This document shows, in pieces, positions 1 to 64,000 of a stretch of 64,000 nt of DNA. How positions within the stretch are numbered: position 1 is the first letter of the stretch; every line of letters begins with the position of its first letter. Under the pieces are notes generated by a model. It saw only the letters and a program-made list of their open reading frames with translations. It had not been told where the DNA came from and did not search any database. A program made the translations under genes and the position numbers. The DNA is from Norana najaformis (lineage: Eukaryota; Annelida; Clitellata; Crassiclitellata; Hormogastridae): contig OZ029914.1 in assembly GCA_964023275.1 (NCBI GenBank), positions 17,444,049 through 17,508,048 of the forward strand. The letters run 5' to 3'.

Positions 1-128
1 AAACAAAGACAACATACATGAGAACGTAACAAGCACAGACAACATACATGAGAATGTAACAAACACAAACAACATACATGAGAACATAACAAACACAGAC
101 AACATACATGAGAACATAACAAACACAA
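1..128. repeat. 30-bp minisatellite, 4.3 copies
   Basis: Four consecutive 30-base units lie exactly in register, followed by 8 bases of a fifth. Each unit contains the core AACATACATGAGAA. Units differ at only a few positions. The array is cut by the left edge of the window, so its true length is unknown. Confidence 0.95.
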
Positions 129-487
129 GTGAAACAAGAGATGTGACAAATGACCAACATATTTACTCATTGCTGCCAAACGGCCAGTATAAGGAAATGA
201 TGATGATGATGACATGTGGTAGAGAGGCTGACAAGGAGGGATTGAGAACTATTTAGTGTTTGTGCAGGCAGTCTTTGCAATGTTTAGAAATTAGGGACTG
301 GAAGCTGCATGATACAGTAACCTAAAATTTTTATCAAGCAAGCATAGTAGTTTATAATAAATAATACAGTAATGTTTAAACCACAGAAATAATGCCGAGG
401 TGTTGAGTTCAAAGGCCGTGACATGAGTGATGGTGTAACCTAAATACAATAGTAGTCATGTGGTTTGGATGTGTAGGCAAATTGCAG

Positions 488-682
488 AACTTGTGATGTT
501 GGCACCAAGAACACGTCACCTAAGCAATGCCGTTGTAAACTGGCTGACAGTCATCCAACACAAACACTTGCGGATCCAGAACTGAATTTGGGCCACCAAC
601 GTACTTCTGCGGAAAAGTGCCAATCTCCTGTTTCTAAAAGAAGGCAAATCACTTTGGATCATTTGCAGACCATCCAGAACAG
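488..682 (+). CDS. Internal exon of an unrecognised gene running in from the left
   Basis: An acceptor (AATTGCAG) precedes 195 open bases that end at a donor (AACAG|GTTAGC). In the frame starting one base into the exon, it encodes about 64 residues rich in S, T, K and Q, including SPVSKRRQITLDHLQTIQN. No domain is recognised. A PIP-box-like reading of QITLDHL is possible but weak. The exon ends two bases into a codon. It may belong to the same gene as the terminal exon at 2260-2492, but the phases do not match directly, so an intermediate exon would be needed. A chance open stretch is not excluded. Confidence 0.4.
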
Positions 683-1392
683 GTTAGCAGTCGTACGCCT
701 TATTAGGAAACTCAATATGTTGTTGCTAAATAAATATTGATAAATAGCTTCTAGCATAATGGTATTTAAGGTGAAGCTAATGGTATTTAGGGTGAAGTTG
801 TGCGTATTTTGGGATCCTCGTGGGTGGAGTGCACAAACTGTCCTGTGGTCTATCTAACAACACACAGTTAGTTTGCGGGAATCAGGATTCTTGGTCTGCA
901 GATTTTGCAACATGTTTGGACAATTTTTTGGTGTGATGCATACATGAATTTATTTGGTTTATTACAGCATCCATATATTCTTACCCAATTTCTGCAATTA
1001 ATTAGTTTAGTTTCCTGATAGGCTTGAAGAAGTGTACACTGAACCATCCCTATGACATGGGATTTTGGATCCATGTCAAGTGTTGTACTGTGACAAGGGC
1101 TGGATTAAACTGATACGGTATTTTGTGAAGAAATATTTTGGTACATGTTTATGTAGCTGTATATTTTCATATTGTATTAGGCTTTTGAGAGCATTCAACA
1201 TGGTTTTCTCACAAAAACAAGTCTTCAAGCTACTGAAAGGACTTTTAAAGGGTACCAGAAATTACAGATTGCCTTTTGGAATGGAGGCTGCCAGTTCTGG
1301 AAAACTGTGTTTAATTCAAAACTGTATTTTGAAGTGGAAGCAATTTTTTATAAACTGAGTGAAATGATTTTTATTTTTTGTTTTGATTTCAG

Positions 1393-1435
1393 ATGCTATG
1401 AACTTCTAGCTGGACATATGGAGTGCCATAGATAA
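1393..1435 (+). CDS. Possible alternative terminal exon
   Basis: An acceptor (TTGATTTCAG) is followed, in the phase left by the exon ending at 682, by 14 codons and a TAA. A canonical AATAAA lies 31 bases after the stop (1466-1471). Splicing to this exon would give a short C-terminus. Support is the phase match and the polyadenylation signal only. Confidence 0.2.
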
Positions 1436-2259
1436 ATTTATGTGCCATAATAATTGTTTTGCATCAATAAATTACATAAACAAAACCTTAGAAATTCATT
1501 TATTTGTAAGATATAATATGTATTATAGAAATCTTTGCTTCAGTAATTCCAAGATTTGTACTGTTTTTGCCTGATTTTCACTGTTTCTGTGTCTTTTGAT
1601 TGCATCTGTCTTCTCCTGATCAGAGTGGGGCATCGTTTTTCTCAAAATTTTTAAAATCTATTTAAAGAAGGTAAACTTTATTACATTATATTTGTCTAGT
1701 GTTTTATGTCCAGCTGTCATTCTTAAATTATTTCGGCGACGCAGCTTTGCAAACTATCTCATGCTTTATAGTGTCTATCTTGGTATACTAATCAAGAGTT
1801 TGATGAACCCACAGTTGGCTAATAGAACAGTGAGAAGATCAGCACTTCTGTCTGGACAGGCATTACCATTTTGGTGTTATATAAGTTTTTCCAAAGATCA
1901 CATGCATAGGTAAATTTGGGATCCATTGCTGTGTCTGTATTATGCCTGAATTTGTGTTATATAAATGCATGCTATAGGAAGGTGCAGCGTATTTAGTCTT
2001 TTTCCTTGAACTCGTATATAATAAAAAGAATGCTGAAGAATCTGCTCTGCCTCTGCTTTATATTGTGGGTAGGGCCTATGGTTTTGATTTTGTGAGTTTT
2101 ACCTTGACTATAAGCATGGACAAATGAAGCTAGTACATGCTGCTATTCCTTTTGTTATTGTACATTGTTTCAGCAGTAATTTAGTCACAAGTTTTATATG
2201 ACTGACTTAATTGAACATGTAATCTATGCGATTTCTTTGCATTCTGTCCCGTTTTGCAG

Positions 2260-2492
2260 CTGGAAAACTTGTGGTGCAAATGAAATTGGGTCCAAGTGAG
2301 GCAGTGTCTGAGAGTATCCCGTTGTCTTCTAGTGATATCAATGTCGATCACATATACGTTGCTCCACTTAAAAGTGAACTTTACACTGAATGTGACAGCT
2401 GCCACGAAAAGGAACGTCTAATTGCTGAACTGCATGCGAGGGTTACCTTTTTAGAATATCAGATGCTTCTGCTTCAACAGAGCCTCAAGTGA
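2260..2492 (+). CDS. Terminal coding exon, coiled-coil C-terminus, unrecognised gene
   Basis: An acceptor (CCCGTTTTGCAG) opens a 233-base exon with strong coding character, ending at TGA (2490-2492). It encodes about 77 residues: a polar stretch, then an ECDSC-HEKERLIAELHA segment whose last 30 residues form a clear heptad pattern (RVTFLEYQMLLLQQSLK). This looks like the short C-terminal coiled coil of a cytoplasmic or nuclear scaffold protein, but I do not recognise the family. Two bases complete the first codon, so the preceding exon must end in phase 1; no such exon was found between 683 and 2259. ATTAAA at about 2803 may be the polyadenylation signal. Confidence 0.55.
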
Positions 2493-2654
2493 ACCACTGC
2501 CGACATCACTTTCTTAGGTCCTGTGTAAGTGGACATCATGAACGAGGATGTGACAAGCAAGACTTGGACTAAACACGAGAACAGCACTGAATCGGACAAA
2601 TTATGAACAACAAGAATGGTGGTCATTTGTTCACACCCATCACTACAGGTGTCG

Positions 2655-2757
2655 GAAACTGATGATGATGGTGATGATGATGGATGATGATGTGGATGAT
2701 GATGATGATAATGATGACGACGATGATGATGTGGATGATGATGATGATGGTGATGCA
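2655..2757. repeat. GAT trinucleotide microsatellite
   Basis: About 100 bases of nearly pure GAT/GGT repeats with a few interruptions, downstream of the terminal exon that ends at 2492. Read on the minus strand it gives a spurious poly-His frame. Confidence 0.9.
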
Positions 2758-3254
2758 TAACAGACTATTCTTACCTCCTTTTGCCATTTTTCCTAGAGCA
2801 TTAAATTAAAACTAAGTGGAGCTATTCAAACTGTGTGATACCCTGGCAGAACTAGACCTGCCAGGTGTCTTGTTTTCAGACAGTTGTTTTTTTTTTTGGA
2901 TTGATATTGAAGTATGCGTTCCTTTTCAGCAATTGTTCCCTTTTTAAAATAGGTTTTATATTCTTACAAAACTCTTGAAATGTCTAGTACTTGCTTTGGC
3001 CAAATCAGTTTAGCATAAAGGAAAAACTGCAGAGAATTTCACAACTTTTATTATCTTGTCCTTTCTGTGTGAAGCACAGCGGTTCAAATAAATTTATAAC
3101 TAAGTTCATGTTGTGTTATACTCTAAAACACCATCACATCCCTTCTGTTCTCAGGCCACTTTGCTGGCTTAAAATACCCAAGCTAACAGAGTACACAGGC
3201 CCATAACTTACTAAAACTTCTCCAATCACATACCTAACCCGCTTATCTATGTAA

Positions 3255-3660
3255 TTGATTTATGTTCCAACCACTCCAGTCGACCTGCTCTTCTGCCCTA
3301 ACACTTCTCTGCCCTCCCGTCACCTCATCCCGAAAATTTGGAAATCGCCCCATAGCCATAGCTGCTACATCCCTCTGGAAGAAACTCCAACCAGAATTGC
3401 AATTATCTCACCCAGCATACGGACTGGCCAACACTTCACCCCTTGCAATCTCTGCACAGTTCTTTCACTCCTCTTCCACAAGTCTTACCCTGATTCTTCC
3501 TCGTATCTTTGCGTATCTTTCCACTCTAAACGCCATCCACCATAGGCATATGGCTGTCTGCCTGCATGACCTCTGGGTCTTGACCAGAAACCAAATCGGA
3601 CCTTACCTGCCTATCGATTTTGTTTTGACTGAGGGCATGTGAATAAATTACAGTAGTTCT
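3255..3660 (+). mobile_element. LINE 3' end fragment
   Basis: The + strand encodes the typical end of a non-LTR retrotransposon ORF2 (RPIAIAATSLWKKLQPELQ, then a Leu/Phe-rich tail) and continues into GATTTTGTTTTGACTGAG. That tail is also found in the LINE pieces at 4600 and 39826. Only the last 130 codons or so survive, with a second frame also open, so this is a short 5'-truncated copy. The clade looks L2/CR1-like, judged only from the tail style. Confidence 0.55.
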
Positions 3661-4410
3661 CGCGAAATGGTTCCTTTAGCCGCAATATATCTAGATTACA
3701 ATGTTCATGTCACGGGTGGCGTCTTGTTGTTCATGATACATTGCTGTTAATTGGCCTAACCACTTCCAAATCTACCACAAATCCTGGACCAGAAAAGAAA
3801 AATGTGCCACTGCCATCAACTAGCCTAGTATGCTGTAGTAGAATAACCGTGTGCAACAGTAACTTACCCATAGCCTAGCTAGCAGTATGTCAAGGCGCCT
3901 CTATGCGTGAGGATGCAGGTTCGCGTCTCGCTCGTGGCTTATTACAGAGATTTAAATAACCCGATGGCCACAAAAGAGCCTGATGGCCACAAAAGAGCCT
4001 TAAATGGCCACAAAAGAGCCGAAATGGCCAGTGAAAAGAAAAAAATTACAGAAAATATATAAATCAGATATTGAAAAAAGGCTTTATAGCAACTGAGAAG
4101 AGCCTTAATGGACACACAAGAGCCGTAATGGGCAGTGGACAGTCTTCCAAGAAGAAGAAAACCAAGAAGAAGTCGACAAAGGTGCCATCAACCAGTCAAC
4201 AGAATCCCCTTGGCCTGCATTTGGTCTCTCGGCCATGTCGTGCTGCAATCAGTTTTAAAAAAATACATACATTACCTACGGAAACAAAAATCTTAAAGGA
4301 AACGATAAGAAGAAAGAAATGAACTTATGGACAACGTCAACAACATTTTCGTATCGAAGACGTCAACGGCCTTAGTTGCCATAAGATGTCGTTAAACCCA
4401 TGGACAAGAA
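3660..4410. other. Intergenic, probable old repeat debris
   Basis: No gene is seen. Near 3890-3940 a GTTCGCGTCTCG stretch resembles a tRNA B box and may be the head of an old SINE. At 3960-4130 the motif ATGGCCACAAAAGAGCC recurs four to five times in degenerate form, a short irregular tandem repeat. Confidence 0.4.
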
Positions 4411-4556
4411 GAAGAGATTTAAATCTCGGCCTTGCTAGGGGACCATAACTGGCGTGGCGCTTATTCAAACGGGCGGCGACGGTGACCGATCTCTTTCGAT
4501 AAATTCATTGAAAAATGAGCAGTCGAGGTCATACGGTTATTGTGGAAAACATGTAC
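4411..4556 (+). repeat. Interspersed repeat C, copy 1
   Basis: About 145 bases with landmarks TATTCAAACGGGC, ATTGAAAAATGAGCAG and GGAAAACATGTA. The same landmarks in the same order occur at 32001-32150 and, reversed, at 45665-45815 and 59705-59855. No protein is encoded; the family may be a SINE or a short DNA element. Confidence 0.7.
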
Positions 4557-4599
4557 ACCTCCATTTGCTTTTACCCGTGAGTGGATTTCGTCTGAGTTC

Positions 4600-4860
4600 G
4601 TTCGCCTGTTGGCGTGAACTCATAACTCCTCTTCCACAAATCCTCTCCTCATTCTTCCTCTTCCCCTCATCTCACTGTCCAGTTCAATTCCAAACACCAT
4701 CCACCATAGCCGTCTGGCTGTCTGTCTGCCTGCCTGTCTAGAGATTTTGTTTTGACCGAGTGACTGTTAGTATGCTGGTTCCCGCGACTTAGCTTTCGTT
4801 GGGCGCTGTAGAAATCTCGAGATTATGATTACCATTACGATTTAAAGGAACGGCCTCGCA
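4600..4860 (+). mobile_element. LINE 3' tail, second fragment
   Basis: Contains the family tail landmarks TTTTGTTTTGACCGAG, CTTTCGTTGGGCGCTGTAG and AATCTCGAGATTA, and ends in ATTACG-type short repeats. Same family and orientation as the fragment at 3255. Confidence 0.6.
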
Positions 4861-4861
4861 A

Positions 4862-4945
4862 TATATACATATACAGGACTATACGTATATATATGTGTGT
4901 GTGTGTGTGTGTGTGCGCAGTGTGTATATATATATATATATATGC
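4862..4945. repeat. TA/TG microsatellite
   Basis: Alternating purine-pyrimidine run of TATA and TG dinucleotides, broken by GCGCAG. Confidence 0.9.
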
Positions 4946-5261
4946 ACGTGTTATTACCCTGGAATTTCGTCCAGTTTAAAATTTGCCTACTTCATTTATA
5001 CTGAAAATTAATTGGATGTTCCAGGTTTAAAAGTAAAACCTAAAAGTCGCATTCTTTGCTTTGAAAACGGAAAACTAGTCATGGTTGACTAGCGAAATGT
5101 TCCATAAACGTTTCCGTAAAACATTCAGAGGAAATGAAAACCGGAAGAGCATCATATGCCGATGATCAGTCAACAAAGCGGATTCGATGATTATCATAAT
5201 GCTCGCAATTGAAGGCATATAAAATGAAATGAAATTAGGGATTTTGGGATTTATTTCGTAG

Positions 5262-5351
5262 ATGGAAGACGAAGATACTATGCCTAAGCAAAACGATCGG
5301 AAACGAGTCAAAGACAGGATAATAGAAGGCATTGCTAAAGCAGTTAAACAT
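5262..5351 (+). CDS. PLEKHM2: PLEKHM2 exon 1 (start, RUN N-terminus)
   Basis: Thirty codons from ATG; VKDRIIEGIAKAVKH aligns with human VKDRILENISLSVKK. Donor GTACGT at 5352, phase 0. The TAG at 5259-5261 closes the frame upstream. Confidence 0.9.
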
Positions 5352-8300
5352 GTACGTCTTTCTGTGCTCATTCTGTTTTCATCTTAACACGGCGACTATC
5401 CGTGCTTATTTTATAGCGCATTTATTTCAGTTGGTTAAGATTTTAATACATAAGTTGAAAGAACGCTTTCGCAAAAACTGAAGTTCTGTTCGGTGAAGCT
5501 GTATGGACGGTATTAAACTCAAAAGTTAGAAAATGGTCCTGTTGGATAGACGTTCAGTCAGCGTACGGACTGCTGCGTGACTTAGAGTCACTGTCCTGCA
5601 TATTCTAATTAAGCCTCTTTTGTTGAATATACGCATAGTAACTCATCTTTTTGCACAGGTTTACAGTTCTGTTGATTTGCTGTACAAATCACCAAAGCCC
5701 TAGTGTTCTATGCTGTAGTTAGCCCCATGATTCTTTTTCCTACCCGTGTTTGTGCTTTCCTCGTAATTGCAAATGACTTAGGGGTCTAAAGATCTTTAGA
5801 TATTCCTAAGCTGCACTTGTGTGCAATTGTCAGTTGCATTTTAGTTGATGTGTATATGTAGTTTGAATCATTTATAAAGCTGTCACTCGTTTGCCAGTTG
5901 CAAAAATTTTGTTATTTCAAAATGACTGACAGATTTAGTGCCATACTATTTTAGTAATGATATTAGTTACCGAAAATGATACCAGTAACTTCTATGGCAC
6001 TGTTATACGATTTACTATATGGTTCTACCAATTTCACATAAAAACTCAGCTGAAAGTCAAGCTGATTTCTAGAAGCAGAAAAAGGTAAGGTATTGCTTAG
6101 GTTATCCGTAGTTTTAAGTGTCCTTATAAATGTAGTTAATGTATGAATCGCTTAAATTTCTCAGTGCTGTACCAAATATGAGTCAAGTGGACCAGCTTAT
6201 TACCAGCACTGAAACTATCAAATCTTCCAGAGCCAGGTTGTTGGGTCACTTGCAGTGACATTAATCACAGATGGTGATGTCAAAGATCTTAGAGTATACT
6301 CAGATACGACACTCTATTCATCCTAATTTCCAAGGCCCATACTTTATTAAATACAAATAACAGCCTTTTTCATGAGTTTCTGCTCGAGCTCGTCAGTTTG
6401 CCCTTTTCGCAGTTTTGCAGGCACCTGCAGTCTATCTTATTTGACAGTGGTTTCACTGGTCTGGGACTGGAGCACCCTGATGAGTTTATTCTTGAAGTGG
6501 TGGTTTATAAATGTCAAGTTACAGTTACAGTTACAAATCGCCTGCTGGCATTGCAACTGACACAGTTGTGAGCCCAATCAGCAAGGTTGTATTATTTTTT
6601 AAAGAGCCCCAACGAATGTGGCTGTATCATCCGACCCTAACTTAAGGTGGCTGCTTTGCTTTCTTGACCACCACACACGTGAGTTACACAGCAAAGATAG
6701 GGAGTGTCATATCTTAGTGTACTCTAGATCTCTGATGCAAGCCTAACATATAAGATGATCTACAATTTGAAATTCTCCAATTCTTACAAAGGTCTTTAAA
6801 ATGAAAGACTTCCGAATGACTGGCTTTACATTTAATAAAACCATGTCCAATGTAGGCTTTCAAAATTAATGCAAATAAAGATCTTATGGTACACTTAGAT
6901 ATTACACTCAATTCATCATAAGGTCCAAGGCCATTGCCTTATAAAATGCCAACCGCATGGTGGCTCTGCAAAGTTATGGCCTAATCTGCAAGGTCATATT
7001 ATTTAAAGTGGCCCAATAAATGTGGCCTTATCATCTATAGTACCTTCTGCTAGGTGACGCGGCTGTTTCGCTCTGTTGACCACAACACATGCAAGTTACA
7101 CACTGAACAAAAACTGTGTCATTTCTTTGTGTACTCTTAAGATCTTTTTACTACTATTTGGACAGCCTTTCCTTGCAATTCAGTTGGCAACTCTGGCTAA
7201 ATTATTTTATGGTAAAAATTTACTTTTTTTGCTTCATTGTAGAAATTTGAAAAGGCAAGTTTGGATTTGAATTGTAACTGATTAAGGTACTTGGTCATTT
7301 CAGATCCAGTCTTACCAGTTAAGTCAGCCTTCAGAAGATCAAGTCGTTGTCCTGAAAAATTCTGATTGGCAGTTTCATAAACTTGTGGAGAATCTTGATC
7401 ATGCATTTCTCTATGGGTGAGTTCAATTTCTCTATGGGTGAGTTCAATTATCTGTGGGTAAGTTCAATTTCTCTATGAGTGAGTTCAATTTCACTGTCAG
7501 TGAGTTCAGTTTCTCTATGGGTGGATTCGATTTTGCTGTGGGTGAGTTCAGCTTCTCTAGGGGTGAATACCATTCTATTATTGTCTAGTACCATTTCTCT
7601 ATGGATAAACACCATTCCTCAACTTTTCAGATTGCCACAATCTGATTCCTCTCTTTCACCAACCGGAAATGTTCACTACACATTCTGCTCAGTTTGCATC
7701 ACTCGGTCTCTTTGATTTTACAAATGTAAACATTGACCTGGTAGTGAAACTGAACCAACAACCCTCGTGCAGGTTTGAGCACCAGCGGTTTATGTAGCAG
7801 AGCTGTCATGTGGTGCTGAGAAGATGCTAGATTTACATTTACAATAGTCTGGGTCAGGTCAGGTCAGGTCAGTTCAGGTCAGGTCATTTATTACTTGCTC
7901 ATGTGGACAATATTAATGGAGTTAGGTGCAACTTTTACATGCATCTATGTCAACAATGATCTTCTTAGTTATGGGTCTTTGTTCTTACAGCTGAACTGAC
8001 ATTAAACTTAATGAAGTGAAGAATCATCCTTGTAATAAACATATAACTTAAGAAAGTGCAATATGTATACACCAGAAATCCTCACCACAGTGGTAGAAAA
8101 AGATCACAGCCTATTTCAGACAAAATGGGAGCATATCAAGGATGTATCCTACCTGTCACCATACCTGTTCATTGTATTCAACCTAGATTTTAGAAGCAGT
8201 AGTGGCACCAAAGCAGATATCAAGGTAAATAGAGATCTGGTGAATAATCTTCAATTATCACATGACATTGGCATCTGGTTGCAAATCAGCATGAAATTAT

Positions 8301-11300
8301 CTACAATCCAGTGGCATCGTACCTCCTAAGTAGAAATGAAGTAGAATTGCAAGAAATTATGACATAGATAGACAAAACCTGTAGAAGATTTGACTTACTA
8401 TTATTGCTGAACTTAACAATGAATACTGAAAATACCAAGGAGATGCCTAAAATATCAGCTTCCAATGATTACCTATTGAAAAGGTAGATCATTTCATCTA
8501 ACTCTAACAACTGTAGGTGGTATTTGCAAAGAAGACATAAAAATGTGAATAGGAAGCAGTTCTCATCATGTTAATGACATCAAGAAAAGTAGTTCAGAGG
8601 AGCTGGAAGTGCCTGCGTGTTACCATAGTGATGCCATCATAAACTTTCGTTTAGTCAGCTGCTGAATCTTGAATTGGTTTTTGTCATGAAGCTAATACAA
8701 CTGAACATGAATGAATTTAAGTTATAGCTCTACGTAAATGTTTGTAATGTTTTCCAGCCTTAGACACTTCACCAATGGATACTGGGTTATCGTTCAGGAA
8801 TTTACGCACAGATCAACAATTGACGACATTGTCAAAATGTCGAATATCATCACAAACGTCGGCCGAAGTAAGTGTTACTGATCAGGTAGATTTTCCTCAG
8901 GTGCATATTTGTTATTTCACGATGTTATGTGACGATGTAACTTAATGTGTTTGTATCTCCTGATTGATGATGTGTTTTGTTTTGCACATCAGTTGAAAGG
9001 TTGTCAACCTCAGAACTGTATCTCTTAGGACGTTATAACTCGTTTTCATGTGGCCTTGCTTCTGAGAACTGTAGCTTCAGGCAACTGTTGTTGGGCAGTT
9101 TCTTCAGGCATTTAAGTCGGTTTTTTTGACACAACTTAATTGAACATTATCAAGCTTGTGTGGCATTTAATCAGTTTTCCTGACATCTTATGGAACATTA
9201 TCAAGATTGTTGGGCATTTAAGTCAGTTTTCTGTCAGTTTTCCAACATATCTTAATTGAACATTGAACATTATGAAGGTTGTATGACGTTTAAGTCAGTT
9301 TTCTGACACACCTTAATCGAACATTATCAAGATTGTCATTTGGAGTGTTCTCACTCCGTTTAAGACTAAATTTTTACCAGATGCATAATATTTTAACCAC
9401 TTTCTTGATACAGATATTCTTCAATTTGAATTTGAAATGATGAAACAATACATGACATTACAATGGAAATGTTGATATGTTTATAGAGTGCTTTGCGTGA
9501 TCATTGTGATGTGCTTTGCTAATGCAGGAAGTTTACAGATGTGTGGGTCACTTTAATTCTAACTACCAAATGACAGACATTAGCACAATCTAATGTACAT
9601 AATTTAATATAATGGCTGCCTAATTTATTGCCAGGATAACAGGTCTCTGTCGTTTGGTAGAATAGTATCCTTGTACGGCAGGTGTCATATTGATCATGGA
9701 CACTGATGGCCATCATTATATATCTAGTGAGATTGGCCTTCCTTTCTTGATCGATTTTTGTCCTTGTCCTGTGGAGGGAGTTTGGATGAATCATGCATTG
9801 TCAGTCCATTGTGTGAATGTGTTTGTTTTGGGTGGCAACCTCTGTTGCACTGGAGTTTTTAAGTGCAGAAGGTAAAACTAGGAGGGTAAAATGTAAAGGG
9901 GAAAGGTTCAATGTCAGCTGGCAAGGTGAAACGTTAACTGGGATGGTCGAATGTAGACTGGCGATGTGGGTATAAAGAACGTCAAGCAGTGAACCAAACA
10001 TATGACCTGTGTGTTGCAGAATACCTTTAGAAATTGTCAACATTGTTTGTGCTTCGTACTCACGAGACTGGAGTTTACGTACAGTTCTTTGGGCATTGTA
10101 TTATGTCTCATCTATCTGTAGGCCACTGCTGCATCCTGTTGTCTGTCTCACTGCCCTCCTTGTTTCATGCTTCTTGTTCTGTCCTCTGATATCAGCTCAG
10201 TGTCTAGTATTGTCCATTATTTATGTTATGTTCAGTATGAGCAGTTTCTTACTGCACACTGCAGGCGTTAAACTCTGGTTAATCTTGGTTTTCTGCAATG
10301 ATCCCATCCGTGTTTTACGATTAACATTTGTTTTCCTGCAGTGGTTCAGTAAATGTAATCTATTAATTAAACCATGGTTTTTCAGTAGTAGTTTTGTAAA
10401 TGCTCTAGGGTTTGAATTTTTTCTGCTGTTGTTGGTTTTACATGATTTTACATTTGGTTTTGCCTGTATGTTGTGTTTGTTGCCTAACTGTAGGTCGTGC
10501 GTGGCTCTACTTGGCTTTATCGGATCATCTGCTTGAAAGCTACATTCTGTGTTTCATGAAGAATACAGATCTTGTTCGCAAACATTATGTCAAAGAAGCC
10601 TTAGTCCTTGACGAGCAGGTATGTAACTGAAGCAGTAGAAAGTGAAACTAAGAAACTACAGTGAAAGTCCGGTAATTGGAAGTCAAGCTGTCAGAGGTGC
10701 ATGTGAATGAGTCACTTGCTGCTGGAATATGCTGAAATATATGAGCATTTACATATTAGCAGTTTAGCCTATGTGGCTTTGTAAATTTGTGCGTATTTTT
10801 GGCATCCTTGTCATTGGCCTGTCTGTTGACTTCCTTTTTAAAGCATAACTTTGAATTTGTAAAGTTCTAATAAAAAGCTAAATAGAAGTCAATAAGAGTT
10901 TTCTAAAAGTATAAATTTAATTATAAATGCTTATGTGTTGCCATTAAAAAGCACATGACAAAAGAATAGTTTGAAGTTAGTTCGACACAGTGAGTGCACA
11001 CAGTTGAAGTTTATTTCCACAGACGATATATATAACATGTCACAAGAGTCCACAGTGGTACAGAGTAGAGTGAACTATGGATTACTTAATATACAAAGAG
11101 TCCACAGGGGTATCTAGGTCTTGGATCAAATGTGTTTGTGAATTATGAAGAAAAGTAGGACATTATTTGCAACTGTATTTAGCGCCTGTTTCAACTTTTT
11201 TCTTTCATATGAAATCTTTAATTCTTGTGAGATTAAAATTTTATTTCTATGTGTTCTGCACCTTGCTCCTCTAAAAATTGTATGGCCATGTCTGTATCAT

Positions 11301-14300
11301 TGAGATCTTCTGTGGGTGATATCTTCACAGTATCAGCTACAGCGTCATCATTTAAATCTATTCTTCAACTCTTGCCTTTGCTTCTGCCATCCAATTTTTA
11401 ACCCTTCACTGGTTTGGAATGATCCCAGCTAGGTTTCCAAATTTCATTGCTTGTGCTTGAAAAATTAGGCCACTTATCAATGTTACTTTTTGCATCTCTT
11501 GAGCAAACCATATAAACTTGGCTGTGTCAATTTTCAGTTTATCAAAATAGCGCACACATTTTCGCTCAAGCCCAACAGTAGAATCGATATCTCTTACAAA
11601 ATTATGTAGTTTATTATGGTTTTCAACCAACCCATGAGCATAGATTTGTTAATTCCAAGGTCTTTAGAAATTCTGACCTGAGTTTCTCCACTATGTACGC
11701 AATCTATAGCAGCTAGCTTTTCTTGCACAGAGTAGGAACGTTGATGCTCGCTATCCGCCATTTCTACTATTTGGCTTATGCTAAGATTATCACATTTCTG
11801 AATATTACTTATATGTAGAAAGTAACGACAGTGTGATACTATGAATACATGTGATACGTCTCAACAATGTCGGCAACCAAAGAAGAGGAAAAGGAAAAGG
11901 AAATTCCTGTACAGGAAATTCTTGCACATAACCCCATTCATATATAAAAGAGAGAGACGAAGACAGAGAGACAGAGAGAGATTAGTGTGCGAGACTATTA
12001 CTAAAGATGACTTATTAACTAGTCTATGCAACACGTGTTAGCAATTTCCATGAGTTAAGTTGGTAGCCTTGGGATTCTTGTCTGTGCTGTATGTTAAGCG
12101 AATGCCTGTGTAACCGGGACATGTGCTACCAGACGTTTAATGTACCTTCATTGGAAGGTGAAACTAAGAAACTAAAATCCCTCTTACTTAAAGGAACTGT
12201 GCAGCTTGTACTCTTCCATCCTCGGCCACAGATTTCTTCGCACTGCTGCACGTAGTGACCTGGTCATCATGCCGACCCGAGCTTCTGCAGTCCAGCATGG
12301 AAACATTAATGCAGTTACGCAATTGTGCATGCATGTGTGTATGTATGCATGCATGTATGTATTTACATACCTACGTATGTATGTATATATGTATGTATAT
12401 ATGTTTGTATTTATCAGTAGAATTAATATAGTGCCTTTTAAGTACCTCACAAACTGCATGAAGCACAAAGGACTAGCTGTATGTCCCTGCACAGTGACCG
12501 GATCCAGGCGGATTTAAAATTGCAGATAATAGGGTGAACACTTAACTCATCAGTTGTGTTGTCGTGTGGTGGTCGTGTGGTGACCTACCTTTAGGTTAAA
12601 TTGTGAAAGTATATTCAGGTGGAAAGGTCTTGTACTGTATGCCAATGGATGTCTGTCATAAAATGCTGACTGGATGTGACTTCCAGCTGTCATCTGAATG
12701 AGCAGTTAACGGAAATGTCTGTCTGTTTTCAGCGTTTACAGCTACTGCTGACTCTGTCATCTGGCTTGGATTTGATTTCATTTGAGCTGGAAGTGGTGAG
12801 TTGTTGACAGAGCTTGTTTCTTGTTTAATCAAATCGAAACCGGTGATGTGTCTGTCATACTTTCGAATGCATAAAGCATCGGCTGTTGTTTCATCAATGT
12901 ATGACAGAGGACATTAAGGCGCATTAGAAGTTGCATTACTATGAGGTTGGGTGAGGTATTGAGTAATGATATTTCGGCAGAGATCAGTCGTTGGTTGCCA
13001 GAACTAGTCATTGATATCTGACACCAGCAAGATAAGGACCTACCCGAAGGCAGCGAGGGTAGAGCCGAGAAGTCCCACGATCAAAGATAAGGCGCGATTT
13101 CAAAGGGCGCCAGCATCGGTAATTGATCGAGTTGGACGATCACATAACGAGGGGATGAAATCAAGCGCAGGGAAGCATACCAACAGACGTAGGAACAGAG
13201 GCAGATGGCAGGACAGAGTTCATGATAACGGCAGCGCAACAACCTTAGTCGTATTGAGTAGAGTTGTTGCTGGGTATTACTAATAAGGATGACAAGTAGT
13301 GCAAATGAATTTAGACAGGGATGAGCAAGGAGATATACTTAAGGGAGGAAGGGTTGCTGTACACTTCATTGCCCGATGCTAGCAAGGCCCAGCTGCGTGA
13401 TGGGCTGGGAAGACAACAGGCCGGGAAGGTCCGCCCCAAGTAACTGATATTTCCTAAAAAGGAGATTTTAGAAATAACGGGCAGAAATGCGTAAGCCATA
13501 GCTCTTCCAAAATAGCAGACTGGCTAAGGACAGAAAATTATATAAGCGTTGGAGAAGGTAATTTGCGCAGTCTTGTCTGAGCTAAACTTTCTGAGTAAAG
13601 TTTGGATAAGACCCGACAGAATACGGACATTGACGACAGTGGACACACTATGTTTCTTTCATCGTGAATATTCTGTTTTCGATATTAAATCTTGCTGCAA
13701 GCGGTGCTCTGCCCTTTCTTATTTGTTCCCCCGGCTAGGCGATAAATGTATGCAGCTGCATTTGATGGGAAACAAATGAAATTAAAATGTAAAGGTGTTT
13801 TAAAGAGACAATACCTGTCACCAAGTTGGGTCTTGTGCTCTGGCTTCTGTGGGGTGACTAGGTTCATAACTTGTGTGTCCTCAGAGGGGCCTTGATCATT
13901 AAACACTAGCGCTTTATTAGTCAACAATTACATTGTGGTTATATCCTGGAAGAGGCACTATCTAGATGTCCTAGTGAACCTATCAGATTATTATAAAATA
14001 TTGTTTAATACACTTACGTTCACTCATTGTACAAAATATACTTGAAGTTGTATGTGAATCAACAGAACTCGACTTAATCTAATCTAGTCCATAACAGCAT
14101 TTACTATTAACTAGAATCTAATTGTTAATAAGTCTTTGTGTCCGTCCGTGTCGTACTGCATCTTCCTTCTCGACTCCTGTCTACCTCCGTGATGGAAACC
14201 TTCATCTGTCTTTCCGCTCTGTGCACTGTCCGGCCAATTTCTACCCAAATCCTGTTAGGCCTCTGGGCTGATCTGCCTCCAGCTCAGACCTGCAGTCTGT

Positions 14301-17300
14301 CAAATCAGAATGCCTACTCGTATTTGTCTGTGGTGCAAAGATTATTATGCAATGCAGGGCTGATTATGAGTTATACTTATAAAAAGTTTTATTTCTCTTT
14401 CTTGTCTGAGGTCCTATCTCGTTATCATACTGGCCTGTTACCATGCTGGTTTCTTACGCAGCTCTTGGTAAATATGCATAGTCCAGGAATTACGTATATT
14501 GCACAACCTGTAACAGTGGTTGCTGACAACCGCTGACCTCACATGCCTGGAGGTGATTCTTTGTGTGTTAGATGCTCTCTTTGTCTGTATGCCTGTGAAG
14601 CTTGCTCTGAATCACACAATGCTCTGTTCATTTATATAGCATGATCTCCAACCCTGTTATATACTTGAAGTTTGCCAAATTCCTCTTCTGTTGTGTTATT
14701 CTGTTGTTGTTTATACTTCTTGCTTTTTCTCGTAATTGATTCAATATGTTCCATTTAGTGTAACATCACATAAGGTTTTGGTCAACAATATGATAGCATT
14801 TCAGAGGTATTGTCTTGCTACCCAGTTCAGCTTTAGTCAGATTAAATTATTATTATTCTGCATTTGTTAAGCACCGCTATCTAGCAACTAAGCATCAGTG
14901 ATGAACCTGAACAATTGTGAGCGAAGGACTTGCTCGAGGTTTTTACGTAGTAACCGTCTCAGGGTAAGCTCGGACCCATACTCACTATGTTACAAGCTGA
15001 GTGCTCTAACCATTTAGCTGCTGTGCCCACAAATAATGATGTGTAAGTTTGCAAATGCAAAGCCAACTTGTAAATACTCTGATACTAACGATGATTTTTT
15101 CCAGGATGTCCAGTACCTTGATCTGTGCAGCCATCTCAAAGTACGAACAGACAGTCAAGAAGAGGAAGAAGATGATTTGTCTCTCTGCAGCATGATCAGT
15201 TCTCAGTCACAGGTATCTCTCGTTATGTCTCATTCTCTGTGTGCACTTATATTTCTGTCATTTCTCTGATGTCACTAGGTCTAAACTAAAGATGCTTCTC
15301 TTTCAACTTGCTTATCCACCGTAGCCTGGCTTCTGGTTTCTTTGACCTGTGTGAATTCGATCCAGCTTCTCTAACGACTTATGATTTTGGATTGTGATTT
15401 TGACATGAAGCAACCATCGGCTGATACCTTGGGCATTATGATAACGGCACTATAGAAGTCTAGATTATATTAAATTAGATTTTTCTGTGCTTTTCCATAA
15501 GTAACATTTGTTGTCAAAGATTATAGAAACTAGACAACGAGATCTGATCACAAAATGCACTTAGCTGTTATTTATAATAGTTAGGTATAGTTTACAACGC
15601 ATCCATTTATTATATGTGGTGGTTAGTTGATAAAGTTATTCATCAACTAATGACCTACTTTGATTACATGCCAAGTATAATAGTTAAACATTTTTATATT
15701 ATGCCAATTCATAATAATTGGTGTTAAGCTCGTGTGGTATCCATAAACGTCTCTATTGCTGCTGTCAGTGCTAATGCTGTAATGCTGCTATCATAAAACA
15801 CCAGATATCACAAGATAATGGCTGTTGTGGACCTTTTGCTAATTGAAGGAACTTGTGAAAAGGTTGTCTTTTTGCAGTGGTAATTGGAATTGTCAATTTA
15901 TGTAGCAACACTTTGATAGAAACTTCTCAGAGATGCTCAACATGTTGTCATGTTTGCACCTCACTTTCAAGACTGTAACAAATAGAGGCTTGTGATAAAA
16001 TTAGTGAAGTAAGTAAGTAAACGAGACATTTGTTAACATGCCATGTGTCCATCGGCTGAGCGAGGAATCGTAGGTGAGTGAATACCTTGCCTTACCTACC
16101 ATTTATTTCAGTTTCAGATTTGTGTTGTCTTTAAAGACATATGTCTACTCTATTATTTGCAGTGCTCATCCATGGAAGAGTCAAATCATGCACGTCTAAC
16201 GATTTCGCCACTGTCCCTTCTTAGTAATTTAATTAAGCCTCTGACTTCCAAGGCAACAGCTTCATCGTCTCTCATCTTGGAAGAAACTGAAGAAGAGAAG
16301 AAACTGCGAATAGAAAGCTTTGCCAACACAAGTGTCGTGCCTCAAGTCCTGCCGTCGCCAGAAGACATGCCAGAAGTCACAGTCGACCCTGAAGTTGAAG
16401 TCATTCACGTGAAGCCAAAGCGTCATCATCCAAGGAGGAAAGATCATCGTTCCCAGAAGACATCTTCTGCTCCTGCTTCGGATAATGTCTCGCTAATTTC
16501 GGTCGATTCTTCAGCGTCACTTCTTTCTCCGATCAGTTCAGAATCATCAGGCTATCGGTCGGTACCTGAAGACAACCCCTCTAATCATTGTGGCGATGAG
16601 GGAATTAACATCCCTGGTTTAATGACTACACAGTCGGAAGAAACTGTGATCGAGAGCAACAGTTTGCAGAAAATCGAATCTTCGCACAAGCAAACAGAAG
16701 AACTGGAAGAAAAGTTATCGCATGATGAAAGATTGCGACGAATTCTTGAGGACAATCCAGTTGAGAAGCAAGAAGTGTGTTTCAGTCGGACAATTGAGTG
16801 GAAATCCAGCACTGAACTGTCTCCACCAAAAACAACAAACATGTTGTCCTCAGATAAAACAACAGACATGTTGTGTCTAAGAAAGACACCAGACATGCAA
16901 CTGTCATCTGTGGCAACTTCACTCCCAAATTCCAGTTCTCCTGAACATTTGAATGTTTGTCTTGATGTAGCTGAACATCCCTTAACAGAAGATGCTGTTG
17001 CTGAAGATGCTCTGGTTGTTTCAGTGGAAGAGCCCTCTATTTATGACGATGTTTCTCAAAAGAAGTGGCCAGAAGTTGCAAAGCATTCTTCAGAAATGGG
17101 GGACGTTGCCATGTCAGCTGCTTCAACTGATCCGGGGTCGCTAGAGGTTGATTTACGTGCAGTGGAAACCCAGCATAATACTGAATCCATGGCAGTAGTG
17201 TCCACGGAGGCTAAAGCAAGCCAAGAAACTTACAGTGTAGCAGAAACAAAGCTTCCAAAAACGACAAGTGTCTTTCAGTTAGACAGAAGACATGCGGCCG

Positions 17301-20300
17301 ACATTGAGTATGTGATCACTCCTATGTTATCAGAATCGTGTATCTTAAATAGAGTTGTTTCCATATATTCTGCTTATAATGTTTCTACTCCATAATATTC
17401 TGCTTATAATGTTATCACTGCATAATATTCTCCTTATAATGTTACTCTGCATAATATTCTCCTTTTAATGTTATTACTCCATAATATTCTCCTTATAATG
17501 TTGCTACTCCATAATATTCTCCTTATAATGTTATTACTCCATAATAGTCTCCTTATAATGTTGCTACTGCATAATATTCTCCTTATAATGTTATTACTCC
17601 ATAATATTCTCCTTATAATGTTGCTACTGCATAATAGTCTCCTTATAATGTTATTACTCCATAATAGTCTTGAAATTTTTAAGTTGACTTCCCTAAGATA
17701 CCAGTCGTGGGAAATGCTAACAAGTCTATTCCCAACAGGTGGTCTCTTTTCTCTGCTGGAGTCACCAACATTAAAAACAACTTGTTTGTCCTTCTGATAG
17801 CCATGTTATTATTTCTGCATTTATTAAGAGCCACTGTCTAATGACTAAGCATCAATCGATGGCACTGAGCAACTGTGAGCGAAGGACTTGCTCAAGGTCC
17901 CTACACAGTAACTGTCTGAGGGGAGGCGCAAACCTTTACTCTCTGTGTTACAAGCCAAATGCTGCTTAATATTATTAATTAGTGTAATTAGCTATGGAGT
18001 ATTGTTAATTACATTACATATTTGCATTGCAACATTACTGTGTTGCCATGGTTTCAGTGCTCTAACTTATGCATAGTAGATTATTTTTTCAAACTGTTCC
18101 AGGGTTGACAATAATCTGATGGTGGTTTTAATGCTCGAGATTTTCCTTCATGAAGACGAGAATCTCTTCAAGGTTTGATGTTGCATTTGTCCCTCTCTGT
18201 CTGTCTGCATTTCATTTATCCAGTTAGTTTGATCTGTTCTTTTAATGTTTCTTCTATTCTTTCTTTGCTCTGCTTCATTTCAGTTATGTCTGGTTTGTTT
18301 GGAGTAATAATGGTTACTCTGTTTAAAAATGTGTTTGCTTGATTTCCACATCAATTGAGATCATATTCTTAAGTATTATTAGTTATTTTTGTTTTATTTT
18401 TTTTAATGCTCCAAATTATATCCAGTTACAAAGCATGTAGCACATATTTGTAATTTGGACACGATAGGGAGACTGTGAGGGAACCAAAGTCCTGCTAAGT
18501 AGGGCCACCTAATTTCAGTGTGTGATCATTTGATGATGGCAGAGCTGTAGTCAGCTTATTTATGCTATGTGTATTGAACTTCAATTTTTGTATACATCTG
18601 ATGCTGGAAATTTTACTTCTGTAATGCTCATGTTCCTACACGTGTGACTTCAAGGTTTGATTATATTGTTTCTTTAGATGTTTCGAACTTGCCAAGGGCA
18701 CACGGACGGCGAAATCTGTGTGACATACGTTGTAATAACAAGTCATTCCTTGTACTTGTTGAAGCCAAGCTGCAAGCCTAACAAATTCATCCGTGAAGTG
18801 GCTATCAGCTATAAGGAACTTGACTATGTCTCGGTAAGTAGATTGGTCCACTTTGAAATGCAGTCTGAGTTAGGCTACTAGTCTTGTGTCTTGCATCATC
18901 TTTTCTTATTCGGGATAACTAACTCTGTCTTTCCTGCATGGGAAAGGCTATCTTGCAACAAGAACTACTTCAGTCTGGTCACTTTCCATTTGGTCATTCG
19001 AACGAGAAAGACGTAACAAATAATTACCCTAGTCTGCCTTCTGTGGTGCTGATATCTTAACTACAAGGATTCAAATAACAGCGTCCTAAATCTATGTGCT
19101 ACTATGCTCACAATGTGTGTTGTTAGTCTGGTAAAAGAGTGAAAGACTCCTATGAGAGATGAGCTTTTGGGATCTTGAATCACTCCGCAATGAGTCTGCA
19201 TTAGAATGAGGTTGTGTTGTAGAACGGAAATGAACTTGGGATACATGCTATGACTCCATTACATTAGAATTCCCATGTTTAAATGGTGACTGAGAGTGAC
19301 TTGAAATGTCTTGGCATTGTGAATTCATGCAGCTGAAGAATTGCCATTACTTTTAAAAACGGTAATGACAGTTCCTCCAATAATGCAGTACAGCATGATT
19401 TAACGCCAGAAAGTGTTTTTTGTTCTGCGTGTATGTTGTATGGTATTGTTTTGTATTGTATTGCATATTAAAAGTTTATCTTGCTGTTGATGTACTTCAT
19501 ATTGTCTGATATTCCACAGATCAGCCTTAATCACCAAATTCTTCACATCGTTTGCCACATCAGGCACAATCAGTTCTGGCTTACAACGGGAGATGAGGCG
19601 CTTACTAGGTAATTTGCCAAACTAGTTGCTAAATATGTCTAAAGTGTAAAATCTTCTGCGTATGTATGTATCTGATCATTTATATTACACATTTTTAGAA
19701 ACTCTCAAAGGGGTTGAAATAAGGATATCTAACAAATCTAACTAGCTCTGACTTAAGATAAATTGAAGATGTTTCTTGAGCTGTCTGTGGCAGAACAGTA
19801 CATATTTTTGGATATTAAATCCCACTGCAGGATTTGGGATCCCATATCCTGTAGTTGGACGCAGTGGTGAGGCTTGTTTCCATTTCTTAGGTCCAGAGCT
19901 AGTAGGGGAAGTATCCCAAAGTCCAGGACTTGTGCTGCTGTTATTTATCATAAGATGCAGGTAGCCATGTTTCAGCCCTTTTGTGAGGTTCTTGAAAGGC
20001 ACTATATAAATGTTCTAATGTTCTCATACATACATACATATATATATGCATAATTAAATACCTATGTGTCTTTGTGTCTGCCTCTTTGGCTTGCTTATAT
20101 TCATTGTCATCCTTTGTTGTCTTTATGCTGCTGTTTGTCACACTCTGTCGCTCTCTGTTGACTTGTCCATTTTTTTCTACCTCCATATTTGTGTTCATTA
20201 TCATCTGTGGCATGCACCTGTCTGGAATGTTGCCATTCCCATAATGAGTAGCCATCTGTCTCTATTCTGTGCTCGTCTCCAGGCCATATGTAATCTTTGT

Positions 20301-23300
20301 GTAGCTGCCTGTCTAATTGTGCCATTTGTGTGACTTTCTGTCTCCTTAGGGCTAACTCATTTATTATTTTTTTCTGTATCTCTGCTGTTGATTTACTACA
20401 TGCTATAATTGTCTCCTCTAGGCTTATTGTGTCTCATCTGGAGCAAGCTGTCCTCCGTGCTTGTGAAAACGACTCTTCCACCCTTTCGCCACTGACCGTA
20501 CTGACCGATGCTATGGCTCAGAAGATCTCCATAGCTAAATGGGTGTCGGAAGAGACTGGCCAACAGGTACAGTATATATCTCGTCATACCCTGTAGTTAT
20601 GCTGAGGTAAGGTGATCACGCATTTAGTAGCTGTTTTTATAATATGTTAGATTAGGTATTTGTAATGTATGCAGCATAAATGAAGTGTAATGAAGATTTA
20701 TTTAGCACCTTGTGCAGGCCTTTCAAACTGTGCTCTGAAATTGTCTTAAAGTGTCAAGTTTTTGTACAATTAGCCAAAAATGCAGAAATGTGAAGTAGTA
20801 ATAATGAAAGTAATACTGTTTATTGCTAAGTATTAATAACATTAATTTTACAGTGCAGCTCTTGCTTAATATACAGTAGGACAGTGCCTCCCGGTTCTGT
20901 TTACTTAACCAAAGCTACTGAGATAAGGCAGTGGAAGCCAACACCAGGCCCTGCCTAGCAGGCAGTAGAAGTCATTGAGTGGGTACTATTATCTAGACAG
21001 ATGTTGGCCTGTCATGGACATGATAGTTTTGAAACTTAACCTCGTGTAGGTCAAGATAATATAATTACACATAGAAATAAGTGGAAGATATTTTTAGAAT
21101 TGGGACTAAACCAAAAATCAACCAGTCAGATTGGATATTTAAATCACTTATATAAATGAACCCAGTATGGCTAGGCACGGCATTTCTGACCACAAAGTTC
21201 GGTGAATGTTTGGGGAATTAACATGTGATGAAGGCAGTTTCAGTGTTTCTGACAATGAAAATCTGTCTGTTGGATCAAGTGACAAATGTGAAGTGGCTTT
21301 AACTGAAGAACATTCCTACATCGAAACCAAGTTCGGAGCTAGCATTTGATATGTGCTGTCTGAACAGGAAAGTCGGTCAGACTGAATGGATGCTGATAAT
21401 TTAGACCAGATAGATTGAACTAAAGAGGCATTAGATTTTCCTGTTTATACTCTGACTTGTCCATTTACAGGCATCTGTGGTGGACTAGCCCATGAGGCAC
21501 AGTTTGTGGACTTTATCACTCAGTTTTTAGATGACAGTTTTTTGATAATTACGCATAGAAATAAGTGGAAGATATCTAGCTGAACAGACGAGTCTGTTTG
21601 CTGAGCTGAGTAGGTCAGCTTCACAGTAGGCAAGTAAACAAAATGGAACCCTCCTTCTTTAGAGATGTGTGCATTTTGTAAGCTATAACATCCTGATGTG
21701 CTCCTAGATCCAAACGCACGTGTACGACTACACATCAACTGATTCACCACTCAGTGATCCCTAGTTCGTAATCGTAATCAAAAACTTATAAAGCGCCACT
21801 TCAAGATAAAACTCATCAGAGGCTCTCCCGGCCCAATTTCGCATGACTAATGGGGAATAACACGGTCTTCAAACGCTTGCGGAAAAGAGAGGGAGGAAGA
21901 GAGAGGAATTCCCACCTAAGGTCACCAGGCAGGTTGTTCCATGAGGCAGACAAGTGATCAGTTCATTGCGTTAAACTGGTACCTCCGCTTGACTGTGTGT
22001 GATATAGATTATAATAAAATTATTGCTATTACAGAGCCTCTTTGGAAATGTATGAATATCCGAAAGTACGCTGTGTAAACCAATTAATTGTTTTACTATG
22101 AAGAAATATCTTATCAGTTCCCTAAGTTCAAGGTTACATTGCTAATTGTCCTCACAAAACTGTTCAGTCTAGTCCGCTGACAAAGAGTAATCATTCCAGG
22201 AAGCTTCAGTCGTATTTGTTTCAAAGGGTGGATGGGAAGTGGAAATAAATGCTAAAGAATGATGTTTACTTCATGTCTTTAGATCAAAAACTGATAGAGA
22301 TTTAAGAAGTTAAAAATTGTTTAACTTATAGGGCATTTTACAGTAAAATCAATCGCCATCTGGGCCTAGGCAAAAATAATTCTCTTGGCTTTAATGGGTT
22401 AATGTGTTACTCTCACTAACACATGGTGTACAGATATGCAGTTAAGTTTTAGTCAACTTTGTTCATAAGAAAATGAAGTCCTAGAAAGGTTTAGGTTGCA
22501 GCAAATATGTGCAGACAATAATCAGTTCAGTAGTCGCTGGCATATGCTTAAGATTGGAACCAGCGTCTGTTGTACTTGCAACACATGATATGTATTAGAG
22601 CCTCGATTCCAGGAAGTTCCAGGGAAGCAGACTCTGTTGTAGACCTAGTTGCTCACAGTTTTATAGTAAAGGTAGCCCTCGAGACTGTGTATTAGAGCCA
22701 GTAATGATGCCTTTTGTAGATACGTGCACATGAGCAGTGAATTAGAAGAGAGTGGAATAAAGATGTCAAATGCCTATAGATACTCCTTGTTTAGTGAAGT
22801 CAGAGTATTTTATAGGACAGAATTTTGTTTGAGATATGTGTTACATTTTTATGGAACTGCTTAGATATTTCTGCATAGTAAAACAGTTAAGTGGTTTACA
22901 CAGCATACTTTCAGATATTCATATATTTCCAAAGATGCTCTGTAACAATAATTTTATTATAACCTATATCACTTTTATTGTAAAAAAAACAATAGCAATA
23001 ATTTTATAGATAACAATAATTTTATTATTATCTATAGCACTTTTATTGTAAAAAAGATACTGACATTGGTTTTATCATGTTATATATTTGTTAAAAAATT
23101 TGATCTGACTAGTTACAAGTATGTAGACCTGTAGCAGCATTAAGGTCCACCATTTCTAGAGCCTGCAGAACAACTCTTCGTGAACTGGCGTGGTCTCTTT
23201 TTGACTTGGCTTCCTAAGTACTTTCTGCCTCAGCCTTACCTGGATGTCTTTTGTTTGACCTCCCTGGATTTTGACGTGGCACTAAAACTCGCCCAACAAC

Positions 23301-26300
23301 CTTGCTTTTGCCAATTGGATGTGATGAAATGCCCATATTAGCTGGCCTCTGTGATCCAATTTTTATGTGATTCTGAGAAATTATTCCCACATGAAAGTGC
23401 ATGAAAAGTAGGAAAATTCTGTACCTATCTTGGTCAGAAATTATTTTGTCAACGTTTCTTATATAGAAATTGCTATTTTCCAGCTGAATTAACCTGTTAC
23501 AATTACTTCTGTTACAATTTAGCGGCAGGACATTGCCTTGCTGAACTATGCACTGGTTCACTGGGAGGATTCTGAGGCAATTGCTAATGGGGACTTGAAG
23601 CTGAGTCAAGACAGTCTTGAGGGCTACCTCTACTATAAAACTGTGACCAACAAGGTCTACAACATAGTCCGCTTCCCTGGAACTGGAACTTCCTGGAATC
23701 GAGGCTACTTTGTACTTGAGTGAGTACATTCAGTTTTGTTCAAGGTGTCATAGTGAAATTTGAGGAAATTTTGTTTTCTTGATTTTTAATGTCATGCAGG
23801 GTAATTGAATTCTTAGTAAAGTAAGGTAAGCACGATAACCGATTGGATAGAATGCTTGGTTTGTAATGCAGAGAGTATGAGTTTGAGCCTCTCCTAAGAA
23901 AGTTACTGTGTAGGGACCTTGACCTTGAGTGTAGGGACCTTTACTCATCATTGTCATCATCGTCACTCAGCGCCATCACTTAGTCAATAGACAGTGGCAC
24001 TTAATAAATACAGAAACAAAAATATACAATCAAGTAGTCATTTATTACGAGGCTTCATAGACTGGTATCAAAGTGCATCAACTGTATCGATAATATGTGT
24101 GCCGTTTGTTGTGATGTTGTGATTGTGCTCAGTAGCAACCATCAGTTGATGCCACGTGCATTACGATAATAGCGCTGTGGAAGTTTATGGAATTGATTAG
24201 ATTAGAATAGATTCAAGCCTTGGCTTCATCATGCTGCTTCCACAAATGCTTGGGTTAGGTTCTAATGCGTCATGTGAAATTCACACACTGTTGTCGAGCT
24301 GTGTGAAGGTTGGAAAAGGTTGTACTGGTGTTGGATTGCAGTTGGATTGCTTCTCTTGTTCCTTAGTTTGAATTGTTGGTTGGCGTGCTTTTAGAATTAT
24401 TCTGATTTTCACATGTTTAGTCAGGGCTGCTGATCTGATGCTTTCTCACATTATGCCTTTTGCATATCTTTTTCAGGCATGGTATTCTGCATCAGTATGC
24501 GGATAAGAGATGTTCTGGTACACCTACGAAGTCTGTTTCTCTTATGTAAGTGATTTTAAGTCGATAACTGTTACTGTTTTTACTGAACAATTATTTAGTT
24601 CCTGAGTAGGTGATGTCATTTGAATAATTAATGCAATGTTGCAGGAGCTACAAACAGATATCTTTCTAGAATTAGAGATTCTTTGATTGTTTCCTGTGTG
24701 AAAACTGGTTGTAGCAGCTCTTTGTAAAGTATTCCTTGACCACAGTTGAACTTTGGCTTATCTGCCGTGGCTGCCTCTCTGTTTCAGTAAACCGACTTCT
24801 GGATGCGGACCTGACTGTGACTTGAGTTTGGTGAGCGATTGGGTGGTGCCTTGTGCATTAGACACCGGCACAATAGAAGTTTATATTTAATTAATAAAAT
24901 AGCTGTTAATGAAAGTCAGTGATTACATATCTGTGCCCATATACATACCTCCTTACATTTATACCAGTACATGATGTAGATACTCGCATATGTCAAAAAA
25001 TTTAGGACAGTTTTGAAAGTCCGAGTTTGAGTGGTTGCCACATGTGAGGGTCAAGTCTAGATCGCGAGATATGTTCTCTGGACTTAAACTTGGTTCACAG
25101 ACTTTTGTTGGTCTGTCGGTAATGTGTTTGGTCAATGATCATACGGTCGCGTGTTTGACTCTGTGTAATGATCCTGGGCAGGTTGTTTGCACACATGTGC
25201 CTCTGTCAACATGCAGCATAATTTGGTACCGGCATAAGCTGGGAAGTAAACGGTAGGTCCTGTGATGCACTGGCCTGTGTCCAGGTCCTTGGGATTTATC
25301 CATTGTCGGCTTGAGGGCCTAGGAAAGGAGATGAGTACCTCCCCTATGTGTCAGTTGTGAGGTATGGGACACCCTTTACTCTTTTACATAGAATTTTCCC
25401 CTCTCCAAGGTAAAAAATTTATGGGTCGACTTATACATGACATCTGCTTGAAGATGAGTGAGTATCTGTGGTATGTACATACATGCAAGTTGGTCAATCT
25501 GGCCAATAAGATGAGTTTTTTCAACTTTTAACTACTTTTACAGCACCTCCCAACTACCGACTTTTTGTTGCATTGTTTTTGCAGTCCAGAGCAGTGTCAT
25601 GGCTGCCGTCGATGTCCCACTGCCGACCGAAAGCACTGCTTTGAAATTCTTCTTGCCGATGGATCGAGTCTTGAGTTGGCTGCATCAAGCGATGCAGAAG
25701 TTCAGAATTGGCTCATCTGTCTCTGCCAGGCAACATTGGATCAAACGGGGACTGATGTAAGGGGCTAGTTTCTTTCTCAGCTGGAGATTTGGGCAAGGAG
25801 CTTTCTCTTAGCTCAGATGGAGATTAGCAAGAGGGGTCTTCTCTTAGCTCAGATGGAGATTAGCAAGAGGGGTCTTCTCTTAGCTCGGATGGAGATTGGC
25901 ATAGAGGGTTTTCTCTTTTCTCAGGTGGAGATTGTCATAAGGGGTTTTCTTATTTTCACAATTAGTAATTCAAATGACATTGCCTTGCTACTTATTGCTG
26001 GCTGTTAGCTTTCTTTGCATCACTTACTGTCTAACACATAACCGCATGCAGTATTTCGAAAACAAAAGTTACTTATGCGATTTTTAATCTGTTGCTTCTT
26101 CTGTAGAATCCTTCATTTGGTTGTGTTACGTGTTGTACTGTCGTGACTCAGAGCCACGTCTTTATGTGTCATGAAGACTTGCAGACAAACTTCCTCCGGA
26201 CTCTTGGTAGTCAGCCACTGACCAGCCTCGTGCAAATACATACGGATGCAGATATTATGATGTACTGTGTTCTAGTGAGTAAGCCTGTGTTCATTCAGCA

Positions 26301-28327
26301 GTGATGTTAGGCACTGCTATAATTATTATTATCATCGTCATTGTCATCATCATCATCGTCGTCGTCGTCATCATCATCGTTATATTGCATTTTTATTAAA
26401 TTATTTAAATAATGTCAGAAGCGCAATCTCCAGAGGGCTCAGTGCGTGATGGCTATGTTCTGGAGAGGCAGTTGGCATTTCCTCTTTGAACAGCCACCGA
26501 AATCTTCTGGAATAACTATTATAATTATTATTATTATTGTTATCGTTATTGTTATCGCTATCATTATCATCATGCATTTATTACATGCGCCAGGTCAGTA
26601 AATTTGAATCTGAGGCACAAAGCAGTTGTGAGTGAAAGACTTGCTCAAGGTCCCTTCACAGTAACCATCTAAGGAGTGGCTCAAACCCGTACTCTCCACA
26701 TTACAAGCCGAGTGCTCTATCCAGTCGACTACCGTATGCCGCAGGCAGTTTGGCCTTGGCCAGGAGGCTAACTTTCTTGCAAAGTCTGGCATCCTGATAT
26801 CTGGTCTCAGCTTTATTTCTTCCATTTACCATCTCTTTGCTGCATTTGGAGCTCATTCTTCAGCTTATCTGCCACCAGCAGACTATATCTGTGTGAGGCA
26901 CTTAAAAGGCGCTATGCCAAGTTTCTACATACATACATACATATCTGAATTGTAAATGCTCGTTATTGGTAAACATCTTTTGTCATGGCTGCATTTACTG
27001 TAAATGGCTGCACAAGACTGTATTCAGTCTTGAAAGCTCTTAATTTAGACTTTTTTTCTAATTTTTCAAATCAAAATCAGGTCTTTGGAGAGCAGCAGAA
27101 GGTGCAAAAGCAGCAGGATAAATGGTGCTTATACTTCAACTCCACTGCGGAGCAACAGAGGTTCTTGACAGCTGTACTCGACGCTTGCTGCGAAATTAAA
27201 CAGGTTCCACTCTTTCACTGATAGTAGTCATGAGATTAATTTCTAACCATGAAGGCATCAGACACTTACCACGGCACTGTCTTTGGTGTTAAAGAGTCCT
27301 AAGTGTGAAGGCGTCAGACACTTACTATATCACTGTCTTTGGTGTTAAAGTGTCTAAATGTGAAGGCATCAGACACTTACTATAGCACTGTCTTTGGTGT
27401 TAAGGCATTTAAGTGTGAAGGCATCAGACATATTATAACACTGTTTGTGAGAGCTATATCAAGAACCATGTCCTTGACAATATTATGTCAGAATTCTTGT
27501 TATAATGGAGTCTGTTGTAAGGAGTTTCTGGTGTGAGTTAAGGCAGTCGTCATTTTACGATATTACGCACCACTACCAACGTTAGTCAGAGGCATCATCC
27601 TGGGATTGAAGGGTATTTGAACTGAAATAAAACGAGAAACAGCAATCCAACAACCTGACAACCTTTGCTTAGAAATCATGAGGTTGCCCTAATAGCAGTC
27701 GAAAATGATTTGCCAATCTGCCTCTCTTCCACCCAACATTGGTTAAATTTGTAATTTATCTTTTTCTCACAAAGTGCCTGCTATGAAACGAAATGGGGAG
27801 CTTTTCTAACACACGAAGAATGTCCAGTTTCTTTATATTCCCACCATATTTATTCGCAGTGCTATGCACCACCATGTACTTTGTATGTAAAGCAGTTGGA
27901 TAGTAAGTATACAGGAATTTTTTGAATGTATCTTATTACTTTTACTTTAGTGGCAGCCCTTTTTTTGTTTCTGCATACCTCTTGCATATTATAGTTATTT
28001 TATTTGAGATGTAACATACATGTTTTACATACTGCTAAACAACCTTCATGTTGTATATACACTCAAGGAATGATGGAGTCAGAAGTGTACTCATCAGTTT
28101 TGCTTGTAAGCCTTAGTTTTACTAGTAAGCTTTAATTTGCTAAATAAGCTTTAAGTTGGCTAATAAGTATTTCTGATAAACTTTAGTTTTGTTAGTAATC
28201 TTGTTCTGTTTCATAGTCTGTACCACAGATGTTGCCGGTTGATGGTAAAATGTCAGCAAGATGCAAGAATGGATTAGAGAAATTGAACCAACTGCACAGA
28301 GGAAACGGAGGAGCAGGAGCAGTCTAG
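5262..28327 (+). CDS. PLEKHM2: PLEKHM2 (SKIP) orthologue, complete, 17 exons
   Basis: Adaptor that binds ARL8 on lysosomes through its RUN domain and, in vertebrates, recruits kinesin-1 for outward lysosome transport. Exons: 5262-5351, 7304-7416, 8758-8867, 10494-10618, 12733-12795, 15105-15212, 16163-17307, 18103-18172, 18678-18833, 19520-19608, 20422-20566, 23523-23719, 24477-24545, 25585-25756, 26107-26274, 27081-27203, 28217-28327. They sum to 3054 bases: 1017 residues plus stop, against about 1019 in human. All phases agree. RUN lies at about residues 16-167, a low-complexity linker at 168-585, the conserved region before PH at about 585-738, PH at about 765-875 and a conserved C-terminal region after it. 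An in-frame TAG abuts the start ATG, so 5262 is the earliest start unless a 5' coding exon was missed. The two kinesin-light-chain W-acidic motifs of vertebrates are not seen in the linker. Confidence 0.96.
5352..7303 (+). other. PLEKHM2: PLEKHM2 intron 1
   Basis: About 1.95 kb without coding signal. It contains a diverged tandem duplication of roughly 410-base period: 6575-6735 and 6985-7140 align over their length, sharing GCAAGGT and GAATGTGGC-like blocks and the GACCAC-ACAC-AGTTACACA block. Confidence 0.7.
7304..7416 (+). CDS. PLEKHM2: PLEKHM2 exon 2 (RUN)
   Basis: Acceptor ATTTCAG; 113 bases encoding IQSYQLSQPSEDQ...LVENLDHAFLYG, aligned with human LCEHLDHALLYG. Ends phase 2 at GTGAGT (7417). 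The end of this exon and its donor are the first unit of a minisatellite. Confidence 0.95.
7404..7615. repeat. 21-bp minisatellite made of the exon 2 splice donor
   Basis: Roughly ten 21-base units, each equal to the last bases of exon 2 (CTCTATGG) plus the donor GTGAGTTCAA, decaying to the right. Donor-like hexamers fall at 7417, 7438, 7458 (GTAAGT), 7479, 7500, 7521 (GTGGAT), 7542 and 7563 (GTGAAT). Reading past the first donor meets TGA at once, so use of later donors would insert a stop. Confidence 0.92.
7853..7887. repeat. CAGGT pentanucleotide repeat
   Basis: Seven consecutive TCAGG units, one altered. Confidence 0.9.
8050..8600 (+). mobile_element. Decayed LINE reverse-transcriptase fragment
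   Basis: Translated pieces resemble the RT palm region: AYQGCIL followed after a frame change by SPYLFIVFN (the family's GxxQGC-LSPYLF motif), then LQEIM...CRRFDLLL...NTKEM, matching the region before the catalytic aspartates. Stops and at least one frameshift break it. It lies in PLEKHM2 intron 2. Confidence 0.45.
8758..8867 (+). CDS. PLEKHM2: PLEKHM2 exon 3 (RUN)
   Basis: Acceptor TTTTCCAG; encodes LRHFTNGYWVIVQEFTH and the start of NVGR, aligned with human GYWVLVVHFTRRE...NLGR. Donor GTAAGT at 8868, phase 1. Confidence 0.95.
9107..9338. repeat. Irregular 50-70-bp minisatellite in intron 3
   Basis: Four degenerate copies, each with TTTAAGTCAGTTTT and GAACATTATCAAG-like blocks, starting about 240 bases after the exon 3 donor. 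Confidence 0.85.
9880..9966. repeat. Degenerate ~20-bp tandem repeat
   Basis: About four loose copies of a GGTGAAATGT-xx-ACTGG unit in intron 3. Confidence 0.5.
10494..10618 (+). CDS. PLEKHM2: PLEKHM2 exon 4 (RUN core)
   Basis: Acceptor CTGTAG; encodes SRAWLYLALSDHLLESYI and RKHYVKEALVLDEQ, almost identical to human SRAWLYLALNENSLESYL and HKYYVKNALV. Donor GTATGT at 10619, phase 0. This is the best-conserved exon and fixes the gene identity. Confidence 0.97.
10642..12174. repeat. 17-bp direct repeats flanking an inserted block
   Basis: GTGAAACTAAGAAACTA occurs at 10642-10658 and again at 12158-12174. The sequence between holds a pogo-like transposase relic and starts with a TA followed by CAGTGAAAGTCCGG, which looks like a pogo-type terminus. 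Confidence 0.6.
11240..11762 (-). mobile_element. Pogo/Tigger-like transposase relic, internally deleted
   Basis: On the minus strand an ATG at 11762 opens a psq-type helix-turn-helix (SVQEKLAAIDCVHSGETQ, ISKDLGINKSMLMGWL). It continues in another frame into a CENP-B-like second domain (GLERKCVRYFDKL, QAQAMKFGN). A short acidic tail ending at 11240 follows directly, so the DDE region is missing. There is one frameshift between the two helix-turn-helix parts plus stops. Confidence 0.6.
12325..12412. repeat. ATGT/ACAT microsatellite
   Basis: Tetranucleotide run of TATG and GCATG units. Confidence 0.9.
12733..12795 (+). CDS. PLEKHM2: PLEKHM2 exon 5 (RUN end)
   Basis: Acceptor TTTTCAG; 21 codons, LLLTLSSGLDLISFELEV, aligned with human LFLTLVSGLEFIRFELDL. 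Donor GTGAGT, phase 0. Confidence 0.95.
12796..14850 (+). other. PLEKHM2: PLEKHM2 intron 5, first part: GC-richer unknown block
   Basis: No exon seen. A locally GC-richer block at about 13000-13480 has short open frames on both strands but no recognisable protein; it may be an old insertion. Confidence 0.4.
14860..15028 (-). mobile_element. SINE-A (tRNA-headed), copy a
   Basis: Reverse copy: the tRNA-like head lies at the right, then GACGGTTACT, the central GTCCTTCGCTCACAATTG-like block, and a tail ending in TAACAAATGCAG. Shares all landmarks with the copies at 17816, 23829, 26573, 37831, 45463, 51866 and 59504. Confidence 0.75.
15105..15212 (+). CDS. PLEKHM2: PLEKHM2 exon 6
   Basis: Acceptor TTTTTCCAG; 36 codons beginning DVQYLDLCSHLK (human DAPYLDLAPYMP) and ending with an acidic run and DLSLCSMISSQ (human DSLSLNSFNSV). 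Donor GTATCT, phase 0. Confidence 0.9.
16163..17307 (+). CDS. PLEKHM2: PLEKHM2 exon 7, long linker
   Basis: Acceptor ATTTGCAG; 1145 bases. Ser/Glu-rich, mostly unconserved. EVEVIHVKPKRHHPRRKDHR corresponds to the basic TELEVIRVTKKKK segment of human PLEKHM2, and SPISSESSGYRS to a conserved Ser patch. The only two tryptophans are in IEWKSS and KKWPEV. Ends phase 2 at GA|GTATGT; the open frame runs on into the minisatellite, but homology resumes only in exon 8. Confidence 0.92.
17363..17670. repeat. 30-bp minisatellite after exon 7
   Basis: About ten copies of a 30-base unit with TAATATTCTCC and TTATAATGTT, starting 55 bases past the exon 7 donor. A reading frame through it is a by-product of the 30-base period. 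Confidence 0.95.
17816..17966 (-). mobile_element. SINE-A, copy b
   Basis: Reverse copy in intron 7 with CTGCATTTATTAAGAG, GAGCAACTGTGAGCGAAGG, ACTTGCTCAAGGTCCC and a partly lost head. Confidence 0.75.
18103..18172 (+). CDS. PLEKHM2: PLEKHM2 exon 8
   Basis: Acceptor GTTCCAG; 70 bases encoding VDNNLMVVLMLEIF and EDENLFK, aligned with human VDNNHLLLLMIHVF and NEEQLFK. Donor GTTTGA, phase 0. Confidence 0.95.
18678..18833 (+). CDS. PLEKHM2: PLEKHM2 exon 9
   Basis: Acceptor TTTCTTTAG; 52 codons ending VAISYKELDYVS (human AVSYNELDYVS). Donor GTAAGT, phase 0. Confidence 0.96.
19520..19608 (+). CDS. PLEKHM2: PLEKHM2 exon 10
   Basis: Acceptor TTCCACAG; encodes HQILHIVCHIRHNQFWLTT, aligned with human QQTVKLVCTNRRKQFLLDT. 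Donor at 19609, phase 2. Confidence 0.95.
19735..20020 (+). mobile_element. Possible LINE/SINE tail in intron 10
   Basis: Ends in AAGGCACTATATAAATGTTC followed by short repeats, the style of an L2-like 3' tail. No second copy of the body was found in the window. Confidence 0.35.
20422..20566 (+). CDS. PLEKHM2: PLEKHM2 exon 11
   Basis: Acceptor CTCCTCTAG; encodes LTVLTDAMAQKISIAKWV, aligned with human PSILTDATMEKLALAKFV. Donor GTACAG, phase 0. Confidence 0.95.
21059..21576. repeat. 31-bp direct repeats, 485 bp apart, in intron 11
   Basis: CATAGAAATAAGTGGAAGAT with flanking ATAATTAC occurs at about 21061-21092 and 21545-21576. The block between has a short open piece on the + strand but no recognised protein. 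Confidence 0.7.
21768..21965 (-). mobile_element. LINE 3' end fragment in intron 11
   Basis: The minus strand encodes ASWNNLPGDLRWEFLSLP and SLFRKRLKTVLF, the typical C-terminus of a LINE ORF2, followed by GGCGCTTTATAAG and GATTACGATTACG. Confidence 0.7.
22002..22122. repeat. Inverted repeat, left arm
   Basis: About 120 bases whose reverse complement, at roughly 85-90 percent identity by eye, is at 22853-22971. Shared blocks include ATAATAAAATTATTG, GCTGTGTAAACC and TGTTTTACTATG. Confidence 0.9.
22599..22691 (-). pseudogene. PLEKHM2: Inverted fragment of PLEKHM2 exon 12
   Basis: The reverse complement aligns with exon 12 bases 23611-23703 over about 93 positions, with a handful of substitutions and a 6-base gap where the exon has GGAACT twice. 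Matching blocks include ACTATAAAACTGTGA, AGGTCTACAACA and TTCCTGGAATCGAGGCT. TGTATTAGAGCC lies on both sides (22591-22602 and 22688-22699). It has no splice sites of its own. Confidence 0.93.
22853..22971. repeat. Inverted repeat, right arm
   Basis: Partner of 22002-22122. Just outside it, AACAATAATTTTATTAT plus CACTTTTATTGTAAAAAA occurs twice in direct orientation, about 69 bases apart. Confidence 0.9.
23523..23719 (+). CDS. PLEKHM2: PLEKHM2 exon 12 (PH start)
   Basis: Acceptor CAATTTAG; 197 bases encoding NYALVHWEDSEA (human RFYGLVHWEDPTD), LEGYLYYKT and WNRGYFVLE, the first strands of the PH domain. Donor GTGAGT, phase 2. An inverted partial copy lies about 900 bases upstream. Confidence 0.96.
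23829..24012 (+). mobile_element. SINE-A, copy c
   Basis: Forward copy: A-box-like AACCGATTGGATAG, B-box-like GTTTGAGCCTC, central block with an internal duplication of TAGGGACCTTGA, and a tail TTAATAAATAC. Confidence 0.8.
24090..24215 (+). repeat. Repeat D tail
   Basis: GCAACCATCAGTTGATGCC, then GCGCTGTGGAAGTTTA and ATTAGATTAGA-type ends. Related stretches occur at 15390-15475 and 24790-24900. Probably a third, poorly preserved SINE family. Confidence 0.4.
24477..24545 (+). CDS. PLEKHM2: PLEKHM2 exon 13 (PH)
   Basis: Acceptor TTTTTCAG; encodes HGILHQYADKR (human NGILYQYPDRT). Donor GTAAGT, phase 2. Confidence 0.95.
25585..25756 (+). CDS. PLEKHM2: PLEKHM2 exon 14 (PH end)
   Basis: Acceptor TTTTTGCAG; encodes PEQCHGCRRCPTADRKHCFE and ASSDAEVQNWLICLCQA, aligned with human GEQCGGCRRANTTDRPHAF and AESEAEMAEWMQHLCQA. 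The W of the final helix is kept. Donor GTAAGG, phase 0. Confidence 0.97.
25775..25954. repeat. 36-bp minisatellite after exon 14
   Basis: Five copies of a 36-base unit with CAGATGGAGATTAGCAAG and CTTCTCTTAG, starting 18 bases past the exon 14 donor. Confidence 0.95.
26107..26274 (+). CDS. PLEKHM2: PLEKHM2 exon 15
   Basis: Acceptor TTCTGTAG; encodes VFMCHEDLQTNFLRTLGS (human LFTCHEDCQTSFFRSLGT) and ends MMYCVL. Donor GTGAGT, phase 0. Confidence 0.96.
26325..26580. repeat. ATC/GTC and TTA trinucleotide microsatellites
   Basis: Two trinucleotide runs (26325-26400 and 26515-26580) around a short unique stretch. Confidence 0.85.
26573..26740 (-). mobile_element. SINE-A, copy d
   Basis: Reverse copy with CATGCATTTATTACATGCGCC, GAAAGACTTGCTCAAGG and the head ACAAGCCGAGTGCTCTATCC. 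Confidence 0.8.
27081..27203 (+). CDS. PLEKHM2: PLEKHM2 exon 16
   Basis: Acceptor AAAATCAG; 41 codons with DKWCLYFNSTAEQQRFLTAV, aligned with human PWVIYLSCTSELDRLLSAL. Donor GTTCCA, phase 0. Confidence 0.93.
27251..27445. repeat. 55-bp minisatellite after exon 16
   Basis: Three full 55-56-base units and one partial, each with GGCATCAGACACTTAC and CTGTCTTTGGTGTTAA, starting 47 bases past the exon 16 donor. Confidence 0.95.
28217..28327 (+). CDS. PLEKHM2: PLEKHM2 exon 17 (last)
   Basis: Acceptor TTTCATAG; 36 codons and TAG (28325-28327). SVPQMLPVDGK and a basic helix replace the human QVDLPHTAIQEASNKKK end; similarity is weak, but phase and position fit. Confidence 0.8.
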   Translation, partial: SVPQMLPVDGKMSARCKNGLEKLNQLHRGNGGAGAV

Positions 28328-31149
28328 TCAGAATCGGAATCTAGTAGAACTGATTCAGTCGTGAAGAACGAGATCATGCAACTGGTTTACTCTTCTGTTG
28401 ACATTGAAACTGCTACTGTGAGTTTCTTCACTGTGAAAAATATGTTTCACTTTCTGTGACACACTCAAAGTCACCGCATCTAAACTGGAAGGGAGGTCGT
28501 ATTGATTCCTAGATGCTACACAACTACTTGACTTTTGTCTTTCAGAATCTTAGTAGCTTTTCGTAACTGGTGTATATATGCTTTCATGTTGCAAATGATG
28601 TTGGTAATCTTTGTGTTATGTCTGCTGGCATTTCTTTGCTGACCTGTGGAGTTGCAGTGGCGATAGGAATGTTGTAAGCATGGAACTGCAGATTGCCTGG
28701 AATTTACGGTTGATAATAATAATATAATAATACTGAGCTATTATGAATTGTCAGTGGTGACAGTGAAATTGCACTTTTCTATCAAGTTATGTGATTACCA
28801 TGAAACAAATTTTTGTTTCAAATGATAACCAGTCAGCATAATAACCAAGACAAATTATGAGTATGTGGTAATTAGCCTTGCAATGCATATTACTCAGTTA
28901 AGGACATAGTACTGTATATTACTCAACAGGGAACTTTGTACTTGACCGAGAGCACATTACTCAGGAACAGTACTTGCCAATGGGACACGATACTCCACCC
29001 AGACTCGACAAGGGGACATAACTGATAGTAGTTAGTACTAAATTTGGGGAAAACATACATGTAATGGTAATGTACTTTCATTTGGACAGAGTAACAGAAA
29101 TTCAGCATTCAGTTTATTTTATACAAGCTAGGATTAACTAGCCTGCCAGACCCAAACATTAGCTTTTAAAAACCTTTCTTGGGTAAACTGGGACCTTATC
29201 GAAGCTGGAGAAAATCAACCAAACTGGAGACTGGATTTGTACCACTACTGATTTTTTCTTTCTGGCCTAGATAGAAGAAATTTGTCTACATTTGAAATTC
29301 AAAAACTCACGTGTGAACTTTCCAAGAGACAAATAGATGTACGTTAGCAGAACTGGAACAGCTAAGTTAACACCATTTGCTGCACAGGTAATCTAGCACA
29401 GTTTATGTATCACAGTCTCTTTGGTTGCATCTGGTTGCTCAATGGCATAAGCAGCAACCAGACACGTACATGCTTCAGTCGTCTTTCTGTTGTAAAGCAG
29501 TGTTAAATGATACTGTTTGTCAGTTGGGTTTCATTTTTCCCTTCTTATGCATAGATTTTAAGTGATATACATCTACAATTGTACATATGCTTATGTATAT
29601 ATATATATTTAAACATTGCGTTACATTGCAGAGCTTAGGTTACCCAACAGTAGGTTACTTTCAGGCTGTCCAAGTCATTAAGGTAAAGGATGTGTTTAAG
29701 TTCCATTTGTGTGAACATTGGACTTTGTTGATGAACGGGGAATGAAGCTAAATATCCTGTCACTGTTGCAGTTATTATGAAGCAGCTGAGTGTCAACTAT
29801 TCATTGCAGGAACTAATATTAGCTCCATATTTTAAGTTAATAATTTATATACCCAAAGTTGTGAAATTCCTGGAACTAGGCAGGCAGTTGAAGTCAACCA
29901 TCAGGATTGCCACATTTTTAAGAATTCAAAATTTTGGAAATGAAAATAATGCATTGTTGAGCTTCATGTAATGGTATATGCGTATCTGGACTTTTGTGTA
30001 GCACTTTTCTACAATTCAGAACTTCAGCACTATCACCTTCTGCAACATTTTTGCCCTGTTATACCTTGACAGAAATTAGCCATTACATATGTAATTTTTC
30101 ATCTCTTCAGACTTTTTGAGTCCTAGGGGATCATAACTACCTTGGGTAATAATACTAATAATTATCTTTTCATTCCTGATGAATCATTTCTGCATTGGGT
30201 AAAAAAAACAAAATAAAATCAATAAACTGCTATTTTGTGAAGCAAAATGATCGATGATTAAACTTAACTTGCTATATAAAGTACTGTTTGTTTCTGCAGA
30301 AGTCGGTACATTATCAATTTTGAACGCCTGATAAAAGGAGCTAGATAAATATCTGGTTATATGTAGTAAGTTTTGGTTTTGAATTCAGCTACGGTGGGTG
30401 ATGAACGTGGAATAATGAAAAGCCGAGGCTTTTGTTGCTCTTCACCTGCATCTGGCGTCCGAATCCTAGTGTGTGTTGTGGCATAGTTGTCTGCTTTTGT
30501 CATGTTTGCGCTTCAGCCAAATATCCTTCAGCTTCAGAATCACAGTTGTGAAGACTGTTGTTGATAGATGGATGCATTTAAAAATAAATGAGCAATTAAC
30601 TTACTTTTGTGTGTTTACTCAAGGAAGTACACTGGAGACTCGTCATAACTCACTTCTTTATAACACAAATTCTGATATAACCCAAATTTAATTAGATAGG
30701 GACCTTATTGTAATGTGGTTTCATTATAAGGTGAGCCTTGATATGACTCCAAATGCAGCATAATAACGAGTTTCTGGTGTAGAGTCACTCTGTTGCTAAG
30801 ATTCATAACCACTTGCTTTGATTTATAATCAAAATCCGGTTTGTTAGAGCATCAATAGCTTCATTTGAGTTTTGCAAAATTTGTGTAAATTTCAGTTCAT
30901 TTTGTTTACTGAAATTTCTGTTGTTGCATTTACTTTGACTTGAATTAAATTTTTGCTATTACTACAGTGAGTTTTCTTCCTTCGTGGTGTTCTTTTCTAT
31001 CTAACTGAATTTCTGTTAGCTAAAGGCAAAATTTTCTGAAATGCTGAACTGCTTGTCATTATCACCAAAGGCTAAATGTTTTGAATTGCATTTCTTAAGC
31101 TTGCAGTTTTTTGCATGTTTTCTGTCTTGGCTCAGAGTGTACTCTATTG

Positions 31150-31150
31150 G

Positions 31151-31177
<27 letters not shown>
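31150..31177. repeat. CT microsatellite
   Basis: Uninterrupted TC dinucleotides. Confidence 0.95.
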
Positions 31178-31181
<4 letters not shown>

Positions 31182-32000
31182 GCCGGTCAACGTGGTTTCA
31201 TAAAATTTTGGGGTTTTAAATTAAATTGCATAAAGCTTTTGTGTAGGACTGTTTCGCAGAAAACTTTATGCACATTTCCTATTGAGAAACTTGCCTTTAT
31301 TCCATAAGAAGGTTGAAAACTTTCCTGCTCATCATAATTTTGTGGTCAGGCAGGAGTGCATCCTAGAAACAGTTCATGAAAAGACACTTTAAAGTGCACA
31401 GTTATGATAATGCCTTTGTGAGTTTCTTCAGATGTGCTATATAAACAGATACCTATATACATACTTACATTACACAGGGCTTGTGACACTGGGTTCAGAA
31501 ACACCAGTTAATAATCAGGTGCTCAACTCAGACAAAATCATTAACGCAAAGATTGCCTCAAGTTTAATTTAATATCATGAACCATACATAGCTCTTGCAG
31601 GACGCTACAATGAATATACCAGAAATACATATAGTATATAACTTATTTATCAAAGACCACCAAATAACTTAACTGCTCGTCTACAGTATATTGTTTTAAA
31701 CAATAAGTTTTACTATAGCAGACCAGCACTTCAACATTTTGTAAACAGAGGGAAAAATCAAATTCTTCCAACAATCTGGAAACCACATAATACTCTAGCT
31801 CACTTTTATCCTCTCCATCTGACATTATCTATCAATAAAATATGATAATGATGTGAGTTTATAATATAACAGTTACACACACTTTAAAGCGGTGATCTAA
31901 ATAGCTGTTGAGGTCTTAAACTAAGATACTGAGAGAAAAAGTAATTGTCCAGTAAGCTAACAGTCCATCATCTGACAAATTCTCCATAAAACAGAGATAT

Positions 32001-32150
32001 ATCTCGGGCTAGCAGGGTCCGTGCACAGGGACCTTAAATGGTGTGGCACCCATTCAAACGGGCAGCAGTGGTGAAGGATCTCGCCTGTTAATTCCCTGAA
32101 AAATGAGCAGGGTCAAGGCCATAAGGTCGCTATAGAAAAACATGTACAAT
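32001..32150 (+). repeat. Interspersed repeat C, copy 2
   Basis: Landmarks CATTCAAACGGGCAGC, CTGAAAAATGAGCAGGG, GGTCGCTATAGAAAAACATG. Confidence 0.75.
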
Positions 32151-32822
32151 TTAACATTTCTCCATGGAATAAAATGCACAGCAGGCAGTTTGACATCTAG
32201 TAAAGCCTTACAGTGCAAACAAATGTACTATTTCAGTACACAGAAGCCGAACTTGTTCTGCGACAAGGTACACCCTCAACACTTGCTACTTTGCCTGCGT
32301 TTATTACTGACAAATGATGTATGCATGAAATGCACATCTGGGCTGCCAAAGTGTTTGTCTCATGAACCATTCCAGTATCAGTTTATTCCAAAGGCATGCA
32401 GTATTACTGGTGGCGGCTATTCCTAGGTTACAGAAGCAACCTGTGGTTATGTTGACAGCTGTAGAGCATCATATAATTTAAGTCCACCTTCAGTTATTCT
32501 GAGGATAGAATGATGGAACGAATGCAGAAGAAAACCTCTGCATACGTTTACTTTATTAAGTCAACTGGATGCTTATGTTATGTAGCTAACTGATTCACCC
32601 AAACAATGCTGTCCAGATGTTGATGTCCTTCATCTCTGCAATCATTTTCATAGAAAAATGTAATATGTGTGCATTAATTCTTTTCCTTCAACTGTTATTG
32701 TCATAATCTCGTGATGTTGTTACAAATCAACGTTTCAAACTGAGCGTTGACACAAGCCAGTCATTTTCGACATTAATTTGGTAGAGCAACATGTTCTGAG
32801 CCATCTCATCACCTTACTTCAG

Positions 32823-33379
32823 TCAGGTATCTGGTCGGATTTCTGGTCCAGTGACGTCCGAAGAGGAAGATTCAACATCCTCAACTTCGGTGACTGTGGA
32901 AGCCGAGGCCTCTTCCTTCGTGCACGTCCGTAGGTGGCGCTTCAGGTGGTGCTTCCAAAAGAAGCTCTTCTTACAGCACGGGCACGCGTGGCGCCGTACC
33001 TTGCTGTGGCTGCTATCCGTGTGTGCCCGCAGGTGCGTTTTGTCGAAGAAGCCCTTGTGGCAGATGCTGCAGTGAAACTTGTACTCGCCAACATGCAGTT
33101 TCTTGTGCTTCGTGTATCCAGAGTTCGAGAAGAGGAATTTGCCGCAGATTTCACACGATTTGTACGGGGTCAGTTTGGCCTTGGAGCAGACGGTAGAGTG
33201 GTCGATGTAGGACTGGTAGTCTGGATAGGACCGACTGCACAGGCAGATGAAGACATCCTGGTCCATCATCAGGTCGCTGTACATGTACGGCTCACCATCA
33301 ACACGTGCCGTTGTTAGGTCAAGCGGCTGTGACTTCAGATTCAAAGGCTCTGGCATGTCAACCAGGAGCAAACTCTCAT
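32823..33379 (-). CDS. C2H2 zinc-finger protein, last exon
   Basis: Minus strand; acceptor TTTGTTTCAG at 33380, stop at 32823-32825. About 185 residues: an N-terminal PLNLKSQPLDLTT segment (PLDLT resembles a CtBP-binding motif), a degenerate finger (ICLCSRSYPDYQSYIDHSTVC), then three fingers: CEICGKFLFSNSGYTKHKK, CSICHKGFF...RAHTDSSH and CPCCKKSFFWKHHLKRHLR. The tail is acidic and Ser-rich. It is probably a nuclear DNA-binding regulator. Two bases precede the first full codon, so the upstream exon must end in phase 1, or the nearby AG five bases further in is used, which would restore phase 0. Confidence 0.85.
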
Positions 33380-33820
33380 CTGAAACAAATGATTGACCAT
33401 AGCTTAGAATAAATCAGAAGTTGATGATTTAACATAACCTCCTTATACCCCTGCCTTTGGAAGTTATATCAACACCCACCTTATGACAATGTTGTGTAAT
33501 TATAAGGTCACTTTCTAAAGCTGTTGTCATATTTGCACTTCATGTAAGAAATCTTTAAAACCTAAGACCATTCCTCTGCACAGTGGGCCAAAACTCATTC
33601 ACTAAAATTCATTTTATTATATTTACAACAAAATGAAGTAGAGTAGAACTTGCAGAAATTTCTGAACTGTATGACATTCTTGAATATTGTTTCAAAATAT
33701 AGTACTATAAAACTGCAAACAATTTTACCAAATTTATAATTACATCATCAAAAATTAGCATTATTTTTATTTACAAGTTTGTAATAATGTTAATGTCTTA
33801 AATTTGGTAAGTTCAGTTCT

Positions 33821-33842
33821 AGGGACGTGTATACACGTCCCT
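33821..33842. repeat. 22-bp perfect palindrome upstream of piggyBac ORF
   Basis: Centre ACGTGTATACACGT, flanked by AGGG and CCCT. A TTAA lies at 33790-33793, about 30 bases to the left. Palindromes of this kind occur near the ends of piggyBac-like elements, so this may mark the left end. Confidence 0.6.
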
Positions 33843-34061
33843 TAGGTATCAACTGTTCAGAGGCAGTCAAGCTTCCCAGTAACATTACCTGCCGCTTTAT
33901 TAGCAACAGTGGACATATGCTGCCACCTACCGAATGCATGTAAGATAATATATTTTGGGCACTGTCTAGCGAATACAAACGAACGAATGAACCGGCTGTG
34001 TTGATGTCTGGCTGTCCGCCATCTTGGTGTAAGCGTTTTGTGGTAAATATAATAAACTTAA

Positions 34062-35930
34062 ATGGATTATTCGAAAAATAAACGGTCTAGTGTGAAGATG
34101 TTGCGTGAATCAGATGATGAAACTTTCGATGACAGTGACAATGATAGGGACAGTAACTATGAAATGAGTGGTGATGTGATAGTTGATACATTTGATGGAG
34201 GTGAAGACAGTGATGCATCTGAACAGTACGATTCATCACCAGTCCTCGAAGCCGCTGGTACGTCTGATGATAAGTCTGATACGTCTTATGATGAGTCTGA
34301 ATTGTCTGATGATGTATCAGATACGTCTGATGACGAGTCTGATGAAGTCCTGAGCAGTCCTCCACCAGCTCCACCCGCTGCCACAGCAGCTTCTACAGCT
34401 GCAGTTCAAGCAGCACAAGATACCTGGGAACCAGTGGATGTAAACTATAACCCAAATGTGGGTTTTACTTTCACTGCAAAACCAGGTGTAATGTGTGACT
34501 CTTTGACTGCTGACAGTTTACCGGTGGAGTTTTTCAAATGCTTCGTTACTGACGAGATTGTTGCCCTTTTGGTGACTGAGACTAACAGATATGCCAAACA
34601 GTTTCTTGCCAGTGCAATTCTGCCACCGAAAAGCAGAGCTCGAAGATGGGTACCCACAGACTCCATGGAAATGCAGAAATTTTTGGGAATGATGTTGATG
34701 ATGGGCATTGTCAAGAAGCCACATATTGAAGACTACTGGTCCACAGATCCTATTCTTGCTACACCAGTTTTCAACAAGACAATGCCACGTGACAGATTTG
34801 AATTGCTGCTAAAGTTCTGGCATTTCTGTAACAACGAGGAGCAGGTTGAAGGTGACCGTTTGTTCAAGCTAACGGCAATTCATGAGGCACTGGTGTCTCG
34901 GTTCCAGGCTGCATATACACCAGAAAGAGAGCTGTCTATTGATGAATCGATGGTTCTTTGGAGAGGACAGCTCTTATTCAGACAATATATACCAGGGAAA
35001 AGACACAAGTATGGAGTAAGGTTATACATGCTCTGCGAATCAAGTGGATACGTGTGGAACTTGATGGTTTACTGTGGAAAATCTGACTCCATACCTGGGT
35101 TAGGTCATGCTGAAAGTGTTGTCCTGAAACTGATGGAAAAGAGGCTCGACCAAGGTTATGCACTGTACACTGATAATTTCTACACCAGTGTTCCTCTTGC
35201 AAAAGCTTTACTTAGCAGGAAAACACTGCTGTGTGGAACTTTGAGGCAGAACACAAAGCATCTACCTGCTGCAGTTACAGCTGCAAACCTACAAAATGGT
35301 CAGCAAATTGTTCGTCGAAATGGCAACATCATAGTACTGAAGTGGAAGGACAAGAGGGACGTTATGATGTTGTCTACTCATCATGCAGGGCATATTACAG
35401 ACAGTCGTAAAAGGAACCGAAATGGCCAGTTTGTCAAAAAGCCAGAATGCATTTTCGACTATAATGACTTCATGTGTGGTGTTGACCGCATGGACCAACT
35501 TTTATCTTATTACACACCACTGAGAAAGTCACTGAAATGGTACAGAAAGGTGGTCCTGCAGATGATTGACATGGCACTAGCAAATGCATACCTTCTCCAC
35601 AAGAAGCTTGGAGGAACTAGGCGCCATATCTGGTTCAGGACAAACGTTATTCGGTCGCTGCTGGGAAGCCAAGATCGACCAGAAGCAGCCGTACCATCAG
35701 TGGCCTTCAAGCACCACAAGTCTTCAGACCTGTCCAGACTCAGTGGACAGCACTATCCGGATGTCATCCCAGCAACTGCAACCAAAGTCGGACCTTGCAG
35801 GAAGTGTGTTGTTTGTAGGAAGCAAGGAAGGCGCAAAGAAACGCGTTATTTTTGTGAAACCTGCCCCTCACAGCCTGCACTGTGTGTGGTAGCATGTTTC
35901 AAACAGTTTCACACTGAATGTGATTTCTAG
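34062..35930 (+). CDS. PiggyBac transposase, open reading frame whole
   Basis: A 622-residue cut-and-paste transposase without stops. An acidic Ser/Asp-rich N-terminus (1-115) is followed by the DDE_Tnp_1_7 fold. The three catalytic aspartates are visible in LSIDESMVLWRG, ALYTDNFYTS and CGVDRMDQLLSYY. A C-terminal Cys-rich cross-brace (CRKCVVCRKQGRR, YFCETC, CFKQFH) ends the protein. Length is usual for the family. It lies on the strand opposite to the zinc-finger gene, in that gene's probable intron. It could be a young transposon or a domesticated PGBD-type gene; TTAA-flanked inverted ends were not firmly identified. Confidence 0.93.
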   Translation: MDYSKNKRSSVKMLRESDDETFDDSDNDRDSNYEMSGDVIVDTFDGGEDSDASEQYDSSPVLEAAGTSDDKSDTSYDESELSDDVSDTSDDESDEVLSSPPPAPPAATAASTAAVQAAQDTWEPVDVNYNPNVGFTFTAKPGVMCDSLTADSLPVEFFKCFVTDEIVALLVTETNRYAKQFLASAILPPKSRARRWVPTDSMEMQKFLGMMLMMGIVKKPHIEDYWSTDPILATPVFNKTMPRDRFELLLKFWHFCNNEEQVEGDRLFKLTAIHEALVSRFQAAYTPERELSIDESMVLWRGQLLFRQYIPGKRHKYGVRLYMLCESSGYVWNLMVYCGKSDSIPGLGHAESVVLKLMEKRLDQGYALYTDNFYTSVPLAKALLSRKTLLCGTLRQNTKHLPAAVTAANLQNGQQIVRRNGNIIVLKWKDKRDVMMLSTHHAGHITDSRKRNRNGQFVKKPECIFDYNDFMCGVDRMDQLLSYYTPLRKSLKWYRKVVLQMIDMALANAYLLHKKLGGTRRHIWFRTNVIRSLLGSQDRPEAAVPSVAFKHHKSSDLSRLSGQHYPDVIPATATKVGPCRKCVVCRKQGRRKETRYFCETCPSQPALCVVACFKQFHTECDF

Positions 35931-37423
35931 GCGCACTACAGTGTGATTTCTAGATGCCCAGCACCCTACAGTGTGACAGTAATGCAAACATAAAAGGAAC
36001 AGTTATTTTTGATTCCTTGAAGAAAATGATGTCAAAAAAAGTTTTCAAAATTTTGTTCTTTGGCCTATATAAGTCGCACCTGGCCAAAAATTGGGCCCGT
36101 GGTCAGAGTGCTAAGTTACTGAAAAATACCAGCACATTACAACCTTCTAATCAAATTTAATTTCTCCATGTTTTCTACAATTAATTAGACGATTAAAAAA
36201 TGTAATCGTGCGATTAATTTAAATTAAAAATTTTTATCGATGCCAACTTTTAATTTAAGTAGAAACTAAGACCTAGAGTCAATGCTCAGTAATTCTTAAT
36301 TTTCTCACCAGAATCGATTGCTGTTTCACATCTGTGACGCTGGAGGCGGCTTTCACTCTTGCACACTTTACCACATGACTGACAAACAAATGTCTATCAA
36401 AGCAGAAAAAGAAATGATAAAAGTGGTTCCATCTCATGCTACTCCTTAATATTATTACTGCTGAAGACAAATTGACACAGGGAGACAACATTTTATGCTG
36501 CCAACATCTTTCATTAACTGCTGCGATTCTATGGTATTTGTTCAAAGCACCGGTGACATTAATTAACACAGCTGGATGGCCCTAGAGAAATGACTCCTTT
36601 TAACAGTTCAACAGAAATTAAAGTGCCTTGCTGACCAAAAAAGACCTCATAACCAGTCAAATTTCAGATTCAGCAGAAATCAGCCAAATACAAAATTGTA
36701 ATTCACAAGCAACCGCATTCTGTTGTTACAATGATCAAAACAGTCTGACAGATCTTTGAATAGAACAGCATTTCATAAGACATAAAAGTAAATTAAAGCT
36801 CCTATGTCCCATGGGGAACATAGGGGAGCATAAGCCACAGCACAATAAAATAGACAACATCTAACACCCAGCCTTCATTCAATCATTCATTTATTCATTC
36901 AGATACCCATACCCAGCCTTCAGTCATTCATTTATTCATGTAGTCATTCATTCACGAGCATTTATACATACATCTTCTGACCACTGAGTAATTATTAGAA
37001 TTTCCTTGCAGTCTCAAATGCACCCTCTACAAACATCAGATCTATCAGTGTGATAGAAAACCCAATGACAACAACTGTCTGGAAACAAACTGCAGCCACG
37101 TTTGATTTTATTACTTAACGTAAAATTCATTTTATGACAAAATCAATAACATTTTTGTAATCCTGTGATTGTATGTAACCTATAACGGGGTCGTCCGCGA
37201 AGGACGTCTGCAGAAAATAACCAAATCTGGACCCCTCCCTCTTGTCCACATTTGTCCATATTGGCATTTACCTTACCCACATCCCCTTTGCAGATGTCTG
37301 CACTCCAGCAGAGCACTAAGGCCAAGATTAGGCTGTTGATCTTGCAGGGCTAACTGTGCTACAGGGTGGGGTACTTTGATACAGAAATGTCTAGCAAAAG
37401 TACTCTAATTAGATTCAATGTAG
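35931..37423. other. Interval between piggyBac ORF and duplicated block
   Basis: AT-rich, no exon supported. A CATT-type microsatellite lies at 36875-36950. At 37190-37300 and 37495-37600 two diverged stretches share GACGTCTGCA/GATGTCTGCA, ATAACC, CTTGTCCACA and an ending GATGTC, probably copies of one short repeat. Confidence 0.4.
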
Positions 37424-37764
37424 TACATACTGTCTGCTCTCCAAAAGAAGTTGGCTTTTAAAACACAGGCAGTACTGAAGTACCAAATTTAGAATCAGAT
37501 GTCTGCATTGGGCATGATAACCCTCCCCTTGTCCACAGTCATCTGTATCTGGGTGACCCCACCCACCATCCCTCTGTCGATGTCCTTAATGGAAAACCCC
37601 TATGTTTTGACAAGAAAGTCGACACGGTGAACTTCATGCAAAGTAGTTGATGATATTACATCCATCTTCTCAACATTTTGTTTCCAGATCATATTCAAAA
37701 CAAGAATTTGAATAAAATCTAAGAAAGTGCCTAAACCGCAGATGATAGAGTCTCTATTTAATGT

Positions 37765-37830
37765 TTATTATTATTATTATTATATTATTTTTATTATATT
37801 ATTATTATTACTACTACTACTATTATTACT
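37765..37830. repeat. TTA/CTA microsatellite
   Basis: Trinucleotide run. This is the empty counterpart of the transposon insertion site at 49213 in unit B. Confidence 0.9.
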
Positions 37831-37997
37831 GCATTTATTATGCAGGCAAGTTCAGTAAATCTGAATTTGAGGCATGAAGCAATTGTGAGTGAAGGACTTG
37901 CTTAAGGTCCCTACACAGTAACCGTCTAAGGGGAGGCTCGAACCTGTACTCTCCGTGTTACAAGCCGAGCACTCTATCCGATCGGCTACCATGCCCC
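37831..37997 (-). mobile_element. SINE-A, copy e
   Basis: Well-preserved reverse copy; the complement has GGTAGCCGATCGGATAGAG (A box), GGTTCGAGCCT (B box), GGGACCTTAAGCAAGTCC and TGCATAATAAATGCAG. Confidence 0.85.
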
Positions 37998-38062
37998 TAC
38001 ATGTTTTTGGTTCATCGCCCTTACAGCTTGGGCTGTCACGGATTAAAAAATCCATTGCATAC

Positions 38063-38860
38063 CTGTTTGCTGATTCCTGTGGACAGATCCTGAGGTCCAG
38101 CCAGGTTCAGAGGAGCCACTTCATCGGTAATGGCATCCCAATCGGAGCAAGATGCATTCTGGTCAATGTCCCTTGCATTCTGCAGCATCACATCAGTTAA
38201 ATGATTTGTCAGAACGTCTGTTGTTCCTGTTCGCGACTCGTTGCTGTCATCAGACGACATAAGCAATTTCGCTTTCTTCAGAACTCCGCCTCCATCATAA
38301 CTGACCTGGTCACAAGCATCAAAAGGCAAATCCTTCCCTTTGTTCACCTTGTCAATGAGTTCTTCCAGCTCGATGCACGTTAGAAGCGTACTGTGAGGCT
38401 CATCTTCATCAAACCCTTCATACTTTACATACGTATTAGCAATATCCACAATGTTTGTATTGAGGTTCTCGTCGATACTTCTGTTCATCTTTGGGTCTGG
38501 TCCATTTGGGACTGCACCAGAACAGGGTAAATCCATATCAGAACAGCCATCAATCAGAATTGGGTCAGAGTCAACTTTAATGATATCATCCTTACAGAGA
38601 AATGAGAACGGAAGGCCTTGAACCAGATCATCACAAGTTTTGCCAGATGCCTCGGTTGCTGCCAACACTGGGCTTGCAATAGTTTCTTTAATATTTATGA
38701 GAAGAACCTCAGCATTGTCTATGGTGATTCCAAGGAGTCCTTCTACACAAAACTCACTCTTGTATGCAAGTCCTGTCTTGCACAAAAGAATAATGGACTC
38801 TGTAATCAAACTTCTGAGTCGTAACTGGTCAGCTTGCAACATTGTTACGATGGACAGCAA
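38063..38860 (-). CDS. Upstream coding exon of the zinc-finger gene (inferred)
   Basis: Minus strand; acceptor TTTTTACAG at 38861, probable start ATG at 38842, donor CAG|GTATGC at 38063, phase 0. About 260 residues: a hydrophobic N-terminal part (LRSLITESIILLCKTGLA, EGLLGITIDNAEVLLINI) resembling a small structured domain, then an acidic linker (YVKYEGFDEDEP, IELEELIDKVNKGK) ending PLNLAGPQDLSTGISKQ. The PLNL motif echoes the start of the finger exon. No known domain is assigned. Linkage to 32823-33379 rests on strand, order and style; a connecting exon was not found. Confidence 0.75.
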
Positions 38861-38966
38861 CTGTAAAAATCTGAAATACAAAATGCAGTTTAAGCACAAA
38901 ATAAACTACCACAACAAAAGTTCAGTATAACAATCTCTTCGAATTATGTATTTGTCATTTTATACA

Positions 38967-39238
38967 GGGGACGTGATGGTGTAGTGGTATGGTCTGTGCC
39001 TCATTACCAGAGGGTTGCAGGTTCAAATCTGCCTCTGCATAGTGACCTTGGACAAGTTGCTCACTCACAATTGTCTGTAAGGAAGGCAACAGGAAACCAC
39101 CTCAATCATCTCATCCCAAGGTGGCATAAAGCTAGTGAACCTGCCTTTGGGCAGAGAACTCGTCAACATTTTATGTGGTGTAATGTAAATCTAATTTTAT
39201 CAGTGCCACATAAAAGCTGTGTAAGATCACCTTACTAG
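38967..39238 (+). mobile_element. SINE-B (tRNA-headed), copy 1
   Basis: Head with TGGTGTAGTGGTATGG (A box) and GCAGGTTCAAATCTGCC (B box). The body has GACCTTGGACAAGTTGCTC and CACAATTGTCTGTAAGG, the tail TGCCACATAAAAGCTGTG. The body shares its central block with SINE-A. Confidence 0.85.
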
Positions 39239-39825
39239 CCCATGCTCCGCCTGATAAGATCCGCAATGCAAGGTTGTTAGGTGAGTTCCAGTGGCAAGGA
39301 GATATAAGCCAGGAGAACTAGTGAAGTTAAAGGCTTAAGCGCTACCGTGGGAACCAAGCTAAGGCATTACCCTGGTCACTCCACGACAATCAAGTTAACC
39401 AGCTTTTAAACAGCCACATGCATCCTTAACATCGCCTAAAAGCACTTGATTAAATATTTACATGCATTTTGACCTCACATACTTCGGTCATAGTTTTAAA
39501 TTACACCTTCTCGTCATATGCAATGACATCTAATATCGCCCGCACAACCAAGTTGCCAAATTCCAACATCACTCAATGTTCCTATCATACATAGATCAAT
39601 TTCGCATAAATTCAAAAGCTCGCTTACATAAAAAGTCAGTCTCTAAACGGGTGCCAAACAATTTTTTAATCGTTTCCTAGCGTTACACTCCAATTATCGA
39701 CGGTTCTAATACGTTGGGAAGAAGGAAGAGCTCGTATTTCTTCCTTTTTGGTTAGTAGCAATGTTTTCGTGTTTCTGTTGTCAGTTGAAACTAAATAAGT
39801 AAGTACACACCAACCACTTCCGTAA

Positions 39826-40740
39826 TCGTAATCGTAATTGTAATCTCGAGATTTCTACAGCGCCCAACGAAAGCCAAGTTGCGGGAACCAGCTTATTCAC
39901 AGGCGCTCAGTCAAAACAAAATCAATAGGCAAAAGGATTCGGTTCCAGGTCAAGACCCACGAGTCAGGCAGTCAGCCAGTCGGACTGCTACGGTGGACGG
40001 TGCTTGAAATTGAAGGTAATGATTGGAACAAGGACAGATGCACAGTCTTTCAATAAGGAAGTGTGTATAGCGTCAAGTTCATGTTTTTAGGAAGAGAGTT
40101 TAATAGATGCAGTATTTCAACCTCTGATGTGGGCTGAAAACATACAGTGAAGATCAAGGTGAGGAGGGTGGCAGTCATGAGTGGGAAAGGAAGCATCAGC
40201 AGATGTGTAATTGGTGGTTTTGGAAAGGAGAGAATGTAAAGAAAGACGGATGGTACTAATTTTGTCAGAAAAGAAAAGAGTCAGCTACTGAAGAAGTTGG
40301 AAGAGAATGTGGAAGTGGTCTGGATGAGTTCCGATGGAGGAGTTGGTTCGTGGTTTTCCAGAGAAGGCGAGGATTGGAGGATCGGGAGCGAACTAACGAA
40401 GAGTGAAATCTCTTTTTAGCTGCAGCAAGAAGGTGATGATATTTATTTGTGGCAGATTTAAGGCCAGAAACTGAGGATAACGAGTGCGTTGTAAACACTT
40501 TCAAGGCGTCGCCGGAAAGATTTGAAGGGTTGGAGGTAGGAATTGTACCAAGAATTGTTAGAGTGAGAGCTGGATTTAGTATTAATAGGTGCATGTTTGT
40601 CAATAATCATGGAAATGGTGGTGTTGTAGGAAGAGAGAAGATCATCAAGGGAGGAGGGTGGATTTAAGATAAGGTCAGAGCAGGAGATATCTTGCATGAA
40701 GGCTTCAATACTTATTGAACTAACAGCTTGCCAGGGTAAT
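39826..40740 (-). mobile_element. LINE copy lacking the RT core
   Basis: Minus strand: DKHAPINTK, SWYNSYLQPFKSFRRRLE, LLWKTTNQLLHR and FSDKISTIR belong to the endonuclease-RT linker of an L2/CR1-like ORF2. After about 100 more codons the sequence passes straight to the 3' tail (ATTGATTTTGTTTTGACTGA, TTGGGCGCTGTAGAAATC) and ends in ATTACG repeats, so the reverse-transcriptase core is deleted. The frame is also broken. Confidence 0.75.
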
Positions 40741-41653
40741 GGTACTTGTAAAAATTAAAGTGCTACTTAAAATCCAAGCACCAGGCCAAGTTTACTCACG
40801 AGCCCTGCGTCAAGTCAGAAAGATTGTCTGGAGATACCAGGCGAAGAACAAAATCCGGTTGCCAGGAGACCAGAGAACGAAGGAAACACAGATGCTGTGT
40901 GTTTAGTGTGTGCTGTGTTTAGTTTGACAGAAAGTTCAACAGTCAAGCCTTAGACCAACAGACCTGTGTACGTCGTCCTTCACCCTTCCTCCACCGAATC
41001 CAGGATTCGGTGGAGAACGGGTGAAGAGAGTTTTTGGAGCTGCACTGACCGTCAACTACGGAATGGCTCAACAACTTACCGGCAGGCGACCGACGAATGA
41101 TTGACCTGCATACATCCGACGATTCGAGGGATATTCGGACGTCGCGTCGTCTTCCATATAGGAAGGACTGCTGGACAGTGAGACATCGGCTGCGAATCAC
41201 ATCGCTCTATCGTTGTTCCTCATCCTCGATGATACGTGCTTCAGGAAATTTGAATTTACTGTCATCTTTCGACTCTAGTTGTCAATCTGTTGATGGGGCT
41301 TTGCGTGTGCGCGCGAGTTTGACACTGGTGACTTCCAGTTATCTGAACAATGTTTACTAATGGATGAATGTTCCGGAAGAGAGACAGCAATAAAATATAG
41401 AGAAACCCAACAGACAGACAAATAGGCATGCATCCAACGAAATAGACCGACTTTGAAACAGACAGGGAGGCAGACGGCTCCAGAAATCAGTGAGGTACTA
41501 AGACGGCAAAAGTTTACGGTGTCGTGAAGACTGATAGGACAGTGAAAGAAAGGAACTTGGATAAGACAGCATTAAAACTTCAGATTTGAGTTTTGAATGA
41601 AATGTTCTAGGAGAAAGTGCAAAGCTAAGTGCAAACGTACGTAGGCCATGTAG

Positions 41654-42523
41654 CAGAGGTATTGCACTTGGTACTCGTACTCGTACTCGTACTAGAGTAC
41701 AACTCGAGTACAGTTTTGAAGTACTTGTACTCGTACTTGAGACCAAAGTACTTGTACTTGAGTCCAGAGTACTTGCCTACACCTAATGTGTTCTCAAACT
41801 GGGCTTAGGTTGATTTTTTATTTTGAGTACAGATATGATTCTGTCTTGTGTGAATGAGGCACACACTTTCTTCTGTACCACATCAAGCTTCTTTGACAGT
41901 GGTGTCACAGGTGCACAGACTTCTAAATCTGGCACACTATTCACCATTATGGCTAAAGCAACAGAAACTGCAACGATGTTTGGTCCTCCTGAAGCAAAAG
42001 GGCTACTATTTGGTCACAACGACACAGGATCGTCATCAAAGCCAAGCACCCCGTCGTCGCAGTTAACAACATATTTGAATATCAAAAGCTTCGTTGATGA
42101 AGGCGTTTCTTTGGACTTCTAGAAATGCGACAAAACTATTCTAGATAAACTGTATGAACCAGCGCTTAGAGCATTGCGTGTACCTTCATCTAGTGTACCC
42201 GCCGAACGGGTGTTCAGTTTTGGGGTTTAATATTAAACCCACATCGATCAAACATGAGTGGAAAGATGCTCACATCGCTATTCTTCCTCGAGCAATTCTA
42301 AACAAGTGCTTGTGTCATATAACATGATTAGTGAAAATGTATGGTTGATTTAGACTTAATTGTTAAACAAATGTCTTCATGTTCTTGCATTAGTCATTTG
42401 CACCAATACTGTAACCTTAGTACTTGTACTCGTACTTAAGACCTAAATACTTGGACTCGTACTTGTACTTGAGATCTAAGTCCTTGGACTCGTACTTGAG
42501 ACCGAGTACTTTAAACATTTCTG
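41654..42523 (+). mobile_element. hAT-type DNA transposon, 870-bp derivative
   Basis: Starts CAGAGGTATTG and ends CATTTCTG, flanked by 8-base near-duplicates CCATGTAG and CTATATAG. Dense GTACTCGTACT/GTACTTGTACT subterminal repeats fill both ends. Inside, LYEPALRALRVPSSSVPAER followed, across a frame change, by LILNPHRSNMSGKMLTSLFF is the hAT C-terminal dimerisation region. The rest of the transposase is missing. Confidence 0.8.
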
Positions 42524-42614
42524 CTATATAGCACTAAACAAGCTGAACGAGAAAATCAGAAAAAAACAAATTGTTCTGTAAACCGTTAAGAACAATTTTA
42601 ATCGAATCGACAAC

Positions 42615-42620
42615 TTTATT
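42615..42620 (-). terminator. Polyadenylation signal of RING-NHL gene 1
   Basis: AATAAA on the minus strand about 420 bases after the stop; conserved at 56665-56670 in unit B. Confidence 0.5.
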
Positions 42621-43038
42621 GCTTACGTCTCTGTAGTGAACAAAATACAAAATTGAGAATAGACTCAAATAAATATTACGCTCATCAATTTCGCCTTCAT
42701 TACAGTCAGTTGTTACTGTGGGTGAAAGAAGTTTAGTAATCATGGTTTTATGAGGCTGAGTGGAGCATTTGGCCACGATTAAGGAACCATCAATAAAACA
42801 GGCAAAGGCTGCAGCATTTATACGTTATAAAATTTAGTCATAGTCGTGAATGGATACTGATGTATCGAACTAGTCTAATTTAGAACAAACAACAACAATC
42901 AATAGTCAACAATAATTAGCAGCGCCAAACATATAACACTGTTACAATATAACTTAAACATTAAAACTTAAACTTGGGTACTTTGCAAATATCAAGGTTT
43001 TCATGACAGTATTTCAGCAGTTAGTTACCACATTCCAC

Positions 43039-44142
43039 TCAATCTGAAGCATTTCGAGCATCGAATATCTTCACTTTTCCATCCTCCTGACCCACGTACA
43101 TCCTTCCAGTCTTCGGATGCTGACAGACGTGACGTGGATAGGTAATTCCACTAGAGATGAGATGGCGTACCAAATGAAGGTCTTCTGTCAGCAGCTGAAT
43201 CCGGTGGTTGTAATAGTCGACCACGAGAATCAATCCATCTTCAACCTGAGTCATCGACAGGGGTCTGTTCATCTCCTGCTCACCACTGCCCCCTCCTGAA
43301 ACTGCACCATAGAAAGATTTTTTCCTTGTCTGCCCAGTTTCATCATCCAAGTACGAAGTCACACCGTGGCTATTTATGCTCCATCCGTGGCAGACGATGA
43401 ATTTTGATGATGGTGTCAGAATGGAATGACGTGGAATCTCCAAATCTGGAAGTTCAACAGTCCGTATCCTCTTAAATTCAGATCCACTTGGCTGGTAGAT
43501 ATAGATCCATCCTTTCTTAACAAAGATATTGGCAGGAGTGGCACAGGTGACCAACACCTGTTGAGTCTTCTGTGAAACTGAAACTCCGAAAGGCTGTACG
43601 TCAAGGATGGCAACCGGGTCTTCCTGTTTCCTTTCCTGTCCTTTCTGGTATTTGTATCTCCACAGCCGTCCACCAAACATTTTATGCCGGTCGGTAATGT
43701 AAAGACAACCCAAAGTCTCACTAGCTGCTATTCCTCGAGGCCACTTCATCTCGGAAATACTCAACTCTACAGGTGCTCCGGGAGTTCGGTTGCTTGATCT
43801 GATGTCGTATTTGAAAATGACATTCGATGGCTGCTGGCAAACGACGAATAGATCATCGCCTAAGACAGTCATTCCCACAATCTTTTCTTTGAGCTGGATG
43901 ACACCAGCACCCTTGATTTCGTGTTTGTACTTCTCTCTGACATACTGGGGCGGATCGACGCTGTCTTTCTGCACAATCGTTATGGTGAACAGAGCTCTGC
44001 AATTTGGACATAACAAATTGTTCCTCCTTCCGGCCTTTTCTATTATGCCCTTGATGCAGTCCAGGCAGAAGGCATGCTTACATGGAAGTTCTCGAGGATT
44101 TGCCATCTGGTGGAAGCAGATATCGCAGTCCTCGGACGCCAT
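43039..44142 (-). CDS. RING-NHL protein 1 (probable E3 ubiquitin ligase), unit A
   Basis: 367 residues in one exon. A C3HC4 RING at 6-48 (C6, C9, C21, H23, C26, C29, C45, C48) is followed directly by a linker and an NHL-type beta-propeller: MKWPRGIA...GCLYITD, PRHSILTPSSKFIVC, LILVVDYYNHRIQLL and ITYPRHV...GRMYVGQEDG mark successive blades. No B-box or coiled coil, unlike classic TRIM-NHL proteins. Such proteins are expected to ubiquitinate partners held by the propeller; partners are unknown. Upstream on the minus strand a donor (GGGTAAGT, 44508-44515) and an acceptor (TTTCTTAG, 44159-44166) suggest a 355-base intron in the 5' UTR. Confidence 0.93.
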   Translation of the reverse strand: MASEDCDICFHQMANPRELPCKHAFCLDCIKGIIEKAGRRNNLLCPNCRALFTITIVQKDSVDPPQYVREKYKHEIKGAGVIQLKEKIVGMTVLGDDLFVVCQQPSNVIFKYDIRSSNRTPGAPVELSISEMKWPRGIAASETLGCLYITDRHKMFGGRLWRYKYQKGQERKQEDPVAILDVQPFGVSVSQKTQQVLVTCATPANIFVKKGWIYIYQPSGSEFKRIRTVELPDLEIPRHSILTPSSKFIVCHGWSINSHGVTSYLDDETGQTRKKSFYGAVSGGGSGEQEMNRPLSMTQVEDGLILVVDYYNHRIQLLTEDLHLVRHLISSGITYPRHVCQHPKTGRMYVGQEDGKVKIFDARNASD

Positions 44143-45460
44143 GTTCTTCTCTGGAAGACTAAGAAATTAAGTTAGCTTTTTTAAAGTCCGCACCTTTCAG
44201 TGAACAGCATATACATCACTCATGCAGGATGAACAGAGTGTTGTAAAAAAAGAGCTTAAATACAGTCCTGCAGACTAAATTGAAACAACTTTAAACTACT
44301 TATAAATCAGGTAGCACATGACATAATAATAAATAACAGAATAAAAAAACTGCAAAGAATAAAGCAGTCCAAGATACAGAAAAATACCATTGACAAAAGT
44401 ATCACCTATCACTTAGACGTTTCGTACAAATCGGATATTAGTACTTACCCGACATTAAATCATTTTGATATTTTAAAAATAATGGGAGGCCTAATAAGAT
44501 TTACAAAACTTACCCAAACTAACTGTTAGTTAATAAAATAGGTTACAGTCATTTTTCTGTTTGCTTCTAACACTAGCTGACCTTCGTGTGATTGTTGACC
44601 AATTCTGAGCCAGAGCTTTGTAATTACCTTAACATTGACTTCGCACTCGTGACTATGCTAACTAACACTAAATACTAGCAGTTGTCAGTGCTTCTAGCTA
44701 TAGTAATAATCCAACGATACAAAGTGATAATGATATGTTAAATGATATTTTAAATTGAGGTGTTATTATCACGACTCTACTTTGAGGCTTACAGGATTTC
44801 ACTGTAATGCAGCAGAAGGTTTAGGCTATACTTTGAAAATACTTCACCACCGCTACCCCACTGAATGGTCGAAGTGCACGAACAAAAATACAAGAAATAG
44901 ATTTATTTACCACAAAATTTGAATCAGCAGTTAAATATCCCGAAATAGTACGTAATCTGCAACGCAATTTGCGTTATAATATCTACGAAATGCTAATATG
45001 GTTTTATGAATCAGCTAAATCGAGATCACTGGCTAGAGACCTTTGATCTGGGTGGACCATGTGAGCTGAAAGAATTTCGCTGTGGTATACCTTTGTAGGG
45101 AAGCCCATAGGGGACATGCGATTTTTTTTATTTATCTAGTGCGCACTAGCTTTGTGTCAGTTGTACTTTCTCTTTTGCTGCCGAAGAATGAAACCACGGC
45201 TTCACTTTAGCAGTCATGTCTTTGTAATGCAAGATGGCTTTGTCACGGAGTCATGTGATGCTATGTAGGCTCCTAATGAGACATTCATATAGTACCAGAA
45301 TTTCATCTCGTGAACCTAATATGATTGATGTTGTAGGGTTCCTACAACAGCAAAATCATGTGGTCAGATCATATTGAGATAAATGGGTATTTAATACTAT
45401 ATCAAATACAAACTATCCATCGTTCGCCTACAATATTTGTTTACGTACAGATACATGCCC
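44143..45460. other. 5' region of RING-NHL gene 1
   Basis: Conserved with 58245-59500; the first 700 bases are also recognisable upstream of the gene at 62120 (CTTCTAGCTATAGTAATAAT and GACTCTACT-GAGGCTT blocks). The promoter probably lies here. A 60-codon frame near 44860-45045 is shared by the two units but shows no recognisable domain. Confidence 0.5.
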
Positions 45461-45462
45461 AT

Positions 45463-45627
45463 GGACACGGTAGCCGATTGGAAATAGCGCTCGGCTTGTA
45501 ACGCGGAGAATACTGGTTCTAGTCTCTCTTAGACGGTTACTTTGTAGGGACCTTGAGCAACTCTTTCACTCACAATTGCTTAACACCTCAGATTCAGATT
45601 TACTGACATTGCGCGCGTAATAAATAC
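45463..45627 (+). mobile_element. SINE-A, copy f
   Basis: Forward copy: CACGGTAGCCGATTGG, CTCGGCTTGTAACGC, GGGACCTTGAGCAACTC, CGTAATAAATAC. Confidence 0.85.
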
Positions 45628-45664
45628 AAAACATTATCATTATATATATTATTATACATATATA

Positions 45665-45815
45665 CAGTTTTCTATAGCGACGCTATGGCCTCGATCCTGC
45701 TCATTTTTCAATGAATTTTTTGGGCTGAGTCCTTCAACAACGCTGCCCGTTTGAATGGGCGTCACGTCGTTCATGGTTCCCGTGGGGAACCGTGCAACCC
45801 AATGCCCTCCATCAG
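45665..45815 (-). repeat. Interspersed repeat C, copy 3
   Basis: Reverse copy with CTATAGCGACGCTATGGCC, CTGCTCATTTTTCAATG and GCCCGTTTGAATGGGCG. Confidence 0.8.
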
Positions 45816-46080
45816 ATCAGGTCTGTGAATATTTCTGCAATATTTTAAAATGTTGAAGAATTCGAGCATTGAATATCTGCACTTTTCACCTTGTCGAAAA
45901 AACGTAATTCTTTGGATATTGGAATAGGCAGAGAGAGACTGGAAATGTGATTTATAAATGATAGGTTTGGGTCAAAAATGAAATCAAAATTGCAAATAGG
46001 TGAGTCGAAAGTGAAAGTGAGACTAACGGGCCCAAATACCCTTGGTAGGCCTGTTGTCCTCTGAAGTCCTCTGAAGTCCT

Positions 46081-46325
46081 TTGTCTACATTCAACCACAG
46101 GTCTCTCCTTACATCACTCCCCGCAGGTGGCAATCGTCGGGTATGGAGATTTTGGCTAAGTCACGATATAGAACTGTCATCGACTCTCGTGTACCACGCC
46201 GCTGCTTCAAGGAATGGAACTGCTTACCAACCTTTCTTCGAAGCTCAAATTCTATTTCTTCCCTCAAGAAACCCTCAAAACTCGCTATTTGTCAGAGGCC
46301 ACCAAATATTTGGTTAACTAACTGC
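46081..46325 (+). mobile_element. Probable LINE ORF2 C-terminal fragment
   Basis: SRYRTVIDSRVPRRCFKEWN followed by LPTFLRSSNSISSLKKPSK has the shape of a LINE C-terminus (aromatic-W-N-LP...SLxxFKK). Short and frame-broken; matched at 60121-60370. Confidence 0.4.
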
Positions 46326-46430
46326 ATTACACCTTCCGCCTGACTATCCGTGCCTCACATTCACATTTCTGTAAGAAATTTATAAATTATGCCTAATTAT
46401 CGCATTACAAATTTTCCTAATAATAATAAT

Positions 46431-47213
46431 TGTTGTGGCGGTCTTATCAGTTACCAGTGGCGCATAGAGCTGGCCCCGCAACCTAGTTGACTTACGGGGT
46501 CGGTCCAGGTTCTTTAGAAAATTATTATTCACATTGAATGAATCGATGTGATCGCCTTGGTTGTTACAATTTATTACGGGTTACTCAGTTTTGAAAGTTT
46601 TCCCAGGGCCACTGAAATTGAACATGTAGCAGAATAAAACCAGGAAGCAAACATTTAAGAGAACAATTATTTAATTTTTATGTATTTTTCATGTATAAGA
46701 GTTTCCAAGATTGTTATTTATACATTCTTTTCTACATCCTATTTGAAAGCTTTTTATTATGTAATTTCATTTTTTATTTCATTTCATTTTATTTATATTG
46801 TTAGAGTAGGCCCATGTGGAAGACCCGGATGTAAGGAGTGGTTGAAGAATGAGCCGTCTTTTTCGGGGCGTAGCCCCAGAAACCCTATAAAAGGGGAAGT
46901 TTCTTTCAGTTGGCTGAGCTTGGCTAGTTAAGATAGGCCGAGTCCTACGCGGCTGTGTGTTCTGTTAGTTGCCAAGACTCCGTTTATCGAGTTTATGTAA
47001 AGGTCCTGCGTCTGTTGGAGGAACCTGAGAGGTTTTTGTGTTCGAGTTGTTCTCTGATGAAAAGACTTCGACTTTTGGCTTCAAAACAGCCGTGGTCGTT
47101 TTGGCTGATGTCAGGTATTCTATTGTACGTGTTATAACCTCTTGCAAGTGTAAATATACATTTTATCTCAACCCAAGCGAGTTATATACTTTGATTAGGA
47201 GTAGCACGTAACA
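46431..47213 (+). mobile_element. Solo LTR of a retrotransposon (fossil), unit A
   Basis: About 780 bases bounded by TGTT and AACA, with a TATAAAAG promoter-like box about 460 bases in. No internal coding region remains. Family probably Gypsy-like, judged from length and ends only. The same solo LTR is at 60473-61210, so it predates the segmental duplication. Confidence 0.55.
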
Positions 47214-47428
47214 ATATACACACATGTAATAATATGCATATAGTACATACATATAATAATAATCCATGGCTTGGGTTTTGTGATACAGCTGTATTATTGA
47301 GTTGCCACTGGAGCTTTGTTACAAGATGAAATTTCGAACTTAATCAAGTTCTTAAAATTATACATTTTGACTAATTTAAAATTAGACCACAATCCCATAC
47401 TATTTCGCTCATCATAGTTTGCCCAAAT

Positions 47429-47429
<1 letters not shown>

Positions 47430-47459
<30 letters not shown>

Positions 47460-47530
47460 CAGACAGATAGATAGATAGATAGACAGATAGATAGAGAGAG
47501 AAAGAGAGAGATAAAGAGATAGAGAGAAGA
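47430..47530. repeat. GA/GATA microsatellite, unit A
   Basis: GAGA and GATA/GACA tetranucleotide runs; longer and purer in unit B (61425-61542). Confidence 0.95.
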
Positions 47531-47897
47531 TGAGTTACTAAGTAAAGTAGATGCAATTACAGAGAAAAAAATGGCCAGAAGAGAAACAGATATTTACTAC
47601 TATAAAATACACACAGTCGCAACAGACATACAGACATATAGGCATATATCAAACAACTTTCACTGAATCGACAAATTTAAGTATTCCATTGTTGACGTTT
47701 CGGGAATAAACTAAATATAAAGTTGAGGATAGAGTGCATTAAGGAGTGCGTTTATTAATTTCGTCTTCATTTGAGTCAGTGGTTATTGTGGGTGTACAAA
47801 GTTTGGTAAGTCGTCGTTTTATGAATTTCAGCAAGTAGGTTGCATGAGGCATTTGGCTAAGATAAGGAAGCATCAATAAAGCAGACGTGGATAGGTA

Positions 47898-48822
47898 ATT
47901 CCACTGGAGATCAGATGGCGTACCAACTTAAGGTCTTCTGTCAGCAGCTGAATCCGGTGGTTGTAATAGTCGACCACGAGAATCAATCCCTCTTCATCCT
48001 GAGTCATCGACGGGGTCTGTTCGTCTCCTGCTCACCACTGACGCCTCCTGAACCTGTTCAAAAGAAAGTTATCTTCTTTGTCTGCCCAGTTTCGTCATCC
48101 AAGTATGAAGTCACACCGTGGCTCTTTGCTATGCTCCATCCATGGCAGACGATGAATTTTGATGATGGTGTCAGAATGGAATGACGTGGAATCTCCAAAT
48201 TTGGAAGTTCAACCTCCCGTATCCTCTTAAATTCAGATCCACTTGGCTGGTAGATGTAGATCCATCCCCTCTTTGCCAAGATATTGGCAGGAGTAGAACA
48301 GGTGACCAACACCTGTTGAGTTTTCTGTGAAACTGAAACTCCGAAAGGCTGTACGTCAAGAATGGCAACCGGGTCTTCTTGTTTAGTTTCCTGTCCTTTC
48401 TGGTATTTGTATCTCCACAACCGTCCACCAAACATTTTATGCCAGTCGGTAATGTAAAGACAACCCAAAGTCTCGCAAGCTCCTATTCCTCGAGGCCACT
48501 TCATCTCGGAAATACTCAACTCTACAGGTGTTCCGGACGCTTCGTTGTTTGAAGCGATGTCGTATTTGAAAATGACATTCGCTGGCTGCTTGCAAACGAC
48601 GAATAGATCATCGCCTAAGACGGTCATTCCCATGATCTTTTCTTTGTGCTGGATGACATCAGCACCTTGGGTCTCCTTGATTTCGCGTTTGTACATCTCT
48701 CTGACATACTGGGGTGGATCGTCGTTGTCTTTCGGCACAATAGTTATGCTGAACAGAACTCTGCAATTTGGACATGACAAATTGTTCCTCCTTCCGGCCT
48801 TTTCCATTATGCCCTTGATGCA
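47898..48822 (-). pseudogene. RING-NHL pseudogene cut by the duplication junction
   Basis: Closest to the gene at 62120 (shares KQPANVIFKYD, STPANILAKRGW, REVELPN). The 5' end is lost at about 48822, where unit B begins: the first RING cysteines and the start codon are gone. The 3' end is lost by a deletion of about 330 bases relative to 61897-62228. A stop after GQTKKITFF and a one-base deletion break the remaining frame. The longest open piece is 48058-48885. Confidence 0.92.
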
Positions 48823-49212
48823 TACATGCTCTCTGCTCTCCAAAAGAAGTTGGCTTTTAAAACGCAGGCAGTACTGAAGTACCAAATTTAGAATCAGATG
48901 TCTGCATTGGGCATGATAACCCTCCCCTTGTCCACAGTCATCTGTATCTGGGTGACCCCACCCACCATCCCTCTGTCGATGTCCTTAATGGAAAACCCCT
49001 ATGTTCTGACAAGAAAGTTGACACGGTGAACTTCATGCAAAGTAGTTGATGATATTACATCCATCTTCTCAACATTTTGTTTCCAGATCATATTCAAAAC
49101 AAGAATTTGAATAAAATCTAAGAAAGTGCATAAACCGCAGATGAAAAAGTCTCTATTTAATGTTTATTATTATTATATTATTATTATATTATTATTATTA
49201 CTACTACTATTA

Positions 49213-51854
49213 CACTGGCCAACACATAATTTGTTGCCTCAAATGTTAGAACTGTTTCTGGGTATATTTGACCTGCTGATTCCAGAAAAGGCACCAGTTT
49301 TCTCCCAGCAGGTCTAGTTTGGGAGATATAGAACATTATGCCATATACCAGTCCTTGCCTCTGCTCGCCCATAAAACATAAGGCTATAGCTATAATTATG
49401 TAGTGCTCAATTTATTATGTGATACACTAAATAAACATAATAATACAAATACTTAAAAGAAAATGGTAGTACCTGAAACTGTACTTATATGATACCAAAC
49501 AGAACAAGTTTGTTATAAAAATTTCAAGTCATTCGACACCGAAGAAGCTCCTTTTGTACGATTTCCGAGTGTGGCATCTGCCGGAACAATCGCGCATAAT
49601 ATTCCAGCAATAGTCTGCCATCATGTGTGCATCCCATCTTCCTTGATATCGATTTTCCATTGTTTTGATGTCTTGGTGAAATCTTTCACCTTGCTCTTCG
49701 CTGAAGTCACCAAGATTCTCTGGAAAGCGATCTAAGTGACTGTGGAGATAATGGACTTTAATGCTCATGTTGCAGCCAAGCTCGTTGAAATGAAGAAGCA
49801 TATCCTCTACTAGTTGTGCATAATTGTCTGCCTTCTTGTTGCCAAGAAAATTTTTAGTTACAAGAACAAAGGAAGACCAGGCACAAGATTCGATTTCATT
49901 CATTGATGGTATGAAAAGTGGGTCATTCATAAGTTGCCTGATCTGTGGACCATCGAAGATTCCAGCCTTCAATTTTTCCATTGTAATTCCTGGTAACTTG
50001 TGTACTATGTATTCGAAGCATGAACCTTCTTTATTCAAAGCCCTGACAAATTGTTTCATCAGGCCTAGCTTTATATGTAGTGGTGGCAGTATGATCCTAT
50101 CTCGTGCCACCAAAGATTCCTTGATTACATTTTGAGCTCCAACCACCATGTCTTTCCTCGAAGGCCAATCTTTTCTTGTCCAATGTTCATGCTTGGCTCT
50201 ACTGTCCCAAAGACACAAAAAGCAGGGATACTTTGTGTAGCCACTTTGTTGACCAAGGAGGAAATTTACCATCTTCAAGTCTACACAAATTACCCATTGA
50301 TGTTCTTTGTATTTTATCTTTTCCAGTACTAAAGAGATGGCATTGTACTCTTCTTTCATCCTGGCATTGTACTCTTCTTTCATTCTTGACCGATTGGAAT
50401 AGAACCAAATTTGTTGCCGTTATTTAAAAGCACACATTTCAGACTACGTTTTGAACTGTCGATAAAAAGACGCCACTCATCTGGGCTGTAATCCGACAGA
50501 CCAATTTTCTTCAATAAGTTGCTGATGTCATTACAGAATACTAGGTTGTTGTCTTCGGTAAAGAATGGCAGCAAATACTTTTCTCTGTTTCTATAAATTG
50601 TAATTTTCGTTCCAGGCTGAAGTGCATTCTTTTCCTTTAGTCTGGGCGCAAGCAATTCAGAGGACTCTTTGGAAAGATTTAAGTCCCTGATCAGATCACT
50701 CAACTCTTTTTGGTCAAAACGTTCACACAATGTGAAGTTGATTGGAAATCACTGTCACTGCTCCCACTTTCTTCACTTTCGTCATCTTGTCCGATATTGA
50801 CATGCAAGTGTCATCGTCTGAGAGCTGAGGTAGTTCGCGAAAAGGTGGAACTGGTACAATATCCGAATGCGGAACAGGTCTCCTGGCTGAAGGTATATCA
50901 GGGTAAGACAACTTGTGACGATTATTTCGATTGATGCCTATGATATTAACCATACAAAAGTAACAGTCGTCCAAGTGGTTTATCTGTTCCCTCCAAACCA
51001 TCGGTACACCAAATTTCAGGCAGCTTCTCTTTCCAATTGTCCAGTGGCGCAATTGTTCAATACAAGTTTTGCATACTGTATGAGGAGCCCATTGCTTATC
51101 TTGATCTCCAAGTTTGACACCAAAATAACCTACATATGCTCTTTTTACAAACTCAGAAATCGGTTTCCTGTTTGCTTTTAGTGTGTATTCCCCACAAATG
51201 TAGCAGAATATGTCTGGATGGTTAATGCAGCTCCGTCTGGAAGTAGCCATAACCTTAAGGATGTTCGCATCTGAGGAATTAAATGACTAACCTAAAAAAT
51301 AGTAAGAACATGTAGTTATTTAATGTTCACATTCACAGATTGTTCTTGCGACCAACTCTTAATATGCCCTAAGACGACTGCGGCTGCTCTAGCTTTCAGG
51401 AGGCGGTTTATATAGGCTATAAATGCTGACTTCAGCATAATCTATTTACATAGTTCGAAACCATGAAACGCTGTATAAGCACAAATAAATTCTAAATGAG
51501 GCCATGAATTTAGTGCTGAGTAAGCTGTAGGCTACGGAATAGTTATTTCGTTGAATCAGCAATATCTCAGCACGCGGCAAGATATGCTGATTTTACATTA
51601 TAAGGATGTAGGCATTATATGAATCAGCAAGAATTATAATTAGCCATAAATAAAGCTTATTATGACATTTTAGTTTTGTCAAAGACATCGTTTAAAGAGT
51701 GGACTGGGTTTTCTTTACAAAATCGACGATATCTGAGAAACTAGACCTGATGCACTCAATCCAATGACATTTTCTGAATCAGCGCCCAAAATTACCCCAA
51801 GAACAGGTCTAAAACCGAAGGCAACAAGAAAAAAAATTTTTCTGTTGGCCAGTG
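49213..51854 (-). mobile_element. 2.64-kb DNA transposon with 12-bp perfect TIRs
   Basis: Begins CACTGGCCAACA and ends TGTTGGCCAGTG, perfect inverted ends that continue imperfectly (TTTGTTGCC / CTTGTTGCC). TTA abuts both ends, but the site is a TTA microsatellite, so duplication length is ambiguous. The empty site is present in unit A at about 37825. It carries one broken transposase gene on the minus strand. I cannot assign the superfamily. Confidence 0.9.
49529..51250 (-). pseudogene. Transposase of the 2.64-kb element, frameshifted
   Basis: Starts MATSRRSC at 51250 with a Cys-rich N-terminal domain (CYICGEY...VCKTCIEQL, then DDCYFCMVNIIGINR). After a frame change at about 50800 comes an acidic stretch, and after another at about 50730 EWRLFIDSSKRSLKCVLLNN. 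After a third at about 50385 comes the core: YPCFLCLWDSR, LPPLHIKLGLMKQFVRAL, GERFHQDIKTMENRYQGRW and ADYCW. These motifs belong to a transposase-like family that I recall as common in arthropod and other invertebrate genomes. An in-frame 24-base duplication gives MKEEYNAR twice. Stop at 49529-49531. Confidence 0.8.
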
Positions 51855-51865
51855 TTATTATTACT

Positions 51866-52032
51866 GCATTTATTATGCAGGCAAGTTCAGTAAATCTGAA
51901 TTTGAGGCATGAAGCAATTGTGAGTGAAGGACTTGCCTAAGGCCCCTACACAGTAACCGTCTAATGGGAGGCTCGAACCTGGACTCTCCGTGTTACAAGC
52001 CGAGCACTCTATCCGATCGGTTACCATGCCCC
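51866..52032 (-). mobile_element. SINE-A, copy g (unit B twin of e)
   Basis: Nearly identical to 37831-37997, a few substitutions. Confidence 0.85.
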
Positions 52033-52097
52033 TACATGTTTTTGTTTCATCGCCCTTACACCTTGGGCTGTCACGGATTAAAAAATCCATTGCATAC

Positions 52098-52896
52098 CTG
52101 TTTGCTGATTCCTGTGGACAGATCCTGAGGTCCAGCCAGGTTCAGAGGAGCCACTTCATCGGTAATGGCATCCCAATCGGAGCAAGATGCATTCTGGTCA
52201 ATGTCCCTTGCATTCTGCAGCATCACATCAGTTAAATGATTTGTCAGAACGTCTGTTGTTCCTGTTCGTGACTCGTTGCTGTCATCAGACGACATAAGCA
52301 ATTTCGCTTTCTTCAGAACTCCGCCTCCATCATAACTGACCTGGTCACAAGCATCAAACGGCAAATCCTTCCCTTTGTTCACCTTGTCAATGAGTTCTTC
52401 CAGCTCGATGCACGTTAGAAGCGTACTGTGTGGCTCGTCTTCGTCAAACCCTTCGTACTTTACATACGCATTAGCAATATCCACAATGTTTGTATTGAGG
52501 TTCTCGTCGATACTTCTGTTCATCTTTGGGTCTGGTCCATTTGGGACTGCACCAGAACAGGGTAAATCCATATCAGAACAGCCATCAATCAGAATTGGGT
52601 CAGAGTCAACTTTAATGATATCATCCTTACAGAGGAATGAGAATGGAAGGCCTTGAACCAGATCATCACAAGTTTTGCCAGATGCCTCGGTTGCTGCCAA
52701 CACTGGGCTTTGCAATAGTTTCTTTAATATTTATGAGAAGAACCTCAGCATTGTCTATGGTGATTCCAAGGAGTCCTTCTACACAAAACTCACTCTTGTA
52801 TGCGAGTCCTGTCTTGCACAAAAGAATAATGGACTCTGTAATCAAACTTCTGAGTCGTAACTGGTCAGCTTGCAACATTGTTACGAATGACAGCAA
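52098..52896 (-). pseudogene. Duplicate of the zinc-finger gene's upstream exon, frameshifted
   Basis: Near-identical to 38063-38860, with acceptor (52897) and donor (GTATGC) kept. One extra T at about 52710 (GGGCTTTGC against GGGCTTGC) breaks the frame after KETIAKPS, so only separate pieces stay open (52666-52935 and 52071-52715). No second copy of the finger exon exists in the window, so this is an orphan exon. Confidence 0.85.
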
Positions 52897-52993
52897 CTGT
52901 AAAAATCTGAAATACAAAATGCAGTTTAAGCACAAAATAAACTACCACAACAAAAGTTCAGTATAACAATCTCTTCGAATTTGTCATTTTATG

Positions 52994-53267
52994 CAGGGGA
53001 CGTGATGGTGTAGTGGTATGGTCTGTGCCTCATTACCAGAGGGTTGCAGGTTCGAATCTGCCTCTGCATAGCGACCTTGGACAAGTTGCTCACCCACAAT
53101 TGTCTGTAAGGAAGGCAACAGGAAACCACCTCAATCATCTCATCCCCAGGTGGCATAAAGCTAGTGAACCTGCCTTCGGGCACAGAACTCGTCATCATTT
53201 TATGTGGTGTAATGTAAATCTAATTTTATCAGTGCCACATAAAAGCTGTGTAAGATCACCTTACTAG
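52994..53267 (+). mobile_element. SINE-B, copy 2
   Basis: Twin of 38967-39238 with a better B box (GCAGGTTCGAATCTGCC). Shortly after it a local tandem duplication of about 40 bases (CAGTGGCAAGGAGATATA twice, 53319-53367) is absent from unit A. Confidence 0.85.
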
Positions 53268-53885
53268 CCCATGCTCCGCCTGATAAGATCCGCAATGCAA
53301 GGTTGTTAGGTGAGTTCCAGTGGCAAGGAGATATAGGCTGGGTGGGTTTCAGTGGCAAGGAGATATAAGCCAGGAGAACTAGTGAAGTTAAAGGCTTAAG
53401 CGCTACCGTGGGAACCAAGCTAAGGCATTACCCTGGTCACTCCACGACAATCAAGTTAACCAGCTTTTAAACAGCCACATGCATCCTTAACATCGCCTAA
53501 AAGCACTTGATTAAATATTTACGTGCATTTTGACCTCACATACTTCGGTCATAGTTTTAAATTACACCTTCTCGTCATATGCAATGACATCTAATATCGC
53601 CCGCACAACCAAGTTGCCAAATTCCAACATCACTCAATGTTCCTATCATACATAGATCAATTTCGCATAAATTCAAAAGCTCGCTTACATAAAAAGTCAG
53701 TCTCTAAACGGGTGCCAAACAATTTTTTAATCGTTTCCTAGCGTTACACTCCAATTATCGACGGTTCTAATACGTTGGGAAGAAGGAAGAGCTCGTATTT
53801 CTTCCTTTTTGGTTAGTAGCAATGTTTTCGTGTTTCTGTTGTCAGTTGAAACTAAATAAGTAAGTACACACCAACCACTTCCGTA

Positions 53886-54800
53886 ATCGTAATCGTAATT
53901 GTAATCTCGAGATTTCTACAGCGCCCAACGAAAGTCAAGTTGCGAGAACCAGCTTATTCACAGGCGCTCAGTCAAACAAAATCAATAGGCAAAAGGGTTC
54001 GGTTCCAGGTCAAGACCCACGAGTCAGGCAGTCAGCCAGTCGGACTGCTACGGTGGACGGTGCTTGAAATTGAAGGTAATGATTGGAACAAGGACAGATG
54101 CACAGTCTTTCAATAAGGAAGTGTGTATAGCGTCAAGTTCATGTTTTTAGGAAGAGAGTTTAATAGATGCAGTATTTCAGCCTCTGATGTGGGCTGAAAA
54201 CATACAGTGACGATCGAGGTGAGGAGGGTGGCAGTCATGAGTGGGAAAGGAAGCATCAGCAGATGTGTAATTGGTGGTTTTGGAAAGGAGAGAATGAAAA
54301 GAAAGACGGATGGTACTAATTTTGTCAGAAAAGAAAGGAGTCAGCTACTGAAGAAGTTGGAAGAGAATGTGGAAGTGGTCTGGATGAGTTCGATGGAGGA
54401 GTTGGTTCGTGGTTTTCCAGAGAAGGCGAGGATTGGAGGATCGGGAGCGAACTAACGAAGAGTGAAATCTCTTTTTAACTGCAGCAAGAAGGTGATGATA
54501 TTTATTTGTGGCAGATTTAAGGCCAGAAACTGAGGATAACGAGTGCGTTGTAAACACTTTCAAGGCGTCGCCGGAAAGATTTGAAGGGTTGGAGGTAGGA
54601 ATTGTACCAAGAATTGTTAGAGTGAGAGCTGGATTTAGTATTAATAGGTGCATGTTTGTCAATAATCATGGAAATGGTGGTGTTGTAGGAAGAGAGAAGA
54701 TCATCAAGGGAGGAGGGTGGATTTAAGATAAGGTCAGAGCAGGAGATATCTTGCATGAAGGCTTCAATACTTATTGAACTAACAGCTTGCCAGGGTAATG
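53886..54800 (-). mobile_element. LINE copy lacking the RT core (unit B twin)
   Basis: Same structure and same internal deletion as 39826-40740, so the deletion predates the duplication. Confidence 0.75.
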
Positions 54801-55713
54801 GTACTTGTAAAAATTAAAGTGCTACTTAAAATCCAAGCACCAGGCCAAGTTTACTCACGAGCCCTGCGTCAAGTCAGAAAGATTGCCTGGAGATACCAGG
54901 CGAAGAACAAAATCCGGTTGCCAGGAGACCAGAGAAAGAAGGAAACACAGATGCTGTGTGTTTAGTGTGTGCTGTGTTTAGTTTGACAGAAAGCTCAACA
55001 GTCAAGCCTTAGACCAATAGACCTGTGTACGTCGTCCTTCACCCTTCCTCCACCGAATCCAAGATTCGGTGGAGAAAGGGTGAAGAGAGTTTTTGGGGCT
55101 GCACCGACCGTCAACTACGGAATGGCTCAACAATTTACCGGCCGGCGGCCGACGAATGATTTACCTGCATACATCCGACGATTCGAGGGATATTCGGACG
55201 CCGCGTCGTCTTCCATATAGGAAGGACTGCTGGACAGTGAGACATCGGCTGCGGATCACATCGCTCTATCGTTGTTCCTTATCCTCGATGATACGTGCTT
55301 CAGGAAATTTGAATTTACTGTCATCTTTCGACTCTAGTTGTCAATCTGTTGATGGGGCTTTGCGTGTGCGCGCGAGTTTGACACTGGTGACTTCCAGTTA
55401 TCTGAGCAATGTTTACTAATGGATGAATGTTCCGGAAGAGAGACAGCAATAAAATATAGAGAAACCCAACAGACAGACAAATAGGCATGCATCCAACGAA
55501 ATAGACCGACTTTGAAACAGACAGGCAGGCAGACGGCTCCAGAAATCCAGTGAGGTACTAAGACGGCAAAAGTTTACGGTGTCGTGAAGACTGATAGGAC
55601 AGTGAAAGAAAGGAACTTGGATAAGACAGCATTAAAACTTCAGATTTGAGTTTTGAAAGAAATGTTCTAGGAGAAAGTGCAAAGCTAAGTGCAAACGTAC
55701 GTAGGCCATGTAG

Positions 55714-56572
55714 CAGAGGTATTGCACTTGGTACTCGTACTCGTACTCGTACTAGAGTACAACTCGAGTACAGTTTTGAAGTACTTGTACTCGTACTTGA
55801 GACCAAAGTACTTGTACTTGAGTCCAGAGTACTTGCCTACACCTAATGTGTTCTCAAACTGGGCTTAGGTTGATTTTTTATTTTGAGTACAGATATGATT
55901 CTGTCTTGTGTGAATGAGGCACACACTTTCTTCTGTACCACATCAAGCTTCTTTGACAGTGGTGTCACAGGTGCACAGACTTCTAAATCTGGCACACTAT
56001 TCACCATTATGGCTAAAGCAACAGAAACTGCAACGATGTTTGGTCCTCCTGAAGCAAAAGGGCTACTATTTGGTCACAACGACACAGGATCGTCATCAAA
56101 GCCAAGCACCCCGTCGTCGCAGTTAACAACATATTTGAATATCAAAAGCTTCGTTGATGAAGGCGATTCCTTGGATTTCTAGAAATGCGACAAAACTATT
56201 CTAGATAAACTGTATGAACCAGCGCTTAGAGCATTGCGTGCACCTGCATCTAGTGTACCCGCCGAACGGGTGTTCAGTTTTGGGGTTTAATACTAAACCC
56301 ATATGAGTGGAAAGATAATCTTTCTCGAGCAATTCTAAACAAGTGCTTGTGTCATATAACTTGATTAGTGAAAATGTATGGTTGATTTAGACTTAATTGT
56401 TAAACAAATGTCTTCATGTTCTTGCATTAGTCATTTGCGCTAATACTGTAACCTTAGTACTTGTACTCGTACTTGTAGGCCTACTTAAGACCTAAGTACT
56501 TGGACTCGTACTTGTACTTGAGACCTAAGTCCTTGGAGTCGTACTTGAGACCGAGTACTTGAAACATTTCTG
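55714..56572 (+). mobile_element. hAT derivative (unit B twin)
   Basis: Same ends and the same flanking CCATGTAG/CTATATAG as 41654-42523; a small extra deletion removes part of the dimerisation region after AACCCATATGAGTGG. Confidence 0.8.
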
Positions 56573-57131
56573 CTATATAGCACTAAACAAGCTGAACGAG
56601 AAAATCAGAAAAAAAACAAATTATTCTGTAAACCGTTAAGAACAATTTTAATCGAATCGACAACTTTATTGCTCACGTCTCTGTAGTGAACAAAATACAA
56701 AGTTGAGAATAGACTGAATTAAATATTATGCTCATCAATTTCGCCTTCATTACAGTCAGTTGTTACTGTGGGTGAAAGAAGTTTAGTAATCATGGTTTTA
56801 TGAGGCTGAGGGGAGCATTTGGCCACGATTAAGGAACCATCAATAAAACAGGCAAAGGCTGCAGCATTTATACAGCGCATTACACACTTTAACAAGGGCA
56901 AGGGCATAATTAGCCAAGCGTTATAAAATTTAGTCATAGTCATGAATGGATACTGATGTATCGAACTAGTCTAATTTAGAACAAACAACAATCAATAGTC
57001 AACAATAACTAGCAGCGCCAAACATATAACACTGTCACAATATAACTTAAACATTAAAACTTAAACTTGGGTACTTTGCATATATCAAGGTTTTCATGAC
57101 AGTATTTCAGCAATTAGTTACCACATTCCCC

Positions 57132-58244
57132 TCATTCTGAAACATTTCGAGCATCGAATATCTTCACTTTTCCATCCTCCTGACCCACGTACATCCTTCC
57201 AGTCTTCGGATGCTGACAGACGTGACGTGGATAGGTAATTCCACTAGAGATGAGATGGCGTACCAAATGAAGGTCTTCTGTCAGCAGCTGAATCCGGTGG
57301 TTGTAATAGTCGACCACGAGAATCAATCCATCTTCATCCTGAGTCATCGACAGGGGTCTGTTCATCTCCTGCTCTCCACTGCCGCCTCCTGAAACTGCTC
57401 CAAAGAAAGATTTCTTCCTTGCCTGCCCAGTTTCGTCATCCAAGTACGAAGTCACACCGTGGCTCTTTGTGCTCCATCCGTGGCAGACGATGAATTTTGA
57501 TGATGGTGTCAGAATGGAATGACGTGGAATCTCCAAATCTGGAAGTTCAACAGTCCGTATCCTCAGAAAGTCAGATCCACTTGGTTTGTAAATGTAGATC
57601 CATCCTTTCTTAACAAAGATATTGGCAGGAGTGGCACAGGTGACCAACACCTGTTGATATTTCTGTGAAACTGAAACTCCGAAAGGCTGTACGTCAAGAA
57701 TTGCAACCGGGTCTTCCTGTTTTCGTTCCTGTCCTTTCTGGTATCTGTATCTCCACAGCCGTCCACCAAACATCGTATCCCAGTCGGTAATGTAAAGACA
57801 ACCCAAAGTCTCACAAGCTGCTATTCCTCGAGGCCACTTCATCTCGGAAATACCCAACTCTACAGGTTCTCCGGGCGCTTCGTTGTTTGAACCGATGTCG
57901 TATTTGAAAATGATATTCGATGGCTGCTGGCAAACGACGAATAGCTCATCACCTAAGACGGTCATTCCCATGATCTTTTCTTTGTGCTGGATGACACCAG
58001 CACCCTGGGCCTCCTTGATTTCGAGTTTGTACTTCTCTCTGATATACTGGGGTGGATCGACGCCATCTTTCGGTACGACCGTTATGCTGAACAGAGCTCT
58101 GCAATTTGGACATGGTAGATGGCTTTTTCTTCCGGTCTTTGCTATTATGCCCTTGATGCAGTCTAGACAGAAGGCATGCTTACATGGAAGTTCTCGAGGA
58201 TTTGCCATCTCGTGGCAGCAGATATCGCAGTCCTCGGACGCCAT
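57132..58244 (-). CDS. RING-NHL protein 2, unit B
   Basis: 370 residues, single coding exon, twin by position of the gene at 43039. RING at 6-48 with CDICCHEM and CPNCRALF. The propeller is as in protein 1, but with QQPSNIIFKYD, GISEMKWPRG, TDWDTMFGG, KYQQVLV and KPSGSDFLRIR. It carries the EIKEAQGAGVIQHKEK linker that protein 1 has shortened. In the first 240 bases it differs from its positional twin by about 10 percent, versus about 3-4 percent in flanking DNA. The AATAAA on the minus strand at 56665-56670 is the likely polyadenylation signal. Confidence 0.93.
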   Translation of the reverse strand: MASEDCDICCHEMANPRELPCKHAFCLDCIKGIIAKTGRKSHLPCPNCRALFSITVVPKDGVDPPQYIREKYKLEIKEAQGAGVIQHKEKIMGMTVLGDELFVVCQQPSNIIFKYDIGSNNEAPGEPVELGISEMKWPRGIAACETLGCLYITDWDTMFGGRLWRYRYQKGQERKQEDPVAILDVQPFGVSVSQKYQQVLVTCATPANIFVKKGWIYIYKPSGSDFLRIRTVELPDLEIPRHSILTPSSKFIVCHGWSTKSHGVTSYLDDETGQARKKSFFGAVSGGGSGEQEMNRPLSMTQDEDGLILVVDYYNHRIQLLTEDLHLVRHLISSGITYPRHVCQHPKTGRMYVGQEDGKVKIFDARNVSE

Positions 58245-59503
58245 GTTCTTCTCTGGGAAACTAAGAAATTAAGTTAGCTTTTTTAAAGTCCACACCTTTC
58301 AATGAACAGCATATACATCACTCATACAGGATAAACAGAGTGTTGTAAAAAAGAGCTTAAATACAGTCCTGCAGACTAAATTGAAACAACTTTAAACTAC
58401 TTATAAATCAGGTAACACTTGACATAATAATAAATAACAGAATAAAAACTGCAAAGAATAAAGCAGTCCAAGATACAGAAAAATACCATTGACAAAAGTA
58501 TCACCTATCACTTAGACGTTTCTTACAAATCGGATATTAGTACTTAGCCGATATTAAATCATTTTGATATTTTAAAAATAATGGGAGGCCTAATATGATT
58601 TACAAAACTTACCCAAACTAACTGTTAGTTAATACATTAGGTTACAGTCATTCTTCTGTTTGCTTCTAGCACTAGCTGACCTTCGTGTGATTGTTGACCA
58701 ATTCTGAGCCAGAGCTTGTAATTACCTTAAAACATTGACTTCGCACTCATGACTATGCTAACTAACACTAAATACTAGCAGTTGTCAGTGCTTCTAGCTA
58801 TAGTAATAATCCAACTATACAAAGTGATAATGATATGTTAAATGATATTTTAAATATAGGTGTTATTATCACGACTCTACTTTGACGTTTGCAGGATTTC
58901 AAGGTAATGCAGCAGAAGGTTTAGGCTATACTTTGAAAATCCTTCACTACCGCTACCCCATTGAATGGTCGAAGTGCACGAACAAAAATACGAGAAATAG
59001 ATTTATTTACCACAAAACTTGAATCAGCAGTTAAATATCCCGAAATAGTACGTAATCTGCAACGCAATTTGCGTTATAATATCTACGAAATGCTAATATG
59101 GTTTTATGAATCAGGTAAACCGAGATCACTGGCTAGAGACCTTTGATCTGGGTGGAGCATGTGAGCTGAAAAAATTTCGCTGGGGAATACCTTTGTGTCA
59201 GTTCTACTTTCTCTTTTGCTGCCGAAGAATGAAACCACGGCTTCACTTTAGCAGTCATGCCTTTGTATTGCAAAATGGCTTTGTCACGGAGTCATGTGAT
59301 GCTATGTAGGCTCCTAATGAGACATTCATATAGTACCAGAATTTCATCTCGTGCACCTATAATGATTGATGTTGTAGGGTTCGTACAACAGCATAATCAT
59401 GTGGTCAGATCATTTTGAGATAAATGGGTACTTAATACTATATCAAATACAAACTATCCATCGTTCGCCTACAATACTTGTATATGTACAGATACATGCC
59501 CAT

Positions 59504-59667
59504 GGACACGGTAGCCGATTGAAAATAGCGCTCGGTTTGTAACGTGGAGAGTACTGGTCTAGTCTCTCTTAGACGGTTACTTTGTAGGGACCTTGAGCAA
59601 GTCTTTCACTCACAATTGCTTCACACCTCAGATTCAGATTTACTGACATTGCGCGCGTAATAAATAC
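59504..59667 (+). mobile_element. SINE-A, copy h (unit B twin of f)
   Basis: Same landmarks as 45463-45627. Confidence 0.85.
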
Positions 59668-59704
59668 AAAACATTATTATTATATATATTATTATACATA
59701 TATA

Positions 59705-59855
59705 CGGTTTTCTATAGCGACGCTATGGCCTCGATCCTGCTCATTTTTAATGAATTTATTGGGTTGAATCCTTCAACAACGCTGCCCGTTTGAATGGGCG
59801 TCACGTCGTTTATGGTTCCCGTGGGGGAACCGTACAACCCAATGCCCTCCATCAG
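59705..59855 (-). repeat. Interspersed repeat C, copy 4 (twin of copy 3)
   Basis: Same landmarks as 45665-45815. Confidence 0.8.
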
Positions 59856-60120
59856 ATCAGGTCTGTGAATATTTCTGCATTATTTTAAAATGTTGAAGAA
59901 TTCGAGCATTGAATATCTGCACTTTTCACCTTGTCGAAAAAACGTAATTCTTTGGATATTGGAATAGGCAGAGAGAGACTGGAAATGTGATTTATAAATG
60001 ATAGGTTTGGGTCAAAAATGAAATCAAAATTGCAAATAGGTGAGTCGAAAGTGAAAGTGAGACTAACGGGCCCAAATACCCTTGGTAGGCCTGTTGTCCT
60101 CTGAAGTCCTCTGAAGTCCT

Positions 60121-60370
60121 TTGTCTACATTCAACCACAGGTCTCTCCTTACATCACTCCCCGCAGGTGGCAATCGTCGGGTATGGAGATTTTGGCTGAG
60201 TCACGATATAGAACTGTCATCGACTCTCGTGTACCACGCCGCTGCTTCAAGGAATGGAACTGCTTACCAACCTTTCTTCGAAGCTCAAATTCTATTTCTT
60301 CCCTCAAGAAACTCTCAAAAACTCACTATTTGGCAGAGGCCACCAAATGTTTGGTTAACTAACTGCACAA
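60121..60370 (+). mobile_element. Probable LINE C-terminal fragment (unit B twin)
   Basis: Twin of 46081-46325 with one small indel. Confidence 0.4.
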
Positions 60371-60472
60371 CATTATACCGCCTGACTATCCGTGCCTCAC
60401 ATTCACATTTCTGTAAGAAATTTATAAATTATGCCTAATTATCGCATTATAATTTTTCGTAATAATAATAAT

Positions 60473-61210
60473 TGTGGCGGTCTTATCAGTCACCAGTGGC
60501 GCATAGAGCTGGCACAGCAACCTAGTTGACTTACGGAGTCGGTCCAGGTTCTTCAGAAAGTTATTATTCACATTGAATGAATCGATGTGATCGCCTTGGT
60601 TGTTACAATTTATTACGGGTTTATTAGTTTTGAAAGATTTTCCAGGGCCACTTAAATTGAACTTGTAGCAGAATAAAACTAGGAAGCAAACATTTAAGAG
60701 AACAATTATTTAATTTTTGTGTATCTTTTCTACATCCTATTTGAAAGCTTTTTATAACATAATTTCATTTTTTTATTTCATTTCATTTTATTTATATTGT
60801 TAGAGTCGGCCCATGTGGAAGACCCGGATGTAAGGAGTGGTTGAAGGATGAGCCGTCTTTTTGGGGGCGTAGCCCCAGAAACCCTATAAAAGGGGAAGTT
60901 TCTTTCAGTTGGCTGAGCTTGGCTAGTCAAGATAGGCCGAGTCCTACGCGGCTGTGTTCTGTTAGTTGCCAAGACTCCGTTTATCGAGTTTATGTAAAGG
61001 TCCTGCGTCTGTTGGAGGAACCTGAGAGGTTTTTGTGTTCGAGTTGTTCTCTGATGAAAAGACTTCGACTCTTGGCTTCAAAACAGCCGTCGTCGTTCTG
61101 GCTGATGTCAGGTATTCTGTTCTACGTGTTATAACCTCTTGCAAGTGTAAATATACATTTTATCTAAACCCAAGCGAGTTATATACTTTGAATAGGAGTA
61201 GCACGTAACA
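60473..61210 (+). mobile_element. Solo LTR of a retrotransposon (fossil), unit B
   Basis: Twin of 46431-47213, slightly shorter; same promoter-like box and ends. No internal region. Confidence 0.55.
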
Positions 61211-61424
61211 ATATGCACACATGTAATAATACGTATATAGTACTTACATATAATAATAATCCATGGCTTGGGTTTTGTGATACAGCTGTATTATTGAGTT
61301 GCCACTGGAGCTTTGTTACAAGATGAAATTTCGAACTTAATCAAGTTCTTAAAATTATACATTTTGACTTATTTAAAATTAGACCACAATCCTATACTAT
61401 TTCGCTCATCATAGTATGCCCAAA

Positions 61425-61481
61425 TAGAGAGAGACAGAGAGAGACAGATAGACAGACAGACAGACAGATAGATAGATAGAC

Positions 61482-61542
<61 letters not shown>
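61425..61542. repeat. GA/GATA microsatellite, unit B
   Basis: Longer GA run than in unit A. Confidence 0.95.
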
Positions 61543-61546
<4 letters not shown>

Positions 61547-62119
61547 GAGTTACTAAGTAAAGTAGATACAATTACAGAGAAAAAATGGCCAGAAGAGAAA
61601 CAGATATTTATTACTATAAAATACACACAATCGCAACAGACATACAGACATATAGGCATATATCAATCAACTTTCACTGAATCGACAAATTTAAGTATTC
61701 TATTGTTGACGTTTCGGGATTAAACTAAATATGAAGTTGAGGATAGAGTGCATTAACGGGTGCGTTTATTAATTTTGTCTTCATTAGAGTCAGTGGTTAC
61801 TGTGGGTGCAAAAAGTTTGGTAAGTCGTCGTTTTATGAATTTCAGCATGTAGGTTGCATGAGGCATTTGGCTAAGAAAAGGAAGGATCAATAAAACAGGC
61901 AAAAGAGTTCTTTAAAGGGAACTGGCTGTTGCACTTATACCGCATATTACACACTTTAACAGTTAGCCACGCGCTATGATACTGAGTCATGAAATTACAA
62001 CTAACAGTAGCAAACATTAAAGCTTCGACTCTCCAGTCTGTTGTTAGACGTCGAAACATATCAGCAAGGTTAAATTACGTACAAAATTAAATAAATACCA
62101 AAGGTTTTCATATCAGCAT

Positions 62120-63253
62120 TCAATTGCAATATTTCACTAATTCTGAAACATTTCGAACGTCGAATATCTTCACTTTTCCATCCTCCTGACCCACGTACAT
62201 CCTTCCAGTCTTCGGATGCTGACAGACGTGACGTGGATAGGTAATTCCACTAGAGATGAGATGGCGTACCAACTTAAGGTCTTCTGTCAGCAGCTGAATG
62301 CGGTGGTTGTAATAGTCGACCACGAGAATCAATCCCTCTTCATCCTGAGTCATCGACAGGGGTCTATTCGTCTCCTGCTCACTACTGCCGCCTCCTGAAC
62401 CTGTTCCATAGAAAGTTATCTTCTTTGTCTGCCCAGTTTCGTCATCCAAGTACGAAGTCACACCATGGCTCTTTGCTATGCTCCATCCATGGCAGACGAT
62501 GAATTTTGATGATGGTGTCAGAATGGAATGACGTGGAATCTCCAAATTTGGAAGTTCAACCTCCCGTATCCTCTTAAATTCAGATCCACTTGGCTGGTAG
62601 ATGTAGATCCATCCCCTCTTTGCCAAGATATTGGCAGGAGTAGAACAGGTGACCAACACCTGTTGAGTTTTCTGTGAAACTGAAACTCCGAAAGGCTGTA
62701 CGTCAAGAATGGCAACCGGGTCTTCCTGTTTTCGTTCCTGTCCTTTCTGGTATTTGTATCTCCACAGCCGTCCACCAAACATTTTATGCCAGTCGGTAAT
62801 GTAGAGACAACCCAAAGTCTCGCAAGATGCTATACCTCGAGGCCACTTCATCTCGGAAATACTCAACTCTACAGGTATTCCGGACTCTTCGTTATTTGAA
62901 CCGATATCGTATTTGAAAATGACATTCGCTGGCTGCTTGCAAACGACGAATAGATCATCGCCTAAGACGGTCATTCCCATAATCTTTTCTTTGTGTTGGA
63001 TGACACCAGCACCCTGGGTCTCCTTGATTTCGCGTTTGTACAGCTCTCTGACATACTGGGGTGGATCGTCGTTGTCTTTCGGCACAATCGTTATGGCGAA
63101 CAGATCTCTGCAATTTGGACATGACAAATTGTTCCTCCTTCCGGCATTTTCCATTATGCCCTTGATGCAGTTCAGACAGAAGGAATGCTTACATGGAAGT
63201 TCTCGACAAGGAACCATCGCGTGGGAGCAGATATTGCAGTCATTGGAGGCCAT
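62120..63253 (-). CDS. RING-NHL protein 3 (distal gene, full length)
   Basis: 377 residues, single coding exon. RING MASNDCNICSHAMVP...CPNCRDLF with C6, C9, C21, H23, C26, C29, C45 and C48 in place. The propeller has KQPANVIFKYD, STPANILAKRGW and REVELPN, the same subtype as the pseudogene at 47898. The C-terminus is longer (VRNVSELVKYCN). The 5' UTR region to about 63880 is recognisably related to that of genes 1 and 2. Same expected role as proteins 1 and 2. Confidence 0.93.
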   Translation of the reverse strand: MASNDCNICSHAMVPCRELPCKHSFCLNCIKGIMENAGRRNNLSCPNCRDLFAITIVPKDNDDPPQYVRELYKREIKETQGAGVIQHKEKIMGMTVLGDDLFVVCKQPANVIFKYDIGSNNEESGIPVELSISEMKWPRGIASCETLGCLYITDWHKMFGGRLWRYKYQKGQERKQEDPVAILDVQPFGVSVSQKTQQVLVTCSTPANILAKRGWIYIYQPSGSEFKRIREVELPNLEIPRHSILTPSSKFIVCHGWSIAKSHGVTSYLDDETGQTKKITFYGTGSGGGSSEQETNRPLSMTQDEEGLILVVDYYNHRIQLLTEDLKLVRHLISSGITYPRHVCQHPKTGRMYVGQEDGKVKIFDVRNVSELVKYCN

Positions 63254-64000
63254 ATTCTTGTCTGCAAGGCCAAGAAATTAAGTGAGCTTAAGCTTTTTTA
63301 AAGTTGGCATCTTTCAATGAACAGCGTATACAACAGTCACACAGAATAAATATAGTTGTGTAAAAAGAGCTAAAATAAGAATCATGAACATTAAATTAAA
63401 ACAACTTGAAAATACTGCCAAAAATGAAGATAAATCAAATAATACATGGTATATTAAAAATAAAAGAACAAAAAACTTCAAAGAAAAAAGCAGTCCAAGA
63501 TACAGAGAAATACTGTTAAGCAGCTATTACTTATGAAACCTAACTATTACTGTTAGTTAATACTTTAGACTGCTGCCCCTTTTCGTTTGCGTATAGGTTC
63601 TACAGTTCGCTAACATTCGCCTGATTGTTTATCATTTTAACTTGAACCACAGCTCTCTAGTCCAAATTACGTAAAAGCTTCATATTCAGATTTAGGCCTA
63701 TTTATTGACTTCACATTCGTAATAAGGCTTTTAAATGAACACTAATTACTAGCAGTGTTAGTACTTCTAGCTATAGTAATAATCCAACGGTACAAAATAG
63801 TTGTAGAACTTTTTAAATATATATTTTAAAATGGACGTATAGTAAACATGACTCTACTGTGAGGCTTGCCGGATTTCACTGTAGTGCAGAAAAAATTGTT
63901 CTTTGCCCTTCTCAGACAGTGTAATAAATGTAACTGATGCAAAAGTTCAATCAAGATAAACCACTGACAGGTTGAAAAGCAGAACGCCGATTTTGAATAC
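63254..64000. other. 5' region of RING-NHL gene 3
   Basis: No coding exon seen. It shares CTTCTAGCTATAGTAATAAT (63762-63781) and the GGATTTCACTGTA block with the upstream regions of genes 1 and 2, then diverges at about 63890. Confidence 0.5.

Follow-up and report, generated by a model that had tools for sequence, protein, structure and literature searches.

How does the middle of an exon come to lie, reversed and between direct repeats, in an intron of its own gene? The question is raised by PLEKHM2 in the 64-kb stretch of DNA analysed here (the window), where a partial copy of one exon stands on the opposite strand upstream of that exon, with the same 12 bp on each side. Twelve base pairs is a usual size for a target-site duplication, and the original prediction named a reverse-transcribed mRNA fragment and repair filler as possible sources. 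It is the second of these that gains support: with a donor 922 bp away and no other match found in the assembly, the copy is probably a DNA insertion templated locally, whether by a replicative switch of template or at a staggered break. The kind of mutation is already known, and the locus is a new instance, ordinary in kind; a literature search brought up nothing on it among the matches listed, judged by titles and abstract openings.

Over the aligned bases 84 of 90 are identical, with six mismatches and one 6-bp gap, GGAACT being present twice in the exon and once in the copy. When the reversed stretch was aligned locally to 23401-23900 the score was 135, compared with at most 29 in 300 shuffles. 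The match and its orientation are thus as originally described (about 93 bases, 23611-23703, some 900 bases upstream of the exon), its extent being slightly longer and the exon lying downstream of the copy at the spacing already given. At both sides the match ends within the exon, with none of the extension into flanking intron by which a simple local inversion-duplication was to have been recognised. After bases common to donor and junction are discounted, the new sequence proper is 22603-22687. Given the six base differences and the gap that separate copy from donor, an assembly error is an unlikely source of the copy.

In the frame of the exon, two of the six mismatches are synonymous and four protein-changing, one of the four being a stop. 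Because the exon is coding, the four are assigned to the copy, where they most likely arose, resembling unconstrained decay. At one of the synonymous sites the exon reads TTG and the copy TCG, which would be compatible with the exon having lost a CpG. A fixed inversion of the exon itself is rejected, the exon being open and spliced in frame in place.

The donor exon, 197 bp long, is joined in frame by its splice signals to the next exon at 25585, and the end of the preceding exon was placed at 20566, where there is a donor site and the phase agrees, which puts the copy in an intron of about 2.96 kb. What was copied is the middle-to-3′ portion of the exon, ending 13 nt before the 5′ splice site. 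The protein from the donor exon and its successor matches the PLEKHM2 PH domain in PDB (3hw2_B, E 1.7e-12) as well as Pfam PH, both matches being confined to the part from the downstream exon; the donor exon alone has no Pfam or PDB match at E up to 1. The donor exon is assigned to PLEKHM2, as originally proposed, because its frame is open and its splice sites keep that frame, and, judging from the next exon, it would be the beginning of the PH domain region. Coordinates are collected in the table.

Table. Features at and around the inverted exon copy; positions are those of the window
Feature	Position	Strand	Basis or remark
Inverted partial exon copy	22599..22688	-	Alignment to donor 23611-23706
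Donor stretch within exon	23611..23706	+	Alignment to copy
Left 12-bp direct repeat, TGTATTAGAGCC	22591..22602	+	Last 4 bases (AGCC) also match donor
Right 12-bp direct repeat, TGTATTAGAGCC	22688..22699	+	First base also matches donor
PLEKHM2 exon (exon 12 of the original prediction)	23523..23719	+	AG before, GTGAGT after; in frame with next exon
Second inverted duplication, arm 1	21999..22125	-	Only partner found for arm 2 in assembly
Second inverted duplication, arm 2	22849..22972	+	11 mismatches in 124 aligned bases with arm 1
Local direct duplication, 22943-22987 and 23011-23055	22943..23055	+	3 mismatches in 45; overlaps, then follows arm 2

The flanking repeats are, as first noted, a perfect pair. 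TGTATTAGAGCC occurs exactly twice in the window, starting at 22591 and at 22688, and its reverse complement has zero occurrences there. When 90-bp intervals were drawn at random 20,000 times from a 264-kb stretch, 176 were flanked by a direct repeat of at least 8 bp and 41 by one of at least 12 bp; because only 41 of the 20,000 have the longer repeat, its origin by chance (about 0.2%) is unlikely here. Overlap with the donor amounts to 4 nt (AGCC) at the left junction, for which chance allows about 1/256 per junction, and to 1 nt at the right.

Against the 608-Mb, 17-contig assembly, a 131-bp query around the copy matched itself and the exon only, and a query from the exon matched itself and the copy only. 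Because the two found only each other, neither a transposon family nor a further retrocopy of the exon is indicated among the best candidates scored in a search that leaves out very common words, and membership of the copy in a transposon family is rejected. Mobile or dispersed DNA is present elsewhere in the window. An open frame of 622 aa at 34062-35930 (+) matches DDE_Tnp_1_7 (E 1.2e-94) and has a zf-Tnp_2 finger; we take it to be a piggyBac-type transposase. A dispersed repeat of about 160 bp, SINE-like in size, is found on both strands, directly at 17820-17980, 26573-26733, 37830-37990 and 51865-52025 (the three other direct copies being 64-83% identical to that at 26573) and inverted at 45528-45628 and 59568-59668.

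The course of events that would yield this arrangement most simply is a single excursion of a growing strand. In the germ line, in replication (at a stalled or broken fork) or in break repair, a top-strand 3′ end finishing in TGTATTAGAGCC would have quit its template; its terminal AGCC would have annealed, on the opposite strand, to the GGCT that lies about 1.1 kb further along in the exon; some 85 nt of exon would then have been copied backwards; and the strand would have returned 12 bp behind its point of departure, so duplicating TGTATTAGAGCC. In the four-point description of such switches, point 4 is near 22591, point 1 near 22602, point 3 near 23611 and point 2 near 23706, an order of 4-1-3-2 that is consistent with one excursion and makes this a ‘4 before 1’ event. 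Point 2 is ahead of point 1, and therefore the switch would have gone to the other strand. The copy, the exact flanking duplication, the junction overlaps and a local donor with no other match found are observed; the order of the steps, DNA as the template and the enzymes are inferred.

In favour of local templating is first that copy and donor, 922 bp apart, found only each other in 608 Mb, and second that both an inverted and a direct duplication are present within the same 1.7 kb. Against it are the distance of the donor, about 1 kb, the single nucleotide shared at the return junction and the wholly exonic nature of the donor. For the last, a random 96-bp piece taken within about 1.1 kb of the site would fall wholly inside the 197-bp exon in about 5% of cases (102 of about 2016 start positions). 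The earlier reasoning that a lack of intron sequence speaks against a local inversion-duplication is unsound, given that 5% and a neighbouring inverted duplication that is intronic.

That neighbour brackets the insertion site. Its two arms, whose alignment has a 3-bp gap, both lie in the intron, and a query from the pair matched those two places alone in the assembly. With the exon copy and the direct duplication, it falls within 1.7 kb. If both of its arms are neutral, divergence is about 4.4% per lineage, and because this is near the 4-6 changes in 90 of the exon copy, the copy and the neighbouring duplications may be of similar age, a comparison that is suggestive only. A target-site-like repeat at the second inverted duplication is rejected, there being just a 6-bp TTTTAT at the edges of arm 2 (22847, 22973), which may be chance in AT-rich DNA. 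Nor does a hairpin as cause gain support, since the AT-rich spot at 22940-23062 has an unremarkable DNA fold energy, 89 of 250 windows being more stable.

How unusual the combination is can be judged from a survey of 264 kb, in which 98 local pairs were reduced to 20 by the repeat filter. Of these, five are inverted, at four places, two of which overlap the PLEKHM2 intron site; the rough chance that two of four inverted places fall within 1.7 kb is about 8%. A flanking repeat of at least 8 bp accompanies six of the 20, namely the exon copy and five of the 15 direct pairs, the latter having 2 to 130 bp between their copies. One of those five also has a 12-bp repeat, and a flanking repeat of that length is by itself not unique to the exon copy. 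Among the five inverted rows of the survey the exon copy alone has a flanking repeat of at least 8 bp, the second inverted duplication being without one; because the proportion is only one in five, a recurrent mechanism is not established here.

Duplications of other kinds and sizes occur further off in the window. The segments 37821-46083 and 51856-60123 form a large recent duplication, several 300-bp blocks of which, in the 20 largest families, recur 14.04-14.06 kb apart with 98-100% identity; a 49-bp palindrome, about 90% self-complementary, is present in both halves (40978-41026 and 55037-55085). About ten head-to-tail 30-bp units at 17328-17700 overlap and then follow the end of a 437-aa open frame (16082-17395), and at 7384-7616 there are about ten tandem copies of a unit of roughly 21 bp.

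Part of the credence given to local templating belongs to a route other than a replicative switch, and one that is a possibility, though hardly the leading one. A double-strand break with nicks 12 nt apart would have had its ends filled in, and end-joining synthesis would have copied the nearby exon, the repeat being the filled-in overhang. With this the 12-bp repeat and the 4-nt overlap are compatible, and there is precedent of a kind, staggered breaks at new introns of Daphnia being described as accompanied by insertions and by direct repeats of 4-12 bp (PMC4202315), and small tandem duplications being described as arising at overhang breaks in mouse and human cells (PMC8355091). However, this route calls for a stagger and, as a second event, for an excursion to a template 1 kb off, which is less economical than one switch. 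The template switch is favoured because copy and duplicated repeat are both explained by its one excursion; as the route actually taken, it is close to an even call. Filler at a 12-nt staggered break and a replicative switch leave an identical scar, and a single sequence cannot separate them.

An RNA template in cis is unlikely. On this view a break in the intron, in the germ line, would have left a top-strand end from which a reverse transcriptase or a repair polymerase extended along PLEKHM2 RNA, either still nascent or newly spliced. The polarity suits, in that AGCC at the top-strand 3′ end could prime on GGCU of the sense RNA, the donor is entirely exonic, and templated insertions at human breaks are described as coming disproportionately from transcribed sequence and as fewer when reverse transcriptase is inhibited (PMC5110952). 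Yet the copy has neither a splice junction nor a poly(A) run, the neighbouring inverted duplication is intronic, and an exon-only donor would be met about 5% of the time anyway, exon content being why the copy was noticed.

Retroposition in trans, by which LINE-type machinery would have inserted a fragment of mature mRNA with a target-site duplication, can point to the perfection and length of the repeat (class 1 templated insertions bear duplications of at least 5 bp; PMC5110952) but is extremely improbable. Runs of six A or T are absent from the insert and its surroundings, AATAAA is absent from the insert in either direction, and inspection by eye shows no TTTT/A at the junctions. The match is confined to one exon and so without the splice-junction crossing of a processed pseudogene, the exon has no other match among the best candidates scored in the 608-Mb assembly, and for an mRNA to land by chance so close to its source gene (about 1.1 kb) has a probability near 4 in a million in 608 Mb. 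The reverse-transcribed mRNA of the original prediction is a weak option in view of the missing A or T runs, an exon matched by nothing else in that search and a donor only 922 bp away.

A question apart from origin is whether a locally templated copy, once made, was retained for a function. The duplex between copy and exon has a predicted energy of -150.2 kcal/mol, and in the minimum-energy fold of 22580-23735 all of the pairs formed by the copy (85 of 85) are with the donor, in agreement with the earlier suggestion that the pre-mRNA could fold the copy onto the exon. In this stem the exon makes up one arm, the 3′ splice site being in the loop and the 5′ splice site 13 nt beyond the stem. Paired flanking introns are the arrangement that favours circular RNA; circularisation, also suggested at the outset, is not favoured because the exon here is a stem arm and not the loop between two paired introns. 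Hiding of the exon, editing or altered inclusion through the predicted pairing is possible, and there are cases, e.g. GluA2, where intronic complementary sequences are described as directing the editing of an exon (PMC7045468). Retention because pairing with the exon steers splicing or A-to-I editing is nevertheless improbable. Any inverted copy so near pairs by construction, and the preponderance of protein-changing differences, the stop among them, most likely reflects unconstrained decay in the copy. If the pairing were nonetheless of consequence, the long duplex made by the antisense piece would expose the exon to ADAR editing or alter its inclusion.

On the reading of a locally templated DNA insertion, the locus would be a clean fossil of a transposon-free mutation that mimics a target-site duplication and the scar of retroposition. 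The caution that follows is that a direct repeat around an exon-derived insert is not in itself proof of retroposition. A single accident of this sort can also provide a gene with an antisense match to its own exon.

Among known systems, the short-range template switches described for great apes are pertinent, since those in which point 4 is before point 1 are among them, tend to show as single large insertions and, as with template switch events there generally, intronic location is enriched (PMC7954356). The PLEKHM2 copy is like them in being an inverted nearby copy between points of departure and return, and in lying in an intron. It is unlike them in scale, the model in that source expecting a fragment length of 10 within one fork, compared with 90 nt from about 1.1 kb ahead here.

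From the yeast signature of MMBIR, in which an inverted insert lies close to the sequence it was copied from and has microhomology where it joins, the exon copy has the inversion and the nearby template; of its junctions, for which 2 nt or more would be looked for, the left shares 4 nt and the right only 1 nt. The 4-nt AGCC fits the mean microhomology of 3.7 bp given for MMBIR-linked templated insertions (PMC8421209). The tool used in that source, MMBSearch, which was applied to human normal and cancer cells, has a template limit of 100 bp, whereas the distance here is 922 bp, and the perfect 12-bp flanking duplication is a further difference from the insertions described there (PMC8421209).

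With the new introns of Daphnia there is in common an insert between direct repeats of up to 12 bp; there, however, an intron arose from the insert, the source of which is for the most part given as unknown, whereas here the source is known and inverted and the site was already intronic (PMC4202315). Templated sequence insertion polymorphisms are comparable in that unique sequence is inserted once, with a duplication (class 1) or with microhomology (class 2), and different in that their donors, as described, are distant and that of the exon copy is local (PMC5110952). As characterised in the same source, poly(A) and a LINE-1 site are typical of class 1, and duplications are absent from class 2; the exon copy mixes the features of the two.
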